A program made the position numbers and the translations under genes. This document shows, in pieces, positions 1-64,000 of a DNA stretch of 64,000 nt (position 1 is its first letter; the number at the start of each line of letters is the position of its first letter). The stretch spans positions 62,001 through 126,000 of the forward strand of contig SCVN01000019.1 in the NCBI GenBank assembly GCA_004296885.1. The letters run 5' to 3'. A model generated the notes under the pieces. That model worked only from the letters and a program-made list of their open reading frames with translations. It searched no databases and was not told where the DNA came from. This stretch comes from Nitrospirota bacterium. Its GTDB lineage: Bacteria; Nitrospirota; Nitrospiria; Nitrospirales; Nitrospiraceae.

Positions 1-1
1 C

Positions 2-727
2 TTCGCCCCTCGGTTGGCGCAAACGGCCGGGTGGCACGGAGTCTTCGGGTTCATGGCGCTCCCCGTGCTGGCGACGACCGCCGGGTTCGCCTTGCTGGTG
101 CGCGGAGACGGAGGCGCCGGGCGTGTGGAACGGGGAGCCGGTTGGTGGAGCAGGCTGAAGGATATCGGCAGGCTGCCCTCGGTCTACTGGCTGTGCTTCA
201 TCTATGCGGTGACGTTCGGCGGCTTTGTCGGGTTTTGCAGTTTCCTGCCCTTGTTCCTCCATGATCAATACGGGCTGGATCTGGTGCTGGCCGGGTCCTG
301 GGCGGCGCTCTGCGGCCTGGCCGGGAGCCTGGCCCGGCCGTTCGGCGGCTATGTGGCGGATCGTGTCGGCGGCCTGGCGGTGCTGCGGGGGCTGTTTCCG
401 GTTCTGGCGTTCCTCGCCATGACGCTGGCGTCCTTGCCTGGTCTGGTGTGGACCGGTCCGTTGATGGTGGCGGCGCTGGCCTGCATGGGATTCGGCAACG
501 GCGTGGTGTTTCAGGTGGTCTCCGAACGGCTGTCCAAGCAGATCGGCCTGGCATCGGGCGTCATCGGGGCGGCAGGCGGGTTCGGCGGCATGGTGATTCC
601 CCTCTCATTCGGCCTGCTGAAGGATCACACCGGCAGCTACGGGATGGGGTTCTTGATATTCGGCGGAGCGAGCCTCATGGCGTTGGCGAGCGTCGTCGTC
701 GCGATTCGAAGGAGTCGAGCTGAATGA
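2..727 (+). CDS. MFS transporter, NarK/NasA nitrate-nitrite type (C-terminal part)
   Basis: Open from the left edge, so the N-terminus lies outside the window. The frame begins [17 protein letters not shown], which resembles the NarK-family segment after the fifth to sixth helices (FAPRLA followed by GWH.VF). About six hydrophobic helices follow, with small-residue helix packing ([13 protein letters not shown]) and an [14 protein letters not shown] loop of the type seen in nitrate/nitrite porters. It is a polytopic inner-membrane protein that probably moves nitrate or nitrite; the exact substrate cannot be read from this half. It ends four bases into an ATG that is not the preferred ribBA start. 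Confidence 0.75.
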
Positions 728-768
728 AACAAAAGCAGGCGCCGATGCCGCTCCGGAAGGCCGTGCAG

Positions 769-797
769 TGGCGTTTTTCAAGCCGACCCCCTATAAT
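769..797 (+). promoter_or_regulatory. candidate sigma-70 promoter for ribBA-ribH-nusB
   Basis: A perfect TATAAT lies at 792-797, about 44 bases before the preferred ribBA ATG. The hexamer 17 bases upstream (769-774, TGGCGT) is a poor -35, so the call rests on the -10 and its position. Confidence 0.4.
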
Positions 798-840
798 GGG
801 CGGCACATCAGTCCGGAATGAACGTAGAGGAATGACGGGC

Positions 841-2049
841 ATGGCGCAGGAATTCGACACGATCGAACAGGCGATCAAGGACATCAAGAAGGGCCGCTTC
901 GTGATCCTCGTGGACGACGAGGATCGGGAGAACGAAGGAGACTTGGTGATGGCGGCGGAAAAAGTCACCCCGCAGTCCATCAACTTCATGGCAAAACATG
1001 CCCGCGGCTTAATCTGTCTGGCGCTGACGCCGGAACGAGTCGAGGATCTTCAGTTGCCGCCTCAGGCGGCCGAGAACACGGCCAGCTTCGGGACGGCGTT
1101 CACCGTGTCCATCGATGCGCGGAAGGGCATCACCACCGGCATTTCCGCGGCCGACCGTGCCACCACGATCCATACGGCCATCGATCCGAAGAGCAAGCCG
1201 GCCGACCTGGCCAGGCCGGGGCACATCTTCCCGCTCAAAGCCCAGAAAGGCGGGGTGCTCAAACGGGCCGGCCAAACCGAAGGCTCGGTGGACTTGTCCA
1301 GGCTGGCCGGACTCTATCCGGCCGGGGTGATCTGCGAGATCATGAACGAAGACGGGACCATGGCGCGGGTGCCGGAACTCATGGAATTCGCCAGGCGGCA
1401 CAAGATCAAGCTGGTCACGATCAAGTCCCTGATCGAATACCGCATGCATCGCGAAACCTTTATCAAGCGGATCGCGGGTGCGAAGCTCCCGACGCTTTTC
1501 GGCGAGTTCGAGGCCGTGGTCTTCGAAAACGAGGTGGACGGCGGCACGCACATTGCCCTGGTCAAGGGGAGGGTGGAGGACGGCTCCCCCTGCCTGGTGC
1601 GGGTTCACTCGGGCTGCTTGACGGCCGACGTGTTCGGATCGTTGCGCTGCGATTGCCGTGATCAGTTGCAGAGCGCCATGCAGATCATCGAGAAAGAAGG
1701 CCGCGGCGTGTTGCTCTATCTGAACCAAGAAGGGCGGGGGATCGGCCTGCTCAATAAGATCCGGGCCTACAAGCTTCAGGATGAAGGCAGCGACACGGTC
1801 GAGGCCAATCTCCAACTGGGATTCAAACCGGACCTGCGCGATTATGGGATCGGCGCCCAGATCCTGGTCAATCTTGGGCTCCAGAAGATTCGTCTCATCA
1901 CCAACAATCCGCGCAAAATCGTCGGCATCGAAGGCTATGGACTCAAGGTGACCGAGCGCGTGCCGATCGAAATCGCTCCCCGCGCGGCCAACGAGCGTTA
2001 CCTGCGCACGAAGAAGAACAAGCTGGGCCATATCTTAAATAAAGTGTGA
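841..2049 (+). CDS. ribBA: bifunctional 3,4-dihydroxy-2-butanone-4-phosphate synthase / GTP cyclohydrolase II
   Basis: Supplies both precursors of riboflavin synthesis in the cytoplasm. The N-terminal RibB domain (about residues 1-200) shows [12 protein letters not shown] near residue 30 and GHIFPL. The C-terminal RibA domain (about 205-402) has the zinc site C-x10-C-x-C in [15 protein letters not shown] and the [17 protein letters not shown] motif. At 402 residues it is normal for RibBA. An ATG at 832 sits directly on the AGAGGA Shine-Dalgarno; the ATG at 841 has nine bases of spacing and starts [12 protein letters not shown] like relatives, so I chose it. First gene of ribBA-ribH-nusB, an arrangement common in bacteria. 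Confidence 0.96.
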
Positions 2050-2176
2050 CCCTTTCCGCCCATGTAGTCCTTGCCAGTTTTTGGGCGAACCTGCTAAGGT
2101 GCGTCCGGACTTGCCTCATTCGTTGTTCACGGAACGCCGCCACACCACCGGGCTCGGCCCGGCTGAAGGTTTCTGC

Positions 2177-2716
2177 ATGAAGCCGCTCGAAGGACAGCTC
2201 GACGCCAAGGACTTGCGATTCGGCCTGGTCGTCAGCAAGTTCAACGAGTTTGTCACCGGCCGGCTCCTGGCCGGGGCGCTGGAGGCACTCGGCAAAGCCG
2301 GCGCGGCCGAGCCGGCGATCCAGGTGGTCATGGTGCCGGGCGCCTTCGAGATTCCATTGGTGGCGCGCCGCATGGCCCGCTCCGGACGCTTCGATGCGGT
2401 GATCTGCCTGGGCGCGGTGATTCGCGGCGAGACTCCCCATTTCGAATACATCAGCGCGGAAGCCAGCCGGGGCATCGCCCAGGCGGCCTGGGAAGCGGAC
2501 ATCCCGGTCGTGTTCGGCGTGTTGACGACGGAGAACGTGGAACAGGCACTGGAGCGGTCGGGAAACGCCGAGCGCAATCGAGGCGCGGACGCGGCCAGAA
2601 CCGCCATCGAAATGGCGAACCTGCTGAAGCAGATGAAGACCCCGGGTGTGAAGCAGCCCGCGCACCGGCCCGCCAGAGCCAGCGCGAGACGCTCTCGCAG
2701 CCGAAGGAAACGATGA
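2177..2716 (+). CDS. ribH: 6,7-dimethyl-8-ribityllumazine synthase
   Basis: Condenses the dihydroxybutanone phosphate made by RibBA with the ribitylamino-pyrimidine to form lumazine, the penultimate riboflavin step. Visible family motifs are FNEFVTGRLL, VPGAFEIPL and LGAVIRGETPHFEY. The ATG at 2177 has AAGG seven bases upstream and begins MKPLEGQLDAKDL. The protein has 179 residues against about 155 for the family; the excess is a C-terminal tail rich in Arg, Lys, Ser and Ala ending SRSRRKR. Such a tail could project from the RibH icosahedral shell (inference). Confidence 0.95.
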   Translation: MKPLEGQLDAKDLRFGLVVSKFNEFVTGRLLAGALEALGKAGAAEPAIQVVMVPGAFEIPLVARRMARSGRFDAVICLGAVIRGETPHFEYISAEASRGIAQAAWEADIPVVFGVLTTENVEQALERSGNAERNRGADAARTAIEMANLLKQMKTPGVKQPAHRPARASARRSRSRRKR

Positions 2717-2748
2717 ATCCGGTTGAGGGCGCATAAGCCGAAGGCCAT

Positions 2749-3198
2749 ATGGGTATTCGCCGACAGTCCCGCGAGCGAGCGTTGCAAATCCTTTTCCAAT
2801 GGGACGTCCATGGAAAGGGCGGACATTGGCTCACCGATTTCGAGGCCCAACACCAGGTCGAACCGGAGGTGAAGCGGTTTGCCGATCAGCTCGTCGAGGG
2901 GGTCCTGACGAACCGGCCGGAGTTGGACAAGCTGCTCGGCACCCATGCGACGAATTGGAAAGTGAGCCGCATGCCGATCGTGGACCGCAACATTCTGCGG
3001 GCGGCGTTGTATGAGCTCTGTTATATGCCCGACGTGCCGGCCAAGGTCACGGTCAATGAAGCGCTCGAGCTGGCCAAACGATTCGCGGACGAGGAGACAA
3101 AAAAGTTCGTCAACGGGATTCTGGATCAGGTGCTCAAATCAGACCCGCGACTGGAGGCCAAGCGGGCCGAACTGGTTGGCGTGAAGCGTGAAGCGTGA
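2749..3198 (+). CDS. nusB: transcription antitermination factor NusB
   Basis: All-helical RNA-binding protein that with NusE binds boxA and supports antitermination in rRNA operons. It begins MGIRRQSRERALQILFQWDV and contains KVSRMPIVDRNILRAALYEL and ANRFADEE-like text near the C-terminus (AKRFADEETKKFVNGILD), all typical. It has 149 residues, the usual length, and lies 32 bases after ribH, matching the common ribH-nusB pairing. The last codons (GVKREA) are written by the first words of a GTGAAGC heptamer array that continues into the intergenic space. Confidence 0.95.
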   Translation: MGIRRQSRERALQILFQWDVHGKGGHWLTDFEAQHQVEPEVKRFADQLVEGVLTNRPELDKLLGTHATNWKVSRMPIVDRNILRAALYELCYMPDVPAKVTVNEALELAKRFADEETKKFVNGILDQVLKSDPRLEAKRAELVGVKREA

Positions 3199-3260
3199 AG
3201 CGTGAAGAAAGACGGCCGCTCTACCAAATAACGACATACGAACGACGAGATACGAGATAC
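3181..3260 (+). repeat. heptamer word arrays between nusB and purB
   Basis: Three perfect GTGAAGC words and one GTGAAGA run from 3181 to 3208, overlapping the nusB stop. A second array of 7-bp words (ACGACAT, ACGAACG, ACGAGAT, ACGAGAT) lies at 3231-3260. Unlike most members of this family the two arrays are not complementary to each other. Confidence 0.75.
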
Positions 3261-3283
3261 GTTTCGGGAACGACGAGACCATC

Positions 3284-4612
3284 ATGATTGAGCGCTATAC
3301 CCTGCCCGGCATGAAAGCCATCTGGGACCTCCGGCACAAGTATGAGATCTGGCTGGAGGTCGAGTTGTTGGCTTGCGAAGCGTTGGAAAAGGCCGGCGAA
3401 GTGCCGCGCGGGGTGGCGGCCCGCATCCGGCGCAGAGCCAAGATTGATCCGGCACGGATTGCCACGATCGAAAAGGTCACCAAGCACGACGTGATCGCGT
3501 TTCTGGAATCCCTGGCCCTGCCGGTGGGAAAGGAAGTCCGGTTCCTGCACATCGGCCTGACGTCGTCCGACATCGTGGACACTTCGCTGGCCGTGCAGAT
3601 GACCGAGGCCCTGGACCTGATTCTGAAGGATGTCGAGGGCTTGCTGGCCGTGCTCAAAAAACGGGCGTTCGAACATCGCGACACGATCATGGTCGGACGG
3701 TCCCACGGAATTCACGGCGAACCGATTGCCTTCGGGTTCAAGCTGGCCATCTGGTACGAGGAGGCCGGGCGGCATTTGGCTCGGCTGAAGGCGGTGCGGG
3801 ATGAAATCGCGGTCGGGAAGCTCTCCGGCGCGATGGGGACGTTTGCGCATCAAGGCCCCCACGTCGAAGCCTATGTCTGCAAGAAGCTGGGGCTCCAACC
3901 GGACCCCGTGTCCAATCAAGTGGTGCAGCGGGATCGGCATGCCGCCTACCTCTCGGCCCTGGCCTTGCTGGCGGCCAGCATCGAAAAGTTCGCAACCGAG
4001 ATCCGGCACTTGCAGCGGACGGAAGTGTTGGAGGCGGAGGAATATTTCTCCGCCGGGCAAAAGGGCTCCTCCGCCATGCCCCACAAGAGAAATCCCATCG
4101 CCTCGGAAAACCTTTGCGGCCTGGCCCGCGTCGTGCGGGCCAACAGCCTGGCGGCGATGGAGAACGTGGCCCTCTGGCATGAGCGGGACATCAGCCACTC
4201 CTCCGTCGAACGGGTGATCATGCCGGACAGCACGATCCTGGTGGACTACATGCTGGTCCGGCTGACCGACCTCATCAAAAACCTCCTGGTCTATCCGGAG
4301 CGGATGCGGCGGAACCTGGACCTGACCGGCGGCCTGGTCTATTCGCAGCGACTGTTGCTGGAACTGGTGGAGCGGGGCGCCCAGCGCAAAGAGTCTTACG
4401 AAGCGGTGCAGCGCTGCGCCATGGAGGCCTGGAAGGGGAAGGCCGGGTTCCAGGATTTGGTCGGCAAGGACCCGGTGATCAGCAAGGCGCTGACCAAGGC
4501 GCAGATTGCCGCCTGTTTCGACCCCCGGTACTACTTGCGGCACCTGGGCAAGATTTATCAGCGGGTCTTCGGCAGGGGAGCCGGTACGAGACGGACAGGA
4601 AGAGGGCGCTAA
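3284..4612 (+). CDS. purB: adenylosuccinate lyase
   Basis: Cleaves SAICAR to AICAR and adenylosuccinate to AMP, each time releasing fumarate, so it acts twice in purine synthesis. The protein has 442 residues and begins MIERYTLPGMKAIWDL. The fumarase/aspartase superfamily signature is seen as GSSAMPHKRNPIASENL, the flexible catalytic loop, and TSSDIVDTSLAVQM contains the conserved T-S-S-D. The stop codon overlaps the purC start in TAATG, which suggests translational coupling. Confidence 0.96.
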   Translation: MIERYTLPGMKAIWDLRHKYEIWLEVELLACEALEKAGEVPRGVAARIRRRAKIDPARIATIEKVTKHDVIAFLESLALPVGKEVRFLHIGLTSSDIVDTSLAVQMTEALDLILKDVEGLLAVLKKRAFEHRDTIMVGRSHGIHGEPIAFGFKLAIWYEEAGRHLARLKAVRDEIAVGKLSGAMGTFAHQGPHVEAYVCKKLGLQPDPVSNQVVQRDRHAAYLSALALLAASIEKFATEIRHLQRTEVLEAEEYFSAGQKGSSAMPHKRNPIASENLCGLARVVRANSLAAMENVALWHERDISHSSVERVIMPDSTILVDYMLVRLTDLIKNLLVYPERMRRNLDLTGGLVYSQRLLLELVERGAQRKESYEAVQRCAMEAWKGKAGFQDLVGKDPVISKALTKAQIAACFDPRYYLRHLGKIYQRVFGRGAGTRRTGRGR

Positions 4613-5322
4613 TGACATTGATGAAAGGCACGATGCTTTATGAGGGCAAGGCGAAGAAGATTTTTGAGACGGTGGACCCGGATCGCGTCATCCAATATTT
4701 CAAAGACGACGCCACGGCCTTCAACGCGCAGAAGAAGGGGACGATCGTCGAAAAAGGCGTGGTGAACAACAAGGTCTCCGAGAAGCTCTTTCGTCTGTTG
4801 GAAGCCGGCGGCGTGCCCACCCATTTCATCGAGCGGCTCAACGACCGCGAAATGCTGACGAAGAAAGTCCGGATCGTGCCGATCGAAGTGGTGGTGCGGA
4901 ACATCATCGCCGGGAGCCTGGCGAAACGCCTCGGGCTGAAGGAGGGGGAGGCGATTGCGCCGCCGATCGTCGAGTTTTATTACAAGAACGATGCGCTGGG
5001 CGATCCGCTGATCACCGAGGAGCATATCCGTCTGTTGAACCTGGCTGAGCCGGCGATGGTCGGCCAGATCAAGGACCTGGCGCTCACGATCAACCGGCTC
5101 CTGACGCCCTTCTTTCAGGAACGGAACCTGATCCTGGTGGATTTCAAGCTGGAGTTCGGGCGGCACAAGGGGAGTCTGATCCTGGCCGACGAGATTTCTC
5201 CGGACACCTGCCGGTTCTGGGACCAGAAGACCAAAGAATCTATGGATAAAGATCGCTTCAGGAAGGATTTGGGAAAGATCGAAGAGGCCTATCAGGAAGT
5301 GCTGAAGCGGGTGTGCGGATGA
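4612..5322 (+). CDS. purC: phosphoribosylaminoimidazole-succinocarboxamide synthase
   Basis: Ligates aspartate to CAIR using ATP, giving SAICAR, the substrate of the upstream purB product. Motifs are LYEGKAKKIF near the N-terminus, VVRNIIAGSLAKR and the LILADEISPDTCRFWD segment. Length (236 residues) is normal for the bacterial form. I use the ATG overlapping the purB stop; ATGs at 4621 and 4633 would shorten it by three or seven residues and cannot be excluded. Confidence 0.95.
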   Translation: MTLMKGTMLYEGKAKKIFETVDPDRVIQYFKDDATAFNAQKKGTIVEKGVVNNKVSEKLFRLLEAGGVPTHFIERLNDREMLTKKVRIVPIEVVVRNIIAGSLAKRLGLKEGEAIAPPIVEFYYKNDALGDPLITEEHIRLLNLAEPAMVGQIKDLALTINRLLTPFFQERNLILVDFKLEFGRHKGSLILADEISPDTCRFWDQKTKESMDKDRFRKDLGKIEEAYQEVLKRVCG

Positions 5323-5339
5323 AGATTGGGGACGCATCA

Positions 5340-5406
5340 GTTGGCCTCTTGCTCGCAGAGCGCGCAATGAAAATGTGCTCGCTCGATGCGCGCAGGTGAG
5401 GCCGAC
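5340..5406 (+). other. nested stem-loop between purC and the small membrane gene
   Basis: Outer arms GTTGGCCTC (5340-5348) and GAGGCCGAC (5398-5406) pair with one G-U, and inner arms GCGCGCA (5360-5366) and TGCGCGC (5387-5393) pair perfectly. The joining strands are unequal (11 versus 4 bases), so this is a folded RNA or repeat remnant rather than a simple terminator; no T-run follows. It may be a repeat family member or an operon attenuator. I see no second copy in the window. Confidence 0.45.
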
Positions 5407-5453
5407 CGCCGCATCCCCTGGGAACTGCCCGATCTTTTGGGGGGAGTGAGAAG

Positions 5454-5675
5454 GTGAAGCGCCTGGTCCTGAAGTTCATGGAACACGGGTTGATCTGGGC
5501 CATCGTCGTCTGGGCGGCGGCCGTGGCCTTGATGGCGATCAACACGGTTGACCTGTTCTGGCGCTGGTCGTTTCTGGCTTTGTCGGCGGGGGGGCTGGTC
5601 CTGGCGGCGGTCATTAACTGGGCGAGGAAAAAGCTGGTGCTGATGGCGCAAGAGCAGAAAGAAGAGAGCCGGTAG
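5454..5675 (+). CDS. small two-helix membrane protein, unknown function
   Basis: A 73-residue protein starting at GTG, with a GGGGAG Shine-Dalgarno about eight bases upstream. Two hydrophobic segments (about residues 11-30 and 35-53) are followed by a charged tail ARKKLVLMAQEQKEESR, so a hairpin in the inner membrane is likely. It stands between purC and purS, ten bases before purS, hence probably co-transcribed with purine genes. I do not recognise the family and see no residues that suggest catalysis. Confidence 0.7.
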   Translation: MKRLVLKFMEHGLIWAIVVWAAAVALMAINTVDLFWRWSFLALSAGGLVLAAVINWARKKLVLMAQEQKEESR

Positions 5676-5684
5676 GAGGAAGGC

Positions 5685-5927
5685 GTGAAAGCGAAGATTC
5701 ATGTGACGCTGAAGCAAGGCATTCTCGATCCGCAGGGGAAGGCCATCGAACATGCCTTGGAGACGTTGGGGTTCAAGTCGGCCGGCAACGTGCGGGTGGG
5801 TAAGTATATGGAACTGGACCTGGCAGAAAAAGATAAGGCTAAGGCTGAGGCTGAGGTCAAAGCGATGTGTGAGAAGTTGCTGGCGAATACGATCATTGAG
5901 GAATACCGATTCGAATTGGCAGGTTGA
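5685..5927 (+). CDS. purS: phosphoribosylformylglycinamidine synthase subunit PurS
   Basis: Small bridging subunit that with PurQ (glutaminase) and small-type PurL (synthetase) forms the FGAM synthase complex. It has 80 residues, starts MKAKIHVTLKQGILDPQGKAIEHAL, and carries the typical VRVGKYMELDL strand. The GTG start follows a near-perfect AGGAGGA. The last codons overlap the start of a hexamer-word hairpin. Confidence 0.95.
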   Translation: MKAKIHVTLKQGILDPQGKAIEHALETLGFKSAGNVRVGKYMELDLAEKDKAKAEAEVKAMCEKLLANTIIEEYRFELAG

Positions 5928-5983
5928 GGTTAAGGTCGAGGCTGAGGAAGTGGGGACTCAACCTTAACCTGAGCCTCAGCCTT
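5921..5983 (+). repeat. hexamer-word inverted array between purS and purQ
   Basis: Left arm made of AGGTTG, AGGTTA, AGGTCG, AGGCTG; right arm reads CAACCTTAACCTGAGCCTCAGCCTT, listed here as CAACCT, TAACCT, GAGCCT, CAGCCT. The arms are complementary, so a long imperfect hairpin forms. It ends ten bases before the purQ ATG and overlaps the purS stop. Confidence 0.8.
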
Positions 5984-5993
5984 GTGAGGGGCT

Positions 5994-6710
5994 ATGAATT
6001 TCGGTGTCATCGTTTTTCCGGGCAGTAACTGCGATCACGATTGTATTCACGTCCTGTCGGATGTGCTCGGGCACAAGGCCATCCCGGTCTGGCACAAGGA
6101 AACCAAGCTGGACGGTCTGGATGCGATCATCCTGCCGGGCGGGTTTTCTTACGGCGATTATTTGCGGACCGGCGCGATTGCCCGCTTCTCGCCGGTCATG
6201 GGGGCGGTGAAACAGTTCGCCCATGAAGGCGGGATGGTCCTGGGCATCTGCAACGGCTTTCAAATCCTGCTGGAAGCGGGCCTTCTGCCCGGCGCCATGC
6301 TGCGGAATCGGTCGCTGTCGTTCATTTGCAAGGATGTCTACGTGACGGTCGAGAATGCGGCGACCCCCTTCACCGGCCGGTGCCAGCCTGGCCAGGTCCT
6401 GAAAATCCCCATCGCCCATGCGGACGGCAACTACTACACGGACGACGTCACCTTGTCCCAGATGAAGGCGGCGGCGCAGATCGTCTTTCGCTACTGCACG
6501 CCGGAGGGCAAGGTCACGGCGGAAGCCAACCCCAACGGGTCGCTGGACAATATCGCCGGCATCAGGAACGCGGCGGGCAACGTGATGGGCATGATGCCCC
6601 ATCCGGAGCGCAGCGCGGAAGCAGTCCTGGGGAACGATGACGGGCGTCTGATCTTTCTTTCCATGCTGGACGCGCTGCAGAAAGCCAAACTCAAGGCAGT
6701 CCTGACGTAA
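5994..6710 (+). CDS. purQ: phosphoribosylformylglycinamidine synthase subunit PurQ
   Basis: Class I glutaminase that feeds ammonia to PurL through the PurSQL complex. The nucleophile is Cys86 in LGICNGFQ and the catalytic His-Glu pair is in MMPHPERS. The N-terminus ([16 protein letters not shown]) and the [18 protein letters not shown] loop are diagnostic. It has 238 residues, the usual size. The start is the first ATG after the hexamer hairpin. Confidence 0.96.
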
Positions 6711-6713
6711 CCG

Positions 6714-7739
6714 ATGCGAGCCATGGGGTGGAAGAGAAGCGGCTTGCCGCTGTGCTTGTTGGCTATCTGGTTGAGCCAGGGCGTCTCTGCTGCCGCCGAT
6801 CCTATCGAGACGGAAGGATTGGGCCTGCCGTTGACCTGTGTCATCGGCCAGACCTGCTGGGTGGCGAACTACGTGGATGTGGACCTCTCCGTGGAAGCGC
6901 ACGACTTCCGCTGCAATCGGCGGACCTACGACGGTCATGACGGAACGGACTTCGCCATCCGCGACCTGGCCGTGATGGTCCAAGGGGTGCCGGTGGTGGC
7001 CGGCGCGTCGGGCACGGTCAGGAACGTGCGGGATGGCATGCAGGATGTCGCGTTGACCGACGAAGCCTCGCGCAAGCGTATTGCCGGACGAGAATGCGGC
7101 AACGGCGTCGTGATAGACCATGAGGGCAACTGGCAGACCCAGTATTGCCATTTGAAGGAAGGCAGCATCAAGGTCAAGGCGGGGGACAAGGTTGAGCGAG
7201 GTAGCCAGTTAGGCTTGGTCGGACTCTCCGGCAAGACGGAATTCCCCCACGTGCATCTGACCGTTCGTAAGGATGGGAAGGCCATTGACCCCTTCACCAA
7301 TCGGCAGATGAGCGCCGGCTGTGGGCAGGAAGGGAAGTCCTTGTGGCGGGCGGATCAGCACGTCGAGTATGAGCCGGCTGCGATCTACAACGTGGGTTTT
7401 TCGACCGGCAAGCCGGACATTGAGGCAATTCGTAGCGGGAAGCGTGAGGATGGGCCGCTGGCGGCGACCAGTCCCGCCTTGGTCCTATGGGTGGACATTT
7501 TGGGGGTTGAAGCAGGAGATCGAGTACAGTTCCGTATCATGGGGCCGGATGGTAAGCCGCTGCTGGAGCAGGAAAGCCCTGTGGATCGGACCCAGGCCCG
7601 CCGGTTCGCTTTCGCCGGATCACGCCCGAAGACCAATGGCTGGCCGGCCGGGACTTACATAGGCCAGGTGACGCTCAAGAGAACGATGGATGGGAGAGAG
7701 AAGAGTTTTGATGTGGCCCGTACGGTGACGATTCGGTAG
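6714..7739 (+). CDS. secreted M23-family (LytM-like) peptidase
   Basis: Predicted periplasmic metallopeptidase acting on peptidoglycan cross-links. A signal peptide covers about residues 1-28 (WKRSGLPLCLLAIWLS then SAAA). Metal-site motifs are HDGTDFAI (H-x3-D) and FPHVHLTV (H-x-H), with the typical GNGVVIDHEGNWQTQYCHL strand and G-lined hairpin between. The last 110 residues form an extra beta-rich domain. It begins three bases after purQ, within the purine operon, although no functional link to purines is evident. An ATG at 6723 is an alternative start. Confidence 0.85.
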   Translation: MRAMGWKRSGLPLCLLAIWLSQGVSAAADPIETEGLGLPLTCVIGQTCWVANYVDVDLSVEAHDFRCNRRTYDGHDGTDFAIRDLAVMVQGVPVVAGASGTVRNVRDGMQDVALTDEASRKRIAGRECGNGVVIDHEGNWQTQYCHLKEGSIKVKAGDKVERGSQLGLVGLSGKTEFPHVHLTVRKDGKAIDPFTNRQMSAGCGQEGKSLWRADQHVEYEPAAIYNVGFSTGKPDIEAIRSGKREDGPLAATSPALVLWVDILGVEAGDRVQFRIMGPDGKPLLEQESPVDRTQARRFAFAGSRPKTNGWPAGTYIGQVTLKRTMDGREKSFDVARTVTIR

Positions 7740-7747
7740 TAGCTAAT

Positions 7748-8443
7748 ATGACAGGTTCCATAAAAACACTGGTAGGAATCAGGCCTATAACAGAGGGGCT
7801 TACACTGCCTGAAGATTTTCCCAATATTGCTTATGAGTCAATTCGCAACCGCATTGCGCCCAAGATAACTAATCCCTCGGATCAGTTAGATCAATTCCTA
7901 GGTGCCTGGAATGCTGTTCTATATAGATTCATGTCGTGCGCAGAACATGATGCAAATTTCTCTGAGTGCATTAAGAAAGCGGGGAATGCTCCTCCTAGGG
8001 TTGAGCGATATATACAGGAGAAGGAGCTTTTTAACTTTTTTATGAACGGATTGGCGACTATTGAAAGTCTCTATTACGCGCTATGCGTGTTAGGTTCATT
8101 GTTAAATGCAAAGAACTTCCCGCTAGATGATGCAAGAAACATTAATCCTAAGAAAACCGCCAGTCAGTTTCAAATGGCATTTCCATCGGAAAGTTTGACG
8201 GCCATTCTCAATCGCACAGCTGCTTCCAGTGATCTCCAAGAATGGAAGGATATACGAAATGCTCTTGCTCATCAGACCGCACCTGGGCGAGTTGTTGATA
8301 TTGGCCCCAGAGGAGAGGCTCTTTGGAAGCTGAATAGAATGCCAGTAAATAGTGACACCACATCATTAAGACGTGAGTGGCTTGCTAATGCAGTATCAGA
8401 GATAATGTGCGAAGCGGAAACGTTCTCTAGCAACCGCTTTTGA
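7748..8443 (+). CDS. HEPN-like protein in a low-G+C cassette
   Basis: A 231-residue protein, largely helical, with no signal peptide. Near residue 175 it carries WKDIRNALAHQ, which contains the R-N-x3-H (R-x4-6-H) motif of HEPN RNase domains. The earlier segment (FFMNGLATIESLYYALCVLG) fits the first long HEPN helices. HEPN proteins are commonly RNases of toxin-antitoxin, abortive-infection or effector systems; whether this one cleaves RNA is inference. Base composition and codons (ATA, TTT, AAT) differ sharply from the pur genes, indicating transfer. It is probably co-transcribed with the next membrane protein. No recognisable antitoxin is adjacent. Confidence 0.6.
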   Translation: MTGSIKTLVGIRPITEGLTLPEDFPNIAYESIRNRIAPKITNPSDQLDQFLGAWNAVLYRFMSCAEHDANFSECIKKAGNAPPRVERYIQEKELFNFFMNGLATIESLYYALCVLGSLLNAKNFPLDDARNINPKKTASQFQMAFPSESLTAILNRTAASSDLQEWKDIRNALAHQTAPGRVVDIGPRGEALWKLNRMPVNSDTTSLRREWLANAVSEIMCEAETFSSNRF

Positions 8444-8513
8444 AGTAGGGGGTAAGCGGATCTCTCACGGCATGACTCGCCTAATCATTGATGAGAGAAG
8501 GGGGCATGATGCA

Positions 8514-9029
8514 ATGGCAAATTGGGCATTCTGCACAGTAGGAGTTTTAGGGCTCGCCATCCTAGGCCTCTTTCTATGGTTTGTGTTTGTGCGGAAGGAA
8601 AAGTTCGATGCTCCACTCTTGGGTCTTTTGACATTAAGTTTATTGCTAATCCTAATGGCGCTTGTGAGGCCAGATTCGATTAAATACGGTGGGATGGAAT
8701 TCAATACTATCAAGCAAGATGCAAAAGATATAAACAGCAAAGCAAAGGAAACCGTGCAGCTAGCCTTAGAAACCACGGCCATGTTGATCTGGAATGAGGG
8801 CCGATTGGGCGCTGGCGGAAAACACAATGAAGAGATCGCAACCAATCTACTCAGAGAACTATACGGTGATAAGGCTCTTCAGTATCGTTATGTGCTTCAG
8901 AAAAAGGGGATATTCCTGACTCCAAAGCCAGACCTTCTGAAAATCCCAGATGCGGAATTTCCAAAAGAAGTTCGGTCCCCCTTGTACGAGAAATATTTGA
9001 AAAACCTCAGCTTAGCTGACGGCAGATAA
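8514..9029 (+). CDS. two-helix membrane protein paired with the HEPN-like gene
   Basis: A 171-residue protein with two N-terminal hydrophobic helices (WAFCTVGVLGLAILGLFLWF and LLGLLTLSLLLILMALV) and a cytoplasmic helical part containing a short coiled coil (residues about 65-90) and a charged C-terminal region. The ATG at 8514 has GAAGGGGG about ten bases upstream; an in-frame ATG at 8472 would add 14 residues. Codon use is low-G+C like the HEPN gene, so the two form one acquired cassette. The family is not recognised. A membrane-anchored partner for an RNase-like effector is one possible reading. Confidence 0.6.
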   Translation: MANWAFCTVGVLGLAILGLFLWFVFVRKEKFDAPLLGLLTLSLLLILMALVRPDSIKYGGMEFNTIKQDAKDINSKAKETVQLALETTAMLIWNEGRLGAGGKHNEEIATNLLRELYGDKALQYRYVLQKKGIFLTPKPDLLKIPDAEFPKEVRSPLYEKYLKNLSLADGR

Positions 9030-9032
9030 AGA

Positions 9033-9086
9033 ATGAAAATACAGGCCCCGCATATCATCAAAGACCTCATCGCGCAGCATCATTGA
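9033..9086 (+). pseudogene. 17-codon vestige of the original purL start
   Basis: ATG at 9033 opens a frame reading MKIQAPHIIKDLIAQHH and stops at 9084-9086. Its IxKDLIAQH part equals the start of the intact PurL ([11 protein letters not shown]). The nucleotide match is 26 of 27 between 9054-9080 and 9646-9672, in the same reading frame. Removing one repeat and the segment between them would give an in-frame PurL beginning MKIQAPHI. This looks like the ancestral purL 5' end separated from its gene by an insertion. Confidence 0.7.
9054..9080 (+). repeat. 27-bp direct repeat, left copy
   Basis: Matches 9646-9672 at 26 of 27 positions (mismatch at 9058). The two copies flank the GNAT gene. Confidence 0.85.
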
Positions 9087-9118
9087 ACCTGCGACGAAAG
9101 AAGAAGCGCATCGGGGCT

Positions 9119-9624
9119 ATGGGCGATGGAGAGGGAGAAGTCGCGCGGCAGGCGGTGTCCATCGAGTATCGGCTTGCCGTGCCCGCTGATGAACAGGCCG
9201 TTGCATCGCTCCTCGAACGAGCAGGGTTGTCGTCCGAAGGAATCGCCCCGCATCTCCCGCACTTTGTGGTGGCGGTCGCAGGGGGAAGGCTTGTCGGAAC
9301 GGCGGGATGCGAGATCCATGGCAGCGGGGGGCTGTTTCGGTCGTTTGCGGTCGATCCGGGGTATCGCGGGCAAGGGATCGGTGCGCAACTCTATCGGCTG
9401 GTGGTCGCCCATGCGCGGTCGGCTGGCGTGCGTGACGGGTATCTGCTGACGGATACGGCCGAGGGCTTCTTTGCGAAGTTCGGGTTCCAGCGAGTGACGC
9501 GAGACGCGGTGCCGCGAGCCATTCGGGAAACCGAGCAATTTCGGATTCAATGTCTTCCCGCGTCGGTGTGTATGGGACGGTCATTCGGCAACGCAGAGTC
9601 GGACATGGAGAGGCAGGCGAGGGC

Positions 9625-9628
<4 letters not shown>
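9119..9628 (+). CDS. GNAT-family N-acetyltransferase, ArsN2-like
   Basis: Single-domain acetyltransferase of 169 residues. The acetyl-CoA loop is seen as [15 protein letters not shown] (Q/R-x-x-G-x-G/A), preceded by a FRSFAV strand. The C-terminal [15 protein letters not shown] and [18 protein letters not shown] segments resemble proteins annotated as arsenic-resistance acetyltransferase ArsN2; the substrate is not certain. The ATG at 9119 is preferred over upstream TTG 9083, which lies in the purL vestige. Its stop overlaps the purL ATG (ATGA). The 27-bp repeats on both sides show it was inserted here. Confidence 0.8.
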
Positions 9629-11873
<2,245 letters not shown>

Positions 11874-11877
<4 letters not shown>

Positions 11878-11950
11878 TGAATGCAGAATGCGAAATGATG
11901 AACGGTCGGGCGCAGCAATTCATCATTTATCGTTTATCACTCATCGTTGA
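11874..11950 (+). repeat. heptamer-word inverted array, ATGATGA type, purL-purF
   Basis: Left arm words ATGATGA, ATGCAGA, ATGCGAA, ATGATGA; right arm words TTCATCA, TTTATCG, TTTATCA, CTCATCG. Period is exactly seven in both arms, and the arms are complementary with a spacer of about 18 bases. It overlaps the purL stop and ends ten bases before the purF ATG. Confidence 0.85.
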
Positions 11951-11959
11951 GCTACCTTG

Positions 11960-13366
11960 ATGGACCTGATCACGCCGGACAAATTCCACGATGAGTGCGC
12001 GGTCTTCGGCATCTACGGCCATAAGGAAGCGGCCAACCTGACCTACCTCGGCCTCTATGCCTTGCAGCATCGGGGGCAGGAGGGCTCCGGCATCGTCTCG
12101 TCCGACGGCGAGCATTTCCACCAGGAAAAAGGCATGGGCCTGGTGGCCGACATCTACACCAAATCGGTGCTGAAGCGTCTGCCCGGGCCAAGGGCCATCG
12201 GCCATAATCGCTATTCGACCGCGGGCGGGAACAACCTCAAGAACGTCCAGCCCCTGACCGTGAACTTCGCTTTCGGCAATCTGGCCCTGGCGCACAACGG
12301 CAATCTCATCAATGCCCAGATGCTGAGGAACGAATTGGAAGCGTACGGCGCGATCTTCCAATCCTCGACCGACAGCGAGGTGATGATTCACCTGATGGCC
12401 CACTCGCGCGGCGATACGCTCTTGTCGCGGATCATCGACGCGTTGAGCCAGGTACGGGGCTCCTTCTCGGTCGTGCTGTTGACAGACGACGCGGTGATCG
12501 CCTGCCGGGACCCCCATGGGTTCCGCCCCCTCTGTCTGGGCCGGCTGAAGGACAGTTGGCTGGTGGCGTCCGAGACCTGCGCGTTCGATCTGATCGGGGC
12601 GGAAGCGGTGCGCGAGATCGAGCCGGGCGAACTGGTGGTGCTGAATCAGGACGGGGTGAAAAGCTATATGCCCTTCACCAAGACCGAGCCGGCCAAGTGC
12701 GTGTTCGAGTACATCTATTTTGCCAGGCCGGACAGCAAGATTTTCGGGGACAAGGCGGTCTATCTGACGCGCAAGGCGCTGGGGCGGCAGTTGGCGAAGG
12801 AGGCGCCGGTCAAGGCCGACATCGTAATCCCGGTGCCGGACTCGGGCGTGCCGGCCGCGTTGGGTTTTGCGGAAGGATCGGGCATTCCCTTCGAGAACGG
12901 GTTGATCCGCAACCACTATATCGGCCGGACCTTTATCGAGCCGGAACAGGCCATCCGCCACTTCGGCGTCAAGATCAAGCTGAACGCCGTGTCCGAGGTG
13001 CTGGAGGGCAAGCGGGTGGTGGTGGTGGATGACTCGATCGTGCGAGGGACGACCAGCCGGAAGATCGTCAAGATGCTCCGCCACGCGGGGGCGCGCGAAG
13101 TGCATATGCGGATCAGCTCGCCGCCGATCGTCTCGCCCTGTTTTTACGGGATCGATACGCCGACCAAGAAGGAATTGATCGGCTCCAGCCATACGATCCA
13201 GGAAATTCGCAAGTACATCACCGCGGACAGCCTGGCCTATCTGAGTCTGGAAGGCATGTTGAACGCCTCGCCGGGGAGTCCCGGTCACTACTGCAACGCC
13301 TGCTTTACCGAGAAGTATCCCATCCCGTTCACAAAGGCCGAAGAATTGCAATTGGGCCTTTTCTGA
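11960..13366 (+). CDS. purF: amidophosphoribosyltransferase
   Basis: First committed step of purine synthesis: PRPP plus glutamine to phosphoribosylamine. The protein has 468 residues. A short propeptide [12 protein letters not shown] precedes the N-terminal nucleophile Cys13 (CAVFGIYG). The PRPP loop is [13 protein letters not shown]. Four cysteines at about 247 (AKCVFEY), 394 (SPCFYG), 445 and 448 (YCNAC) match the [4Fe-4S] ligands of the Bacillus-type enzyme, so oxygen-labile cluster control of maturation and stability is expected. The ATG at 11960 directly follows a possible TTG. Confidence 0.96.
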
Positions 13367-13391
13367 CGCGACTTTCCCGCCATCATTGCTG

Positions 13392-13421
13392 TTGCCCATG
13401 AAAATTCACGCGTGCTAGGAT
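13392..13421 (+). promoter_or_regulatory. candidate promoter upstream of the redoxin gene
   Basis: TTGCCC (13392-13397) and TAGGAT (13416-13421) are separated by 18 bases, a reasonable sigma-70 pair in the gap after purF. Confidence 0.4.
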
Positions 13422-13442
13422 AGTCACGGAAGACGGAGCATA

Positions 13443-13530
13443 TGGCTGATGGCCGATCGCTGATGGCTCCGAGCGAGCAATGCTTTCCGCTCTCTTATCC
13501 ATTCCCGCCATGCGCCATCAGCCATTCGCT
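13443..13530 (+). repeat. heptamer-word inverted array before the redoxin gene
   Basis: Left words TGGCTGA, TGGCCGA, TCGCTGA, TGGCTCC; right words GCCATGC, GCCATCA, GCCATTC. Both arms have period seven and are complementary over the TGGCTGATGG/CCATCAGCCA cores. Confidence 0.75.
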
Positions 13531-13554
13531 CCCAGTTTTGCTATGGAGGCTGCT

Positions 13555-14094
13555 ATGAAACGGACCCTGGCCTTGTTGTTGGCGCCGGCGTTGGTCGTGT
13601 TCCTGGCTGCGTCGGTTATGGCCAAGAGCTATTTTAAGATCGGGGAGAAGGCGCCCGGCTTTACCTTGACCTCCATCGGCGGCGAGACCGTGTCGCTGGA
13701 CAGTTTCAAAGGCAAGGTGATCGTGCTGGGGCTGTTCCATATCTGCGAGCCTTGCATGATGCAAGGGACCAACTTGCAGAAGGTGTACGAGGCGACCCAG
13801 GGCAAGCCGGTGGCGATCCTCGGGGTGAATTCCTCGGGCGATTCGAAGGAGAACGTGCTGGAGTTCTTGTCGGCTTTTCCGGTCAAGGTGACCTACCCCT
13901 ATTTGATCGATCCGAAGAAGACCACCGATAAGCTGTATGGCGGGGGGAAGTTCATCCCCAACGTCTACATCATCGACCAGGAGGGGGTCATCTGCTGGCA
14001 GCGGGTCGGGAACATGGACCTGGCCGGGGCGGACGTGATTCTACAGGAAGTGAACAAGCTGCTGGCCGGCGGGGCCGGCAAGGGGAATATGTAG
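13555..14094 (+). CDS. exported thioredoxin-fold protein (redoxin, TlpA/ResA-like)
   Basis: Predicted periplasmic thiol-disulfide protein of 179 residues. A signal peptide spans about residues 1-22 (LALLLAPALVVFLAASVMA). The thioredoxin-fold core follows, with the active-site C-E-P-C in LFHICEPCMMQ, near residue 65. ATG 13555 is chosen because GGAGG lies six bases upstream; earlier in-frame ATGs fall in the repeat or on the Shine-Dalgarno itself. A c-type cytochrome maturation or general redox role is possible but not shown. Confidence 0.82.
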   Translation: MKRTLALLLAPALVVFLAASVMAKSYFKIGEKAPGFTLTSIGGETVSLDSFKGKVIVLGLFHICEPCMMQGTNLQKVYEATQGKPVAILGVNSSGDSKENVLEFLSAFPVKVTYPYLIDPKKTTDKLYGGGKFIPNVYIIDQEGVICWQRVGNMDLAGADVILQEVNKLLAGGAGKGNM

Positions 14095-14105
14095 GGCTCT
14101 GTGTC

Positions 14106-14369
14106 ATGACAGAGAAGGGATACAGCTCGATGGATGAGATGGAAGCGGGGAAGCAGAAGTTTCTCGGCCTGATCAAGGAGATCGACGCGGCCGTGCAGGT
14201 GGTGATTCCGGTGACTCCCTCGAACAGCATGTTTCTGATCTCGCTCACCAAGGGGGCCAATCGGAAGTTCATCACCGTGCCGGAAGACGACATCCTGGAC
14301 CTTCCCAACGAAGCCGACATTCTCGCGAAGGTGACGAAAGTTTTGAAAGATGCGGTCGCAGCCTTATAA
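14106..14369 (+). CDS. small conserved-looking protein, unknown function
   Basis: An 87-residue soluble protein, mixed alpha/beta, with KQKFLGLIKEIDAAVQVVIPV and FITVPEDDILDLPNEADI. It starts 12 bases after the redoxin stop. A second ATG at 14130 has AGAAGGGA nine bases upstream and may be the real start (79 residues). No family recognised. Confidence 0.65.
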   Translation: MTEKGYSSMDEMEAGKQKFLGLIKEIDAAVQVVIPVTPSNSMFLISLTKGANRKFITVPEDDILDLPNEADILAKVTKVLKDAVAAL

Positions 14370-14453
14370 AGGTTCAGGTTGAGGCTGAGGTTAAGGTTGA
14401 AATGGCGGGTTCAGACAAATTCGGGTTTCGCCTAAACCTCAACCTTAGCCTTC
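14370..14453 (+). repeat. hexamer-word inverted array
   Basis: Left arm AGGTTC, AGGTTG, AGGCTG, AGGTTA, AGGTTG; right arm CCTAAA, CCTCAA, CCTTAG, CCTT. It has the same word class as the purS-purQ hairpin and ends ten bases before the next ATG. Confidence 0.8.
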
Positions 14454-14463
14454 TTCGTTAGCT

Positions 14464-15060
14464 ATGAAACAACTTCTGCCCGGCATCTGGCAATGGTCCT
14501 GGTTCTCGGAAGAGAAGCAGCTGGACTTCAACGGTCTGTTCCTGTTTGTGGGGGAGCATCGTGTGCTGGTGGACCCGCCGCCCATGGCGTCGGAAGACAA
14601 ACTTCAGATCAGGAAAAGCGGCCAGCTGGACTATATCCTGCTCACGAACCGGGACCATGAGCGGGACGCAGCCGCCTGCCAGGCTGAGTTCGGCTGCCAG
14701 GTCATGGTGCCGGAGGCCGATGCGCCGCAGATGACGATCAAGGCCAACAAGACTTACAAAGACGGGGAGCTGCTGCCGGGCGGCATTTGGGCGATTCATC
14801 TCAAGGATCAGAAATCGCCCGGCGAATCCGCGCTCTTCCTGCAGCAGGGGAAGGGGATCTTGATCCTGGGCGATGCGTTGATCGGGAAGCCTCCCGGATC
14901 GCTCGCTATGCTACCGGCTGAGAAGTATGCCGATCCGGTCAAGGCCAGGGAAGGGCTCAAGCGGCTTCTGAAGTACAACTTTGAGACCCTCCTCGCGGGA
15001 GACGGGGCCTCGATCCTCACCGGCGCCAAACAGGTCCTTGAACGGACCCTGCTCGTTTGA
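14464..15060 (+). CDS. metallo-beta-lactamase-fold protein with eroded metal site
   Basis: A 198-residue soluble protein with MBL-fold layout: VLVDPPPM strand, LLTNRDHERDA where active enzymes have T-H-x-H-x-D-H, SPGESALFL where they have the second His region, and ILGDALIG with the conserved Asp strand. Two of the first-motif histidines are missing (N and R instead), so metal-dependent hydrolysis is doubtful; it may bind ligand only. It precedes a TPR gene, with the two stop/start regions nearly touching. Confidence 0.6.
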   Translation: MKQLLPGIWQWSWFSEEKQLDFNGLFLFVGEHRVLVDPPPMASEDKLQIRKSGQLDYILLTNRDHERDAAACQAEFGCQVMVPEADAPQMTIKANKTYKDGELLPGGIWAIHLKDQKSPGESALFLQQGKGILILGDALIGKPPGSLAMLPAEKYADPVKAREGLKRLLKYNFETLLAGDGASILTGAKQVLERTLLV

Positions 15061-15062
15061 CC

Positions 15063-15881
15063 ATGCAGACCACCCATTCCGAACAGCTCAATCGCCAGGG
15101 CAACGATTTTTTCTCGCACGGCCATTACACCGAGGCCTACGTCTGCTACGCCAAGGCCCTGGACTATGACCGGATCACCGGGGACCGTCGGGCGCTGGTC
15201 GCAACGCTCGGCAATCTGGGGAACATCTGCGCGGTGAGCGGACGGCGGGAGCAGGCCCAGGCCTACTACCAGGAAGTGCTCGAACTGCAAAAGATTCTGG
15301 GAGACGACCGGGGCATCGGCACGACCCTGGCCAACCTGGGCAACCTGCGTGCCGATGCCGGCGAATGGGATCGGGCCCGCGCCTATTACCTGGAGGCGTT
15401 GGACATTATGCGGCGGTCCCGCGATGAACAAGGGCTGGCCGTGCTGTTCTCGGATCTGGGGTTGGTGGCCCGTGAAACGGGTCAGTGCGAAGAAGCGATG
15501 CACTATTACGAGCAGTCCCTGGCCTTGATGCGCCGAATGGACGATCAGGGCGGCGTGGCGGATGTCTGGCGCATGATGGCCAGAACGCATCTGGTGCAGA
15601 AGCACTATGAGGAAGCCCTCGCCTGTTGCCAGACGAGCCAGGCGGTGGCGGAGCGGAGCGGCGATGAATTGCGGACGGGGGGTGCGAGGTACGTGATGGC
15701 CCAGTGTTACGAAGAACTGGGGCGACTCAAAGAAGCGGCCGAGCTGCTGGCGTTGGTGGTGCAGATGGATCGTAAGTACCGGTTGCCCAAGCTGGAAGAA
15801 AATACGAAGCGCTTGGAGCAGTTGCAGGCTCGCTTGCCCGGCGGGCGCAGCCAGGTGATGCCGGGTGAGAGGCGGACATGA
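15063..15881 (+). CDS. tetratricopeptide-repeat protein
   Basis: A 272-residue cytoplasmic protein without a signal peptide. Five to six TPR/TPR_12-type units are visible: QGNDFFSHGHYTEAYVCYAKAL, ATLGNLGNICAVSGRREQAQ (part), TTLANLGNLRADAGEWDRAR and similar. It is probably a protein-protein scaffold. The ATG at 15063 begins three bases after the preceding stop, and its own stop overlaps the next gene in ATGA. Confidence 0.85.
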   Translation: MQTTHSEQLNRQGNDFFSHGHYTEAYVCYAKALDYDRITGDRRALVATLGNLGNICAVSGRREQAQAYYQEVLELQKILGDDRGIGTTLANLGNLRADAGEWDRARAYYLEALDIMRRSRDEQGLAVLFSDLGLVARETGQCEEAMHYYEQSLALMRRMDDQGGVADVWRMMARTHLVQKHYEEALACCQTSQAVAERSGDELRTGGARYVMAQCYEELGRLKEAAELLALVVQMDRKYRLPKLEENTKRLEQLQARLPGGRSQVMPGERRT

Positions 15882-16303
15882 GCGGAGACTGGGCGGAAAC
15901 GCGCGCGCAGTTGTGCCGGCAAGACCCGGCGTTCTATGAGCTGGAACCGGGTGGAGCCCTGGCGCTGGCGCTGGACGACGAAAACTGGATGCTGGAGCTG
16001 ACCCCGGACGGTCGCGTGATTTGCCAGACGGGCATCGATATGGAGGACGTCAAAAGCCTCTTGTCAGACGGCACGCCCGAGGATTTGGGCAGCGATGAAC
16101 TGGCCAAGCAGGCCAAGTACTATTTGCAGCCCATGGTGGCTAAGGTGCGCAAGGTCTTCCTGAGCGCCGGCTTCGAGGAGGCGACCGAGATGAACGACGA
16201 GTACGTGGCGGTCACGTTTCAACGACCGGTGGACCTGGCCAAACTGGAGGATGTGACGGAAACCGTCCGCTGGTGCAAGCAGCAGTTTGCCGCAAGAGCG
16301 TGA
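15878..16303 (+). CDS. small soluble protein, unknown function
   Basis: A 141-residue protein with an acidic, mixed alpha/beta sequence, translationally coupled (ATGA overlap) to the TPR gene. Features: ALALALDDENWMLELTPDGRV, a beta-hairpin-like segment, and a C-terminal helix. No family recognised. Coupling suggests it works with the TPR protein. The end overlaps the first word of a heptamer array. Confidence 0.7.
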   Translation: MSGDWAETRAQLCRQDPAFYELEPGGALALALDDENWMLELTPDGRVICQTGIDMEDVKSLLSDGTPEDLGSDELAKQAKYYLQPMVAKVRKVFLSAGFEEATEMNDEYVAVTFQRPVDLAKLEDVTETVRWCKQQFAARA

Positions 16304-16373
16304 GGCGTGAGGGAGAAGGAGTGAGGCGAGCCCGGAATCTTGTCGCTTTACGCTTTACGCCTAACGCCTCACG
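16298..16373 (+). repeat. heptamer-word inverted array, GCGTGAG type
   Basis: Left words GCGTGAG, GCGTGAG, GGAGAAG, GAGTGAG; right words CGCTTTA, CGCTTTA, CGCCTAA, CGCCTCA. Exact period seven, complementary arms, ending three bases before the methyltransferase ATG. Confidence 0.85.
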
Positions 16374-16376
16374 ATT

Positions 16377-17429
16377 ATGCCTATGACGCCTATTCGCAGC
16401 TTCGAAGACTTCCGAGACGCGGTCTCCGCCTATCGGCTGCCCCGGATTCTGATCTCCGCCCTGGAACTGGATCTTTTCACGGTGATGGGCGGGCGGGTCT
16501 GGACGATCCCGGCCCTGGCCCGGCGGCTCCGCGCAAGCCGGCGTGGACTCGACATCCTCTGCCGGAATTTGGCCAGCGTCGGTCTGCTCAAGAAACAGGG
16601 GGATGGCTATCGCAACGGGCCGCTCGGAGCAGGCGAGCTCAACGCCAAGAGCCCCGCATATCGGGGCGCCTATCTCCGCCTTCTGAAAAATCACTGGGCC
16701 GACTGGTCGCACTTGACCGAGCAGGTCAGGTCCGGCAAGCCGCTGGAGGATGACGAGCCGAACGCGGCGGCCTATCGGCGGGAATTTACCTGGGCCATGC
16801 ACCACCGTTCGATGGAGGTGGCCCCCAAGGTCGCGGCTCAAGTCGATATCAACGGCGCGCAGACTTTCTTGGACCTGGGCGGAGGCCCAGGCACCTATGC
16901 CTTGGCGTTTCTGGCGAGGAACCCCAGGCTGCGGGCGACGGTGGCCGATCGGGCTCCGGCGCTGGCGGTGGCGCGGGAGATCGCGGCCACGGTCCCCCAG
17001 GGGAAGCGCCTGTCCTATGTGCCGGTGGATTTCGTGAAGCAGCCGATCGCGGGCAAGTACGACGTGATCTGGTATTCCAACGTGCTGCACATCTACTCGC
17101 CGGAGGAGAACCGGCAGGTCTTTCGCCGGGCCGCCGCCGCGTTGAATCCTGGCGGGCGCCTCTTGATCCAGGATGCTTTCCTGCAGGATGCCGACGGGCT
17201 CTATCCGCAGGAAGCCAACTTGTTCGCCGTCACCATGCTCTTGTTCACGGAGCGAGGGAACACCTACGGCATTAAGGAGACCGAAGGCTGGCTACGCTTG
17301 GCTGGATTTGCCAGGGTCCGGCCGGTCACGCTCCGGGCGGGGACGGGGGATTGGGACGGGGGGATTCTGGAGGCGTCGTTGCCGGCCCGACGTCCAGGAA
17401 GCCGCGCCCGCCGAGAACGATCAGCATAA
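16377..17429 (+). CDS. SAM-dependent methyltransferase, plant-OMT/acetylserotonin-like
   Basis: A 350-residue protein with an N-terminal winged-helix dimerisation domain (about 1-95, with IPALARRLRASRRGLDILCR) and a C-terminal class I methyltransferase domain. The SAM motif is FLDLGGGPGTYAL at about residue 164, followed by YDVIWYSNVLHIYSPEE and GGRLLIQDAF. It belongs to the O-methyltransferase family 2 group; the acceptor is unknown. The 3' end overlaps an opposing gene by about 100 bases, and the last 20 residues are basic and probably unstructured. Confidence 0.82.
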   Translation: MPMTPIRSFEDFRDAVSAYRLPRILISALELDLFTVMGGRVWTIPALARRLRASRRGLDILCRNLASVGLLKKQGDGYRNGPLGAGELNAKSPAYRGAYLRLLKNHWADWSHLTEQVRSGKPLEDDEPNAAAYRREFTWAMHHRSMEVAPKVAAQVDINGAQTFLDLGGGPGTYALAFLARNPRLRATVADRAPALAVAREIAATVPQGKRLSYVPVDFVKQPIAGKYDVIWYSNVLHIYSPEENRQVFRRAAAALNPGGRLLIQDAFLQDADGLYPQEANLFAVTMLLFTERGNTYGIKETEGWLRLAGFARVRPVTLRAGTGDWDGGILEASLPARRPGSRARRERSA

Positions 17430-17724
17430 AATTCACCAGCCCGCTCACGCCGCTGATCAGCAGCGCCTCAGTCCCGGCGCCGGTCTTGGTCAGGTCTTGC
17501 ACCGTCGTGGAGATATCCAGCGCCAATCCCACCGTTCCGTACATCACCCCCGCCATCAAGGCCCAGCGGACGTGAGCCAGCAGCAAGCCCATCAAGATCA
17601 ACGGCAGGCCGTACAGAAAGCCGTTTCGGATGATGTGCCCGCCGGTTCCCGATCCTGTCTGTGAAAGAGCGGCCAGCGCGATCAGGATGGCGAGCAATCC
17701 GGCCATGATGCGATGGATGGACAT
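17326..17724 (-). CDS. small integral membrane protein, unknown function
   Basis: A 132-residue protein with four predicted helices (MAGLLAILIALAAL; GLPLILMGLLLAHV; LMAGVMYGTVGLALDI; ALLISGVSGLVNFMLIVL) and a proline-rich tail. The start at 17724 begins MSIHRIMAG; longer versions run into poor sequence. It runs against the methyltransferase and their coding ends overlap. No family recognised. Confidence 0.65.
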   Translation of the reverse strand: MSIHRIMAGLLAILIALAALSQTGSGTGGHIIRNGFLYGLPLILMGLLLAHVRWALMAGVMYGTVGLALDISTTVQDLTKTGAGTEALLISGVSGLVNFMLIVLGGRGFLDVGPATTPPESPRPNPPSPPGA

Positions 17725-17773
17725 GCCGCGACTATAGCGGAGAGACGTAGGGCGCACAAGCGACTTGCCTTGG

Positions 17774-17963
17774 CAGGATGTTGAAACAGGCCTCCCGCTT
17801 TGTTCTCGGTCGCTCGAACCCCTCAACGTACGGCAAGGCGGGAGGCAAAGTACCTATCCGCTCGCATGTGATCGAAGCGAGCGGTTCAAGCGAAGCTTGG
17901 TATGTACCTCCTCGGGGGCCTCGCTCTCTGCGGCCTCGCTGTCCTGCCTGTTTGACCATCCTG
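17774..17963. mobile_element. MITE-like repeat, copy 1 (190 bp)
   Basis: Begins CAGGATGTTGAAACAGG and ends CCTGTTTGACCATCCTG, which are near-perfect inverted complements. The interior contains CCGCTCGC/GCGAGCGG and a long core almost identical to 28292-28480. There is no coding capacity for a transposase, so it would be non-autonomous. It lies between two divergently placed genes with no target duplication that I can see. Confidence 0.75.
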
Positions 17964-18087
17964 TGATGCCTTGCGGCATCGTCAAGTTGAATCCATGCTG
18001 CGCCACTTGCCCGGTGGTACAATAGTTTTTCTAAAACCTCATTATGATGGACCGGTGTTAGCGCGAATACGCTGGATGGGGAGGGCC

Positions 18088-18480
18088 ATGGATCGGCAGG
18101 ATGGTATGCGCCAGCCGGAGCGGACCCTGATCTATGACGGGAACTGCCGCCTCTGCGTGGCCGCGAAAGCCGGCCTGGAACGGTCGGGCGATGCGCACAC
18201 GGTTCGCTTCATCCCGTATCAAAGTGAGGAGGCGGCCTGTCATCTCGGCGCCGACTATAAGCCGGGCCGGCCGGATGTGGCTTTTCTGGTCGAACGGGAC
18301 GGTCGGATCAGCCGGGGGTTGGATGCCTTCTTACCGCTTCTGCCCGGCATCCGAGGGGGGCGTTTCTGGCTGGCCTTGCTCAAGATTCCGCTCGCGCGCC
18401 CCCTGGCGTTGCTCATCTACCGTGTCGTGGCCCGCTACCGGTACCAACTCTTCGGTCAGGTTTCTTCCAGGGACATCTAG
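18088..18480 (+). CDS. DCC-family (DUF393) thiol-disulfide oxidoreductase-like protein
   Basis: A 130-residue protein with the diagnostic YDGNCRLCV (D-x-x-C-x-x-C) near the N-terminus and the FIPYQSEEA strand. The C-terminus (ALLKIPLARPLALLIYRVVARYR) is the usual amphipathic helix pair. Its biochemical role is unproven in the family. ATG 18088 has GGAG five bases upstream and is preferred to earlier in-frame starts, which would read through the sequence just after the MITE-like repeat. Confidence 0.82.
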   Translation: MDRQDGMRQPERTLIYDGNCRLCVAAKAGLERSGDAHTVRFIPYQSEEAACHLGADYKPGRPDVAFLVERDGRISRGLDAFLPLLPGIRGGRFWLALLKIPLARPLALLIYRVVARYRYQLFGQVSSRDI

Positions 18481-18559
18481 TCTCACGCTTGTGCACCGAG
18501 TGAAAACCCTCTATTCTCCCGCGAGGTATTCTTATGCGCAGAGGCGGGAAGAGGAGGTT

Positions 18560-18814
18560 ATGGACCCAATCATGTTCCTTGGCTTGGCGGCGGGCGCATT
18601 GACGACCATCGCATTTTGTCCGCAACTGATCAAAACCTGGAAAACCAAGTCGGCGCGGGACATGTCGTTCGGAATGCTGGCGACGTTCTGCACCGGCGTC
18701 TTTCTTTGGCTGCTCTACGGCCTGCTCATCCATTCCATTCCGGTCATCGTGGCCAATGTCGTCACGCTGGTCCTGGCCGGGGCCATTTTGGCGCTCAAGA
18801 TCAAATACGGATAA
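18560..18814 (+). CDS. SemiSWEET-type transporter (PQ-loop/MtN3)
   Basis: An 84-residue, three-helix membrane protein. The first helix region contains the PQ motif (AFCPQLIKTWKTKSARDMS), typical of bacterial SemiSWEETs, which dimerise to form a sugar transporter. GAGGAGG immediately upstream fixes the start. Sugar specificity cannot be told. Confidence 0.88.
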   Translation: MDPIMFLGLAAGALTTIAFCPQLIKTWKTKSARDMSFGMLATFCTGVFLWLLYGLLIHSIPVIVANVVTLVLAGAILALKIKYG

Positions 18815-18866
18815 GGCAGCAACGGGAGTGCGAGACGTGGGGCTTCCGTAAAGGCGGCCGGGTCGA

Positions 18867-20315
18867 CTACCTGGCCTGGGCCGGTGTGCGTGTCGGCGTC
18901 ATCACGCCGGCGGCAGGGGCCGGAAGGATTACAATCGGGATGTCGCGCTGCTCGTCGCCGCCGTCGTCGTTCCGGTCCTCTCCCACGCTGTAGAGTTTGT
19001 CCGATGCGGCGGACCAGAGCATGGGAAAGCCGGAGAACGGATCGTAGAATGCGGACCCGGCCTGGACGATGCGGGAGGCCATTGCAAGGTCCCGTCCAGG
19101 CCGGTGCAATCTGGCGTGCAGGGCGGCCAGTCTGAGCCGTGCGTCGGTGCGCAACAGGCGGTCCGCAAAGGGAGCCCAGGTCGGCTCCGGCCCGGAAGCG
19201 AAAAAATTGTCGATCGGATTCACGAAGTAATCCAGAAATCGGCGGTGGGTCAGCCGGGCCATGTCGAGTAGTTTGGGAAACGGGCTGTTCGGCAGATCGG
19301 CCGCCTTGATGGTGGCTTCGCAATAGCCGGCATAGATATTCAGCGTCCGTTGCTTCTGCATGGGGGAGCGGGACAGCATGTTGGCGGGAATGGGCTGTTC
19401 GACCGATTGGAACGAGTCGGCGCCCATGCCGGCCAGGCCGGCGATCCAGCGTTTCTGGGATTCTGATTCCGGCTGGAACTGCGCCGCCGCGCTCGTCAAC
19501 GGATGTTCGAAGAGTGACACCCCGACCACGAATTCGTTTTGAATAGGCCAGCGCAGGGATCGCTCCGTCGGCGTCAGGGGGCGCACCAAAGGGTCCAAGC
19601 GAGGGAGGAGCGCCACGTCGAAGTCGGGCAGATTGAGCGCTTCGGACGCCAGGGCCGCGTCTTCGTCCACGATCGTGGCGGCAAAAACCTTGAGCGACAG
19701 CGTCTTGGCATTGCTCAGGACCCCGCGCCAAGCCGCGAGATCTTTGCCCAGCCGGTCCAGTGCGGTTGACGTGTCCTGCGTCCAGGCTTCCACCAGATAG
19801 AGCCGGTGTGCGGCATAGAGATCCATCAGCCTGGGCGCTCCCGGATGGCCATCGCCCCAATCGTCAAACGGAAGCGTCAGCCACTGACGGTACCGGTCGA
19901 TGAGCAGCGCATGGGGGGACAGTATGTTTTTGGCTGGATCAGCCAAGGCGCGGAGTTGGCTGATCCTGCCCGCCGTGCCTTGTGGCTGCAATGCCTCCCG
20001 TATCTCGTCCGGCACCCGTAACTCCAAGCGGGATTCTTTGCCATAGTCGAAGGGTCTGTGCCCGCGGTCGCTTTGCACTTCGAGCCACATGTCGTGGCCG
20101 ACGTGCAACGGGTCGGCCGAAGGGCCTGCCGAAAATCCGAGTAGCAGGAGGTAGGCGTTGTTCTTCGAGTCTTGGGTGGGCCTGGGCGGTGACGTCAGTA
20201 AGGTCTTGTAGGCCTCGCTTGGGGCCTCGCCCTTGCCGAGCCATACGTTCCGCACGAGATCGAGGAATATGACAATGAGTGCGAGAAGAACGATGAGGAG
20301 GAAAGACTTTTTCAT
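18867..20315 (-). CDS. membrane-anchored hypothetical protein
   Basis: A 482-residue protein with one N-terminal transmembrane/signal anchor (MKKSFLLIVLLALIVIFLDL) and a large predicted periplasmic domain. NAYLLLLGFSAG near residue 53 and YSVGEDRNDDGGDEQRDI near the C-terminus are the most striking segments. The latter resembles a motif seen at the ends of several secreted proteins including pseudopilin-like ones, but no pilin N-terminus is present. I do not recognise the family. It is a monocistronic minus-strand gene convergent with the SemiSWEET gene. Confidence 0.75.
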   Translation of the reverse strand: MKKSFLLIVLLALIVIFLDLVRNVWLGKGEAPSEAYKTLLTSPPRPTQDSKNNAYLLLLGFSAGPSADPLHVGHDMWLEVQSDRGHRPFDYGKESRLELRVPDEIREALQPQGTAGRISQLRALADPAKNILSPHALLIDRYRQWLTLPFDDWGDGHPGAPRLMDLYAAHRLYLVEAWTQDTSTALDRLGKDLAAWRGVLSNAKTLSLKVFAATIVDEDAALASEALNLPDFDVALLPRLDPLVRPLTPTERSLRWPIQNEFVVGVSLFEHPLTSAAAQFQPESESQKRWIAGLAGMGADSFQSVEQPIPANMLSRSPMQKQRTLNIYAGYCEATIKAADLPNSPFPKLLDMARLTHRRFLDYFVNPIDNFFASGPEPTWAPFADRLLRTDARLRLAALHARLHRPGRDLAMASRIVQAGSAFYDPFSGFPMLWSAASDKLYSVGEDRNDDGGDEQRDIPIVILPAPAAGVMTPTRTPAQAR

Positions 20316-20528
20316 GAATGGCTAGGTCGCCTGCCGGTTCCTTTTCGCGCCTGATTCCACCGGGCCGTGCATGGGCTAAGCACGTTGCATTCTACTGTGC
20401 TTGTGTCCGTGAGTCCAATGAATGGGCGATTTTCGCGGCGTGAAGAGACGGCGATGGCGAGGGAGCTGCATCAGTGCAGAACGATGGTTCGGCTGTGGCG
20501 GACGAAGCCCCGTCCCTGGAGATTAGCC

Positions 20529-20558
20529 TTGACAGAGGTCCAGGGCCTCCCCTACAGT
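20529..20558 (+). promoter_or_regulatory. promoter of the first cobalamin-riboswitch transcript
   Basis: Perfect TTGACA at 20529-20534 and TACAGT at 20553-20558 with an 18-base spacer, placing the start near 20565 just ahead of the aptamer. This is the best sigma-70 match in the locus. Confidence 0.6.
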
Positions 20559-20564
20559 GTCCCC

Positions 20565-20787
20565 ACAAAATATACCTCCGGGTCAAGGGAAGAGGGTGCA
20601 ACTCCCTCGCGGTCCCGCCGCTGTAATGGGGACGAAACCCGCGGAAGCCACTGTCTTAACCGTGAGGCGTGAAACGTGAAACGCGGATGGGGAATGAACC
20701 CCGTTCACATTTTACAATTCACGATTCACGGACGGATGGGAAGGCGCGGGGAGTAGAGTCGAACCCTAAGCCAGAAGACCTCCCCGG
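20565..20787 (+). promoter_or_regulatory. cobalamin riboswitch 1 (before btuFCD)
   Basis: Conserved aptamer blocks appear in order: GGGAAGAGGGTGCAACTCCC, CCGCCGCTGTAATGGGGAC, GCCACTGTCT, GGGAAGGCGCGGGGAG and AAGCCAGAAGACC (20768-20780; consensus GCCAGGAGACC). Adenosylcobalamin or a related corrinoid should repress the uptake genes. Downstream, CTTTCCC (20799-20805) pairs with GGGAAAG (20816-20822), putting the GTG at 20808 in a hairpin loop, which suggests control at translation. The variable arm between GCCACTG and GGGAAGG is a heptamer-word hairpin. Confidence 0.9.
20661..20731 (+). repeat. heptamer-word inverted array inside riboswitch 1
   Basis: Left words GTGAGGC, GTGAAAC, GTGAAAC; right words TTCACAT, TTTACAA, TTCACGA, TTCACGG. 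They form the peripheral stem of the aptamer without touching the conserved blocks. Confidence 0.85.
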
Positions 20788-20807
20788 AGCATGACCGTCT
20801 TTCCCTC

Positions 20808-21884
20808 GTGGGCTGGGGAAAGGGTGAGGGTGAAGAAGCGGGTGCAATCCTCAGGGTCTTTCAGGCCTTGGGGATTTTTTGTTTGCGGAACCGTCGACAG
20901 CAGGGTTGCGTCCTGGTTGGGGCCTGGTGCTTCTGCCTGACGTTGTTATGGACCGCCGGCGTTGCGCAGGCCGGCGAGAGTGATGATATGGCTCTGAAGC
21001 GGCGGCAGCAAGGCATCCTCACAGGCATGCCGTTCATGGCCAACCTGGCCTCGCGGACCTTTGTGGACGATCTGGGCCGCAAGTTGTACCTGGCCAAGCC
21101 GCCCATCCGAGTGGTCTCGCTGGCGCCCAGCATGACGGAAATCCTCTACAGCCTCGGACTGGACGAGGAAATCGTGGGGGTGACCGATTATTGCGACTAT
21201 CCGCCGCAGGCCCGCGCCAAGCCTAAAGTGGGATATTCGAACCCGAATCTGGAGTCCATCGTCGCGTTGAGGCCGGACCTGGTCCTGGCCCCCAGTACGT
21301 TTCTCCGGGCCGATGTCCTGGCCAAGCTCGAGCAGCTCAAAATTCCCACCTTCATTTTGGAAGCCAAGGCCATCGAGGAGATTCCCTCCCATGTCCAGAC
21401 TATCGGACGGATGATGGATCGTGCCCCGGCTGGCGATCGAGTGGCCACCGAGATGCGACGACAGATCGCGGCGATCAGGACCAAGGTGGGGGAACGCCCG
21501 CGTCTGCGCGTGCTCTATGTCCTGAACAGTCAGCCGCTCATCACGGTCGGGCCGGGGAGTTTCATCCATCAGATGATCGAGCTGGCCGGCGGTGTCAATG
21601 TCGCCGGCCGCGCCCTGGTGCCATATCCGCGCCTCAGCCTGGAAGAGGTGCTGAGGGAAGACCCGGAGGTTCTGATCTTTCCCGTCGGCGGCGCCGAGAG
21701 TGTTCCCGAGAGCGAGCAGCAACAGTGGCGGCGATGGACGACACTCTCAGCCGTCAAACACCAGCGATTCCATCAGATCGCCGCCGATCTGTTGAACCGG
21801 CCTGGCCCCAGGATTGCCCAGGGATTGGAGGCATTGGCCAGAATCATCCATCCGGAGGCCTTCGACCAAAGGTCTGGGCCGTAA
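20808..21884 (+). CDS. btuF: cobalamin ABC transporter, substrate-binding protein
   Basis: Periplasmic corrinoid-binding protein of the BtuFCD importer. A signal peptide ends at about VAQAGE. The mature protein has the class III fold motifs RVVSLAPSMTEILYSLGL, VGVTDYCDYPPQA and LRPDLVLAP. With GTG 20808 it has 358 residues and an unusually long leader. TTG 20883 would give 333 residues and a standard signal peptide, so the start is uncertain. It lies downstream of riboswitch 1; its stop overlaps an ATG in the btuC frame. Confidence 0.88.
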   Translation: MGWGKGEGEEAGAILRVFQALGIFCLRNRRQQGCVLVGAWCFCLTLLWTAGVAQAGESDDMALKRRQQGILTGMPFMANLASRTFVDDLGRKLYLAKPPIRVVSLAPSMTEILYSLGLDEEIVGVTDYCDYPPQARAKPKVGYSNPNLESIVALRPDLVLAPSTFLRADVLAKLEQLKIPTFILEAKAIEEIPSHVQTIGRMMDRAPAGDRVATEMRRQIAAIRTKVGERPRLRVLYVLNSQPLITVGPGSFIHQMIELAGGVNVAGRALVPYPRLSLEEVLREDPEVLIFPVGGAESVPESEQQQWRRWTTLSAVKHQRFHQIAADLLNRPGPRIAQGLEALARIIHPEAFDQRSGP

Positions 21885-21931
21885 TGGGACTGATGGCCAG
21901 ACAGACCCAATCGGAAGGAGGGAGGGCTGTC

Positions 21932-23038
21932 GTGACGGAGCCTGTGGTGGCGGCAGGGGAATCAGCGGAGCCGCCGCGTGCCGCGCCGGTCGGGTCGTCC
22001 AGGCTGTCGCCCCTGCGGTGGCTGCTCACCCTGTCGGCCTTGGCTGCGGCCGCCGTCCTCGTGCTGCTGATCTGCCTGCAATTCGGCGCGGAGCGCATCG
22101 GACTGGCCGAAGAGATCCGGATCGTGAGCCTGGCCGTTCGTGACGGCCAGGCCGGTCTTGACTCGACCGGCGCAACCGGCGTCATTCTCATGCAAGTGCG
22201 CTTGCCGCGGGTGCTGTTGGCCTTCATGGTCGGCGGCTGTCTGGCGGCCGTCGGCGTGGGGCTTCAAGCCTTGTTGCGGAACCCTCTGGCCGATCCCTAT
22301 GTGCTTGGTATTTCCAGCGGGGCGGCGCTGGGCGCCGGGTTGGCGATCTTGTTCGGGTTGACGGGCACGGCCCTGGCCTTTTCAGCGCTGCCACTTTGCG
22401 CCATGGCCGGAGGGTTACTCTCCGTGCTCGTGGTCTACCGCATTGCGACCGCGTACGGGTATCTGCCCATTCATACCCTGTTGCTGGCCGGGGTGATTCT
22501 CAATGCCATCTTCTCCGCGCTGGTCATGTTCGTGACGTCGATCATGGAGCCGAATCGCTCGTTCGGCATGATGTCCTGGCTGATGGGGACGCTGACCGCC
22601 CCGGACTATCCGGCCATGCTTGTCCTGGCCGGCTATCTCCTGGCCGGCCTGCTCGTCCTATTCCGCCAGGCCGCCTCACTTAACCTCCTCACGCTCGGGG
22701 AAGAGTCTGCGCGTGCGCTTGGCGTGGAGGTTGAGGCCGTCAAGAAAACCGTCTTTTTTACGTCGGCGCTGCTGACGGGCGCCGTTGTGTCGGTCAGCGG
22801 GATGATCGGGTTCGTCGGCATGGTCATTCCGCATGCCATGCGCCTGCTCACCGGAGCGGACCATCGGCTGCTCTTGCCCGCCTCCGCTCTGATGGGGGGC
22901 TTGTATCTGATGGCGGCGGATACGATCGCGCGCACACTGCTGGCTCCGACGGAGATTCCGGTGGGTGTGGTGACCGCCCTGGCCGGAGGGCCGTTTTTCA
23001 TCTATCTCCTGACATCACGGAAGGGCCGGCTGGCATGA
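21932..23038 (+). CDS. btuC: cobalamin ABC transporter, permease (FecCD family)
   Basis: Inner-membrane permease with about ten helices. Motifs are RLPRVLLAFMVGGCLAAVG, GLQALLRNPLADPYVLG (the ATPase-coupling region) and MIGFVGMVIPHAMRLLTG. GTG 21932 is chosen for the strong GGAAGGAGGGAGGG five bases upstream (368 residues). ATG 21884, overlapping the btuF stop, would add 16 residues. Its stop overlaps btuD. Confidence 0.9.
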   Translation: MTEPVVAAGESAEPPRAAPVGSSRLSPLRWLLTLSALAAAAVLVLLICLQFGAERIGLAEEIRIVSLAVRDGQAGLDSTGATGVILMQVRLPRVLLAFMVGGCLAAVGVGLQALLRNPLADPYVLGISSGAALGAGLAILFGLTGTALAFSALPLCAMAGGLLSVLVVYRIATAYGYLPIHTLLLAGVILNAIFSALVMFVTSIMEPNRSFGMMSWLMGTLTAPDYPAMLVLAGYLLAGLLVLFRQAASLNLLTLGEESARALGVEVEAVKKTVFFTSALLTGAVVSVSGMIGFVGMVIPHAMRLLTGADHRLLLPASALMGGLYLMAADTIARTLLAPTEIPVGVVTALAGGPFFIYLLTSRKGRLA

Positions 23039-23937
23039 GTTTCAAGGAGACGACAGGGGTGCCCGCCTACTCGGTGGACGGGCTTCGGTTCTCCTACGGC
23101 CATCCGGGGGCGGGGCGGTCGGTCAACGGCTGGGTCCTCGACGGCCTGACCTTCGAAGTGCGCCCGGGGGAGATCCTGGGGGTCTTGGGTCCGAACGGGT
23201 CGGGGAAGAGCTCACTGCTGAAGATTCTGGCGAAGGTGCTGCGTCCGCAGGAAGGCCTGGTGACGCTCTTTGGTGACGATCTTGCCGGCATGCCGCAGCA
23301 TGACGTGGCCAGGGCCGTGGCCCTGGTGCCACAGGAGAGCCAGATCGCGTTTCCGTTCTCGATCACCGAAATGGTGCTGATGGGGCGCTTTCCCCACCAT
23401 CGGCGAAACGTCGGCCTGAGCGGTCTCGGTTGGGAAGGGCCGGAAGATATCCGCGTGGCGGAGGCGGCGATGCGGGAAACCGATGTGCTGCACCTGGCCC
23501 ACCGCTCCATCACCGATGTGTCGGGCGGGGAGCGCCAGCGGGCGGTCATTGCCCGCGCGCTGACCCAGGAGCCGAAGGTGTTGCTCCTGGATGAACCGAC
23601 AGCCTTTCTGGATCTCCACCACCAATTGGATATCTGCTCGATCCTGCGCCGGCTCAACGAAGAGCGGGGCCTGACCGTGGTCCTGGTGTCCCACGACCTG
23701 AATCTGGCCAGCCAATACTGCGATCGTCTGTTGCTGTTGGACAGGGGGCGGACCGTACGTCTGGGTCCCCCTGAAGAGGTCATGACGCCGGAGGTGCTGG
23801 AGGAGATCTATCGGTGCCGGGTCCTGGTCGACAGGCATCCCCAGTCCGGCTTGCCGAGGGTGACGCTGCCGGGCCGGAAGCTAACAGCCAGCCGTCAGCC
23901 ATCAGCGGTCGGCCCAGAGATCAAGGCGGATAGCTGA
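23035..23937 (+). CDS. btuD: cobalamin ABC transporter, ATP-binding protein
   Basis: Cytoplasmic ATPase of BtuFCD. Walker A GPNGSGKSS, signature VSGGERQRAVIARAL, Walker B LLLDEPTAFLDLHH and H-loop VLVSHDLNL are all intact. It has 300 residues and is coupled to btuC by a four-base overlap. The last 19 residues (from KLTASRQPSAVG on) are not conserved-looking and are written by a heptamer array that has extended the reading frame. Confidence 0.92.
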   Translation: MSFKETTGVPAYSVDGLRFSYGHPGAGRSVNGWVLDGLTFEVRPGEILGVLGPNGSGKSSLLKILAKVLRPQEGLVTLFGDDLAGMPQHDVARAVALVPQESQIAFPFSITEMVLMGRFPHHRRNVGLSGLGWEGPEDIRVAEAAMRETDVLHLAHRSITDVSGGERQRAVIARALTQEPKVLLLDEPTAFLDLHHQLDICSILRRLNEERGLTVVLVSHDLNLASQYCDRLLLLDRGRTVRLGPPEEVMTPEVLEEIYRCRVLVDRHPQSGLPRVTLPGRKLTASRQPSAVGPEIKADS

Positions 23938-23955
23938 AGACTGAAAGCTGATCGC
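23881..23955 (+). repeat. heptamer-word array at the 3' end of btuD
   Basis: Words CAGCCGT, CAGCCAT, CAGCGGT on the left (23892 onward, inside btuD) and GCTGAAG, ACTGAAA, GCTGATC on the right, past the stop. The CAGC/GCTG cores are complementary. Confidence 0.75.
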
Positions 23956-24002
23956 ATATAGATTTCAGCGAGGAAGATGTGCCCATTCCTCGTTGGGGCG
24001 GA

Positions 24003-24315
24003 TGGGGGCACGTAACACAGAGAGGGATAGGTCGAGAGGAGAGGCAGGCAGAACGGGGAAGATGGTGCAAGACCATCACGGTACCGCCACTGTAAGCGAG
24101 GAGCGATTCCGCAAGAACGCCACTGTCTGGAAGAAGCCGTCAGCCGTCAGCTATCAGCTATCAGCAGTCAGCTTGAATCTTGAAGCTGAAGGCCAAAGGC
24201 TGAGAGCTGATAGCTTTTGAGATGGGAAGGCGCGGGAGAGCGATGATCCGCAAGTCAGGAAACCCGGCTGTCGAGCCAGTTCACTCTACCCTTCGAGTCA
24301 AAGGGGAGGTGGGTT
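24003..24315 (+). promoter_or_regulatory. cobalamin riboswitch 2 (before the TonB receptor and cob genes)
   Basis: Aptamer blocks: GGGGAAGATGGTGCAAGACC, CCGCCACTGTAAGCGAGG, CGCCACTGTCTGG, GGGAAGGCGCGGGAGAG and AAGTCAGGAAACC (24251-24263, a variant B12 box). CTACCCTT (24286-24293) can pair with AAAGGGGAGG (24300-24309), the Shine-Dalgarno of the next gene, so translational repression is likely. The 5' boundary is approximate. The peripheral arm is again a heptamer-word hairpin. Confidence 0.88.
24136..24218 (+). repeat. heptamer-word inverted array inside riboswitch 2
   Basis: Left words GTCAGCC, GTCAGCT, ATCAGCT, ATCAGCA, GTCAGCT; right words with the complementary core (AAGCTGA, AGGCTGA, GAGCTGA, TAGCT). 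It occupies the same arm as in riboswitch 1 but uses a different word. Confidence 0.85.
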
Positions 24316-26262
24316 GTGCGGAAGTTTATCATTGGGTCGGGCATTCTGTTGGCGTTGCTATGGGGGTCCGGGGTCGGCCATGCGGAAGAAGGGACGCCGG
24401 TCGTGCAAACCGAGGAGGTCGTGACCAGCGCGACAAAAACGCCTGTGCCGGTCGGTCAACTGACCAGCGCGGTGGAGATCATCACCGGCGAAGAGATGCA
24501 GCGGCAGAAATTCAAGACGGTGGCCGATGCCTTGCGGCTGGCGCAGGGGCTGGCGGTCTTCTCCAACGGCGGGCCTGGAACCGATACGAGCGTGCGGATT
24601 CGTGGCGGAGGCGCAGCGCAGACCCTGGTGTTGATCGATGGGGCGATCGTCAATAGCGCGACGACCGGCGCCTACAATTTCGCCAACCTGACGACCGACA
24701 ATATCGAGCGGGTGGAAATCCTGCGCGGCGCCCAAAGCATGTTGTGGGGGTCGGACGCCATGGGCGGGGTCATCAACATCGTCACCAAGAGGGGCGCGGG
24801 GGCCACCGCCGCGAGTTCGTTCTTCGAATACGGGTCCTTCAATTCCATCCGCGAGGGAGCCCAGGTGACGGGCAAGAAGGGACTCGTGGACTTTTCCATG
24901 GATCTGTCGCGATGGGACTTCGCCGGATTTTCGGCGGCGGACTCCCGGCTTGGCGCGTCGGAGCGGGATTCGTTCAGGAACTGGACCGCGTCCTCGCGGT
25001 TGGGTGTGGATTTGCCCAAGGACGGTCGCCTCGAGTTCAACTTCCGCTGGATGAATGGCTCGACCAGCATCGACAACATCAGCAATCCTCCGGCCGATGT
25101 GTTTAACTCCAAGAACAAGAGCCAACAGTTTGTATTCGGTGGAAGCTACGATCAGGCGATTACCCATTGGTGGAATCAGAAATTGACGCTGGCACGGGCA
25201 GAAGAAGATGCACCGTTTTTTCCCGGCAATCTTCAGCGCAACCTTGTCACCGGCGCGCTGACGGTCCCATCCGGGTCGCCGAACACCACGCGGACGCTCA
25301 GCAACCGTCTTGAGTGGCAGCACAATATGCAAGTCGCCGATCCCCTGCTGCTCACCTTCGGCTACCAGTTCCGTGAGCAGCAGGGGGAGAATGACACGCT
25401 GGCGAAAAGAATCGTCTCGTCAAACGCGGGGTTTGCCCAGGCCCAGTTGAATCTCTGGGACCGGGTCTTCGGCACGGCCGGTATCAGGCAGGACAGCTAC
25501 AACGTGTTCGGAACGGCCACGACCTACCGGCTGACCGGCGGGTATCTCCATAAGGAAACGGACACGAAGCTCAGGACCAGCTATGGCACCGGATTCCGAG
25601 CTCCGTCGGTCAATGAACTGTATTTCGCCAACTTCGGCAATCCCAACCTCAAGGCGGAAAAAAGCCAGAGTTTCGACGTGGGGGTGGACCAGGAACTGTT
25701 CGGGAAACGGCTGAAACTCAGCGGAGGCTATTTCTGGAACCGGTATCGCGACCAGATCGTCACCACATTCGATCCCGTGGTCTGCGCTCCGTTCAGCACG
25801 TTCAGCTTCTGCCCGCTCAACGTCGGCAATTCTTCGACCAAAGGTTTTGAGGCGAGCTTCGCCTATAAGCAGACTCTGGGACTGCCCTTCATCAAAGCAT
25901 TCGATTTTCAGGGTCAGTACACCAATACGATGACGCGCGACCTGAGCAACGGGGCCCGGTTGCCGCGCCAGCCGGTGGACCAGTGGAGCCTCCAGGCAGG
26001 GTACCAACCCATCGACCCGCTGCACATCATTCTGACCGGCCGTTTCGTGGGCTCGCGGTTCAATACGACCGCCGACCGTCAGGGCATGCAGGCCTTCGAT
26101 GTGTGGAACTTGACCACCAACTATACCGTGACCAAGCACATCGAGGCCTACGTGCGCGCGGACAATCTGTTCAACCAGCGCTACCAGGAAATTCTCAACG
26201 CCGGGACGCCGGTCCGTTCGATCTATTTCGGCGTGCGGATCAACCATGACTTGTTCTCATAG
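24316..26262 (+). CDS. btuB: TonB-dependent outer-membrane corrinoid receptor
   Basis: Outer-membrane beta-barrel receptor, 648 residues. A signal peptide (KFIIGSGILLALLWGSGVGHA) is followed by a TonB box-like EEVVTSATKTPVPV and the plug domain (VADALRLAQGLAV, IERVEILRGAQSMLWGSDAMGGVINIVTK). The barrel ends in the aromatic-terminated strand YFGVRINHDLFS. Control by riboswitch 2 and the cob genes after it support corrinoids as substrate. GTG start with GGGGAGG upstream. Confidence 0.88.
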   Translation: MRKFIIGSGILLALLWGSGVGHAEEGTPVVQTEEVVTSATKTPVPVGQLTSAVEIITGEEMQRQKFKTVADALRLAQGLAVFSNGGPGTDTSVRIRGGGAAQTLVLIDGAIVNSATTGAYNFANLTTDNIERVEILRGAQSMLWGSDAMGGVINIVTKRGAGATAASSFFEYGSFNSIREGAQVTGKKGLVDFSMDLSRWDFAGFSAADSRLGASERDSFRNWTASSRLGVDLPKDGRLEFNFRWMNGSTSIDNISNPPADVFNSKNKSQQFVFGGSYDQAITHWWNQKLTLARAEEDAPFFPGNLQRNLVTGALTVPSGSPNTTRTLSNRLEWQHNMQVADPLLLTFGYQFREQQGENDTLAKRIVSSNAGFAQAQLNLWDRVFGTAGIRQDSYNVFGTATTYRLTGGYLHKETDTKLRTSYGTGFRAPSVNELYFANFGNPNLKAEKSQSFDVGVDQELFGKRLKLSGGYFWNRYRDQIVTTFDPVVCAPFSTFSFCPLNVGNSSTKGFEASFAYKQTLGLPFIKAFDFQGQYTNTMTRDLSNGARLPRQPVDQWSLQAGYQPIDPLHIILTGRFVGSRFNTTADRQGMQAFDVWNLTTNYTVTKHIEAYVRADNLFNQRYQEILNAGTPVRSIYFGVRINHDLFS

Positions 26263-26275
26263 AGAGTAGGCATTC

Positions 26276-27694
26276 ATGGCAGTTCCTCGTCTCGTCATTG
26301 CCGGGACCCAGAGCAATGTCGGCAAGACCACGGTGACCCTGGCCCTGCTGGCCGCCTTGCGGCAGCGGGGCCGGAAAGTCCAGCCGTTCAAGGTGGGGCC
26401 GGACTATATCGACGCGGGGCACCATACGGCAGCCACGGGCCGGCCCTCGCGCAATCTGGACGGATGGATGTTGACGGCCGAAATCAATCGGGAGATATTT
26501 TCCCATGCCTCCGCCGATGCGGATCTGGCCGTCATCGAGGGCATGATGGGGCTCTTCGACAGCAGCTCGGCGAGCAGCGAGGTCGGCAGCACGGCCGAGA
26601 TGGCCAAGCTGCTGGGGGCTCCGGTTCTCCTCGTGATTGACGGGAGTGCCATGGCTCGGTCGGCGGCGGCGATGGTGGCCGGCTATGCCAAGTTCGATCC
26701 GGCCCTGACGGTGGCCGGCGTCCTCTGCAATCGTGTGGGCAGCGAGGGTCACTTTCAGTTGCTCAAGGAAGCGGTAGAGACGGAGACCAGAGTGCCGGTG
26801 GTTGGGTACCTGAAGCCGGACAAAACCCTGACGATCGGCGACCGGCATCTTGGGTTGCGGACCGCCATTGAACAGGGTTCGACGGACCTCTATGACAAGC
26901 TGGGGCGGGCGGCGGCCGAGACCGTAGATTTGGACAAGGTGGAAGCTCTGGCGAGCAGCGTGAAAGGTGAATGGTTAGAGGTGAAAGGGATGAAGGCATC
27001 CTCTCACGGTTCACCATTCACTTCTCACCAATCGGTACGCGTCGGTGTTGCCTACGACGCGGCGTTTTGCTTCTACTATCAGGAAAATCTGGAGCTGTTG
27101 GAAGCGGAGGGGGCTGAGTTGGTGCGGTTCTCGCCGATTCGAGATCGAGTCTTGCCGGCCATAGATCTGCTCTACTTGGGCGGGGGCTATCCGGAGTTGT
27201 ATGGCGAGGCGTTATCAGGAAACAGCGCCATGCGACTGGCAATCCGGGGCTTTGCCGACCGAGGAGGGGCGATCTACGCCGAATGCGGGGGGATGATGTA
27301 CCTGACACAAGCGATCCGCGACTTCGAGGGGCGGGGCCACGAGATGGTCGGGCTATTCCCGGCCGAAGCTGTGATGCGCAAGCCAGGCCTGACCCTGGGC
27401 TATCGTGAAATTGAACTGATGAGGCCTTGTGTGATCGGAGCGGCCGGCCTGAAGGTCCGAGGGCATGAGTTTCACTACTCCTCGCTCGTCTCCATGGGAT
27501 CGCTCGACTATGCCTGTGCCGTGACGGATGCGAAGGGACAGCCACGGTCGCCGGATGGGTTGGTACGAGGCAATACGGTGGCCCTCTATGCCCATCTTCA
27601 TTTTTCAAGTCAGCCGGCTGCGGCACGTGCGCTGGTGGCATCCGCAAGGGCCTGGCGCACGCAGGGTGCTGAGGGAAAAGGAGTGTCGTTGTGA
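26276..27694 (+). CDS. cobB: cobyrinic acid a,c-diamide synthase
   Basis: Amidates the a and c side chains of cobyrinic (or hydrogenobyrinic) acid with ATP and glutamine; often called CbiA in anaerobic-pathway organisms. The N-terminal P-loop domain has GTQSNVGKTTV (residues 10-20) and FKVGPDYIDAGHH. The C-terminal glutaminase has Cys337 in YAECGGMMYLT. Residues about 229-252 (SVKGEWLEVKGM to SPFTSHQS) are encoded by a heptamer-word inverted array inserted in the interdomain linker. The family pattern resumes at VRVGVAYDAAFCFYYQ. Its stop overlaps cobO (GTGA). Confidence 0.94.
   Translation: MAVPRLVIAGTQSNVGKTTVTLALLAALRQRGRKVQPFKVGPDYIDAGHHTAATGRPSRNLDGWMLTAEINREIFSHASADADLAVIEGMMGLFDSSSASSEVGSTAEMAKLLGAPVLLVIDGSAMARSAAAMVAGYAKFDPALTVAGVLCNRVGSEGHFQLLKEAVETETRVPVVGYLKPDKTLTIGDRHLGLRTAIEQGSTDLYDKLGRAAAETVDLDKVEALASSVKGEWLEVKGMKASSHGSPFTSHQSVRVGVAYDAAFCFYYQENLELLEAEGAELVRFSPIRDRVLPAIDLLYLGGGYPELYGEALSGNSAMRLAIRGFADRGGAIYAECGGMMYLTQAIRDFEGRGHEMVGLFPAEAVMRKPGLTLGYREIELMRPCVIGAAGLKVRGHEFHYSSLVSMGSLDYACAVTDAKGQPRSPDGLVRGNTVALYAHLHFSSQPAAARALVASARAWRTQGAEGKGVSL
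26960..27031 (+). repeat. heptamer-word inverted array inside cobB
   Basis: Left words GTGAAAG, GTGAATG, GTTAGAG, GTGAAAG; right words TCTCACG, GTTCACC, ATTCACT, TCTCACC. Exact period seven and complementary arms, entirely within coding sequence and without a stop in the cobB frame. Confidence 0.88.
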
Positions 27695-28290
27695 CGGACG
27701 ATGCCGAGCATCAGGCCCGGATGCAACGCCTGAAGGCCTCCGTAGACCGGCGCATCGAGGCGGCCCAGGAGGAAAAGGGATTGGTGATCGTCTACACAGG
27801 CGCGGGGAAGGGAAAAACTACCGCCGCCTTGGGCATGGCCCTGCGCTGTATCGGCCACGGGATGAAAGTGGCCATCGTGCAATTCATCAAGGGCGCGATC
27901 GATACGGCGGAGGAGCGGGCTCTTAAGAGCTTCGGTCCGCAGGTCGTCTTTCTGCGGATGGGCGAGGGATATACCTGGGAGACGCAGGATCGAGCGCGGG
28001 ACACGGACATGGCGCAGAAAGCCTGGGCCGCCGCGTCGGAGTTCCTTCGGGATCCGGCCTATGCGATGGTCATTCTGGACGAGTTCAACATCGCGCTCCA
28101 GCATGACTATGTCCAGCTTGCCGACGTGCTGCCGGTGCTCCAGGCCAGGCCGCCCATGCAACACGTGGTCATCACGGGCCGAGGCGCCAAGAAGGAGCTG
28201 ATCGAAGCAGCCGATCTTGTCACGGAGATGGGACAGGTGAAGCATCCGTTTCGGAAGGGCGTCAAAGCCCAAAAGGGAGTCGAGTTCTAA
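27691..28290 (+). CDS. cobO: cob(I)yrinic acid a,c-diamide adenosyltransferase (CobA/CobO/BtuR type)
   Basis: Transfers the 5'-deoxyadenosyl group from ATP to the cobalt of reduced corrinoids. It has 199 residues, with P-loop VYTGAGKGKTTAALGMALR, the RMGEGYTWETQD corrinoid-binding loop, MVILDEFNIAL and VVITGRGAKKELIEAADLVTEM. It starts at GTG overlapping the cobB stop. It acts directly after CobB, before CobQ. A second, unrelated adenosyltransferase lies at 29458. Confidence 0.95.
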   Translation: MTDDAEHQARMQRLKASVDRRIEAAQEEKGLVIVYTGAGKGKTTAALGMALRCIGHGMKVAIVQFIKGAIDTAEERALKSFGPQVVFLRMGEGYTWETQDRARDTDMAQKAWAAASEFLRDPAYAMVILDEFNIALQHDYVQLADVLPVLQARPPMQHVVITGRGAKKELIEAADLVTEMGQVKHPFRKGVKAQKGVEF

Positions 28291-28291
28291 A

Positions 28292-28480
28292 CAGGATGTT
28301 GAAAAAGCCCCCCAGCTTTGTTCTCGGTCGCTCGAACCCCTCAACGTGCACAAAGCGAGAGGCAAAGTAACTATCCGCTCGCAGGTGATCGAAGCGAGCG
28401 GTTCAAGCGAAGCTTGGTATGTACCTCCTCGGGGGCCTCGCTCCCTGCGGTCTCGCTGGATGGCCTTTTTGAACATCCTG
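28292..28480. mobile_element. MITE-like repeat, copy 2 (189 bp)
   Basis: Begins CAGGATGTTGAAAAAGCC and ends GGCCTTTTTGAACATCCTG. The core is nearly identical to 17774-17963. The arms differ from copy 1 but remain complementary to each other. It sits between cobO and the CWC gene, inside the cob operon, starting two bases after the cobO stop. Confidence 0.75.
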
Positions 28481-28489
28481 GAGAAGTAG

Positions 28490-29363
<874 letters not shown>

Positions 29364-29364
<1 letters not shown>

Positions 29365-29446
29365 TGATGAAGGCTGAATGATAAATGATGAACGGAAGAA
29401 GCAAGAAAGTTTCGATTCATCCTTCAGTATTCCGCACTCATCATTA
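29364..29446 (+). repeat. heptamer-word inverted array, ATGATGA type
   Basis: Left words ATGATGA, AGGCTGA, ATGATAA, ATGATGA; right arm TCCTTCA, GTATTCC, GCACTCA, TCATTA. It uses the same word as the purL-purF and 30044 copies. Confidence 0.85.
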
Positions 29447-29457
29447 GGGGAAGAGCG

Positions 29458-30057
29458 ATGCGCATTACCAAAGTTTACACACGCACCGGCGATGCGGGCA
29501 AAACTCGCCTGGCAGGCGGGCAGCAGATCTGGAAGGACAGTCTGCGGGTAGAGGCGTACGGCACGCTGGATGAGGTCAACGCGTCGATCGGCTTGGCGCG
29601 GGTCTTCAATGCCGAGGCTGCCGAGCCCAAGACCGGACCGGTCCTTGAGGAGTATCTTCGGTGGGTGCAGAACAAGCTCTTCGACACCGGCGGCATCTTG
29701 GCTACGGCCCCCGGCCAGACGTTTGCGAACATGCCGCAAGTGACCGCGCAGGATGTGACCAGGCTGGAGCGAATGATCGACGCCTGTCAGAAAGATCTGG
29801 CGCCGCTCAAGGAGTTTATCCTGCCGGGGGGCGGCAAGGTGTCCGGCCACTTGCATCAAGCCCGGACCATTTGCCGCAGGGCCGAACGGCTTTGCGTGAA
29901 GCTGGCCAAGGAAGAGCCGGTGGATGGCGTCATCGTGAAGTTCGTAAATCGCCTCAGCGACGCCCTCTTCGTGCTGGCCCGCTGGGCCGCCAAGAAACAG
30001 GGGGAACCGGAGTTTCTCTGGGAGCGGACCACGAAAACGCGGGATAATGAACGATGA
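29458..30057 (+). CDS. cob(I)alamin adenosyltransferase, PduO type
   Basis: A 199-residue PduO-family ATP:corrinoid adenosyltransferase. Diagnostic segments: VYTRTGDAGKTRLAGG, RVEAYGTLDEVNASIGLAR, FILPGGGKVSGHLHQARTIC and NRLSDALFVLARW. It is structurally unrelated to the CobO type upstream and usually works on salvaged cobalamin or cobinamide. GGGGAAGAG lies before the ATG. Its stop overlaps the next heptamer array. Confidence 0.93.
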   Translation: MRITKVYTRTGDAGKTRLAGGQQIWKDSLRVEAYGTLDEVNASIGLARVFNAEAAEPKTGPVLEEYLRWVQNKLFDTGGILATAPGQTFANMPQVTAQDVTRLERMIDACQKDLAPLKEFILPGGGKVSGHLHQARTICRRAERLCVKLAKEEPVDGVIVKFVNRLSDALFVLARWAAKKQGEPEFLWERTTKTRDNER

Positions 30058-30125
30058 ATGATGAACGGAGGAATCGGATGCGAGTTCTTCTCGTGCATCG
30101 TTTATCATTCATCCTTCATCATTGA
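30044..30125 (+). repeat. heptamer-word inverted array, ATGATGA type
   Basis: Left words ATAATGA, ACGATGA, ATGATGA; right words TCGTTTA, TCATTCA, TCCTTCA, TCATTGA. Overlaps the preceding stop and ends six bases before the cobQ ATG. Confidence 0.85.
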
Positions 30126-30131
30126 GAATTC

Positions 30132-31628
30132 ATGGCTGTACGCACCTTAATGGTTCAGGGTACGGCGTCGCACGTGGGCAAGTCCGTGCTCGTGACGGCC
30201 CTCTGCCGGCTGTTCGCGCGGCGCGGGGTCAAGGTCGCGCCCTTCAAGGCGCAGAACATGTCCAATAATTCCTTCGTCACGCCGGACGGAAGGGAAATCG
30301 GGCGCGCCCAGGCGGTGCAGGCGACGGCTTGCCGGTTGGCCCCTCGGACGGATTTCAATCCGGTGCTGATCAAGCCCTCCGGCGAACGGAGCGCCCAGTT
30401 GGTGGTGAACGGGCTGGTGGCCGGGCGGTTGGAGGCCTCCGATTTTGGCCTGGTTAAGCGAGCGCACTGGTCTGCCGTTTGCGAGGCCTTTGCCCGGTTG
30501 GCCGGGGAGTTCGACGTGGTCATTCTCGAAGGAGCCGGCAGCCCGGCCGAAATCAATCTGCGCGACCGGGACATCGTGAATATGGCCATGGCACGGGAAG
30601 CGCAGGCGCCGGTTATCCTGGCGGGTGACATTGATCGGGGCGGGGTCTTTGCGGCACTGGTGGGGACCTTGGCTTTGCTTGAGCCGGAGGAGCGTGCCCA
30701 CGTCAAAGGATTTCTGGTCAACAAGTTTCGCGGCGATGCGGATCTGCTGACGCCGGGCGTCAAGATGGTGGAAGCCCGGTGCGGGATCCCTTGCCTGGGC
30801 GTGGTGCCCCATTGGCACGATCTCCAGGTGCCGCAGGAAGACTCGCTGGGATGGGAAGACCGGCATGACGCCACGTCCCGGCTGACGGATACCCTGACGG
30901 TCGGCGTCGTGGACGTGCCGGCCATTTCGAATTTCACCGACTTCGACGCGCTGGCTTGTGAACCGGATGTCCGTCTGGTCCGGGTCGCCGGGCCGATCAC
31001 CCAGCCGCTCGATGCGTTGCTCTTCCCCGGCACCAAGAACACGGCCGAAGCGCTGCGTTTCGTGAAGGCACGGACGCTCGACCAGGTTGCCCGGCAGGTG
31101 CTGGCTGCCGGGGGAAAGATCGTGGGGCTCTGCGGAGGGTTTCAACTGTTGGGCAAGCGGATTCTCGATCCGGACCGGGTCGAATCGTCGGAGGGCGAGC
31201 TTGAAGGCTTGGGGCTGCTGAATGTGACGACCAGCTTTGCTCGAGACAAGGTTACGGTGGGGGTGAGCGGACGTCACCCGGCGAGCGGCTCTCCGGTGGA
31301 AGGGTACGAAGTGCACATGGGCCGAACCAGTTTGGGCGCAGGAGCCGTTCCTTGGTTGGAGGTCCGGGCCCCCGGTGAGGCAGCCATGCGGCCTGAAGGG
31401 GCCAGCTCGGAGGACGGTCTTGTGCTCGGCACCTACGTTCACGGACTCTTCGATGCGGTGGCCTTTCGACGGGTCTTTCTCAATTGGCTCCGTGAGGCGC
31501 GAGGCTGGGCTCCCCTGCCGGTGCAGCCGGGGACTTCCCTGGATGAACAGATCGACCGGCTGGCCGATTTTATGGCCAAGCATCTGGACCTGGCGGCCAT
31601 TGATGCGATTCTTGAGCGGGGGCTCTAA
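30132..31628 (+). CDS. cobQ: cobyric acid synthase
   Basis: Amidates side chains b, d, e and g of adenosylcobyrinic acid a,c-diamide to give adenosylcobyric acid (CobQ/CbiP). It has 498 residues. The N-terminal domain has MVQGTASHVGKSVLVTALCR and APFKAQNMSNNSFVTPDG. The C-terminal glutaminase has Cys334 in GLCGGFQLLGKRI and the TYVHGLFD His region. ATG start just after a heptamer hairpin. Confidence 0.95.
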   Translation: MAVRTLMVQGTASHVGKSVLVTALCRLFARRGVKVAPFKAQNMSNNSFVTPDGREIGRAQAVQATACRLAPRTDFNPVLIKPSGERSAQLVVNGLVAGRLEASDFGLVKRAHWSAVCEAFARLAGEFDVVILEGAGSPAEINLRDRDIVNMAMAREAQAPVILAGDIDRGGVFAALVGTLALLEPEERAHVKGFLVNKFRGDADLLTPGVKMVEARCGIPCLGVVPHWHDLQVPQEDSLGWEDRHDATSRLTDTLTVGVVDVPAISNFTDFDALACEPDVRLVRVAGPITQPLDALLFPGTKNTAEALRFVKARTLDQVARQVLAAGGKIVGLCGGFQLLGKRILDPDRVESSEGELEGLGLLNVTTSFARDKVTVGVSGRHPASGSPVEGYEVHMGRTSLGAGAVPWLEVRAPGEAAMRPEGASSEDGLVLGTYVHGLFDAVAFRRVFLNWLREARGWAPLPVQPGTSLDEQIDRLADFMAKHLDLAAIDAILERGL

Positions 31629-31630
31629 CA

Positions 31631-31702
31631 GTGAAATCGGTCAGGCGTCAGGGGGGAGGCGTGAAGGCTAAAAGGAAGAGCCCAAGCCGCTCACGTTTCA
31701 TG
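31631..31702 (+). repeat. heptamer-word array at the start of cobU
   Basis: Words GGTCAGG, CGTCAGG, GGGGAGG, CGTGAAG form the left arm; CGCTCAC and GTTTCAT form a short right arm. The reading frame stays open through it, so it may be read as an N-terminal extension of CobU. Confidence 0.65.
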
Positions 31703-32227
31703 TCTTCCCGGCGCGGGCGGCTGATTTTCATACTGGGCGGAGCCGCGTCGGGAAAGAGCGAGACAGCCCTTGCGATGGCGGGTAACGCCGGTCCCAGGGC
31801 CTTCGTAGCGACCGGGCAACCCTTGGATGGCGAGATGGCCGAGCGTATCCGCCGGCACCAGGCCTCGCGGCAGGCAGACTGGCGGACCGAAGAAGTGCCG
31901 GTGGATCTGGCCGGCTGGTTCGACAAGCAGGGCCGGACTTATCGGATCATCCTCGTGGATTGTCTGACCCTCTGGCTGAGCAATCTGCAAGGCCGCGGCG
32001 TTCCCGAATCGCAGGTGCCGGCGCTGGTTTCCGAGCTGCTGCGCGCGATCAGGGCCGTTAAGGCACGGGTCGTGGTTGTCAGCAACGAACTGGGCCTGGG
32101 GCTGGTGCCGACGGATGTCTCCGCCAGGCGGTTCCGGGACCTGGCGGGGCGGGTCAACCAACAGTTTGCTGCGGAGGCGGATGAGGCCTATTTTGTGGTC
32201 AGTGGTCTGCCGGTACGAATCAAGTAA
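31700..32227 (+). CDS. cobU: adenosylcobinamide kinase / adenosylcobinamide-phosphate guanylyltransferase
   Basis: Phosphorylates adenosylcobinamide and activates it as the GDP derivative for CobS. P-loop FILGGAASGKSETAL, the guanylylated-histidine region RIRRHQASRQADWRTEE, VDCLTLWLSN and VVVVSNELGLGLVP are visible. ATG 31700 gives 175 residues and the usual short N-terminus, but lacks a Shine-Dalgarno. GTG 31631 or 31661 would add a basic extension encoded by the heptamer array. Confidence 0.92.
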   Translation: MSSRRGRLIFILGGAASGKSETALAMAGNAGPRAFVATGQPLDGEMAERIRRHQASRQADWRTEEVPVDLAGWFDKQGRTYRIILVDCLTLWLSNLQGRGVPESQVPALVSELLRAIRAVKARVVVVSNELGLGLVPTDVSARRFRDLAGRVNQQFAAEADEAYFVVSGLPVRIK

Positions 32228-32257
32228 CGTGATCAGACAGCAAGGAGTTGCGAGAGG

Positions 32258-33310
32258 ATGCTGAAGGAAGCCATCGATGCGGTCCGGCCAGTTGATCGGG
32301 AGGCCCAGGCTCGTGCGCAGGCTCGTCTGGATCGGCTGACCAAGCCGGTCGGGAGCCTGGGGCGGCTGGAAGAGCTGGCTGCTCGGTATGTCTCGATTAC
32401 GGGCAAGATTCCCCCTCCCATGCCGCGAGCCGCGATCTACACCTTTGCCGCCGATCACGGAATAGCTGGCGAGGGGGTCAGCGCTTACCCCAGCGCCGTG
32501 ACTCCACAAATGGTGTTGAACTTTCTTCGGGGCGGCGCGGCGGTCAATGTCCTGGCCCGTCACGCGGGGGCCGAGGTCCGGGTCGTGGATATCGGTGTGG
32601 CCTATGACTTCGGGCCAATGCCGGGATTGATCGGCCGGAAAATTGCCGCCGGGACCAAGAATTTCTCCGTGGAGCCGGCCATGAGCCGTACCGAGGCCGA
32701 GTGTGCCTTGCTGGTCGGCGTGGAACTGGCTGCGCAAGCGGCGCAAGAAGGCATCGGTCTCATCGGCACGGGCGACATGGGGATCGGCAACACGACCCCC
32801 AGTGCGGCGATCACCGCCGTTGTGACAGGGACGCCGGTCGCCGTGGTGACCGGTCGGGGCACGGGCATTGATGACGAAGGGTACAGGCGTAAAGTTGCGG
32901 TCATTGAACGGGCTTTGGCGCTGCACCGGCCCGATCTTCACGATCCGTTGGATCTGCTGGCCAAGGTAGGCGGGTTTGAGATCGCCGGGCTCGCCGGACT
33001 GATCATCGGGGCTGCCGGCCACCGGATTCCGGTCGTTCTGGACGGCTTCATTTCCGGCGCCGCGGCGCTGGTGGCGGCGGCCTTGCAACCGCTCTGCCGG
33101 GAATTCATGATGGCCTCCCATCTCTCCGTGGAGCAAGGGCACCAGGCTGTGCTCCGCCACCTGAACCTCAAGCCCTTGTTGGCCCTGGATCTCCGTCTTG
33201 GCGAGGGGACCGGCGCCTGTTTGGGCATCGGTCTCGTACAGGGTAGCCTCAAGATTCTGACCGAGATGGCCACTTTCGGCGAAGCCGGCGTCTCAGAACG
33301 TGAAAGGTAA
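32258..33310 (+). CDS. cobT: nicotinate-nucleotide--dimethylbenzimidazole phosphoribosyltransferase
   Basis: Makes alpha-ribazole phosphate from nicotinate mononucleotide and the BluB product. It has 350 residues. Motifs: LDRLTKPVGSLGRLEELA, TFAADHGIAGEGVSAYP, GTGDMGIGNTTPSAAI and the catalytic Glu in LRLGEGTGACLG. The ATG is preceded by GAGAGG. It follows cobU by 30 bases. Confidence 0.95.
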   Translation: MLKEAIDAVRPVDREAQARAQARLDRLTKPVGSLGRLEELAARYVSITGKIPPPMPRAAIYTFAADHGIAGEGVSAYPSAVTPQMVLNFLRGGAAVNVLARHAGAEVRVVDIGVAYDFGPMPGLIGRKIAAGTKNFSVEPAMSRTEAECALLVGVELAAQAAQEGIGLIGTGDMGIGNTTPSAAITAVVTGTPVAVVTGRGTGIDDEGYRRKVAVIERALALHRPDLHDPLDLLAKVGGFEIAGLAGLIIGAAGHRIPVVLDGFISGAAALVAAALQPLCREFMMASHLSVEQGHQAVLRHLNLKPLLALDLRLGEGTGACLGIGLVQGSLKILTEMATFGEAGVSERER

Positions 33311-33327
33311 ACAGTAAGACGTGAATG
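33299..33327 (+). repeat. single-arm heptamer-word array, cobT-cobS
   Basis: Words CGTGAAA, GGTAAAC, AGTAAGA, CGTGAAT in exact period seven, covering the end of cobT. No complementary right arm is seen. Confidence 0.65.
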
Positions 33328-33362
33328 GGAAGACCGGTGCATCGGGCCCCTCATCATGTACC

Positions 33363-34124
33363 ATGCACTGTGTGCGGCCGTTCGTGATCGCCTGGCAGTT
33401 TCTGACCGCAATCCCGGTGGCCCGTTCCTGCGACGATCCAACGCCGGAGGAGCTGGCTTCGTCGATGGGCTGGTATCCGCTCGTCGGCTTGATCCTGGGA
33501 GTGATCCTTGCGGCAAGCGATTTCCTGCTCGCCCAGGTCTTCTCGGACCATGTCGTGAACGGGTTGCTCATCGTTTTGCTGGTCGTCTTGACCAGGGGCC
33601 TGCATCAGGACGGCTTGGCCGATACCCTCGATGGGTTGGCGGGCGGGCGGAGTCCGGTCGAACGGCTGGCGATCATGCGCGATGGTCGGATCGGCGCGAT
33701 CGGCGCCACGGGCCTTGCGCTGGTTTTGGGGCTCAAGTATGCGGGCTTGACGGACCTGCCGGACGAGGGGCGGCTGTCCCTCCTGCTCTGTCTGCCCGCG
33801 GCCGGACGATGGGCCATGGTGGTGAGCGCGATCTCGGCTCCCTATGCACGATCCGAAGGAGGCCTGGCCCAACCGTTCATTGCGCACCTGTCGATGCGGC
33901 ATGTGGCCTGGGCCACCGGCTTGCTGGGACTCGCGCTTCTCTGGGCCGTCGGTCCGGTCAGCGCCTTGACCTGTCTGGCTGTTCTGGGGATCGCGGTCTA
34001 TGCCATGACCCTCTTCGCCCGTCGGCTCTTCGGCGGCATCACCGGCGATACCTTGGGCGCGGTCAATGAAATCGTGGAAGTCCTGTTTCTAATGGCGGCT
34101 CCGTTATTCTTCGGTCAGCGATGA
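33363..34124 (+). CDS. cobS: adenosylcobinamide-GDP ribazoletransferase
   Basis: Integral membrane enzyme joining adenosylcobinamide-GDP with alpha-ribazole (phosphate) to give cobalamin (phosphate). The CDP-alcohol-transferase-like acidic motif is LHQDGLADTLDGLAGG, and a second conserved stretch is RDGRIGAIGATGLALVLGLKY. About six helices. ATG 33363 gives 253 residues and the usual short lead before FLTAIPV. GTG 33321, in the heptamer words, would add 14 residues. The end overlaps cbiB in ATGA. Confidence 0.93.
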   Translation: MHCVRPFVIAWQFLTAIPVARSCDDPTPEELASSMGWYPLVGLILGVILAASDFLLAQVFSDHVVNGLLIVLLVVLTRGLHQDGLADTLDGLAGGRSPVERLAIMRDGRIGAIGATGLALVLGLKYAGLTDLPDEGRLSLLLCLPAAGRWAMVVSAISAPYARSEGGLAQPFIAHLSMRHVAWATGLLGLALLWAVGPVSALTCLAVLGIAVYAMTLFARRLFGGITGDTLGAVNEIVEVLFLMAAPLFFGQR

Positions 34125-35074
34125 CCGGGTCGTCGCTTCTGCTGGCCTGTCTGCTCGATGCCTGGTTGGGCGATCCCCGTTGGTTTCCCCATCCGGTGCG
34201 GCTCATGGGCCGGTGCATCGCCCGGTATGAAGCGACGATCCGGCGAGTCGCGCAGCGTCCGGTGGGGCTTCGATTGGCCGGTCTTGCGCTCGCGATTGGT
34301 TTGCCGATCGGCGTCTGGGCCGCCGGGTGGGGCCTGATCCGGCTGGCCGGGTTGGTGCATCCGCTGGCGGCGACCGGTGTGGAAATCCTGCTGGCCTATA
34401 CCACGCTGGCCGTCAGAGACCTGGCCGATCATGCGGCCCTCGTCTTACGCGCACTACGGGGCAGTACGTTAGAGGAGGCACGAGCCGCAGTCTCTCACAT
34501 CGTGGGGCGTGATACCGACTCCTTGTCTGAACCCGACGTGGTGCGGGCGACGGTGGAGACCATCGCCGAAAGCACGGCGGATGGCGGGATCGCTCCGCTT
34601 TTTTATCTGGCGCTGGGCGGGGCGCCCCTGGCGCTGGCCTTCAAGGCCGTCAGCACCCTGGACTCCATGGTGGGGCATCGCGATGCACGCTATCGAGACT
34701 TCGGGTGGGCTTCCGCCCGCCTGGACGATGCGGCCAATTGGATTCCGGCGCGCCTGGCTGCCTGTTTGCTGGTTCTGGCTGGGGGACTCACCAGGTTCCG
34801 TGCCGACCTGGTCGTGCGTGCCTGGTCCATTGTCATGCGCGACGCGGGCAAGCATGAGAGTCCCAACAGCGGCTGGCCCGAGGCGGCCATGGCGGGAGCG
34901 TTGCAAGTCCAGCTCGGCGGTCGGAACGTCTACGAGGGGATCGTCATCGAGCTGCCACGCATCGGAGACTCGGGCCAGGCCTTGCAGACGGATCATATCC
35001 GACAAGCGTTGGTCCTGATGGCGACGGCTTCGGTCTTGGCGACCGGGTTGGCGGCCGCCTGGCGGTTCGCATGA
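34121..35074 (+). CDS. cbiB: adenosylcobinamide-phosphate synthase
   Basis: Membrane protein that attaches (R)-1-amino-2-propanol phosphate to adenosylcobyric acid (named CobD in the aerobic-pathway nomenclature). It has 317 residues; motifs LLDAWLGDPRWFPHPVRLMG, VGRDTDSLSEPDVVRATVET and MVGHRDARYRDFGWASARLDD are typical. ATGA overlaps at both ends indicate tight coupling with cobS and cobD. Confidence 0.94.
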   Translation: MTGSSLLLACLLDAWLGDPRWFPHPVRLMGRCIARYEATIRRVAQRPVGLRLAGLALAIGLPIGVWAAGWGLIRLAGLVHPLAATGVEILLAYTTLAVRDLADHAALVLRALRGSTLEEARAAVSHIVGRDTDSLSEPDVVRATVETIAESTADGGIAPLFYLALGGAPLALAFKAVSTLDSMVGHRDARYRDFGWASARLDDAANWIPARLAACLLVLAGGLTRFRADLVVRAWSIVMRDAGKHESPNSGWPEAAMAGALQVQLGGRNVYEGIVIELPRIGDSGQALQTDHIRQALVLMATASVLATGLAAAWRFA

Positions 35075-36165
35075 AGACGGTTCCTGCCCATGGCGGCAAT
35101 GTGTACGAAGCCGCTCGCGCGAGCGGGCGCCCGATCGGCCGGTTGACGGACTTCAGCGCCAGCATCAATCCGCTCGGTCCCTCACCGGCTGCCGTCCGGG
35201 CCTTGCGGCATTCGCTGCCCCAGCTCGTCCATTATCCGGACCCAGACTGCCTGACGCTCAGGCGAGCCCTGGCGAAACGTTGGCGTCTGGCGTCCGACCA
35301 GATCCTGGTCGGGAACGGTTCGACCGAATTGATCCATTTGCTCCCGCGCGCCCTTGGGATTCGCCATGCGCTGCTGATCGGCCCGACCTTTTCAGAATAT
35401 GCGCGCGCCGTGGCATTGGCCGGAGGGCGGATCAGCTATCTGCATGCCAGGCGGAGCGAGGGCTATCGTCCGCCGCTTGAGCGGGTGCTGCACGCGATGC
35501 AGCACAGCCGAAAGCCGGTGGATGCGATCTTCCTCTGCAACCCCAACAGCCCGACCGGTCGGGCCGTCGGGGCGGCATCGGTGCGGGCCCTGGTGCGGGC
35601 GGCGGCTCGGCGCCGCATTCGGGTTATCCTGGATGAGACGTTTGTTGAGTATTGCGCGGAGCGGTCGGTGCTCCGTGACGTCCCGCGCTCGGCCAATCTG
35701 CTGGTCCTGCGAAGCTTTACTAAATTCTACGCCATGCCGGCCCTTCGTCTCGGCTACCTGGTTGGAGCCGTGCCGCTCATTCAACGGGTCCGTGCGCTCC
35801 AGCCCCCCTGGTCGGTGAATACGCCGGCCCAGGTGTTCGCCCTGGCCGCTCTTGGAGACCAAGGCCACGCCAACCGCAGCCTGGCCTCCGTGCAACAGGA
35901 GCGAGCCCGCTTCGTTATGAACCTGAAGGCCCTGCCAGGGGTGACGGTCTATCCTTCGGAGGCCAACTTCCTGCTGCTGGAATTGCCGATGGCACTGTCC
36001 GCTCGCGTCTGTGCCGAAGCCTTGGCCCGCCGAGGCCTGCTGATCAGGGACTGCTCCTCGGTGCCCGGTTTGAATCGACGAACGGTTCGAGTGGCGGTAC
36101 GCCGCCGGATGGAGAATTGCCGTCTGGTGACCGCCCTGTGCAAGTGGATCGGAGCGCAAGCGTGA
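35071..36165 (+). CDS. cobD: L-threonine-O-3-phosphate decarboxylase
   Basis: PLP-dependent aminotransferase-fold enzyme (Salmonella CobD; CobC in Pseudomonas nomenclature) producing aminopropanol phosphate for CbiB. It has 364 residues. N-terminal DFSASINPLGPS and YPDPDCLTLRRALA, substrate loop CNPNSPTGRAVG, and the PLP lysine in SFTKFYAMPALRLGYLVG are present. HisC is the close paralogue, but the cob-operon position and HGGNVYEAAR start favour CobD. The stop overlaps the cbiZ GTG. Confidence 0.92.
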   Translation: MKTVPAHGGNVYEAARASGRPIGRLTDFSASINPLGPSPAAVRALRHSLPQLVHYPDPDCLTLRRALAKRWRLASDQILVGNGSTELIHLLPRALGIRHALLIGPTFSEYARAVALAGGRISYLHARRSEGYRPPLERVLHAMQHSRKPVDAIFLCNPNSPTGRAVGAASVRALVRAAARRRIRVILDETFVEYCAERSVLRDVPRSANLLVLRSFTKFYAMPALRLGYLVGAVPLIQRVRALQPPWSVNTPAQVFALAALGDQGHANRSLASVQQERARFVMNLKALPGVTVYPSEANFLLLELPMALSARVCAEALARRGLLIRDCSSVPGLNRRTVRVAVRRRMENCRLVTALCKWIGAQA

Positions 36166-36956
36166 CCCGCCGCTCTTCCATCGAAACCCGCTTCCTGGTG
36201 GAGAGCGAGACTCTGCTGATCGACCTGGAGAAGCGGTTGAAGATCCTGTCCTCCGCTTCCTGTCACGGCGGGCTGGTCCGGGCCCGGTACATCATGAACC
36301 ATCAGGTTCCGGCCAATCCGGTCGCGGCGCCATCTGCTCCATCCGGACGCAAGTGGACGGATCCCGCGAAGTACTTGAAGCAAGTGGCCGGCGGGCTGGG
36401 AGTGGTCGGCGAAGCGGTGGCGCTCATGACCGCGGTCCCGATGAAACAACTCGTGACGTTGCGTGAAGAAGCGGACGGTGTGTGGGTCGAAGGGTTTGTC
36501 ACCGTCGGCGTGACCAATGCCGTGCGGGCCGGGGATCCGGTGAAACCGGCGGCGGCGGATCGACACGCCAAGCCTGGCACGATCAACATTATCCTGGTCA
36601 CCAATGCGCGCCTGGCCGATTCGGCCATGGTCGGGGCGGTGCAAGTGTTGACGGAAAGCAAGGCGGCGGTGCTCCTTGCCGCGGGCGTTCCCAGCTGGAG
36701 CGGCCGTCGGGGAGCCACCGGGACCGGCACCGACGCGGTGGTCATTGCCTGCGGAGCCGGCCGGAGTGGCCCGCAGCTCCGTTACAGCGGGACCCACACC
36801 AAGATCGGAGAGCTGATCGGGCGGCTGGTCATGCGGGGGGTGAACGAGGGGCTGAAGCGGTCGGAGCGGTGGTTGAAACGGAGGCTTGCCCAGGGCGATC
36901 GGCAGGCCGCCATGAAAAGAGCTTTCCCGCTTGCAGCGCAAGATAAATCCTTGTAG
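36162..36956 (+). CDS. cbiZ: adenosylcobinamide amidohydrolase
   Basis: Removes the aminopropanol arm from adenosylcobinamide (or from cobamides with unsuitable lower ligands), giving adenosylcobyric acid that re-enters synthesis at CbiB. It has 264 residues. Family-typical segments are VTVGVTNAVRAGDP, GTINIILVTNARL and GATGTGTDAVVIACG followed by YSGTHTKIGELIGR. The GTG start overlaps the cobD stop (GTGA). Last gene of the operon. Confidence 0.88.
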   Translation: MTRRSSIETRFLVESETLLIDLEKRLKILSSASCHGGLVRARYIMNHQVPANPVAAPSAPSGRKWTDPAKYLKQVAGGLGVVGEAVALMTAVPMKQLVTLREEADGVWVEGFVTVGVTNAVRAGDPVKPAAADRHAKPGTINIILVTNARLADSAMVGAVQVLTESKAAVLLAAGVPSWSGRRGATGTGTDAVVIACGAGRSGPQLRYSGTHTKIGELIGRLVMRGVNEGLKRSERWLKRRLAQGDRQAAMKRAFPLAAQDKSL

Positions 36957-37091
36957 CATAAGGCCTTATTTTTGGTATCGCTTGAACGGCGGTACGGTTT
37001 TGTAGAGATGATCGCGTGCTTCGACGAAACGGCTGAAGCACTGATATCTTGCGTGGTCCGGATCCTGGGCCGCACAACCGAGGAGGACATT

Positions 37092-37826
37092 ATGCGAGTC
37101 ACGATTGCCCCAAGCGGCCTGGCGATCGGCCTGTTTGCTGTCTTCATGTGTCTCCCCTGGTCGGCGTTTGCAGCCAATGAGACCGAAACCGCGTTGCTGT
37201 TGATCGAGCTTGTCCAAGCGGGGCGCACGGTCGTTACTGAACATCAAGAGCTACTCAACGATCCTGCCAGGGGTGACAAGGGATTCACGCCGGAATATTT
37301 CGGAGCTAAACTCATCGAAAAATATAGGGACGTGGCCAAGATTGATCTGAGCCGTGCCACACCCTCTCCGCAAACGGGGTTGTTGCTCACGCTGCTGGAA
37401 TCAGGGAAGGAAGTCGTGGCGGAAGCCCAGCCGGTTCTCAATAAGCAGGGCATTGCCTTCAAGGGCTTTATTCCCGCCGCCTGGGGACGAAAAACCGGCG
37501 AGAAGTTCACGAAGAAGACCGGCGTGAAACTGAAACTCACGGCTATGGAATACCGATACCCAGGCAACAAGCCGGATGAGTTCGAGTCCGAGGTGCTCAG
37601 ACAATTTTCCGAGCCTTCCTATGCCAAGGGACGGGAGTTCAGCCGGGTGTTGGTGCAGGACGGCCGGCAGGTGTTGCGGATGATGAAGCCCGAGTATGTG
37701 GGGCCAAAATGCCTGGGGTGCCATGGGGAACCCAAAGGCGAACGGGACAAGACGGGTATGAAAAAAGAAGGGCTCAAAGAAGGGGATTTGGCCGGGGCGA
37801 TCAGCCTGACCATCCCGATTCGCTAG
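37092..37826 (+). CDS. secreted single-heme Tll0287-like (DUF3365) protein
   Basis: A 244-residue exported protein. The signal peptide is APSGLAIGLFAVFMCLPWSAFAA. One c-type heme motif, KCLGCHGEP (C-x-x-C-H), lies near residue 207, and the C-terminus GAISLTIPIR is typical of DUF3365 sensor domains, elsewhere found as ligand- or redox-sensing input domains. AGGAGG precedes ATG 37092. No transmembrane or kinase part is attached. It stands just before the chemosensory cluster, so a periplasmic redox input is plausible. Confidence 0.82.
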   Translation: MRVTIAPSGLAIGLFAVFMCLPWSAFAANETETALLLIELVQAGRTVVTEHQELLNDPARGDKGFTPEYFGAKLIEKYRDVAKIDLSRATPSPQTGLLLTLLESGKEVVAEAQPVLNKQGIAFKGFIPAAWGRKTGEKFTKKTGVKLKLTAMEYRYPGNKPDEFESEVLRQFSEPSYAKGREFSRVLVQDGRQVLRMMKPEYVGPKCLGCHGEPKGERDKTGMKKEGLKEGDLAGAISLTIPIR

Positions 37827-37943
37827 AGAGCTGGCGGGAGTCGGCGCGATGTTCCGTCGGGAATCCAGGCGGAACATCAGCCTATGGCGGCAAGCTGGGT
37901 TGCAGGAGACGGTTGCACGAAGTGAAAGGGAGGCCTAGTTCCA

Positions 37944-38306
37944 ATGAGTAAGATTGTAGTTGTGGACGATTCCAACGCCGAGCTGCAGCTGATCGAGGGC
38001 TATTTGAGAGGCGCCGGGCATACCGTCGTGTCCTATCCGAGTTCCGAGAAACTTGAGGACCGCTTGGTCATCGACCACCCGGAACTCATTATTCTGGATG
38101 TGGTCATGCCGGGCAGAAACGGGTTCCAGACTTGCCGGGACCTCAAGAACGACGATCGCTTCAAGGGCATTCCGGTGGTGCTCTGCACGTCCAAAGGCGG
38201 GGACAGCGACAAGTTCTGGGGGCAACAACAAGGTGCCAACGGATACGTCGTTAAGCCGTTCAAGGCGGAAGAGTTGTTGGCTGCGGTGAAGAAGGCGCTC
38301 GGGTAA
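37944..38306 (+). CDS. stand-alone response regulator (PilG/PilH/CheY-like)
   Basis: A 120-residue receiver domain. The acidic pocket is VVVDDSN, the phospho-acceptor Asp52 is in LIILDVVMPGRNG, the Thr/Ser switch is in VLCTSKGG and Lys in VVKPFKAEE. It has no output domain. It opens the chemosensory cluster, and FWGQQQGANGYVVKPF is reminiscent of PilH-type regulators. Confidence 0.9.
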   Translation: MSKIVVVDDSNAELQLIEGYLRGAGHTVVSYPSSEKLEDRLVIDHPELIILDVVMPGRNGFQTCRDLKNDDRFKGIPVVLCTSKGGDSDKFWGQQQGANGYVVKPFKAEELLAAVKKALG

Positions 38307-38338
38307 CATCCCGGTCCGTTTCGGCGTGGTGGGCAATC

Positions 38339-38851
38339 ATGAGCAATGCTGAGAACAAGGTCCCCCAGACCGTACAGCCCGGTGCGGTGGCCGCGAGGCC
38401 TGCGGCGTCCTTGCGGGTCTGTCTGATCAGTCTCGGGGGGGAATCGTTCGCGATCGACTTGCGGCATGTGCGGGAAGTCTTCGAAGTGGACAACTTGACG
38501 GTGGTTCCCGGGATGCCATCGGCCTTGACCGGGGTGGCGAACTTGCGCGGCGTGGTGATCCCGGTCGTGGATTTGCGCAGCCTGCTCGGGTTGCCCATAA
38601 GCGGGACGAAGTTGCCCTTTGCGGTGGTGCTGAAACACGGGACACATCAGGTCGGCGTATTGGTGGAGCAAGTGCCCGAGATTCGGACGGTTCATCAGGA
38701 GGATTTCTTGCCGGCTCCGTCCCGTGGCGTGCAAGGTCCCACCCCCTTTGTGAACGCGATCCTGAAGATGGACGACCGAATCGGCGGCGTCGTGGAGGTC
38801 CCGACGCTGTTGAGTTACGTGGAGAGCGGGACGGCACAACCACAGAGCTAG
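38339..38851 (+). CDS. CheW-type adaptor (PilI-like)
   Basis: A 170-residue CheW-domain protein: RVCLISLGGESFAIDLRHVREVFE, TGVANLRGVVIPVVDLRSLLG and GVLVEQVPEI. It links the MCP at 38922 to the CheA at 40844. It is 32 bases after the receiver gene. Confidence 0.92.
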   Translation: MSNAENKVPQTVQPGAVAARPAASLRVCLISLGGESFAIDLRHVREVFEVDNLTVVPGMPSALTGVANLRGVVIPVVDLRSLLGLPISGTKLPFAVVLKHGTHQVGVLVEQVPEIRTVHQEDFLPAPSRGVQGPTPFVNAILKMDDRIGGVVEVPTLLSYVESGTAQPQS

Positions 38852-38921
38852 CTGAGGCGCGGGTAAGGATAGGCCTGAGGGCCCGTCCTTGGCCCTCCCC
38901 CGGACGACAAGGAGGCGAGGC

Positions 38922-40793
38922 ATGGCGACGTTTGGACTCCTGACGTGGTTTAAAGATCAAAAGACGCTGACCAAGCTGATGCTCGGCTTCGCCGCCGTCG
39001 GTGTCATCATCGTCGCGGTCGGGATTGTCGGGCTGCTCGGACTCCAGCAACTGCGCCAGCAACTCCAGGTCGTGTATGAAAGCTCCACGGTGGCCCTGGG
39101 CAATCTGGGGACGACCAGCTCGAACCTGGGTCTCTATCACGACGCGATCCTGACGGCCGGGCGGGCGACCCGGAAGGCCGACTTCGACGATGCGGTGAAG
39201 CCGCTGGCAAGCCTCAAAGCCAAAACACTGGCGCCGCTCCAAGCCTATGCCTCGGGACAAATGCACGTGTCGGCCAGCGGTCGTGACGAGACGAAGGATT
39301 ACCAGGCGCTGCAGCAGGCTTTGACCGCCTACTTTACGGCTGCCGAGGGGGCGATCAGCGCGTTTGAAGACAGCTTCTCGACCACGATGGCGCCCGACCA
39401 GCGGGCCATGATGCGTGACCTCGGCTTGCTGGCTCTGTCCGTGGACGTGTCCACCAAATACAGCGTGGCGACGAGCCGTGTGCGCGAGCTGCTGAACACC
39501 GTGCAGGATGTGGCCAAGGACTTGAACCAAACGGGGCAGGCCGTCGCCGAGCAGCGTACGCAGGTCGTGCTGATCGGAGCCGGGATTGCGATTTTGCTGG
39601 GCGGCGCCATCGGGTACCTCCTCGCCCGGTTCTTTTCTGAGGGCGTTACCCACATTGCGGTGGTCGCCCAACAGGCGGCATCCGGCAATCTGCAGGCCCG
39701 TGCCCAGGTGGACAGCAAGGACGAACTGGGCCAGATGGCCGCCTCCTTCAACGCCATGTTGGACCGGATCACCAAACTGGTGCAAACGGAAGACGAACGC
39801 GACCAGTTGCAGCGGCGCCTCATGGAGTTCCTCGTGCTGGTGGCCGAGGTCAGCAAAGGCGACTTGTCGAAGCGCGGCCAGGTCACGGCCGACATGTTCG
39901 GCAATCTGGCGGACGCCTTCAACCTCATGTTGGATCGGTTCGGCAAGCTCATGAATCAAGTGCGTGACGCGGCCGGCCGCGTGAACGCGTCCGCCGGCGC
40001 GCTGCTCGACACCGCCGGCGGCCTGACCCAGACCGCGCAACACCAGGCGGATGAGTCGACGCGGACACTCAAGGCGGTCGAAGGGTTGACCCAGTCCATG
40101 CGGCAGGTGGCCGACACCGCCGGCGCCTCGTCCGAGAGCGCCAAGCAGGCCCTGACTGCCACGGAGCGCGGCCGCGTGGCCGTGCAGGAAACCGTGCAAG
40201 ACATGCAGAGCATCCGGGCGGCAGTGCAGCGCATGTCCAAGCAAGTCAAGGGACTCGGCGATCGCTCCCTGGAAATCTCTCAGATCGTGTCGACGATTCG
40301 CGACATTGCCTCTCAAACCAACCTGCTGGCGTTGAACGCCGCGATCGAGGCGGCCGGCGCCGGCGAGGCCGGGGCCCGGTTTGCCGTCGTCGCCGACCAG
40401 GTCCGCAAGTTGGCCGAGAGCTCGACCCAGGCCACGAAAGAAATCGCCGACCTGGTGAAGGTCATTCAGACGGAAACCCAGGATGCCGTGGTGGCCATGG
40501 AGCAGGAAACCCAGGCGGTGGAAGCCGGTTCGGCCTCCGCCTTGCGTACGGGTGACGTGTTCAAAGAGATTTCGCAGATCGCCCAACGATCGGCGGAAAT
40601 CGCCCAGGTCATCGCCGAGTCGTCGATTCAGCAGACGGCGGCGACCGAGGAAGTGGCGCGCACCATCAAGGACATCACCGGCGGCGCGACGGCGACGCTG
40701 CAATCGGCCGACCAGACCAGGCAGACCGTCGAAGAGGTGGCCAAACTGGCGGAAGGTCTCACAAGCTCCGTGGCGCAGTTCAAAGTGGCCTAG
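38922..40793 (+). CDS. methyl-accepting chemotaxis protein (PilJ-like)
   Basis: A 623-residue transducer. TM1 is at about 17-39 ([23 protein letters not shown]), followed by a periplasmic four-helix-bundle-type sensor, TM2 at about 216-236 ([20 protein letters not shown]), a HAMP domain, a second HAMP-like segment ([24 protein letters not shown]) and the signalling hairpin with tip [25 protein letters not shown] precedes ATG 38922. A double HAMP and lack of a C-terminal CheR pentapeptide fit PilJ-type receptors. Confidence 0.93.
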
Positions 40794-40843
40794 TCTCCGA
40801 TTCGACCCGGCTCCCGGGTGAGGTGCGCGAGCATGAGGTCTCG

Positions 40844-43705
40844 ATGAGCGGCGACTCCCAGCCCGAATCGTTGGTCGGCGTGTTTCTGGCGGAAGCGGCT
40901 GAAGGTCTGGAAGGCCTGCGGTCCGCCTTGCATCCGGCTGATGGCTCCGTTCCCCCGCCGGTCTCCGTTCAGCCCGAATACATTATCGCCCACCGGCTCA
41001 GAGGAGCGGCCTCCTTGTACGGTTTTATCGGCGTGGCCGGGCTGGCCGAGGTGATGGAGGGGGCGCTCGAAGGGGCGGCCGCGTATCCGTCCGCAGAATG
41101 GCCGGGATTCGTCGAGGTCTTGCGTGACCTTCTGGAGGCCTTGCAGGTTCAGATCGACCGGATCAATCGTCTGGGGGCGGAGGATCAAGCCGCCTGTGAA
41201 GAATGGAAGATGCGCCATGCCCAGCATATCCCGTCACCCGCGGCGTCATCCGGGCCCTCCGTTTCGGCGGCGCAGCTGTCGGATGTGTACCTGTTGCCGG
41301 AACTGGATGCGGAAGTCTTTTCCTATTTCGCTCCCGAAGCGCAGGAATACGTGGAGGCGATCGAAGCCTCGCTGCTGAAGCTGGACAAGGAGCCCCACAA
41401 TCCCGAGACGATCCAGCTTTTGTTCCGCACGGCCCATACGCTCAAAGGCTCCGCCTACACGGTCGGCTTTACGGCCATTGGCGATCTCATCCATCACGTC
41501 GAGGACCTGATGGGCGCCGTTCAAGAGGGCCGCATGCAGGTCACCTCCGGGATGGCGGACGCGATTTTCAAGTCAGTCGACGTCGTGCGATTGCTGTTGA
41601 AGCGGGACTCCCGCCTGCTGGCGCAAGTGCGCGGTGAATTCGTCGCCGTGCAGCAACGACTCCAGCGGATGGCGGCGACTCCGGCCGAGGCTATGCCTGT
41701 GGTCGTGGCTGCTCCCGTCCCGGTGGCTGTTCCCCGGGAAGTTCCGGCTGAGCCGCCGCCGCAGGTCGAGGCACAGGAAGCGGCCGCGGGCGAGGCGGCC
41801 AAGGCGGCTCCGAAAGAGATTGAGGAAGGAGCGGTCATCCGCGTCAGCCGGGAGCGGCTGGAGCGCCTGCTCAATCTGGTGGGCGAGTTGGTCATCGGAC
41901 GCGGGCGGTTGGAACAGCGGCTGTTGGTACTGGAACAATTATCCGGCCAGGTGCTGGTCTACAAGAACCGCCTTTCGGAATCGGTCCGGTCGTTTGAGGA
42001 AAAGCATGCCTTCACGCTGCCGGCGCCCTCGGCGGGAACCGGTGACGTCGGGGGAGCTGGGTTCAACGCCCTGATCGATTTTGGGGCTCTGGAATTCGAC
42101 AAGTACGACGACTTCAACATTCTGGCGCGTCGCGTGGCCGAGATTTCCGCGGACGTCGGCGAATCCATGTCCCAGCTCAGCGGATCGATCCGCAAAGCGC
42201 GCGAGGACATGGGCCACCTCCAGCGGCTGACGCTCGGGATGCGGGACGAGATCGCGCGGGCTCGCATGGTCCCCATCGGCACCCCGTTTACCCGTTTCCG
42301 GCGCGCAGTCCGCGAGATGGCGCGGGCGACCGGGAAGGATGTGAACTTGATCACGTCCGGCGAACAGACCGAAGTGGATACCGTGCTGGTGGAGCGGCTG
42401 GTGGACCCCCTCGTGCACCTGGTGCGCAACGCGGTCTATCACGGGATCGAAACCACGGCGGTCCGCGTGGCGAGGGGCAAGCCGGCGGCCGGGACGGTCT
42501 ACCTGCATGCCGCCCATCGGGGCAACGCGGCGATCATCGAAGTCGAAGATGACGGGGGGGGCATCGACGTCGAAAAAATCAAGGCCAAGGCAGTCGCCAT
42601 GGGGGTTGTTCGTCCGGAGTTGGCGGCGAGCATGAGCGATTCGGAAGCCATGAAGTTGATCTTCCTGCCCGGTTTCTCAACGGCCGACACGGTCGGAGAC
42701 CAGGCGGGACGCGGCGTGGGCATGGATGTCGTGAAGCGGGCGATCGAGGCCATCAACGGGCATATCGACATTGAGACGGAAAAAGGCGCCGGGACCAAGT
42801 TCACCCTCAGTCTGCCGCTTACGCTGCTGATCTCCACCGCGCTGTTGGTGCGGGTGGGCACGGACCGGTATGCGATTCCACTGGCCAGCATCCGGGAGGT
42901 GGTCTTGCCGGCACGGGGCGCCATTCAGGAGATCAGCGGCAGGGCGATTCTCCAGGTCGGCGAGGAAGCCATCGACGTCCGATCCTTCGCCCTTTTACTG
43001 GGACTGGACCAACAATCTTCGGACGGACCTTTGCCGGTCGTCATCGTCCGCACCTCAACCGGCGCGATCGGTCTGGCGGTGGATGAGTTGCTGGGGCGCC
43101 AAGAGATCGTCATCAAGGCCCTGGGGACGCTCAAGCCGTTCAGGGAGTCCTGTTTTGTGGGTGCCACGATCGATCCTGAAGGCCGTGTGGTGCTGGTCGT
43201 GGACGTGAGCCGCATGGTCGGCGGCCGCCGCGCGGAGGCCTTGCCTGCGTCCGAGACCGCGCCGACTGCGCTTCTGGGAGAAGGGACGGAGGAAGAGGAT
43301 CTCCTGCCGAGTTTCGGCCCGCCCGCTTCCGGTATTCTGCTCATCGACGACTCCTTGAGTGTCAGAAAGTTCGTCGGGCGCATGTTGGAGGGCGGCGGGT
43401 ATGAAGTCGATACGGCCGTGGACGGAGAAGACGGCTTGCGCAAGGCGTCGGCCCGTTCGTATCAGTTGATCATCACCGATCTTGAAATGCCGAAGCTCAA
43501 CGGCTATGAAGTGATCCAAGCGCTGAGAACGAGGCAGCAGACGAAGCACACGCCGATCTTGGTGATGACCACGAGGGCGGGAGAGAAGCACCGTCAGATG
43601 GCGTTGAGCATGGGGGCGACGGGCTACATTACCAAGCCGGTGGAAGAGAAGGCATTGATCTTGGAAGTTGAGCAGCGCATCGGGGCGACCGGGGCCAGGG
43701 CCTGA
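40844..43705 (+). CDS. hybrid chemotaxis histidine kinase CheA/ChpA-like
   Basis: A 953-residue kinase. Two Hpt domains carry phospho-histidines His50 (IAHRLRGAAS) and His198 (TAHTLKGSA), followed by an Ala/Pro/Glu-rich linker, the dimerisation domain (SRERLERLLNLVGELVIGRG), the HATPase domain (LVRNAVYHGIE near 525, EVEDDGGGID, GRGVGMDVVKRAI), a CheW-like domain and a C-terminal receiver (LLIDDSLSVRK, Asp near 879 in IITDLEMPKLNG). ATG 40844 is preferred to GTG 40823 for its GAGG spacing. The architecture resembles ChpA/PilL but with only two Hpt domains. Confidence 0.94.
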   Translation: MSGDSQPESLVGVFLAEAAEGLEGLRSALHPADGSVPPPVSVQPEYIIAHRLRGAASLYGFIGVAGLAEVMEGALEGAAAYPSAEWPGFVEVLRDLLEALQVQIDRINRLGAEDQAACEEWKMRHAQHIPSPAASSGPSVSAAQLSDVYLLPELDAEVFSYFAPEAQEYVEAIEASLLKLDKEPHNPETIQLLFRTAHTLKGSAYTVGFTAIGDLIHHVEDLMGAVQEGRMQVTSGMADAIFKSVDVVRLLLKRDSRLLAQVRGEFVAVQQRLQRMAATPAEAMPVVVAAPVPVAVPREVPAEPPPQVEAQEAAAGEAAKAAPKEIEEGAVIRVSRERLERLLNLVGELVIGRGRLEQRLLVLEQLSGQVLVYKNRLSESVRSFEEKHAFTLPAPSAGTGDVGGAGFNALIDFGALEFDKYDDFNILARRVAEISADVGESMSQLSGSIRKAREDMGHLQRLTLGMRDEIARARMVPIGTPFTRFRRAVREMARATGKDVNLITSGEQTEVDTVLVERLVDPLVHLVRNAVYHGIETTAVRVARGKPAAGTVYLHAAHRGNAAIIEVEDDGGGIDVEKIKAKAVAMGVVRPELAASMSDSEAMKLIFLPGFSTADTVGDQAGRGVGMDVVKRAIEAINGHIDIETEKGAGTKFTLSLPLTLLISTALLVRVGTDRYAIPLASIREVVLPARGAIQEISGRAILQVGEEAIDVRSFALLLGLDQQSSDGPLPVVIVRTSTGAIGLAVDELLGRQEIVIKALGTLKPFRESCFVGATIDPEGRVVLVVDVSRMVGGRRAEALPASETAPTALLGEGTEEEDLLPSFGPPASGILLIDDSLSVRKFVGRMLEGGGYEVDTAVDGEDGLRKASARSYQLIITDLEMPKLNGYEVIQALRTRQQTKHTPILVMTTRAGEKHRQMALSMGATGYITKPVEEKALILEVEQRIGATGARA

Positions 43706-43765
43706 GTCGCCGCCGGCGGGCTTGTCTTCAGGCGAACCGGCGCAGGCAGGGGAGGGTAGCGGCAC

Positions 43766-44392
43766 ATGAGCCTCCGTGGCCGCACAGTCGGCACGACGTC
43801 CCTCGTGGCCGAGGCGCAGTTTCTCGTGGTGGTATCCGGGGGCGTGCCGGTGGCGATTCCCTCGGACCTCGTCCGCGGCATTCTTCAGCCGGAGGACAGC
43901 CAGCGTGAGCAGACGATCATTTGGCTGGGCGTCGCCTATCCCCTGACCAGCTTGGCGGATCGGTTTGGCTGGTCCCGCGCGGCTTGGACCCCTGAGACAA
44001 GAGCCATTCTCTTTGGGCTGGGCAATTCCATGCTGGCGTTTTCCGTGGACCGGGTCATGGGGCTGACGGACGTGGATCGGCGGCAGATCAAGCCACTGCC
44101 CCCTCATTTTTCAGGACCGGAGCGGAAATGGATCACCGGGCTCTTTCTCTTTCGTGAGAGCCTCGCCCTGGTCCCGGACCTAACCTGGCTCATCGGATCG
44201 CCACAGGAGGAAGCCCAAGCGGCGGCCTTGATCGAAGAATCCCCGAATCCGGTCCAGGTTTCTGCGGCGCGAGGGATGCGACAGGAGCCGGAGACGGTCG
44301 AAGCCGAAGAGGTAAACCTTGCCGATCAGTTGGACGTGGAGCCGATCGAGGAAGTGAGCGATGCTGAAAACGCCCCGTGGGCCGATATCTAA
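43766..44392 (+). CDS. divergent CheW-domain protein
   Basis: A 208-residue protein with a CheW-like fold: QFLVVVSGGVPVAIPSDLVRGIL, WLGVAYPLTSLADRFGW and ITGLFLFRESLALVPDLTWL. An acidic tail after residue 150 (EAEEVNLADQLDVEPIEEVS) has no counterpart in standard CheW. It overlaps the next CheW-like gene by 32 bases, so the two adaptors are coupled. Confidence 0.78.
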   Translation: MSLRGRTVGTTSLVAEAQFLVVVSGGVPVAIPSDLVRGILQPEDSQREQTIIWLGVAYPLTSLADRFGWSRAAWTPETRAILFGLGNSMLAFSVDRVMGLTDVDRRQIKPLPPHFSGPERKWITGLFLFRESLALVPDLTWLIGSPQEEAQAAALIEESPNPVQVSAARGMRQEPETVEAEEVNLADQLDVEPIEEVSDAENAPWADI

Positions 44393-44867
44393 AGTCGCCA
44401 CTCCGCTGGCGTCGTTGGTGGTCTTCGTGGTTGGAGGCAAGCGCCTGGCCGCCCGGGCGGAAGAGATCGGCGGCGTGCGTGCCTGGAGCCCGGCGCTCCC
44501 GGTGCCCAGCCGGACTCCATTCATCAGTGCGGTGGTGCGTTATGGGGATGAGGTGCTGCCGGTCTATGACTTGGCAGCCAGGCTTGGGGTGCGGATCGCG
44601 GAAGGTGATCCCCTGTGCCTCTTTGCCAAGCGCCGCGACGGAGTGATGGCGGTCCGTATCGATGCCGAGATCCCGACCTTGCATGCCGTTGACCCTGCCG
44701 GGATTCGTCCTGCGTCGAGCCAGGACCCCGACATGGCCGGGACCTGCATGATCGGAGGGGAAGCGGTCCCGGTGTATTCCTTGGCCACGTTGGGCCTGGA
44801 GGCCAGGCCCAACGGCCCCGCGGTAAGCGTTCATGAAAGGGACGGACGAAAGTCCGCGATGATGTAA
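44361..44867 (+). CDS. CheW-domain protein
   Basis: A 168-residue CheW-like protein: LVVFVVGGKRLAARAEEIGGV, FISAVVRYGDEVLPVYDLAARLG and MIGGEAVPVYSLATLG. It starts inside the end of the preceding gene and stops overlapping the next ATG (TAATG). It is the third CheW domain protein in the cluster. Confidence 0.82.
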   Translation: MLKTPRGPISKVATPLASLVVFVVGGKRLAARAEEIGGVRAWSPALPVPSRTPFISAVVRYGDEVLPVYDLAARLGVRIAEGDPLCLFAKRRDGVMAVRIDAEIPTLHAVDPAGIRPASSQDPDMAGTCMIGGEAVPVYSLATLGLEARPNGPAVSVHERDGRKSAMM

Positions 44868-46591
44868 TGGCGAGAGTGTTGGTTGCGGATGACAGTATTG
44901 CCGTGCGGAAGGTGGCCGAACGTCTCTTAATGGGGGCCGGCCTGGAAGTGGCTTTGGCGGCCAACGCGGAGGAAGCCTTGGCCTGGCTGGCCAGTGAGCG
45001 GCCGGACGTCGTGGTGACCGATGTGATTATGCCCGACAAGAGCGGCTATGACGTGTGCAATTTCGTCCGTCGTCAGCCGGCCTTGTCCGGCACGCCCGTG
45101 CTGTTGATCTCCGGCATCGTCAATGACGAGGTAACCAGGCAAGCCGAGTCCTGCCGGGCCGACGGCGTGCTCAAGAAGCCGTTTCAAGGGACTTCGCTGC
45201 AGGACCGCGTGATCGAACTGTTGCGGAAGCGGGAGGGACAACCAACCGCCCCGGCAATCGCGCCGTCGCCGGTTGAAGCTCTCGTGTCGGCGGCTGCGGC
45301 ACCTGCGCCGGGCCCGGCTGAAATCTCCGTTCCGGCAGAAGTCCAGGCCGTGTCCGCGCCGCCTGTTGTTCCCAAAGTGTATAAGATCACGGAAGAACAG
45401 CTGCAATCGTTCCGTCAGTCCTCTGCTCGGATCAAAGAATTGGAAGGAATGTTGGCAGAGGAGCAGGCCCGGTCGGCCGGCCTGGCCCGGCAGGTGTTGG
45501 GGAACGAAGAGACTCAACGGCGCATCGCGGCCCTGGAAGCCGCCCTTGCCGAAGAACAGGCCAAGTCTTTGCAGGCGGCCCACCAGGCGGAGCTGGCGGA
45601 CCAAGCGGGAAGTCGGATTGTGGAGCTGGAAATGCGGTTGGCGGAGGAACAGAGCCGAGCCGCCGGCGCCGCCGAACAGGCGCAGAAGCTTCTCGATGCC
45701 GAAGCGAGGATTCGCGAGCTGGAGAGCTTGCTGACCAGCGGGCAGAGCCAGCCGGTTCAGGTTGCGCTCCTGACGGAACAGGTGACACAAGGGGAGGGAC
45801 GGATCAAGGAGTTGGAAGCCGGCCTCGAGGCGGAGCGTGTCCGTGCCCAACAGCTTGAGGAGCAGGCCAGGCGTGCAAGCCTGGCTGAGGCGCGTATCCA
45901 GGAATTGGAGGTGTTGCTGGGAGCCGAGCAAGGGCAATCTGCCCGGCAGGCTGAGCAGGCATCCAGATTGACTCAGGCGGAACAACGGATCGTCGAATTA
46001 GAGCAAGCGCTCGCCCAGGAAACTTCCCGTTCGGCCAAGTTGGCGCAGCAGGCGGAAGCAGCGGGGCAGCGTGAGGGCCAGGTCTCGGAACTGGCGCGCC
46101 TACTTGAGGAGGAGCGGGTCAAATCTGTCGGCTTGGCTCAACAGGCATCCCTGGCGGAGGCGTTACAGCAGCGCGTGCAAGCGCTCGAATCCGGGTTGGC
46201 GCAGCGGGCGGGACGGGAGGCTGGTCTGGCTCAACCGGCGTCGGCGACCGGAGACGCCGCGCCACAGATCGCACACCTGGAAGAACTGCTGGCGCAGGAG
46301 CAAACCCGGTCCTCCTATTTGCTCCAACGTTTGCAGCGCACGTCATCCGCACCGCCTTCCGCAGCCCCTTCGGCAAGTGAGGCGGAGGCTGAGCAGAAAG
46401 TGGCCGAGTTCCGTGCCTTGGTGCGACAGGAGCAGGAACAGGCGACCGGTTTGCTGCAGCGAGTGCTGGAAACCGGAGAGGCTGTCTCAGCCATGCAATT
46501 GCGGCTGGAGGAGATCGAAAAACGTCTGGCCGGAATAGTCGGATCGGATGTCCCGGGGCGCAGCCCAGGCCCTGCCGCGTCCGATGCCTGA
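44867..46591 (+). CDS. response regulator with ten-fold 31-residue coiled-coil repeat
   Basis: A 574-residue protein. The N-terminal receiver (1-120) has VADDSIAVRK, phospho-acceptor Asp52 in VVVTDVIMPDKSG and VLKKPFQG. After an Ala/Pro linker (about 125-170), residues 188-497 consist of ten consecutive 31-residue units, each beginning R/Q-I/V-x-E-L-E and continuing L-A-E-E-Q. Register is kept through all ten copies. A C-terminal coiled segment ends KRLAGIVG. This should be a long rod attached to a CheY-like domain. The function is unknown; it is coupled to the CheW gene upstream. Confidence 0.85.
   Translation: MARVLVADDSIAVRKVAERLLMGAGLEVALAANAEEALAWLASERPDVVVTDVIMPDKSGYDVCNFVRRQPALSGTPVLLISGIVNDEVTRQAESCRADGVLKKPFQGTSLQDRVIELLRKREGQPTAPAIAPSPVEALVSAAAAPAPGPAEISVPAEVQAVSAPPVVPKVYKITEEQLQSFRQSSARIKELEGMLAEEQARSAGLARQVLGNEETQRRIAALEAALAEEQAKSLQAAHQAELADQAGSRIVELEMRLAEEQSRAAGAAEQAQKLLDAEARIRELESLLTSGQSQPVQVALLTEQVTQGEGRIKELEAGLEAERVRAQQLEEQARRASLAEARIQELEVLLGAEQGQSARQAEQASRLTQAEQRIVELEQALAQETSRSAKLAQQAEAAGQREGQVSELARLLEEERVKSVGLAQQASLAEALQQRVQALESGLAQRAGREAGLAQPASATGDAAPQIAHLEELLAQEQTRSSYLLQRLQRTSSAPPSAAPSASEAEAEQKVAEFRALVRQEQEQATGLLQRVLETGEAVSAMQLRLEEIEKRLAGIVGSDVPGRSPGPAASDA
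45428..46357 (+). repeat. ten 93-bp coding repeats (31-residue units)
   Basis: Ten in-frame units starting RIKELE, RIAALE, RIVELE, RIRELE, RIKELE, RIQELE, RIVELE, QVSELA, RVQALE, QIAHLE, each 31 residues. Nucleotide sequence is diverged between units. Confidence 0.85.
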
Positions 46592-46640
46592 GTCGTCCCC
46601 TGTGTGCTCGATCAGGCGTCAAGGATGAGGATGCAGTTGC

Positions 46641-47669
46641 ATGCAGCCGAATCAACAGGAAGATCAGTTTCTGGAAGAAGTCATCGGGCTCTTCGCTCTC
46701 GAAGGGCAGGAATGGCTGGAGCAGATCCGCGCAGCCCAAGCGGAATTAGAACAACACCCGCCTCCCGACGAGGTGAAGAAGCTCTGCGAGACAATCCGGC
46801 GGGCTTTGGCGAGTCTCGGCGGATCTGCAGCCACGGTCGAATTGACGGTTGTCGAGCAGATTGCGCATGGCCTGCTCGCGCTGGTCGAATCCCTCCAAGG
46901 CGACGCCTCTCCTGATGTCTCACCGTGTTGGAAGGCGCTGGGAGAGGGGCTCGACGCTCTGACGCAGGTACTCAGGGACTTGGCGGCGCGGGGATCGGCG
47001 GCGGCGGTCGGCCTGGAACCGATCCGGAGGCGGATTGAAGAAGCGCTGGTCCAGCCTGGGCCTTCGGGCCTGGCCGTTCCTTCTGCTGCGCCCCCTCTTG
47101 CCACAGCCACAGTCCTGTCCTCTCCGGCAGGTGGCGCGTCCGGCGTCATGCAAGCGCTCCTGGCCCTTCGGAAAACGCCGGACCTCCAATCCGGAACCAA
47201 GGATCGGGTGTTGGACCGGCTTCTGACCAGGTTGAAAAGCCAACTAGAAGGGGAAGTCACCGATCCGGATTCTGCGACGGTGCTGCGGGTTGTTGAGGAG
47301 ATGGAGGGACAGGAACGAGCGTTCCTGAACACACTGCGGCAACTGTTGCCGCAGCTCATCGGGGGCCTGTCCGACATGAAATCGTTGGCGGGTGGCTCCT
47401 TGGTCTCCGACGAGCAGGTGAAGCAGTTGATCGAGACGGTGGAAGGTTTGAAGGACGCGGCCGCATCGGTTGGGGCGGTGCCGGTCGCCCAGTTCTGCGA
47501 CGGACTGAAGATCTTCGTCGGAGTGCTGAGCCGTCGGCGTCTTGTCATTCCCCCGCAGCGGGTTGAGAAGGTGGAAGCGCGTCTGGGCGATGTGCAGCGG
47601 TGGACCGAACGCTGGTTCGAAACCGGCCGACTCGAGCGCGCGGCGATCCAGCAAACGGTGAGCCGATAG
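46641..47669 (+). CDS. Hpt-like helical protein lacking the phospho-histidine
   Basis: A 342-residue protein. The first 110 residues resemble an Hpt domain (FALEGQEWLEQIRAAQAELE, then IRRALASLGGSAATVELTVVEQ), but the phosphorylatable His of H-x-L-K-G is replaced (ALASLGGSA). A Pro/Ala linker and a second helical domain (KTPDLQSGTKDRVLDRLL to ERAAIQQTVSR) follow. It probably serves as a docking or inhibitory partner of the CheA/receiver proteins rather than a phosphotransfer protein. It closes the chemosensory cluster. Confidence 0.65.
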   Translation: MQPNQQEDQFLEEVIGLFALEGQEWLEQIRAAQAELEQHPPPDEVKKLCETIRRALASLGGSAATVELTVVEQIAHGLLALVESLQGDASPDVSPCWKALGEGLDALTQVLRDLAARGSAAAVGLEPIRRRIEEALVQPGPSGLAVPSAAPPLATATVLSSPAGGASGVMQALLALRKTPDLQSGTKDRVLDRLLTRLKSQLEGEVTDPDSATVLRVVEEMEGQERAFLNTLRQLLPQLIGGLSDMKSLAGGSLVSDEQVKQLIETVEGLKDAAASVGAVPVAQFCDGLKIFVGVLSRRRLVIPPQRVEKVEARLGDVQRWTERWFETGRLERAAIQQTVSR

Positions 47670-48241
47670 CCAGATTACCGTGTCGTTCACCCACAGGCGG
47701 ACAATCCCAGCCAATCTGCTTAAAAAGCATGGCTCAACCCCTGTATCTTGTGGGCATAAATAAACGGCCAACAAGATTCACAAGCCCATGACAATACAAT
47801 GGAATGATAGCCTAATATTTGTGCAGACTGCTGACCCTGCATGGTTACCGCCGGGCCAGAGCTTGATTCACAAGATTATCCCCATGTCATCCACAATTTT
47901 TGTGGACAGGGGGACAGAGGTGGCAAGGACGCCGATGCCAGGGTCGCAATCGTAGCGCGCGGATTCTGCCATGGGGCCTTCGAATGGCCGATGGAGCACA
48001 GTCTTTTGCGTCGACGACGGAGCAAGGCCTTGTGGGTGTGAGATTTTACAAGGTCGAAGATCGGAACAGCCGGTCTGACGAGGAGCGGCGAGGCAAGGTC
48101 CCCTCATGTCCGCGTCCAGCTTGCCGGAACGGGCCGGCCCTCTCTGCGCGGTATCGTGGAATAACCGGTTGCGATGGCGGCTTACGAACCGCCGTCTTTG
48201 CGCATCGCGATCGTCTGAAGGGGTGAGCTGTAGCCAAGATC
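47670..48241. other. 572-bp gap with no convincing gene
   Basis: The left part (47700-47830) is AT-richer than its surroundings. DnaA-box-like sites lie at 47876-47909. A stem GATGGCGG/CCGCCGTC (48173-48180, 48189-48196; one G-T pair) followed by TTTG could be a weak terminator. Short frames here have no coding look. Confidence 0.6.
47876..47909. other. DnaA-box-like cluster with small palindrome
   Basis: TTATCCCCA (47876), TCATCCACA (47887) and inverted TGTGGACAG (47901) are near-consensus DnaA 9-mers. TCCACAA/TTGTGGA forms a 7-bp palindrome. A perfect TGTGGATAA lies at 48268. Gene directions around it do not fit an origin. Confidence 0.3.
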
Positions 48242-48778
48242 ATGCCAAAACTTATTTCATCCAGACGTGTGGATAACGAAACAGATCTGGCGAGGCAGTA
48301 CGTCAAGACGCATATTCTCTTTCCGTCGGTGCTTCTGGGTTTCATTATGTTGCTGGCCGGAAGCGCCTCGCTCATCTACCAGTTCATGTTCGAGACCTAC
48401 GGCTGGCAAACGTTTTTCGAGAGCACTGGCCTGCTGCTGCTGGGCGGATTGGTCGGATGGGGTCAAACGAAGTACCACCGATACCTGCTCCGTGAGTACC
48501 CGGGGTATTTTGCCGGCCGGCTGAAGTCGTTTTCGAAGACCGGGCCCAAGCGGCCCAAGAAGGAGTCCGCCGCGCGACCGCCCGAACATCCGGGGCAGAA
48601 CTACGTTCCCTGGCTGTACCTGGGCGGGGTGCTGGTGCTGGTCGGCGCCGCTGTGGTTAGTGCGGTCTTCGGCCATGTCTACTATATGGCGGCGCTGCTG
48701 ATGCCCTGGGCCGGGTTCTTTTGGGTGAAGATGTACGGCTGGCAGGGAGTGATTCCTCAGGGAGAAAGCAAACAGTAA
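48242..48778 (+). CDS. four-helix membrane protein, unknown function
   Basis: A 178-residue protein with helices at about 27-46 (LFPSVLLGFIMLLAGSASLI), 57-73, 124-143 and 147-163, and a basic Pro-rich cytoplasmic loop between helices 2 and 3 (KTGPKRPKKESAARPPEHPG). Family not recognised. It is convergent with lpxD, 21 bases apart. Confidence 0.72.
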   Translation: MPKLISSRRVDNETDLARQYVKTHILFPSVLLGFIMLLAGSASLIYQFMFETYGWQTFFESTGLLLLGGLVGWGQTKYHRYLLREYPGYFAGRLKSFSKTGPKRPKKESAARPPEHPGQNYVPWLYLGGVLVLVGAAVVSAVFGHVYYMAALLMPWAGFFWVKMYGWQGVIPQGESKQ

Positions 48779-48799
48779 AAAGGCAACGTGCACGGGCTT

Positions 48800-49879
48800 C
48801 TATTTTTTTATTTTCCCTCGCGCCTTTTTATTTGTGGGCTTGGCCGACTCCAAGGACCGAACACGTTGCTCCAGGTCGCGCACCTGCTGACGAAGTTCCG
48901 GTAGACGTGGAATGACCGCCTGGGCCTTGATGGCCGTTTCATGAGGCATGACCGGCGCTCCGGAGACGATCTGGTTCGACGTCAAGCTTCGGTTGACCCC
49001 AGAACGGGCCGCGATGAGCACCTGATCCCCGATTTCGATGTGGTCCGCCAGCCCCGCCTGTCCTCCGACGATCACGTGATGCCCCAGGACCGTGCTGCCG
49101 GCGATGCCGACCTGCGCGACCAGGATCGTGTCCTCTCCGATCGTCACGTTGTGGGCGATTTGCACGAGATTGTCCACTTTGGCGCCGCGTTTGACCAACG
49201 TTTGGCCGAAGGTGGCCCGATCCACCGTTACATTGGCGCCGAGTTCCACATCATCTTCGATTGTGACGCCGCCGAGTTGGGGAATCTTGTGGTGGCGGCC
49301 TTCGTGCAGCACGTACCCGAACCCGTCGCTGCCGATCACCGTGCCGCTGTGGACAATGACCCGCTTGCCGATGCAACAGCCTTCCCGCAGGGTCACGTTG
49401 GGGTAGAGGATGGAGTCATCCCCTACGACCGAATCGTCTCCCACGAACACGCCCGGGTAGAGTGTGACACGGGAGCCGATCTTCGCTCGGTGGCCTAACG
49501 TCACAAAGGGCCAGATCGATGCATCTGGGCCGATCTGAACGTCCCGGCCTCGGCAGACCTGTTCGGCGATGCCGCGGGGTTGGTAGGGGGCGACAAAAAA
49601 ACGCTGGAGGATGCGGGCAAAGGCATACTTCGGGCTGGGGACGACGATCTGGGGACGGGCCAGCTCCGGGAGCGGCCGGACCACGACGAAGGCGGCGGCC
49701 TGCGAGGTCAGCGCAGCCTTGAGGTGTTTGTCTCCCTCCACGTAGGTCAGCTCGCCAGAGCCTGCCTGCTCCAAGCTGGAGGCGCCGATGATGAGCAGAT
49801 CCGGTTGACCGATAAGCCGGCCCCCGACCGCCTCGCTGATCGCATCCAAACGAAGCCGCTGTGTAGGGGAGAGGGCCAT
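48800..49879 (-). CDS. lpxD: UDP-3-O-(3-hydroxyacyl)glucosamine N-acyltransferase
   Basis: Third step of lipid A synthesis: N-acylation of UDP-3-O-acylglucosamine from acyl-ACP. The C-terminal left-handed beta-helix is visible as hexapeptide repeats ([20 protein letters not shown] and onwards) and the catalytic His lies in [12 protein letters not shown]. The N-terminal uridine-binding domain includes [18 protein letters not shown]. The second ATG (49879) is chosen because GGAAAGG abuts the first (49888). Last gene of the minus-strand operon, next to a dedicated acyl carrier protein. Confidence 0.94.
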
Positions 49880-49897
49880 GGAACGCATCCTTTCCGG

Positions 49898-50218
49898 TCA
49901 GCGCTTTTTCTTTTTCGCCGGCTTGGCGGCCGCTTGTTTGGGGGGCGGCTTGCGGGGCGCGGCTGGAGGCGCAGGCGCGAGCCTGTCCTCGACGTAGCCG
50001 GTCACGTCGGCGACGGTGACGAGCTTCTGCAGGTCACCGTCTGGAATCTGGATGTCGAAGGCTTCTTCGATCCGGAACAGGAGTTCGATGGTGGCCATGG
50101 AGTCCAAGCCCAGATCCTCGTGCAAGGCCTGGTCGGGTCTGATCGTCTGTACGTCCCGTTTCAAATAGTCGGCGAGTGCCTGGTGAATGCGTGGCGCAAT
50201 AGCAGAAGAAGCTCCCAT
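49898..50218 (-). CDS. acyl carrier protein with basic C-terminal tail
   Basis: A 106-residue ACP. The phosphopantetheine site is Ser40 in HEDLGLDSMATIELLFRIEE. Core length is normal (about 78), but a Pro/Ala/Lys-rich tail of about 28 residues ending PAKKKKR is added. It sits between fabF and lpxD, so it probably carries acyl chains for LPS or another envelope lipid rather than being the housekeeping AcpP. Confidence 0.9.
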   Translation of the reverse strand: MGASSAIAPRIHQALADYLKRDVQTIRPDQALHEDLGLDSMATIELLFRIEEAFDIQIPDGDLQKLVTVADVTGYVEDRLAPAPPAAPRKPPPKQAAAKPAKKKKR

Positions 50219-50266
50219 ACTGAATCCTTTACGAAAGAGTGTGCCTGAGGGGCCGGCGCGCGCCGC

Positions 50267-51520
50267 TCAGACAAAGCGTTTCAAGACCAGCGCGGCGTTG
50301 TTGCTGCCGAACCCGAATGCATTGAGCAGGGCCACCCTGAGAGGCCGCTCTTGTGTGTTCCGTGAGATCCCAGCCAGGGCGCAAGCCGGGTCCGGGTCCT
50401 CGTAATTCGCGGTCGGATGCACCTGCCCCGTTTCCAACGCCAAGGAAGAAGCAATGGCACCCATGGCGCCGGCTGCGCCGAGGGTATGTCCGATCAAGGA
50501 CTTGGAGGCGTTGATCAGGATCCGCTCCGCACGCGACTTGAACAAGCGTCGAATAGCTTTCGCTTCGACTGCGTCCCCGATCGGGGTCGAGGTGGCATGG
50601 GCGTTGATGTAGTCCACCTGTGCCGTGGTGACCTCCGCATCGTCCAGGGCCAGCTTCATGGTGGCGGCGACGTCCGTCCCGTCCTCGCGCGGGATGACCA
50701 TGTGGTAGGCCTCGCTGGTGGCTGCGTACCCGGCCACTTCCGCATAGATCCTGGCCTTGCGTTTCTTGGCATGGGCCAAGCTCTCCAGAATCAGGGCGCC
50801 CGCCCCTTCGCCCATGACGAAGCCGTCACGAGCATTGTCGAAGGGCCGCGAGGCCCGTTCCGGCTCCTCGTTGAAGCCGGTGGAGAGGACCCGCAGCGAA
50901 CAGAATCCGGCGAAGACCAACGGGGTGATGCTGGCGTCGGCGCCGGCCGTGATGATCACGTCGGCTTGGCCGGATCGGATACAGGTCAGGGCCTGGCCGA
51001 GCGCATGGGCGCTGGAGGAGCAGGCGGTCGAGATGGTCAGGTTGGGGCCTTTGGCTCCGTGCGCCATAGCCACGATGCCGGAGGCCGAGTTCAAGGTGAT
51101 CGCCGGGATGAAGTTGGGATGCACCCGGTTGGGTTTCAGACTCTGGTACAGCTGGGTGATCTCGCGTTCGCCCATGACCATGCCGCCCATGCCGGCGCCC
51201 ACGATGACTCCGACCCGGTGGGGTGGTTCCCGGTCCATGCGCAGGCCTGAATCGGTCAGAGCCTCCTGCGTGGCCACCAGGGCAAATTGGGCGTACCGAT
51301 CCACGCGGTCCGGATTGACGGACGGTGGAAACTGCGCCGACTCGAAGCCGGTCACCTGGCCGGCCACCCGGCAGCGATAGGCGTCCAACGGCAAGTCGCC
51401 GAACGGCTTGATCGCGGTGATGCCCGAGCGCCCTTCCAGCGCCGCTTTCCAAAAGGTGGGGACTCCGATGCCGATCGGGGACACCACGCCCAGTCCAGTC
51501 ACGACGACTCTCGTTTTCAT
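50267..51520 (-). CDS. fabF: beta-ketoacyl-ACP synthase II (FabF-like)
   Basis: Condensing enzyme of fatty-acid elongation, 417 residues from ATG 51520 (MKTRVVVTGLGVVSPIG). The Cys-His-His triad is Cys167 (ISTACSSSAH), His308 (INAHATSTPIGD) and His345 (SLIGHTLGAAG). Earlier in-frame starts would add an atypical basic leader. It is preceded by lptF-lptG and followed by its likely partner ACP. Confidence 0.9.
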   Translation of the reverse strand: MKTRVVVTGLGVVSPIGIGVPTFWKAALEGRSGITAIKPFGDLPLDAYRCRVAGQVTGFESAQFPPSVNPDRVDRYAQFALVATQEALTDSGLRMDREPPHRVGVIVGAGMGGMVMGEREITQLYQSLKPNRVHPNFIPAITLNSASGIVAMAHGAKGPNLTISTACSSSAHALGQALTCIRSGQADVIITAGADASITPLVFAGFCSLRVLSTGFNEEPERASRPFDNARDGFVMGEGAGALILESLAHAKKRKARIYAEVAGYAATSEAYHMVIPREDGTDVAATMKLALDDAEVTTAQVDYINAHATSTPIGDAVEAKAIRRLFKSRAERILINASKSLIGHTLGAAGAMGAIASSLALETGQVHPTANYEDPDPACALAGISRNTQERPLRVALLNAFGFGSNNAALVLKRFV

Positions 51521-51625
51521 CGAAGTCCTGCGCCGCATGTCGTGCAAATGATCACAGCGGTTCTTTTACTCTATGGCCTAGGCACAGTCAACCGGCGGTC
51601 CGATTGCCGGCAGGACGTCGGACCG

Positions 51626-52717
51626 TTACTGCCGGACTTTCAACAGCAGATACCCGCCGAAGGAAAGAAACAATAGGTTGGCCATCCACCCGGCCAACAG
51701 CGGGGCCATGGCCCCGCTGCGCCCCAAGGCGATCGAGACCGAGTGCGTGGTCCAATACAGAAACCCGATGGCGAGTGCCTGGCCGATCCCCACGGCCATC
51801 CCGCTCCCGCGCACGCCGCTCCGCCTGAGGCTCAAGGCGATCCCCACGATGGCCATGATCAGGCAGACGAAGGGAAAGGCCACGCGTCCGTGGTAATCGG
51901 TCAGCATCCTCGAAAAGCTGTACCCGTCCCGGCGCAGCCGTTCAACGTAGGCGTTGAGCGCGGGCAGGGTCATTTCGTCCGATTCCACCTTCGCCCAGGT
52001 GCTGAAGTCCTCCGGAGTCTGGGACATCTCGATCGGTCTGGTGCGAAACCGCTCGACGGTGAACCGTCCGTCCGGTGAGAGGGTCCGTTGCACGCCATCG
52101 GTCAGGACCCAGCCTTGCTCTCCGTAGCGGATGGCCTTTGCTTCGATGATGTCGGTCAGTCGAAAGTCCGGCGCCAGGCGGTAGAGGTTGACGCCTCGCA
52201 GCGTGTTGCCGTCCGGTTCCACCATCTCGATGTTGAGGAGCGTTCGGTTGCCGGCCTGGATCCAGGGCCGGTCGGCTTTGAATGTGGCGAGGCCGCTTCG
52301 TTTTTCGATCAAAGCGGTCTTGATGTACTCGGCCTTGGCGGTCGCGAACGGCATGATCAGGGCGCTGAGGCTGAGCAACGTGAGCGAGAGCAGAAATGCG
52401 ACGGCGATGAAGGGGGCGGCGATGCGATACAGGCTGATGCCGCAACTGCGCATCGCGGTGATTTCGTGGGTGCGAGACAACACGCCCAACGCCAAGAGGG
52501 TGGCCATGAGGACGCCGAGCGGCGCGATTTGAAAAGCAATCCCTGGGGTGCGGCAGAGAAAATACCAGAGGATGGCCAATAATTCCGCGTCGTACCGGAT
52601 GAACTTGCGGACCTTCTCGAAAAAGTCCACCACGAGGTAAACGGTCATCAGGCCGGCAAAGCACATGGCAAAGACTTTGCTGTACTCGGATACCATATAA
52701 CGAAAGAGAATTGTCAT
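51626..52717 (-). CDS. lptG: LPS export permease LptG
   Basis: One of the two permeases of the LptB2FG transporter that extracts LPS from the inner membrane. It has 363 residues from ATG 52717 (MTILFRYMVSEY), with three N-terminal helices, a periplasmic beta-jellyroll (about 130-260) and three C-terminal helices (FPFVCLIMAIVGIALSLR, GMAVGIGQALAIGFLYW). It follows lptF by 17 bases. Assignment as G rather than F rests on order and on the TATLLALGVLSR-like early region. Confidence 0.88.
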   Translation of the reverse strand: MTILFRYMVSEYSKVFAMCFAGLMTVYLVVDFFEKVRKFIRYDAELLAILWYFLCRTPGIAFQIAPLGVLMATLLALGVLSRTHEITAMRSCGISLYRIAAPFIAVAFLLSLTLLSLSALIMPFATAKAEYIKTALIEKRSGLATFKADRPWIQAGNRTLLNIEMVEPDGNTLRGVNLYRLAPDFRLTDIIEAKAIRYGEQGWVLTDGVQRTLSPDGRFTVERFRTRPIEMSQTPEDFSTWAKVESDEMTLPALNAYVERLRRDGYSFSRMLTDYHGRVAFPFVCLIMAIVGIALSLRRSGVRGSGMAVGIGQALAIGFLYWTTHSVSIALGRSGAMAPLLAGWMANLLFLSFGGYLLLKVRQ

Positions 52718-52734
52718 CGGGGTGCCGGCGCCGG

Positions 52735-53820
52735 TTATCGTTGATTCACGCGATGGAACAGGACGAGCCCGAGGACAAGGAACACCCCGTTGGGCGCCCA
52801 AGCTCCCGCAAAGGGGGGCAAGATCAGAGTTGTCACGAAGAACTCGCAGAGCACGTTCAAGACGTAGTAAACGATGACGATCATGACCCCGACTGCAAAG
52901 CCACCCACGCGGCCGGACCGTTTGGACACGATGCCTACGGGCACGCCCAACATCCCGAAGATGAGCGAGGCGGTGGGGAAAGCCAGATCCTTGTAGGATT
53001 CCATCAGGCGGCGTAGGGCGCCGGTGTCGGTCCAGTTCGTGTCGTTCAACTTCTGAAGAACCGCCTCACGGGAGGGCCGTTCCTCTGTCGAGGTGTAGAG
53101 GCTTTGGTCCAGGCTGACCCGCAAGTCGTAGGATGAAAACGACACTTGGTGGTATTGCTCCAAATCGTGAGGGCGGCTGTGAATGGTTCCGTTGAGCAGC
53201 CGGATGCCCACGTGATTGTTCCCTGTCTCGTTCAGAAGGGTATAGTTGCTCGCGACGATGATCTTGGCTTCGGCAGGGGTGCGCTCGTCGGAGATGAAAA
53301 TGCTCCGATCGTAGGCGCCTCCCTGGCTGTCGGAGACGTACATCACCATGTTGGGCACCGGCTCGTTGAACACTCCCTTGTCCAGGGCCAGCGTCAGTTG
53401 GTCCCGCAGCAGGTTCAAGGCCAGCTTCTTGAGCGAGATGCTGGTCCAGGGCTGTCCCCATTGCGACAACACGAGCGTCAGAACGAACACAAGGGAGGAA
53501 AAGACGAGGACCGGCGCCGAGAGGCGGACCAGGCTCAGCCCCGCCGCGCGCATCGCGACCAGTTCCTTGTCATAGGACAACCGGCTGAAGGCGGTAATCG
53601 AGGCAATGATGCCGGCTATGGGGAGGGTCAGGACCAAGAACGAGGGCAGGAGATGGAGAAAGACCTTGAAAACGGCCGAAAACCCGACGCCTTTCGAGAC
53701 CAGGAGCTCGACGAGGCGGAGCAATTCTTTCGTCAGCATCACAAAGCAGAGGGCCAGGAGGCTGATGCAGAAGGGGGGGAGCAGTTCTGCGAAGATGTAC
53801 CGATCCAGGAGCTTAGGCAA
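52735..53820 (-). CDS. lptF: LPS export permease LptF
   Basis: Partner permease of LptG, 361 residues from TTG 53820 (LPKLLDRYIFAELL). AGAGG lies five bases before this TTG. An upstream in-frame GTG (53856) directly abuts a TATATT that looks like the -10 element, so starting there would be leaderless. The protein shows six helices around a jellyroll domain, with VAMRAAGLSLVRLSAPVL as the conserved coupling region and GMLGVPVGIVSKRSGR near the C-terminal helices. Confidence 0.88.
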   Translation of the reverse strand: MPKLLDRYIFAELLPPFCISLLALCFVMLTKELLRLVELLVSKGVGFSAVFKVFLHLLPSFLVLTLPIAGIIASITAFSRLSYDKELVAMRAAGLSLVRLSAPVLVFSSLVFVLTLVLSQWGQPWTSISLKKLALNLLRDQLTLALDKGVFNEPVPNMVMYVSDSQGGAYDRSIFISDERTPAEAKIIVASNYTLLNETGNNHVGIRLLNGTIHSRPHDLEQYHQVSFSSYDLRVSLDQSLYTSTEERPSREAVLQKLNDTNWTDTGALRRLMESYKDLAFPTASLIFGMLGVPVGIVSKRSGRVGGFAVGVMIVIVYYVLNVLCEFFVTTLILPPFAGAWAPNGVFLVLGLVLFHRVNQR

Positions 53821-53963
53821 GCCAACCTCTGTGGGGGGTAGCCCTTCGGAGGCCACAATATAACGGATTTTCGAGGACTTGTAAATATTTCACGGACGAA
53901 CCGTAGTAAGCAGATGCCGGTGTCGGCGAGGGGCTGCCACAAGTCTGTGCGAGAAAGAATCGC

Positions 53964-53991
53964 TTGACAAGCCAGGAGGCCTATGTTAAAT
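53964..53991 (+). promoter_or_regulatory. promoter for the cold-shock leader RNA
   Basis: Perfect TTGACA at 53964-53969, 16-base spacer, TTAAAT at 53986-53991. Predicted start is near 53998. Confidence 0.6.
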
Positions 53992-53997
53992 GCTGCG

Positions 53998-54078
53998 CCG
54001 TTCGCGGGATTTGGTCATGGACTCTATGCTTTTGTAGTTGAGCGCCGCAGAGGGTTTGTGCCTTCTGCGGTCTTTTTT
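53998..54078 (+). ncRNA. terminated leader or small RNA upstream of the cold-shock gene
   Basis: The segment between the promoter at 53964 and the strong terminator at 54045-54077 would give an RNA of about 80 bases, with no frame of note. No second good promoter lies between the terminator and the cold-shock gene, so read-through may be regulated. Start point inferred. Confidence 0.5.
54045..54077 (+). terminator. intrinsic terminator in front of the cold-shock gene
   Basis: Stem CCGCAGAGGG/CCTTCTGCGG (54045-54054 and 54061-54070; one G-T pair), six-base loop, then TCTTTTTTT. A strong rho-independent terminator placed before, not after, its apparent downstream gene. Confidence 0.85.
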
Positions 54079-54170
54079 TATTCGTGGTTTGGCAAAGGGT
54101 TCACGGGCCGGATCGTTCAGCCTCCTGGGTGTCATCAGGCCTGAGGGGCAGTACAGGAAAGGAGGAGCGT

Positions 54171-54377
54171 GTGAGAAGTAAGGGTACAGTGAAATGGTTC
54201 AATGATCGCAAGGGGTTCGGATTCATCCGACTGGAGAGCGGAGAGGATGTCTTCGTGCATTACTCGGCGCTGCAAGGTGATGGATTCAAGACGTTAAAAG
54301 AAGGCGAGAACGTGGAATTCGATATCGTCCAAGGAGCCAAAGGCCCGCAAGCAGCCAACGTGCTGAAGATGGTGTAG
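54171..54377 (+). CDS. cold-shock-domain protein (CspA family)
   Basis: A 68-residue single-stranded nucleic-acid-binding protein with RNP1 KGFGFIRL and RNP2 VFVHYSAL. Starts at GTG 54171, preceded by GGAAAGGAGG. The alternative upstream frame has no cold-shock character. Expression may depend on passing the terminator at 54045, similar in principle to leader control of other csp genes. Confidence 0.93.
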
Positions 54378-54435
54378 CGGCGCCGCTGGCCCGCCAAGGA
54401 GCGGGTCTGATCTATCAAGTTAGGCGAGTTACTGG

Positions 54436-54470
54436 AAGGGCCCTCGGCTCCGAGCTGTGGGCCCTTTCAT
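54436..54470 (+). terminator. terminator after the cold-shock gene
   Basis: AAGGGCCC (54436-54443) pairs with GGGCCCTT (54459-54466), followed by TCATTT. Good stem, weak T-run. Confidence 0.65.
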
Positions 54471-54605
54471 TTGGGTGGTTCTTCCGCCGGCGCTATCCCC
54501 GACAGGCCTACGTTGTTCCACTTGCTGGTGAGGCCGTTCAGGGCCACGCTTTCTTGACAACCCCCTAGTGACCTGATACGGTTCAACGTCCTGTCGGAGG
54601 GGCTT

Positions 54606-56576
54606 GTGGCGATTGATAAGCACGCCATTCTGGAGAGCGCCCAGCTCTATACGTCCAAGGGCCAGTTTGACAAAGCCATTGCGGAATGGAAGAAACTGAC
54701 TACGGGGGCGCCTGCCGACGGGACAATCCTCAACACTATCGGTGACTTGCACCTCAAACGCAACGCCTCAGCCGAGGCGATTGAAGCCTTTTTCCAGGCC
54801 GCTGCGGCTTTTCGAACCGGGGACGCGGCGCTTAAGGCCATCGCCCTCTACAAAAAAATCCTGAAAGTCGATCCGGGCCGCGCAGACGCGTACTGCTGCA
54901 TGGGGGACTTGAACGCCGAGCGGGGGCTGGTCGGGAACGCGGTCGCGGATTATTTGATTCTGGCCAAAATGCTCCTCAAAGCGGGGAAGCAAGACGAGGC
55001 TCTTGATGTGTATCGCAAGATCGCGGCCCTCGATCCGACCAATGCCGAAGCCGTGCAGCGTCTTGGCGGGGGAGCCGGGGATAGCCGCGGGGCGGGTCAG
55101 ACAGCACGGGAGCAGACCTCGGTCTCTGGAGGTTTACGACCAGGCCAGGGGCAGGGAGGGGGGCCATCCGATGGCGGACGGGGGGCTGGAGCCGGGAAAT
55201 TGCAGGTATCGCCGACGGCGGAACCTCCCGCGCCGGACGGTTCCTTCAAACTGCCGCCGGAATATACGCGGCAAGGTTTTTTGAGTGAGGCTATCAAGCT
55301 CACCTCGACCGGTCAGTTCACCGACGCAGAAACAGTCCTCATGGAAATGCTCAGCCGGGAACCGGGCGATCCGGAGGTCTGTCGGTTGCTGGCGACCCTC
55401 CATCTCAAGCGCGGCGAGTTGGCATGCGCCAAGGCGGAGTTCCAATTTTTGGCGGAAGCGGCCATGCGGGCGCACGATTGCGTCCTGGCCGAGAGCATGC
55501 TGCTGGAATACCTCAAGGCGGATCCCTCATGTGTGTCCCTCTGCGAACTGCTCGGGCGCCTCTACGAACAGAACGGCGACGCGGCGGCGGCGGCGGTTCA
55601 GTACGGTCGGGCACTGGAGGCATTGATTGCGACGCCGGATCCTGAACAGGCCACGCTCCCATTCGAACTCTACGAGAAAATCCTGCGTCTGGCCCCATCA
55701 AGTCCGCTCATCAGCCAGTATGCGGCCGTGTTTCCCTCCGCGGTCTCCTCCCAACCAGTCGGTGATACTGCTGTGCCTGTTATGGGAGAAGCGGGTGAGA
55801 CAACGGTCGTCGAGCCGACGGAGCAGCCTCAAGAGGCCAAGGGAGGCACCCTGGCATTCCGGTTTTCAGAGTTCCAGGCAGATTCCGCGCGCAGGGATGA
55901 AGCCAAGGCAACAGAGGACCGGGAGAGTCGCGAGCGGGTGCCTTCCACGATGGTTTTCCGATTTGCCGGACAAGCCGACACGCCGGCTGAGCCTGAAGCG
56001 CCCACCGAGGTCGCCGCCGAGTCGATCCAGGAGCCGGCCGGCTGGGGACGGGAGGCAGAGGGGCCTGTGCCGGCCGCGGCCGAGCCGGACTTTGAGGAAC
56101 AGTATCAGCTCGGACTGGCCTATCAGCAGATGGGACTCCCGGAGGCTGCAATCGAGGCACTGTTGGTGGCGATCAACGGCGCCGACCATTTCGCCGACTG
56201 CTGCCGGCTGTTGGCGTTGTGCAGCAAAGAACAGGGCCAGGTGCAAGAGGCGATCAACTATCTCGAACGGGGGCTGGCGAGTCCCAGGCCGCTGGCCGGC
56301 GAGGCGGTGGCCTTGTTGCGGTATGAGCTGGGTCTGCTCTACGAGGCCGGCGGACAGGTGGAGCAGGCGCTGCAAGCCTTTTCGGCGGTTCCGACGTTTC
56401 GAGATGTTCGCGAGCACATGGCCCGATTGAGCGATGGCCGGACGGGCGACCAGACGGCGCCTGCGTCCGCGTCGGAGGCGCTCATGGACGCCACACCAGT
56501 GGCCGTCGGGCGCCAATCTGCGGCCGGCGAGGCATCGGGGACGCAGAAGAAAAAACGGCGGATTTCCTACCTCTGA
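54606..56576 (+). CDS. TPR-rich protein with glycine-rich linker
   Basis: A 656-residue cytoplasmic protein starting at GTG. N-terminal TPRs (about 1-150): ESAQLYTSKGQFDKAIAEWK, NTIGDLHLKRNASAEAIEAF and ADYLILAKMLLKAGKQDEAL. Residues about 158-205 are Gly/Arg/Gln-rich and unlike the rest. A second TPR set (215-360) and a third near 500-600 (FEEQYQLGLAYQQMGLPEAA) flank an acidic, disordered stretch. The +1 frame across the glycine-rich linker reads SLEVYDQARG, more TPR-like, so a compensated frameshift is possible. It is followed 12 bases on by an ExeA-like ATPase. Confidence 0.8.
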   Translation: MAIDKHAILESAQLYTSKGQFDKAIAEWKKLTTGAPADGTILNTIGDLHLKRNASAEAIEAFFQAAAAFRTGDAALKAIALYKKILKVDPGRADAYCCMGDLNAERGLVGNAVADYLILAKMLLKAGKQDEALDVYRKIAALDPTNAEAVQRLGGGAGDSRGAGQTAREQTSVSGGLRPGQGQGGGPSDGGRGAGAGKLQVSPTAEPPAPDGSFKLPPEYTRQGFLSEAIKLTSTGQFTDAETVLMEMLSREPGDPEVCRLLATLHLKRGELACAKAEFQFLAEAAMRAHDCVLAESMLLEYLKADPSCVSLCELLGRLYEQNGDAAAAAVQYGRALEALIATPDPEQATLPFELYEKILRLAPSSPLISQYAAVFPSAVSSQPVGDTAVPVMGEAGETTVVEPTEQPQEAKGGTLAFRFSEFQADSARRDEAKATEDRESRERVPSTMVFRFAGQADTPAEPEAPTEVAAESIQEPAGWGREAEGPVPAAAEPDFEEQYQLGLAYQQMGLPEAAIEALLVAINGADHFADCCRLLALCSKEQGQVQEAINYLERGLASPRPLAGEAVALLRYELGLLYEAGGQVEQALQAFSAVPTFRDVREHMARLSDGRTGDQTAPASASEALMDATPVAVGRQSAAGEASGTQKKKRRISYL

Positions 56577-56588
56577 GGCTGAGAAACG

Positions 56589-57404
56589 ATGAGTTTGCTT
56601 GAGCACTTTGGACTGCGCGAAAGCCCCTTTTCCATCACGATCGACAGCCGGTTCTTTCACAGCACGCAGCAGCATGCCGATGCGCTGGTGCGTTTGAAAT
56701 ATGCCGTCGAAAACATGAAAGGCTTGGCGGTGGTCGTGGGGGAGATCGGCGCGGGGAAGACCACCCTGGCGACGAGGCTTCTGGAAGAGCTCGAACAGGA
56801 AGCCTATGAAGCGGCGCTGCTGATCGTGATCCATGCCGCGGTGACCTCCGAATGGATGTTGCGCAAAATCGCCCTGCAGATGGGCATCGAGAATCCGGCC
56901 GAATCAAAGACCGAGTTGCTGACGCAACTGTCCCGACGCTTGGTCGAGGTCCACGAAAGCGGGAAGAAAGCCGTGGTGCTCATCGACGAGGCCCAGATGT
57001 TGCGCAGCCAGGAGCTCATGGAGGATTTTCGTGGCCTGCTGAACATCGAGGTGGACGGGCACAAGGCGGTTACGTTCGTCCTGTTCGGCCTCTCGGATCT
57101 GGATCGGGTCTTGTCCTTGGATCCGCCGCTACACCAGCGTGTGGCCATCCGCTGCCGGTTGACCGAGTTAGATGTGCCGGGCACGCAGGCCTACGTCACC
57201 CATCGGCTGGACATTGCCGGCTGTCATAAGCCCCTGTTCTCCCCCGAGTCCTTCGAGGCGATCTGCCGTTATACGAAAGGGACGCCCCGCCTGATCAACG
57301 CGCTCTGCGACAACGCCTTGCTGGAGGCTTATCTCCGCAAACGGGACCAAATCTGCGCGGACCTGATCAAGGAAGTCGCCCGCGACTTGAACCTGGCCAT
57401 CTAG
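56589..57404 (+). CDS. ExeA/GspA-like AAA ATPase
   Basis: A 271-residue ATPase of the AAA_22/ExeA group: N-terminal YFGLRESPF-like LEHFGLRESPFSITID, Walker A GEIGAGKTTLATRLLEE, Walker B KAVVLIDEAQMLRS, sensor LFGLSDLDRVL, and the C-terminal lid TKGTPRLINALCDNALLEAY. Relatives work with type II secretion, pilus or polysaccharide-export machinery. No peptidoglycan-binding tail is present. Coupled in position to the TPR gene. Confidence 0.88.
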   Translation: MSLLEHFGLRESPFSITIDSRFFHSTQQHADALVRLKYAVENMKGLAVVVGEIGAGKTTLATRLLEELEQEAYEAALLIVIHAAVTSEWMLRKIALQMGIENPAESKTELLTQLSRRLVEVHESGKKAVVLIDEAQMLRSQELMEDFRGLLNIEVDGHKAVTFVLFGLSDLDRVLSLDPPLHQRVAIRCRLTELDVPGTQAYVTHRLDIAGCHKPLFSPESFEAICRYTKGTPRLINALCDNALLEAYLRKRDQICADLIKEVARDLNLAI

Positions 57405-57443
57405 CATCGACAATTGATTCATGCGGCATTGATTCAATAGTCA

Positions 57444-57467
57444 TTGACTCAATGATTCATGAGTCAA
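57444..57467. terminator. palindrome between convergent genes
   Basis: TTGACTCA (57444-57451) and TGAGTCAA (57460-57467) are perfect complements around an eight-base loop, in a TTGATTCA-rich segment between two gene ends. It is AT-rich with no T-run, so a bidirectional terminator is only suggested. Confidence 0.4.
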
Positions 57468-57484
57468 GTGCTCATCGTCGGTTC

Positions 57485-58444
57485 TTAAGTGATCCGGCTG
57501 GGAGCCGGTCGTCCCTCCAGGACCGCCAGAACATTCTCTACACACAGCAGGCCCATGCGGACCCTCGTGCCCAGGGTTGCCGATCCCAGGTGGGGTAGGG
57601 TGACCACTTGTGGGAGCGTCAGGAGGCCCGGGTGTACCCGCGGTTCGTCCTCATAGACGTCCAGCCCGGCTCCCGCCAGGCGGCCTGCCGTGAGTGCCGC
57701 CACGAGCGCGGCCTCGTCGACCACCGGCCCGCGCGACGTATTGAGCAAGATGGCGGTGGGACGCATCAATGAAAAGGCCTGCTCGCCGATCAGATGGCGG
57801 GTGTCACTGGTCAATGGGACATGGAGGCTGATGAAATCGGATTGCTGCAACAGCGTCTCAAGCATGACCTGCTGCCACGGTTTCATGGGGTCGGGCGACG
57901 ATACGGACTTGTGGCTTGCATAGAGGACCGTCATCTCGAATCCCATCGCGCGACGCGCCACAGCTTGTCCGATCCGGCCCATCCCGACAATCCCCAAGGT
58001 CTGCCCTGATACCTCCGCTCCCAGCAATTGCGTCGGTTCCCAGCCGGTCCAGGCTCCGCGCTGGACGAGCTGGTGCCCCTCGGTGACGCAGCGGGCTGTG
58101 GCCAAGAGCAGTGCCCAGGTCAGGTCTGCCGTCGCGTCGGTCAGGACATCCGGCGTGTTGGTCACGATCACGCCGCGCGCCTTGGCCGCCTGGAGATCGA
58201 TGTTGTTGTACCCGACCGCATGATTGGCAATCACTTGTAAGTGCGGGGCCGCACGCAAAAGAGTCTCGTCAATCTGCTCGGTCAGCGTGGTGATGATCGC
58301 CTGCGCGTTCCGGAGGCCTTGGACCAGAGTTTCCCGAGAAGGCGGATAAATATCCGGTTCGATAGTGAGGCGAAAACGTTCTCGAATCGCAGCCATGACC
58401 GGCGCGACGAGGAGTCTGGAAACGTACAGGGTTGGCTTGGTCAT
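57485..58444 (-). CDS. D-2-hydroxyacid dehydrogenase (glyoxylate/hydroxypyruvate reductase-like)
   Basis: NAD(P)H-dependent reductase of 2-oxoacids, 319 residues from ATG 58444 (MTKPTLYVSRLL). The nucleotide-binding motif is GIVGMGRIGQAVARR. Catalytic Arg, Glu and His are in NTSRGPVVDEAAL, DVYEDEP and LPHLGSATLGTR. The sequence is closest in feel to GyaR-type glyoxylate reductase; substrate not certain. Confidence 0.88.
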   Translation of the reverse strand: MTKPTLYVSRLLVAPVMAAIRERFRLTIEPDIYPPSRETLVQGLRNAQAIITTLTEQIDETLLRAAPHLQVIANHAVGYNNIDLQAAKARGVIVTNTPDVLTDATADLTWALLLATARCVTEGHQLVQRGAWTGWEPTQLLGAEVSGQTLGIVGMGRIGQAVARRAMGFEMTVLYASHKSVSSPDPMKPWQQVMLETLLQQSDFISLHVPLTSDTRHLIGEQAFSLMRPTAILLNTSRGPVVDEAALVAALTAGRLAGAGLDVYEDEPRVHPGLLTLPQVVTLPHLGSATLGTRVRMGLLCVENVLAVLEGRPAPSRIT

Positions 58445-58659
58445 GGAGCGAATCTTAACGGATCGAAGGAGGCGGGACAATCGGGTTGTGGGTCCCTGCC
58501 TGGGGCTATTGCTAGACCGCATCGCGTCGAGTCCCGCTGATCAGAATAGAGGAATCGGATGCCTTGACTTGATTCCGTTCGCTCTGTTAAGGTTACCGCT
58601 TCTAAGTCGTTGAAAGCACGCGGACTTCTTTCCATGGTTCGGTCACCACGAGGGACACA

Positions 58660-61635
58660 ATGAAAGAGTGGTTGTTGCAGGAATTTCGATGGGACAGGAG
58701 CTCCTCCGTTCGGCGCAACCTTATGGTCGAAGGCAGCGCCGGTGAATGGGGCGCGGGTGAAGCCACCGAACAAGAAGACCTGCCTCCCGCGCCCACCGGC
58801 CTCACGGCCAAGCCCGGTAATGGACGGGTCACGCTCACATGGGAGCCGGTTCCGGAAGCCATGTATTACAACGTGTACTTCCTCACCTCCAAGGGCGTCC
58901 AGATCAAGTTCTCAGAATTGACCAGGCCGATTGCCAGCGCGGCCGACTTCAATCCGGTCATCGGGGTGACCAAGGAAAAGGGCAACCTCATTGAAGGCCC
59001 CTCCTCTCCCTATGTCCACGACGACCTGGCCAACGGCACTTGCTACCATTATGTCGTGACGGTCGTGACGCCGAAGGGCGAAAGCCCGGAATCTGCCGAA
59101 GCCATGGCGATCCCGGCTCCCTATTTGTTGGCGATGAAGATCGGGCAGGAGGGAATGGACGACGGGGAGTTCAGTTCCCCGACCGGCCTCGCGCTGGACA
59201 AGGACGGAAACATCTACGTGGCCGACACGGATAACCACTCCGTCCAGAAATTCGACAAGGACGGGAAGTTCCTGGCGCGGTGGGGCGGGGAAGCCAGCAA
59301 CGAAGAAGGGCTGTTCTATTACCCGCGCGGCCTGGCTGCAGGACAGGAAGGCGACATCTACATTGCCGATAGCGGGAACAATCGGGTCCAGAAGTTCGAC
59401 GCTGAAGGCAATGTCATGCAAGCCTGGGGCAAGTTCGGCTTTGCCTGGCGCGGCGCGGGAATGGGCAAGTTTGATGTGCCCTGGGGGGTGGCGACTGACA
59501 AGGAAGGCAACCTCTATGTCTCCGATACGAGCAACGCCCGCATTCAAAAATTCCAGCCGGACGGCACCCCGCTCCTGAAATGGGGGCGCGACGGGAGCTT
59601 CGACGGAGCCTTCTTTTTCCCGCGCGGCATGGCGGTGGATTTCGTCGGCAACATCTTTATTGCGGACGAGGGCAATAACCGCATTCAGAAGTTCGACGCC
59701 CGGGGCAGCTTCCTGGCCAAGTGGGGGAAGGATGGCGCGGGGCCCGGGCAGTTCAAGGCGCCCTGGGGCGTGGCCTGTGATGCGCTGGGCAATGTCTATG
59801 TCGCGGACCAGGGCAATCACCGCATCCAGAAATTCGACGGCAACGGCACGTTTATTTGCGCCTGGGGCAATCGGGGTATCACCGAGGGCCAATTGAACTT
59901 CCCATCCGGTATTGCGGTGGACAAAGCGGGGAACGTCTACGTTGTTGACAGCGGCAACAACCGGGTCCTGAAGTATGTCCCGACCGAGGAGGAAATCAAC
60001 CGGACTCAGCAGGCCACCCAGCCGAAGGAGGCCACCGAGCAGCCTGTGCCGCGGAGCGTGGTCGTCAAGCCGGGCGACACGGAAGTGGTCGTGAGCTGGC
60101 TCGAGATGCCCGGCGCCCAGTCCTACAATCTCTACTTCCACACCGCGCCGGGCGTGACGAAGCAAACCGGCACGCGGGTGGAGGGGGTGACGAGCCCCTA
60201 TACCCACAGCGGCCTGACCAACGACATGCCCTACTACTTTGCGCTGGCGGCGGTCTACGGGGATGGGCAGGAAAGCGCCCTCTCGGAGGAGATTACGGCC
60301 ATTCCGGTGCTCATCGACATGACCGCGCCGCAGAACCCCAACGTGGTGATCAACCATGGGGCGTTCATGACCAGTTCGCCGGACGTGGTGCTGACCGTTT
60401 CGGCTATCGACGTGGACACAGGGGTGGCCGCCTACTACGTGTCGGAAAGTCCTATGGCGCCGACCGCTTCCATGCCCGGCTGGGTGGAGGTCGCCCAGGC
60501 CCATAAGTTCGGCGCCACGATCCCCTTCACTCTGTCGACGGGGGATGGGAACAAGACGCTCTACGTCTGGTTCAAGGATGCGGGTAACAACGTCTCGGTC
60601 CCGGCGAGTTCCTCTATCCTGGTCAACACGTCCGGCTACCTCTGCGTGTCCAACTGGGGGAGGCCCGGTCGCGGCGCCTCGCTGTTGCACGGCGGGGAAT
60701 TCAGCGCCCCGATCTACGGACTGGCGATCGACCAGCAGGGCTCGCTGTTCGTCGTGGATAACGGCAACAACCGGGTGCAGAAATTCGACAACAACGGGAA
60801 TTTCATCATCCTCTGGGGCAACTTCGGCTCTTCCAGCGGCGCCTTCCACAACCCGACGGGCATTGCCACCGATGCCAAGGGGGATGTGTGGGTGGTGGAT
60901 ACGAACAACCACCGTGTGCAGAAGTTCGACGGGAAGTTGGGCGGCTATCTGATGAAGTTCGGGTCGCGCGGGAACGGGGAAGGGCAGTTCAGCTCGCCCT
61001 GGGGGATCGCCGTGGATCGCGTCCGCGGATACATCTACGTCGTCGACAGCGCCAACTTCCGGGTGCAGAAGTTCGATATGAGCGGCGAATTCATCATGTC
61101 CTGGGGCAGTTTCGGTACCAACGACGGGCAGTTTTATTTTGCCCGCGGCGTGGCCGTGGACCAATCCGACGGGTCCGTGTACGTGGTGGACATGGGCAAC
61201 CATCGGATCCAAAAATTCGACACGAGCACCAACGTGCTGCCGCAATTGATCGCCAAATGGGGCGGCGGGCTTGGCCCTGGCCATGCCAGCAGCCCGCAGG
61301 CGCAGGAAGCGGGGCAACTCCGGTCGCCCTGGGGCATTGCGGTGGACGGCAACGGAGACGTGTACATCAGCGATACCGGAAATCAGCGCGTGCAGAAGTT
61401 CGACCGCGAAGGGAATTTTATCACCCAGTGGGGCGGCTTCGGAAACGCCAACGGGCAATTCAACTTCCCCTATGGGATCGCGGTGGATGCCAAGGGCAGC
61501 GTGTTCGTGGTGGACAGCGGGAACACCCGCGTGCAGCAGTTCATGCCCGCGGACGAGGGCGGCGAACGCTTGCAGGAAGAAGCCGAGGCGGCGGCGGAAA
61601 TCACCGACAATGCCGCTCCGACGCAGAATCGGTAA
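58660..61635 (+). CDS. NHL-repeat / fibronectin type III protein
   Basis: A 991-residue protein. After a polar N-terminus there is an FN3-like domain (about 45-150; PTGLTAKPGNGRVTLTWEPV), six NHL units (about 160-445; pattern PxGLAxDxxGNIYVADxxNxRIQKFD), a second FN3 domain (about 465-550), a beta-sandwich segment and a second set of about six NHL units (about 670-970). It would form two beta-propellers. No signal peptide or anchor is visible, which is odd for such a protein. Ligand unknown. Confidence 0.88.
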   Translation: MKEWLLQEFRWDRSSSVRRNLMVEGSAGEWGAGEATEQEDLPPAPTGLTAKPGNGRVTLTWEPVPEAMYYNVYFLTSKGVQIKFSELTRPIASAADFNPVIGVTKEKGNLIEGPSSPYVHDDLANGTCYHYVVTVVTPKGESPESAEAMAIPAPYLLAMKIGQEGMDDGEFSSPTGLALDKDGNIYVADTDNHSVQKFDKDGKFLARWGGEASNEEGLFYYPRGLAAGQEGDIYIADSGNNRVQKFDAEGNVMQAWGKFGFAWRGAGMGKFDVPWGVATDKEGNLYVSDTSNARIQKFQPDGTPLLKWGRDGSFDGAFFFPRGMAVDFVGNIFIADEGNNRIQKFDARGSFLAKWGKDGAGPGQFKAPWGVACDALGNVYVADQGNHRIQKFDGNGTFICAWGNRGITEGQLNFPSGIAVDKAGNVYVVDSGNNRVLKYVPTEEEINRTQQATQPKEATEQPVPRSVVVKPGDTEVVVSWLEMPGAQSYNLYFHTAPGVTKQTGTRVEGVTSPYTHSGLTNDMPYYFALAAVYGDGQESALSEEITAIPVLIDMTAPQNPNVVINHGAFMTSSPDVVLTVSAIDVDTGVAAYYVSESPMAPTASMPGWVEVAQAHKFGATIPFTLSTGDGNKTLYVWFKDAGNNVSVPASSSILVNTSGYLCVSNWGRPGRGASLLHGGEFSAPIYGLAIDQQGSLFVVDNGNNRVQKFDNNGNFIILWGNFGSSSGAFHNPTGIATDAKGDVWVVDTNNHRVQKFDGKLGGYLMKFGSRGNGEGQFSSPWGIAVDRVRGYIYVVDSANFRVQKFDMSGEFIMSWGSFGTNDGQFYFARGVAVDQSDGSVYVVDMGNHRIQKFDTSTNVLPQLIAKWGGGLGPGHASSPQAQEAGQLRSPWGIAVDGNGDVYISDTGNQRVQKFDREGNFITQWGGFGNANGQFNFPYGIAVDAKGSVFVVDSGNTRVQQFMPADEGGERLQEEAEAAAEITDNAAPTQNR

Positions 61636-61696
61636 CCATGGCGCCGGGCGCAGCGGCCCGCGGTGCGCCTGAGGGCGAAGGCCGTCGGCGCGTTTC

Positions 61697-61726
61697 TTGA
61701 ATCTTCGGGGGAGGCTGTGATAGATT
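61697..61726 (+). promoter_or_regulatory. candidate guaB promoter
   Basis: TTGAAT (61697-61702) and TAGATT (61721-61726), 18-base spacer, about 60 bases before the guaB ATG. Confidence 0.5.
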
Positions 61727-61786
61727 CCGCCAACTTCACGTCGGGACCCATACCACAGGCAAGCCTCGCGTCCGCACGAGCAATTT

Positions 61787-63259
61787 ATGTTGGATAAAGA
61801 CGTCCGCATCGGCTTGACCTACGACGATGTCGTGCTGGTTCCCGGTAAGTCGGAAGTACTTCCCACCGAGGTGAACACCCAGACGCGCGTCTCCCGCCGC
61901 ATCACGATCAACATTCCCATCGTCAGCGCCGCCATGGACACGGTGACCGAAGCGCGGCTGGCCATTGCGTTGGCCCAGGAAGGCGGCATCGGCGTTCTTC
62001 ACCGCGTTCTCCCGCCGGCCGATCAGGCGGCCGAAGTGGACAAGGTCAAGAAGTCCGAAAGCGGGATGATCATCGACCCGATCACGATCGCGCCGGACCA
62101 GACCATCCGCGACGCGCATCAGATCATGGCGAAGTACCGGATCTCCGGCATTCCGGTGACCAAGCAGGGCAAGCTGGTCGGCATTCTGACGAACCGGGAC
62201 TTGCGGTTCGAGAGCCGGATGGATCTGAAGGTGTCGCAGGTGATGACGAAGGACAAGCTGGTCACGGCTCCCGAGGGGACCAGCTTGGAGAAGGCGCGGG
62301 AAATTCTTCACGAATACCGGATCGAGAAGCTCCCCGTGGTCAACAAGCGCGGCGAGCTCAAGGGCCTGATCACGATCAAGGACATCGAAAAGCGCATCAA
62401 GTATCCCCATGCCTGCAAGGACGAGCACGGACGGCTGCGGGTGGCGGCGGCCGTCGGCGTCGGGGCCGATGCGGAACAGCGCGTGCCGGTTTTGATCAAG
62501 GCCGGGGTGGACATGGTGGTCGTGGATACGGCCCATGGCCATGCGCAGAGCGTATTGGACACGGTCAAAGCCGTGAAGCGCAAGTATCCCTCGTTGGAGG
62601 TGGCGGCGGGCAACATCGCGACGGCGGCGGCAGCCAAGGACCTGGTGAAAGCCGGGGCCGATGCGGTCAAGGTCGGAGTCGGGCCCGGGTCCATCTGCAC
62701 GACCCGGATGGTGTCCGGCGCCGGGATGCCCCAACTCACGGCGGTGGCGGATTGCGTGGCGGCGTTGGCCGGGACGGGCGTGCCGGTGATCGCCGACGGC
62801 GGCATCAAGTACTCGGGCGATATCACCAAAGCGCTGGCCGCCGGGGCTTCGGCGGTCATGATCGGCGGCATCCTGGCCGGCACCGAAGAGTCCCCGGGCG
62901 AAACCGTCCTGTTCCAGGGGCGGACGTACAAGGTCTACCGCGGCATGGGGTCGCTCGGCGCCATGGAGAAGGGTGGGCGAGACCGCTATTTCCAGGGCGA
63001 TCGTCCGGCTTCCAAGCTGGTGCCGGAGGGGATCGAAGGCCGAGTTCCGTACAAAGGCACTCTGTCGGGCGTCGTCTATCAGCTGGTCGGCGGAGTCAAG
63101 TCCGGCATGGGCTATTGCGGCTGCCGGACCATCCCGGACCTGCAGCGGAACGCCACCTTTATCCGGCAAACCCTGGCCGGCCTCCGGGAGGGTCACGTCC
63201 ACGACGTGATCATCACCAAGGAAGCACCCAACTACCGGACCGATTGGAGTGAGTCTTAA
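61787..63259 (+). CDS. guaB: inosine-5'-monophosphate dehydrogenase
   Basis: Oxidises IMP to XMP with NAD, the rate-limiting step of GMP synthesis. It has 490 residues. N-terminal [15 protein letters not shown], two CBS domains (about 95-210), catalytic Cys304 in [15 protein letters not shown], and the flap [10 protein letters not shown] are all present. It continues the purine theme but is far from the pur operon. guaA follows after a repeat-containing gap. Confidence 0.97.
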
Positions 63260-63261
63260 AC

Positions 63262-63337
63262 GTCGAGAGTCCGAAAGTCCTCCGGTCGGGACCGCCACCG
63301 ACGTGCAGACTTGACGACTTTCAGACTTTCGGACGTT
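63262..63337 (+). repeat. short-word inverted repeat between guaB and guaA
   Basis: Left part GAGAGTCC, GAAAGTCC; right part GACTTTCA, GACTTTCG, GACGTT. AGTCCGAAAGT and ACTTTCGGACGT are complementary. Word length here is eight rather than seven. It ends just before the guaA ATG. Confidence 0.7.
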
Positions 63338-63341
63338 GAAG

Positions 63342-64000
63342 ATGGAACTGTGGCACGACAGAATCCTGATCCTTGATTTCGGCTCTCAGTACACCCAGCT
63401 GATCGCCCGCCGTATCCGCGAAGCCCAGGTCTACTCCCAGATCCTGCCCTGCACGACCTCGCTGACCACGATCCTGGCCCATCGTCCCAAGGGGCTGGTG
63501 TTGTCCGGAGGGCCGGCCAGCGTCTACGATAAAAAAGCGCCAAAAATCCAGGCGCAATTGCTGGATGAGGGCATTCCGGTCCTGGGCATCTGCTACGGGA
63601 TGCAGTTGGTGACGGACCTGCTTGGCGGCGAGGTCGCCAAGGCTTCCCAGCGGGAGTATGGCCGGGCCGACCTGATCCTGGACGACGCCTCGGACCTCTT
63701 CAAGGGGGTGACGAAGGGGTCCTCCTGTCCGGTCTGGATGTCCCACGGCGACCGGATCGAGCGGATGCCGAAAGGGTTCCGGGCCATCGCCCACACGGGC
63801 AATTCTCCGGTGGCCGCCATGAAATCCGTGGGCGGATCACGGCGCATCTACTGTCTTCAGTTTCATCCGGAAGTCGCGCATACGCCGAACGGCACCCAGA
63901 TTCTGCGGAATTTCGTCTACGACATCTGCGGCTGCCGGCCCACCTGGACCATGAGTTCCTATGTGGAGACCGCGGTCGGACAGATCCGCGAGCAGGTCGG
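63342..64000 (+). CDS. guaA: GMP synthase (glutamine-hydrolysing), N-terminal part
   Basis: Converts XMP to GMP. Starts MELWHDRILILDFGSQYTQL and runs off the right edge after about 219 codons. The class I glutaminase has the nucleophile in LGICYGMQLVTDLLGG and His-Glu in QFHPEVAHT. The PP-loop synthetase domain is outside the window. Confidence 0.95.
   Translation, partial: MELWHDRILILDFGSQYTQLIARRIREAQVYSQILPCTTSLTTILAHRPKGLVLSGGPASVYDKKAPKIQAQLLDEGIPVLGICYGMQLVTDLLGGEVAKASQREYGRADLILDDASDLFKGVTKGSSCPVWMSHGDRIERMPKGFRAIAHTGNSPVAAMKSVGGSRRIYCLQFHPEVAHTPNGTQILRNFVYDICGCRPTWTMSSYVETAVGQIREQV

Follow-up and report, generated by a model that had tools for sequence, protein, structure and literature searches.

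The cbiZ gene considered here is the last gene of a same-strand cluster in the window, by which we mean the whole stretch of DNA that was analysed (64,000 nucleotides of a Nitrospirota contig, SCVN01000019.1); the source genome is Nitrospira-like. The cluster contains two cobalamin riboswitches, btuFCD, btuB, cbiA, cobA, a gene for a small CWC protein, bluB, pduO, cobQUTS, cbiB, cobD and cbiZ, all on the plus strand (Table 1).

Table 1. Features of the cbiZ cluster, in window coordinates, with the profile match behind each name.
Feature	Position	Strand	Basis
Cobalamin riboswitch, 5' of btuF	20563..20801	+	RF00174 84.1 bits, gathering 31.5 (Rfam)
btuF-like periplasmic binding protein	20808..21884	+	PF01497 107.4 bits; NCBI BtuF model 127, cut-off 234
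btuC-like permease	21725..23038	+	PF01032 286 bits; NCBI BtuC models 257.8, 214.8; cut-offs 461, 334
btuD-like ATPase	23035..23937	+	PF00005 110.2 bits; NCBI BtuD model 120.4, cut-off 281
Cobalamin riboswitch, 5' of btuB	24012..24285	+	RF00174 85.4 bits (Rfam)
btuB-like TonB-dependent receptor	24316..26262	+	PF00593, PF07715; TIGR01779 251.8 bits, cut-off 599.7
cbiA/cobB, cobyrinate a,c-diamide synthase	26276..27694	+	NF002204 513.5 bits, cut-off 254
cobA/cobO corrinoid adenosyltransferase	27691..28290	+	TIGR00708 239.5 bits, cut-off 167.75
Small Cys-rich CWC protein, 62 aa	28490..28678	+	PF14375 30.8 bits, cut-off 24
bluB, 5,6-dimethylbenzimidazole synthase	28678..29364	+	TIGR02476 281.9 bits, cut-off 150
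pduO-type corrinoid adenosyltransferase	29458..30057	+	TIGR00636 181.6 bits, cut-off 108.45
cobQ/cbiP, cobyric acid synthase	30132..31628	+	NF001989 598.6 bits, cut-off 273
cobU, cobinamide kinase/guanylyltransferase	31631..32227	+	NF004469 168.8 bits, cut-off 161
cobT, lower-ligand phosphoribosyltransferase	32258..33310	+	TIGR03160 460.8 bits, cut-off 319.3
cobS, cobalamin synthase	33321..34124	+	TIGR00317 128.5 bits, cut-off 110
cbiB, adenosylcobinamide-phosphate synthase	34121..35074	+	TIGR00380 219.5 bits, cut-off 165.9
cobD, L-threonine-phosphate decarboxylase	35071..36165	+	TIGR01140 298.9 bits, cut-off 290.55
cbiZ, adenosylcobinamide amidohydrolase	36162..36956	+	PF01955; start overlaps cobD stop codon
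Codons of invariant Gly139-Thr140 of CbiZ, proposed nucleophile site	36576..36581	+	Conservation, fold match; inferred

The partners that the earlier note had named for CbiZ are present, at two levels of resolution. BluB, CobT, CobU, CobD, CbiB and CobS are each named by passing at least one NCBIfam cut-off, whereas BtuB, BtuC, BtuF and BtuD fall in the correct superfamilies yet score under the B12-specific NCBI cut-offs; we assign their substrate because of the two cobalamin riboswitches and the context. The real starts of the btuF-like and btuC-like genes probably lie further inside the tabulated frames. Between cobA and bluB, the CWC gene overlaps bluB by a single base, which ends its stop codon and begins the start codon of bluB, and genes resembling the CWC gene are present in related loci. 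Two other readings of this gap were dropped because its conserved stretch is the CWC gene in another frame: a gene at ORF 28318-28662 (114 aa), and a new RNA 5' of bluB, proposed on the grounds that the DNA was more conserved than the protein of the 114-aa ORF. The gap gave zero Rfam matches at E values up to 1.

The frame of cbiZ can be read without a stop from a TTG at 36117 as far as 36956, and we take the start to be the GTG at 36162, giving a product of 264 aa. The earlier note's call of this gene holds up: the product matches the Pfam CbiZ family PF01955 over positions 2-191 of the 191-position profile (187.9 bits, E 2.6e-55, cut-off 27; 188.1 bits for the GTG-start version), and the Pfam search of the product named no other family. 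A fused CbiS protein (CbiZ plus alpha-ribazole phosphatase) was considered and rejected: the match scores 95.9 bits (cut-off 250) and covers model positions 3-204 of 335. By these profile matches the product is a full-length member of the CbiZ, adenosylcobinamide amidohydrolase family, and it is the one CbiZ match in the whole genome. We compared 93 CbiZ sequences, 80 of which come from named loci, and ten residues are invariant in all 93: S30, T90, T114, N119, G139, T140, N142, T188, T190 and D191.

What would a cell do with such a cluster? The host genome, rated 100% complete, contains no match to the ring-synthesis marker CbiC and only two tetrapyrrole methylases, which we interpret as SUMT-HemD and RsmI (the RsmI reading scores 165.4 bits, just below its cut-off of 167.9); judged from these two markers, the host therefore probably makes no corrin ring. 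It does encode the B12-dependent enzymes MetH, NrdJ and the C-terminal domain of methylmalonyl-CoA mutase, and no MetE, the B12-free substitute, was found in it. Ribonucleotide reductase of the B12-dependent class occurs twice: both copies score above the TIGR02504 cut-off, and the second is below that of NF006417. The signs by which we judged a corrinoid auxotroph or salvager, namely an absent ring-synthesis marker and B12-dependent enzymes without MetE, are thus both found in this genome.

Drawing on this gene content, we consider the cluster very probably an operon with which a Nitrospira-type bacterium, apparently without corrin-ring synthesis, salvages and remodels corrinoids; enzyme activities, substrate choice and co-transcription are what we infer here. 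BtuB and BtuFCD would bring in complete cobamides, cobinamide or late ring intermediates, and CobA or PduO would adenosylate them. CbiZ would then cut the amide bond of the aminopropanol arm to give adenosylcobyric acid, CobD and CbiB would add a new arm, CobU would activate it, and 5,6-dimethylbenzimidazole (DMB) would be attached through BluB, CobT and CobS, so that any scavenged corrinoid would end as B12 and feed MetH, NrdJ and methylmalonyl-CoA mutase. For intact cobinamide, CobU would be a further, direct point of entry, and for cobyrinate CbiA/CobQ. Family matches were obtained for each of these steps, and the set expected for CbiZ-type remodelling lies together: uptake (at the superfamily level), CbiZ, CbiB, CobD, CobU, CobS, CobT and a source of the lower ligand. 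The full remodelling route also needs an alpha-ribazole-phosphate phosphatase and an L-threonine kinase. The earlier note had proposed that the locus can import, strip and rebuild corrinoids into B12; gene content, the absent ring marker and the B12-dependent enzymes without MetE all speak for this, and the best reading of the cluster is that scavenged corrinoids would be taken up, stripped and reassembled.

Among relatives, CbiZ is common within the host's family, with matches in 64 of 73 same-family genomes in a draw by species and in 21 of 37 in a draw spread over genera (none found in the other 16). Its tight partner is cobD, which precedes cbiZ in 78 of the 80 named loci; of the two exceptions, one (L067) is cut by the contig end and the other (L119) has no labelled genes in the 7.4 kb upstream. 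Linkage to BluB is looser. Across 61 related genomes, 19 have both BluB and CbiZ, five CbiZ only, four BluB only and 33 neither, an association that ignores shared ancestry. The earlier note had paired CbiZ with the cell's own synthesis of DMB, and bluB does lie in this locus, but the two are not tied: BluB is absent in five of 24 CbiZ genomes, and CbiZ therefore does not require endogenous DMB.

There are two other ways of reading the gene. As in methanogenic archaea, CbiZ might work chiefly to salvage cobinamide and leave complete cobamides untouched. The tight linkage of cbiZ with cbiB and cobD, whose products use cobyric acid, fits such a role, as do the five genomes without BluB, which are not expected to rebuild with a ligand of their own making. 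We nevertheless regard it as unlikely. CobU keeps a P-loop-like GGAASGKS in its sequence, so cobinamide alone could probably be salvaged without CbiZ; in vitro, the CbiZ of R. sphaeroides is reported to cut pseudocobalamin and to leave cobalamin intact (PMC7733943, available in part); and in a tree, the CbiZ proteins of Nitrospirales fall on the Rhodobacterales side, away from those of other Nitrospirota and Dehalococcoides (support 85). We take the tree only as a hint, because it was built by a quick method from 41 of the 93 sequences and has long branches. The other reading, that CbiZ performs quality control or recycling of corrinoids made or damaged in the cell instead of acting on imported foreign ones, strikes us as improbable. 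It could appeal to the three of 24 CbiZ genomes that also have CbiC; against it, CbiC was not found in the other 21, the host included (four of these 21 are less than 90% complete), and the cluster starts with uptake genes behind cobalamin riboswitches. Salvage and remodelling of imported corrinoids remains our preferred reading. Counting against it are the CobU route, by which cobinamide could bypass CbiZ, the CbiZ genomes without BluB and those with CbiC, the 16 same-family genomes in which CbiZ was not found, the Nitrospira reported to produce cobalamin, and the Btu scores under the B12-specific cut-offs.

How might CbiZ cut its substrate? Two AlphaFold models of CbiZ match the self-processing hydrolases DmpA, NylC, BapA, ThnT and ornithine acetyltransferase, with Z of 12.0-14.7 for the first model and 12.1-14.7 for the second, whose 29 alignment rows are all contained in the first alignment and which is hence not independent. 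The matches align 171-215 residues at an rmsd of 2.9-7.5 (11.9 in one row), and the next rows drop to 6.5 and 7.7. Rows below Z 8 include aldehyde/xanthine oxidases and LpdD. The invariant Gly139-Thr140 pair lies at the start of a strand, and hhalign pairs it with the G-S of the DmpA family, in alignments that are weak (P 0.0088 with narrow profiles, 0.095 with wider ones). From the 54 fold rows with Z of at least 12, we chose by hand 14 whose nucleophile number is given in a title or otherwise known, several of them the same protein; in 10 of the 14 the Thr140 spacing agrees to within 4 residues. Together the models and the invariance suggest that CbiZ is folded like a DmpA/NylC-type hydrolase, with Thr140 the candidate nucleophile.

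The shape could instead be a convergent fold only, with CbiZ working by another mechanism, for example through a metal or a residue besides Thr140. Several results lean this way. Sequence profiles give no confirmation of kinship with DmpA: its wider-profile P of 0.095 is not better than that of unrelated controls (CobD, CobA, BtuB, BluB and CobS, P 0.035-0.089, with CobD at 0.035), and comparison with ArgJ yielded no match either (P 0.16 and 0.18). Three ArgJ sequences interrupted by stops (L220, L223, L234) were left out of the narrow profiles, and the wider ones also left out one empty and two short ArgJ rows (L215, L226, L233) and a 9-residue DmpA row (L195). In a sequence search of the PDB up to E 10, neither the CbiZ protein nor profile A2 matched any chain; the 27 Foldseek matches at E of 0.001 or below have modest TM-scores when normalised by query length (0.36-0.47); and the ThnT rows put Thr140 out of the expected spacing by 12 to 15 residues, one row fitting another invariant Thr better. 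Weighed against these are the gap in Z scores below the hydrolase matches in both models, the presence of amide hydrolases among the matched proteins and the invariance of Thr140 in 93/93 sequences, and we judge convergence to be the less probable explanation, though one with real weight. As a tentative proposal, to which we give slightly less than even chances, CbiZ, the canonical enzyme of cobamide remodelling, would belong to the DmpA/NylC/ornithine-acetyltransferase fold as a branch so far overlooked, in which Thr140, possibly freed by self-cleavage after Gly139, cuts the corrin side-chain amide, and which in Nitrospira, a nitrite-oxidising lineage of global importance and mostly without CbiC, is common equipment for turning neighbours' cobamides into B12. 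Among the matches listed in a search of the open-access literature, we found no paper on the structure or nucleophile of CbiZ.

Nitrite oxidation in soils, waters and treatment plants is driven by Nitrospira, and so is complete ammonia oxidation. Should a large part of the lineage live on scavenged corrinoids and be able to remodel foreign ones, nitrification would depend on community cobamides and be buffered against their variety. For the enzymology of CbiZ, which has no relative detectable by sequence in the PDB copy searched, the predicted fold and candidate nucleophile would give an unexplained amidohydrolase a basis for planned mutagenesis.

Compared with known systems, the predicted CbiZ fold is like that of DmpA, NylC, BapA, ThnT and ornithine acetyltransferase, several of which cut amides; CbiZ has no significant sequence or profile similarity to them, and its self-cleavage and its nucleophile are proposals. 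The earlier note had CbiZ remodelling studied mainly in archaea and Rhodobacter, a picture that proves too narrow: CbiZ is annotated in 1041 species (9.1% of a bacterial set of 11,000 species; PMC6461909, in the part available), and remodelling is also reported in Dehalococcoides, Vibrio, Akkermansia and algae (PMC7733943). The D. mccartyi CbiZ belongs to the same annotated family, with 27% identity over 84% of the host protein, but its gene sits with a reductive dehalogenase gene on a 5.9-kb plasmid (pDhc6), whereas here it lies in a B12 operon. In archaeal cobinamide salvage the enzyme of the same name acts, and adenosylcobyric acid enters at CbiB, as here (PMC3541065, available in part, which also reports an anticorrelation between CbiZ and DUF71); unlike there, DMB comes from BluB and CobT, and a parallel cobinamide route runs via CobU. 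Nitrospira marina is reported to require B12, to lack ring synthesis, to salvage several intermediates, with conversion of cobyrinate and cobinamide, and to have B12-dependent MetH, ribonucleotide reductase and mutase (PMC8115632). Our host shares the apparent lack of ring synthesis, the predicted conversion of cobyrinate and cobinamide and the three B12-dependent enzymes; the main text of that paper contains none of the terms CbiZ, remodel, BluB, CobT, pseudocobalamin or lower ligand. Cobalamin production is reported for some Nitrospira (PMC6908642; PMC11865330, both available in part). No paper that takes up CbiZ in Nitrospira came to light in the open-access literature, and papers with both words describe, in the text available, no Nitrospira CbiZ. 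A further parallel is Rhodobacter sphaeroides, where CbiZ begins the removal of the foreign lower ligand, as it would here, and the salvage enzymes are reused later (PMC7733943). Unlike in that system, the ring-synthesis marker was not found here, and cbiZ stands behind cbiB-cobD, whereas in Qingshengfaniella, a Rhodobacterales example, it directly follows the uptake genes.

The gene read as cbiZ in the earlier note is real: its frame is open from an inferred GTG start, which overlaps the TGA of cobD, and the 264-residue product matches the Pfam profile of CbiZ (adenosylcobinamide amidohydrolase, PF01955) from end to end, scoring 187.9 bits where the cut-off is 27. A profile search of the whole genome (G000; 3.26 Mb, rated 100% complete) finds this single match. 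The fused CbiS form, in which CbiZ is joined to an alpha-ribazole phosphatase, was ruled out for this protein (95.9 bits against a cut-off of 250).

Positions of the features discussed (G, genome; C, contig; L, numbered locus of a relative)
Feature	Location	Strand	Remark
Window	G000:C19:62001-126000	forward	
B12 cluster	window 20563-36956	all same strand	riboswitches, uptake and biosynthetic genes
CWC gene	window 28490-28678	+	between cobA and bluB
cbiZ	window 36162-36956		
Chemotaxis gene set	window 36972-47669	+	directly 3' of cbiZ
P1 peptidase gene	G000:C5:17957-18982		PF03576, 400.2 bits
Second bluB of G032	G032:C1:2016694-2017296		about 7 kb from cbiC
Divergent CbiZ	L059 (G057), near 9625		between bluB and pduO, family f3
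cbiA match in two pieces	L080 1624-2621		Nitrospiraceae AM_1104

The cluster runs in the order cobalamin riboswitch, btuF, btuC, btuD, second cobalamin riboswitch, btuB, cbiA/cobB, cobA, a Cys-rich CWC gene, bluB, pduO, cobQ, cobU, cobT, cobS, cbiB, cobD and cbiZ. Overlaps of 1-4 bases at cbiA/cobA, CWC/bluB, cobS/cbiB, cbiB/cobD and cobD/cbiZ would fit one transcript. All biosynthetic genes score above one or more curated cut-offs, and CobU retains a P-loop-like GGAASGKS. For the uptake genes the superfamilies are as expected but the scores stay below NCBI's B12-specific cut-offs, so we infer B12 as their substrate from the riboswitches and context. Cobalamin riboswitches (10 matches) also occur in 7 of 14 related 20-kb loci scanned, some of which end short of the region upstream of btuB (L044-L047, L049, L051-L054, L056 and L058-L061 were taken in; L048, L050, L055 and L057 were left out). 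The CWC gene (PF14375; 62 residues) ends within the start codon of bluB. By tblastn, 75 of 98 loci have a similar gene; among 32 loci inspected singly, one is present in 13/13 with BluB and 16/19 without. The protein may handle metals or corrinoids. Downstream of cbiZ lie genes for a Tll0287-like sensor, CheY, CheW, an MCP, a CheA-like kinase and others; among the 63 named loci that continue for 5.5 kb or more past cbiZ, 54 have CheY within 6 kb, and in 33 a Tll0287-like gene lies somewhere downstream.

Both corrin-ring pathways require CbiC. A genome profile search of G000 finds no CbiC match, and only two tetrapyrrole methylases were found. One is a uroporphyrinogen methylase-HemD fusion serving siroheme synthesis; the other, which we read as the rRNA methylase RsmI, scores 165.4 bits, slightly below its cut-off of 167.9. 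The B12 users in this genome are MetH, two ribonucleotide reductases of the B12-dependent class and a methylmalonyl-CoA mutase C-terminal domain, and a genome search for a B12-free methionine synthase gives no match. Judging ring genes by CbiC and the methylases, the bacterium probably lacks corrin-ring synthesis yet needs B12. Consistent with this gene content, published work describes N. marina as a B12 auxotroph (PMC8115632) and a partial B12 pathway in a Nitrospira culture from freshwater (PMC12542776). Producers are reported as well among Nitrospira: comammox MAGs (PMC11865330), and N. defluvii together with Nitrospira of soil (PMC6908642).

From the genes, their order, the riboswitches and the absence of the ring marker, which the sequence evidence covers, we favor salvage and remodelling through CbiZ as the most likely working of the cluster; the outline of import, stripping and rebuilding in the earlier note was sound. 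Cobamides or cobinamide would be taken up and adenosylated by CobA or PduO, and CbiZ would release adenosylcobyric acid. CobD and CbiB would then add a new arm, CobU would activate it, and BluB, CobT and CobS would attach 5,6-dimethylbenzimidazole (DMB); earlier ring intermediates may enter via CbiA and CobQ. The cbiB-cobD-cbiZ trio suits this route because the substrate of CbiB is the product of CbiZ and CobD makes the arm.

How tightly is CbiZ bound to self-made DMB? Among 61 related genomes, CbiZ and the DMB synthase BluB occur together in 19, CbiZ only in 5, BluB only in 4 and neither in 33 (Fisher p 8e-8, kinship ignored). The earlier note stated the link to DMB too strongly: by gene content the two are not locked together. 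Of the 56 named loci that extend 6.5 kb or further upstream from cbiZ, 41 contain bluB, and many of the remaining 15 keep cobA-CWC-pduO with bluB absent from between. No CbiC was found in 21 of the 24 CbiZ genomes (4 of the 21 less than 90% complete); its five carriers among the 61, G003, G032 and G036 with CbiZ and G012 and G028 without, all have BluB. G032 holds two bluB genes, one near cbiC and the other in its cbiZ cluster. Strains without BluB would have to import a ligand; in one soil survey, free DMB is reported to exceed total cobalamin (PMC6908642).

CbiZ is common in the family. A genus-spread draw finds it in 24/61 genomes, including 21/37 of the same family (13/22 of their genera; 17/26 of those at least 90% complete). 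In a phylum-wide draw it occurs in 79/245, one below cut-off, with 64 same-family rows listed with CbiZ and 9 without, mostly from few genera; 146 rows without a match, which come after those of the same order, stand outside this listing. Of 143 named loci, the scan for CbiZ relatives retained the 80 that matched best. All are Nitrospira or other Nitrospirota records, the nearest being a Nitrospira MAG at 82% identity, except one contig labelled Nitrosospira, which groups among Nitrospira in a quick tree. In 78 of these 80, cobD precedes cbiZ (median 39 bases between aligned ends); of the exceptions, L067 ends at a contig edge and L119 has no labelled gene in 7.4 kb upstream. The tree, with long branches, sides Nitrospirales CbiZ with Rhodobacterales rather than with other Nitrospirota or Dehalococcoides. 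The divergent L059 CbiZ, 33% identical to the window's, has a long branch in it and groups with the enzymes of Rhodobacterales. At L080, the cbiA match is split (residues 1-72 and 286-458), cobA and bluB were not found, and most of the length of each gene from pduO to cbiZ is matched, a pattern of either decay of the operon's upper part or assembly error.

By sequence, CbiZ matches no PDB chain at E up to 10. We compared an AlphaFold2 model of the window's protein (52 sequences, mean pLDDT 85.3) with solved structures: the top 27 VIA-align entries are NylC, Nyl50, BapA, ThnT, DmpA, Pyrococcus PH0078, a Burkholderia beta-aminopeptidase and ornithine acetyltransferase (Z 12.0-14.7, 177-215 residues, rmsd 3.0-7.5 except one row at 11.9), and the following row, aldehyde oxidase, falls to Z 6.5. 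The same families lead in Foldseek, whose 27 matches at E up to 0.001 (best 9e-6) have modest TM-scores, 0.36-0.47 when normalised to the query length. A second model, of L134 from another family (pLDDT 86.3), recovers them again (Z 12.1-14.7, 171-199 residues; next row 7.7), a repeat rather than an independent test because all 29 of its alignment rows are also in the first alignment. Profile comparison by hhalign with the P1 peptidases, the DmpA-type family, falls short of significance (P 0.0088 for narrow and 0.095 for wider profiles, against 0.035-0.089 for five unrelated same-operon profiles); therefore the predicted DmpA/NylC-type fold is supported by modelling only, and we do not claim family membership. 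A search of open-access literature yielded no paper tying CbiZ to this fold. The window's genome also encodes a DmpA-type P1 peptidase, a family matched in 71/73 same-family genomes.

NylC is described as cutting itself at Asn266/Thr267, with Thr267 as nucleophile and Lys189 and Asn219 presumed catalytic (PMC6021441). Ahead of the hhalign comparisons, we had predicted that the corresponding site in CbiZ would be Gly139-Thr140. Gly139, Thr140, Asn142, Asn119, Thr188, Thr190 and Asp191 are invariant in 93/93 CbiZ sequences (the window's, 80 from named loci and 12 others, including Rhodobacterales, Dehalococcoides, Cytobacillus and other Nitrospirota), and a strand begins at Thr140 in the model. 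The best local hhalign alignment, whose score is not significant, places GTINIILVTNARL opposite GSIIVVIATDAPL. In 14 hand-chosen rows we compared the distance to the last aligned residue for Thr140 and the known nucleophile, taking Ser250 as that of DmpA: the two distances differ by at most 4 residues in 10 rows (NylC, BapA, DmpA) and by 9 to 15 in 4 (three ThnT, one BapA). For invariant Thr114 the discrepancy is 12 to 30 residues, in one ThnT row smaller than that of Thr140. Thr140 is a candidate nucleophile.

The finding gains interest from the ecological reach of Nitrospira and from a testable enzyme mechanism. In pointing mainly to archaea and Rhodobacter, the earlier note took too narrow a view of the distribution. 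One survey has CbiZ annotated in 9.1% of bacterial species (PMC6461909). A tested bacterial case is R. sphaeroides CbiZ, reported as active on pseudocobalamin and not on cobalamin (PMC7733943). Given that case and annotation in many bacteria, the window's system is of a kind already known; new, in the material searched, are the predicted fold, the wide occurrence of CbiZ in the Nitrospira family, the constant place of its gene after cobD, and the fact that it is kept where no BluB, and where no CbiC, was found.

Follow-up and report, generated by a model that had tools for sequence, protein, structure and literature searches.

The open reading frame at 44867-46591 on the forward strand of the window (the whole 64,000-nucleotide stretch of Nitrospirota DNA analyzed here) encodes a 574-aa protein, REC-coil, which we read, with a probability of roughly 0.5, as an output response regulator that can be phosphorylated and that serves a Pil-Chp-like chemosensory system for type IV pili in Nitrospirales. 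Judged from sequence, this reading is built on an intact receiver (REC) active site, helical 31-residue units that occur in variable number, a conserved operon, and a degenerate Hpt protein. The gene belongs to a recognizable kind, in a variant described here for the first time, and is not a single-genome oddity. Its nearest functional precedents, FrzS/AglZ and PilG with FimL, both belong to surface motility, and the operon is probably a controller of surface motility based on type IV pili. An output protein that joins a receiver to a coiled coil, that has an active receiver unlike those of FrzS/AglZ, and that is conserved across the order, including nitrite-oxidizing Nitrospira, offers a handle on possible surface-motility control in bacteria whose motility is barely studied. 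The parts of the protein and the genes of its operon are listed in Table 1.

Table 1. Genes of the chemosensory operon and parts of the REC-coil protein, in window coordinates.
Feature	Coordinates	Strand	Basis or remarks
Single-domain receiver (PilG/PilH/CheY position), 120 aa	37944-38306	+	
CheW, 170 aa	38339-38851	+	
MCP receptor, 634 aa	38889-40793	+	4HB, HAMP, MCPsignal
Hybrid CheA, 960 aa	40823-43705	+	two Hpt, H-kinase_dim, HATPase, CheW, REC
CheW-like protein, 208 aa	43766-44392	+	PF01584
CheW-like protein, 168 aa	44361-44867	+	PF01584
REC-coil: CheY-like receiver (REC), residues 1-120	44867-45226	+	Pfam PF00072, E=5e-22; AlphaFold pLDDT about 90
REC-coil: Ala/Pro-rich linker, residues 121-171	45227-45379	+	low-confidence coil in the AlphaFold model (125-173); variable among orthologues
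REC-coil: N-terminal lead-in of the rod, YKITEEQLQSFRQSSA, residues 172-187	45380-45427	+	ITEEQLQxFRQ conserved in many orthologues
REC-coil: ten tandem 31-residue units, residues 188-497	45428-46357	+	autocorrelation, unit profile
REC-coil: Pro/Ser-containing break of 13 residues (498-510)	46358-46396	+	sequence, AlphaFold
REC-coil: eleventh unit, residues 511-541	46397-46489	+	unit profile score 29 versus at most 3 in shuffles
REC-coil: C-terminal helix and tail, residues 542-574	46490-46588	+	where orthologues carry the conserved C-cap
Hpt-like protein, 342 aa	46641-47669	+	homologous to the N-terminal part of CheA

Residues 188-497 divide into ten 31-residue units with zero indels. Autocorrelation of substitution scores peaks only at shifts of 31, 62, 93, and 124 (0.71 to 1.01, with the next best at 0.13), and the score of 0.94 at shift 31 compares with best scores of 0.09 in 500 composition shuffles and 0.19 in 500 heptad-preserving shuffles. 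The initial annotation had described ten exact repeats here; the spacing is exact as claimed, but the sequences have diverged, with a mean pairwise identity between units of 36% (range 19-52%), and the count missed the eleventh unit that follows the Pro/Ser-containing break. Together with a DNA identity of 46% at a 93-bp shift, this low identity between units indicates that the array is old. Recent tandem duplication within the window gene was considered and rejected, as Tandem Repeats Finder did not report the array of this gene and unit identity is low. With a profile derived from 110 units in the window protein and its orthologues, real units typically score 20-45 and shuffled coils at most 3.0, although these scores are not independent of the scored proteins because the profile was trained on them.

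The unit consensus reads R-[VI]-x-E-L-E-A-x-L-A-x-E-[RQ]-x-R-[SA]-A-x-L-x-x-[QR]-[LAV]-x-x-[LA]-x-x-A-A-x, in which core positions 2, 5, 9, 12, 16, 19, 23, 26, and 30 form nine hydrophobic layers per 31 residues. The resulting 3.44 residues per turn (31/9) is not independent evidence, because a 31-residue period forces the nearest helical harmonic. Core position 12 is a glutamate in 85% of all units and in eight of the ten tandem units of the window protein. The earlier arithmetic of 31 as four heptads plus three agrees with this period and its nine layers, and the register is probably stammer-type; the units do not show the unbroken 7-residue hydrophobic period of a canonical heptad coiled coil. 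The coil region had no match in a sequence search of the PDB, a literature search on coiled coils that repeat every 31 residues with heptads yielded one paper, on Helicobacter CagY, and a literature search for stammers with 3.44 found nothing.

AlphaFold modeling of the REC-coil monomer (11 sequences, mean pLDDT 70, pTM 0.30) places helices at residues 176-234, 245-290, 297-448, 465-493, and 504-559, separated by breaks at about 235-244, 291-296, 449-464, and 494-503. Prolines 296, 457, 466, 496, and 497 belong to the units that begin at residues 281, 436, and 467, and the breaks fall at or near these residues and proline 501, with the exception of the proline-free break at 235-244. The prolines within units and the predicted breaks together indicate an interrupted rod, so that the helical nature of the coiled-coil rod first proposed is supported by prediction while its continuity is not. 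Fusion of this predicted helical rod to a CheY-like domain is borne out by both Pfam and AlphaFold, and the coil would be expected to oligomerize.

The receiver part was found (E below 1e-25) in 125 of 197 sampled Nitrospirales-level genomes and in 18 of 35 genera; the named relatives in the genome collection are Nitrospira and Nitrospirota MAGs, and the best same-genus orthologue is 74% identical. When 49 orthologue sequences were parsed into units (one gene being counted twice, L072 = L095), the spacing between units was exactly 31 residues in 154 of 210 cases, and many of the others either exceeded 31 or 62 by 7, 14, or 21 or were multiples of 31. Loss of the spacing in close homologues had been named at the outset as evidence that would tell against the repeat; it is instead retained there. 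Counting repeats in relatives, a check suggested at the same time, revealed 0 to 11 units per orthologue, the low counts being approximate because some sequences are cut or masked (L092, L100, and L113) and because weak units can fall below the scan threshold. Between close relatives the difference is one of whole units, as seen for two pairs of orthologues that are 86% (L104 and L105) and 78% (L096 and L114) identical and are each separated by one 31-residue gap. With this whole-unit variation, the orthologues form a ready-made series in which any effect of rod length on signaling could be studied.

A rod of this kind could also serve the chemosensory array as a structural element or as a part that sets length, spanning array layers or fixing array spacing, as the initial annotation had suggested. 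REC-coil is encoded with array genes and is predicted to be largely helical, with 342 helical residues that would measure roughly 50 nm at full extension. However, the MCP measures 356 residues between HAMP and residue 600 in 16 of 16 operons (the window and 15 orthologous operons), while REC-coil varies from 225 to 574 aa, some orthologues carry one unit or none, and the predicted helix is broken in several places. We therefore regard this role as very improbable, and it is mainly the constancy of the MCP cytoplasmic length beside a varying REC-coil that leads us to discard an array ruler.

The receiver itself appears fully competent, with D8, D9, D52, S82, K103, and K104 invariant in 48 of 48 receiver sequences. 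In a fold search the AlphaFold model matched REC structures with a target TM of about 0.9, and all of the 50 matches listed align to the receiver. Because the phosphorylation residues are kept in every sequence, the receiver should accept phosphate from the hybrid CheA, and this complete conservation argues for a signaling output rather than a purely structural part. An intact active site is also what a PilH-like phosphate sink or buffer would display, in which the receiver drains CheA phosphate, the coil only multimerizes, and the unit number drifts neutrally, and a unit number that varies, by whole-unit indels among close relatives, would fit such drift. A long rod would be needless for a sink, however, and most orthologues end 28-31 residues past the last unit in a conserved helix (KLGEIAGLASQLG in many genera) that suggests a specific binding end, which leaves a sink as an unlikely explanation.

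The gene order in the window is single-domain receiver, CheW, MCP, hybrid CheA, CheW-like, CheW-like, REC-coil, and Hpt-like, and it is kept in 20 fetched Nitrospirales loci wherever the contig reaches, apart from occasional losses, second Hpt copies, and two exceptions (L066, with most of the operon missing, and L083, with the CheW/MCP match unreported). In the Pil-Chp system, the order pilG-pilI-pilJ-chpA corresponds to receiver, CheW, MCP, and CheA, and the first four genes of the operon follow this order, including the hybrid form of the kinase. CheR and CheB (PilK and ChpB), the usual Pil-Chp companions, did not turn up among the genes assigned at about 36-48 kb of the window, and there are no pilus genes within the operon. 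With three CheA (H-kinase_dim) and four MCP signaling-domain matches in the genome, the REC-coil operon is one of several chemosensory systems there. Two Hpt stretches were found in the CheA of the operon, compared with nine Xpt domains in ChpA (PMC12632253).

The chemosensory setting proposed from the window sequence holds, with CheW-like, MCP, and CheA genes sharing the operon, but the Hpt neighbor lacks a phosphorylatable histidine. The match between this protein and the Hpt region of the CheA from the same operon is at 24% identity (7e-10), and the CheA motif HTLKGSA is replaced by ASLGGSA in the window and mostly by TNLxGSA in orthologues. In 25 of 25 Hpt-like sequences, including one translated with an internal stop (L073), threonine, alanine, serine, or asparagine stands in place of the histidine. 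The AlphaFold model of the Hpt-like protein is weak (pLDDT 62) and was left out of the argument. As no orthologue has a phosphorylatable histidine, the protein resembles FimL, which has a ChpA-N-like Hpt region lacking the phospho-histidine and which also binds PilG and FimV. In Pseudomonas aeruginosa, FimL resembles the ChpA N-terminus and helps bring the regulator PilG to the poles (PMC10519157). A second histidine-less Hpt gene lies downstream of the operon in six loci from several genera (L069, L071, L072, L075, L078, and L079).

The PilT motor that a Pil-Chp system would be expected to have in the same genome is present. Across 41 genomes, PilT scored above the cut-off in 22 of 23 with REC-coil and 8 of 18 others (Fisher p=3e-4), and flagellin was found in 10 of 23 and 4 of 18, respectively (p=0.2); in genomes at least 90% complete the corresponding counts were 18 of 18 versus 5 of 12 for PilT and 9 of 18 versus 1 of 12 for flagellin (p=0.02), all of these p values overstating independence because the genomes are related. 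The operon thus co-occurs better with PilT than with flagellin. The enrichment of flagellin in the more complete operon genomes, and an operon without a pilus gene, would be in keeping with control of flagella, exopolysaccharide, or biofilm rather than type IV pili, with REC-coil as a scaffolded output. We find this doubtful, as flagellin was not found in 13 of the 23 REC-coil genomes, whereas PilT was missed in only one. One reported Nitrospira strain lacks a flagellum but carries mcp, cheWY, and a full set of type IV pilus genes (PMC12542776).

FrzS, a receiver joined to a coiled coil, acts in the type IV pilus (social) motility of Myxococcus xanthus (PMC1974792, PMC4546325). Like REC-coil, FrzS and AglZ combine an N-terminal receiver with a long C-terminal coiled coil and are linked to a chemosensory pathway and surface motility, and their coils also vary in length, from 235 residues in FrzS to 1076 in AglZ (PMC1974792, PMC4546325). 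Their receivers, however, lack a functional phosphorylation site (PMC4546325), which is intact in every REC-coil receiver compared, and they work with MglA, while the MglB (roadblock) family PF03259 is absent from 40 of the 41 genomes, including that of the window. REC-coil therefore falls outside FrzS/AglZ on account of its active receiver and the near-absence of MglB, and the latter also speaks against an AglZ-like MglA/MglB polarity module. PilG resembles REC-coil in that its receiver can be phosphorylated and its operon also encodes CheW, MCP, and hybrid CheA; a FimL-like gene is nearby here. PilG is not known to have a coiled coil, and the PilG/PilH position in this operon is held by the separate single-domain receiver.

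In the output regulator that we favor, the hybrid CheA would phosphorylate the REC-coil receiver, and the C-terminal rod would oligomerize the regulator and extend it by a distance that varies among species. The conserved helix at the end of the rod may bind a partner at the cell pole or at the base of the type IV pilus, and the histidine-less FimL-like Hpt protein would be a likely docking partner of a receiver. A more specific and distinctly speculative version has the receiver, under control of phosphorylation, gate the assembly of an overwound rod (3.44 residues per turn) whose length evolves by whole 31-residue units and sets the distance over which the signal passes from array to pilus.

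Related proteins occur in Acidobacteria (L023-L046), where a receiver and linker are followed by a short C-terminal coil. Their C-terminus resembles one unit (LVKKLQSELxAEREYxxxLE), and they too are encoded in a che locus; unlike the Nitrospirales proteins, they have at most one unit and end at about 30 residues. The acidobacterial unit beats all shuffles against the Nitrospira profile in only two of eight cases. In a tree of 57 receivers, the acidobacterial receivers group with the Nitrospirales ones with 95/97 support, in a group that includes one long-branch row and with generic receivers drawn from the same search. The acidobacterial gene comes after a REC-DUF4388 gene in a cheR-cheA-cheB-cheW locus, DUF4388 corresponding to the PATAN domain. 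Regulators of the PATAN type bind PilB, the motor of the pilus, in Synechocystis (PMC10519157), and this locus therefore favors the type IV pilus reading.

Several minor observations concern the loci themselves. Directly upstream of the operon, at 36972-37826 on the forward strand, lies the gene of a Tll0287-like protein (PF11845, E=5e-24) that contains the heme-binding motif CLGCH and is possibly a periplasmic heme sensor for the chemosensory system. This gene is present upstream in most orthologous loci whose contig extends there. Further upstream, at 30132-36956 on the same strand, are cobalamin biosynthesis genes (CbiA/GATase, DBI_PRT, CobS, CobD/CbiB, aminotransferase, and CbiZ). Downstream of the operon, a 178-aa protein without a Pfam match (48242-48778, forward strand) precedes lpxD on the opposite strand and occupies the same place in most orthologous loci. 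In the same-genus MAG locus L066 (minus strand, 9238-9312), codons 1-25 of the single-domain receiver abut about codon 160 of REC-coil out of frame, and the locus lacks CheW, MCP, CheA, the receiver, and the Hpt gene, through either a genuine deletion or a MAG assembly artefact. In one further genome (G187, contig C20), two receiver matches on the same strand about 0.5 kb apart (7923-8297 and 8760-9134) mark a tandem duplication of REC-coil.
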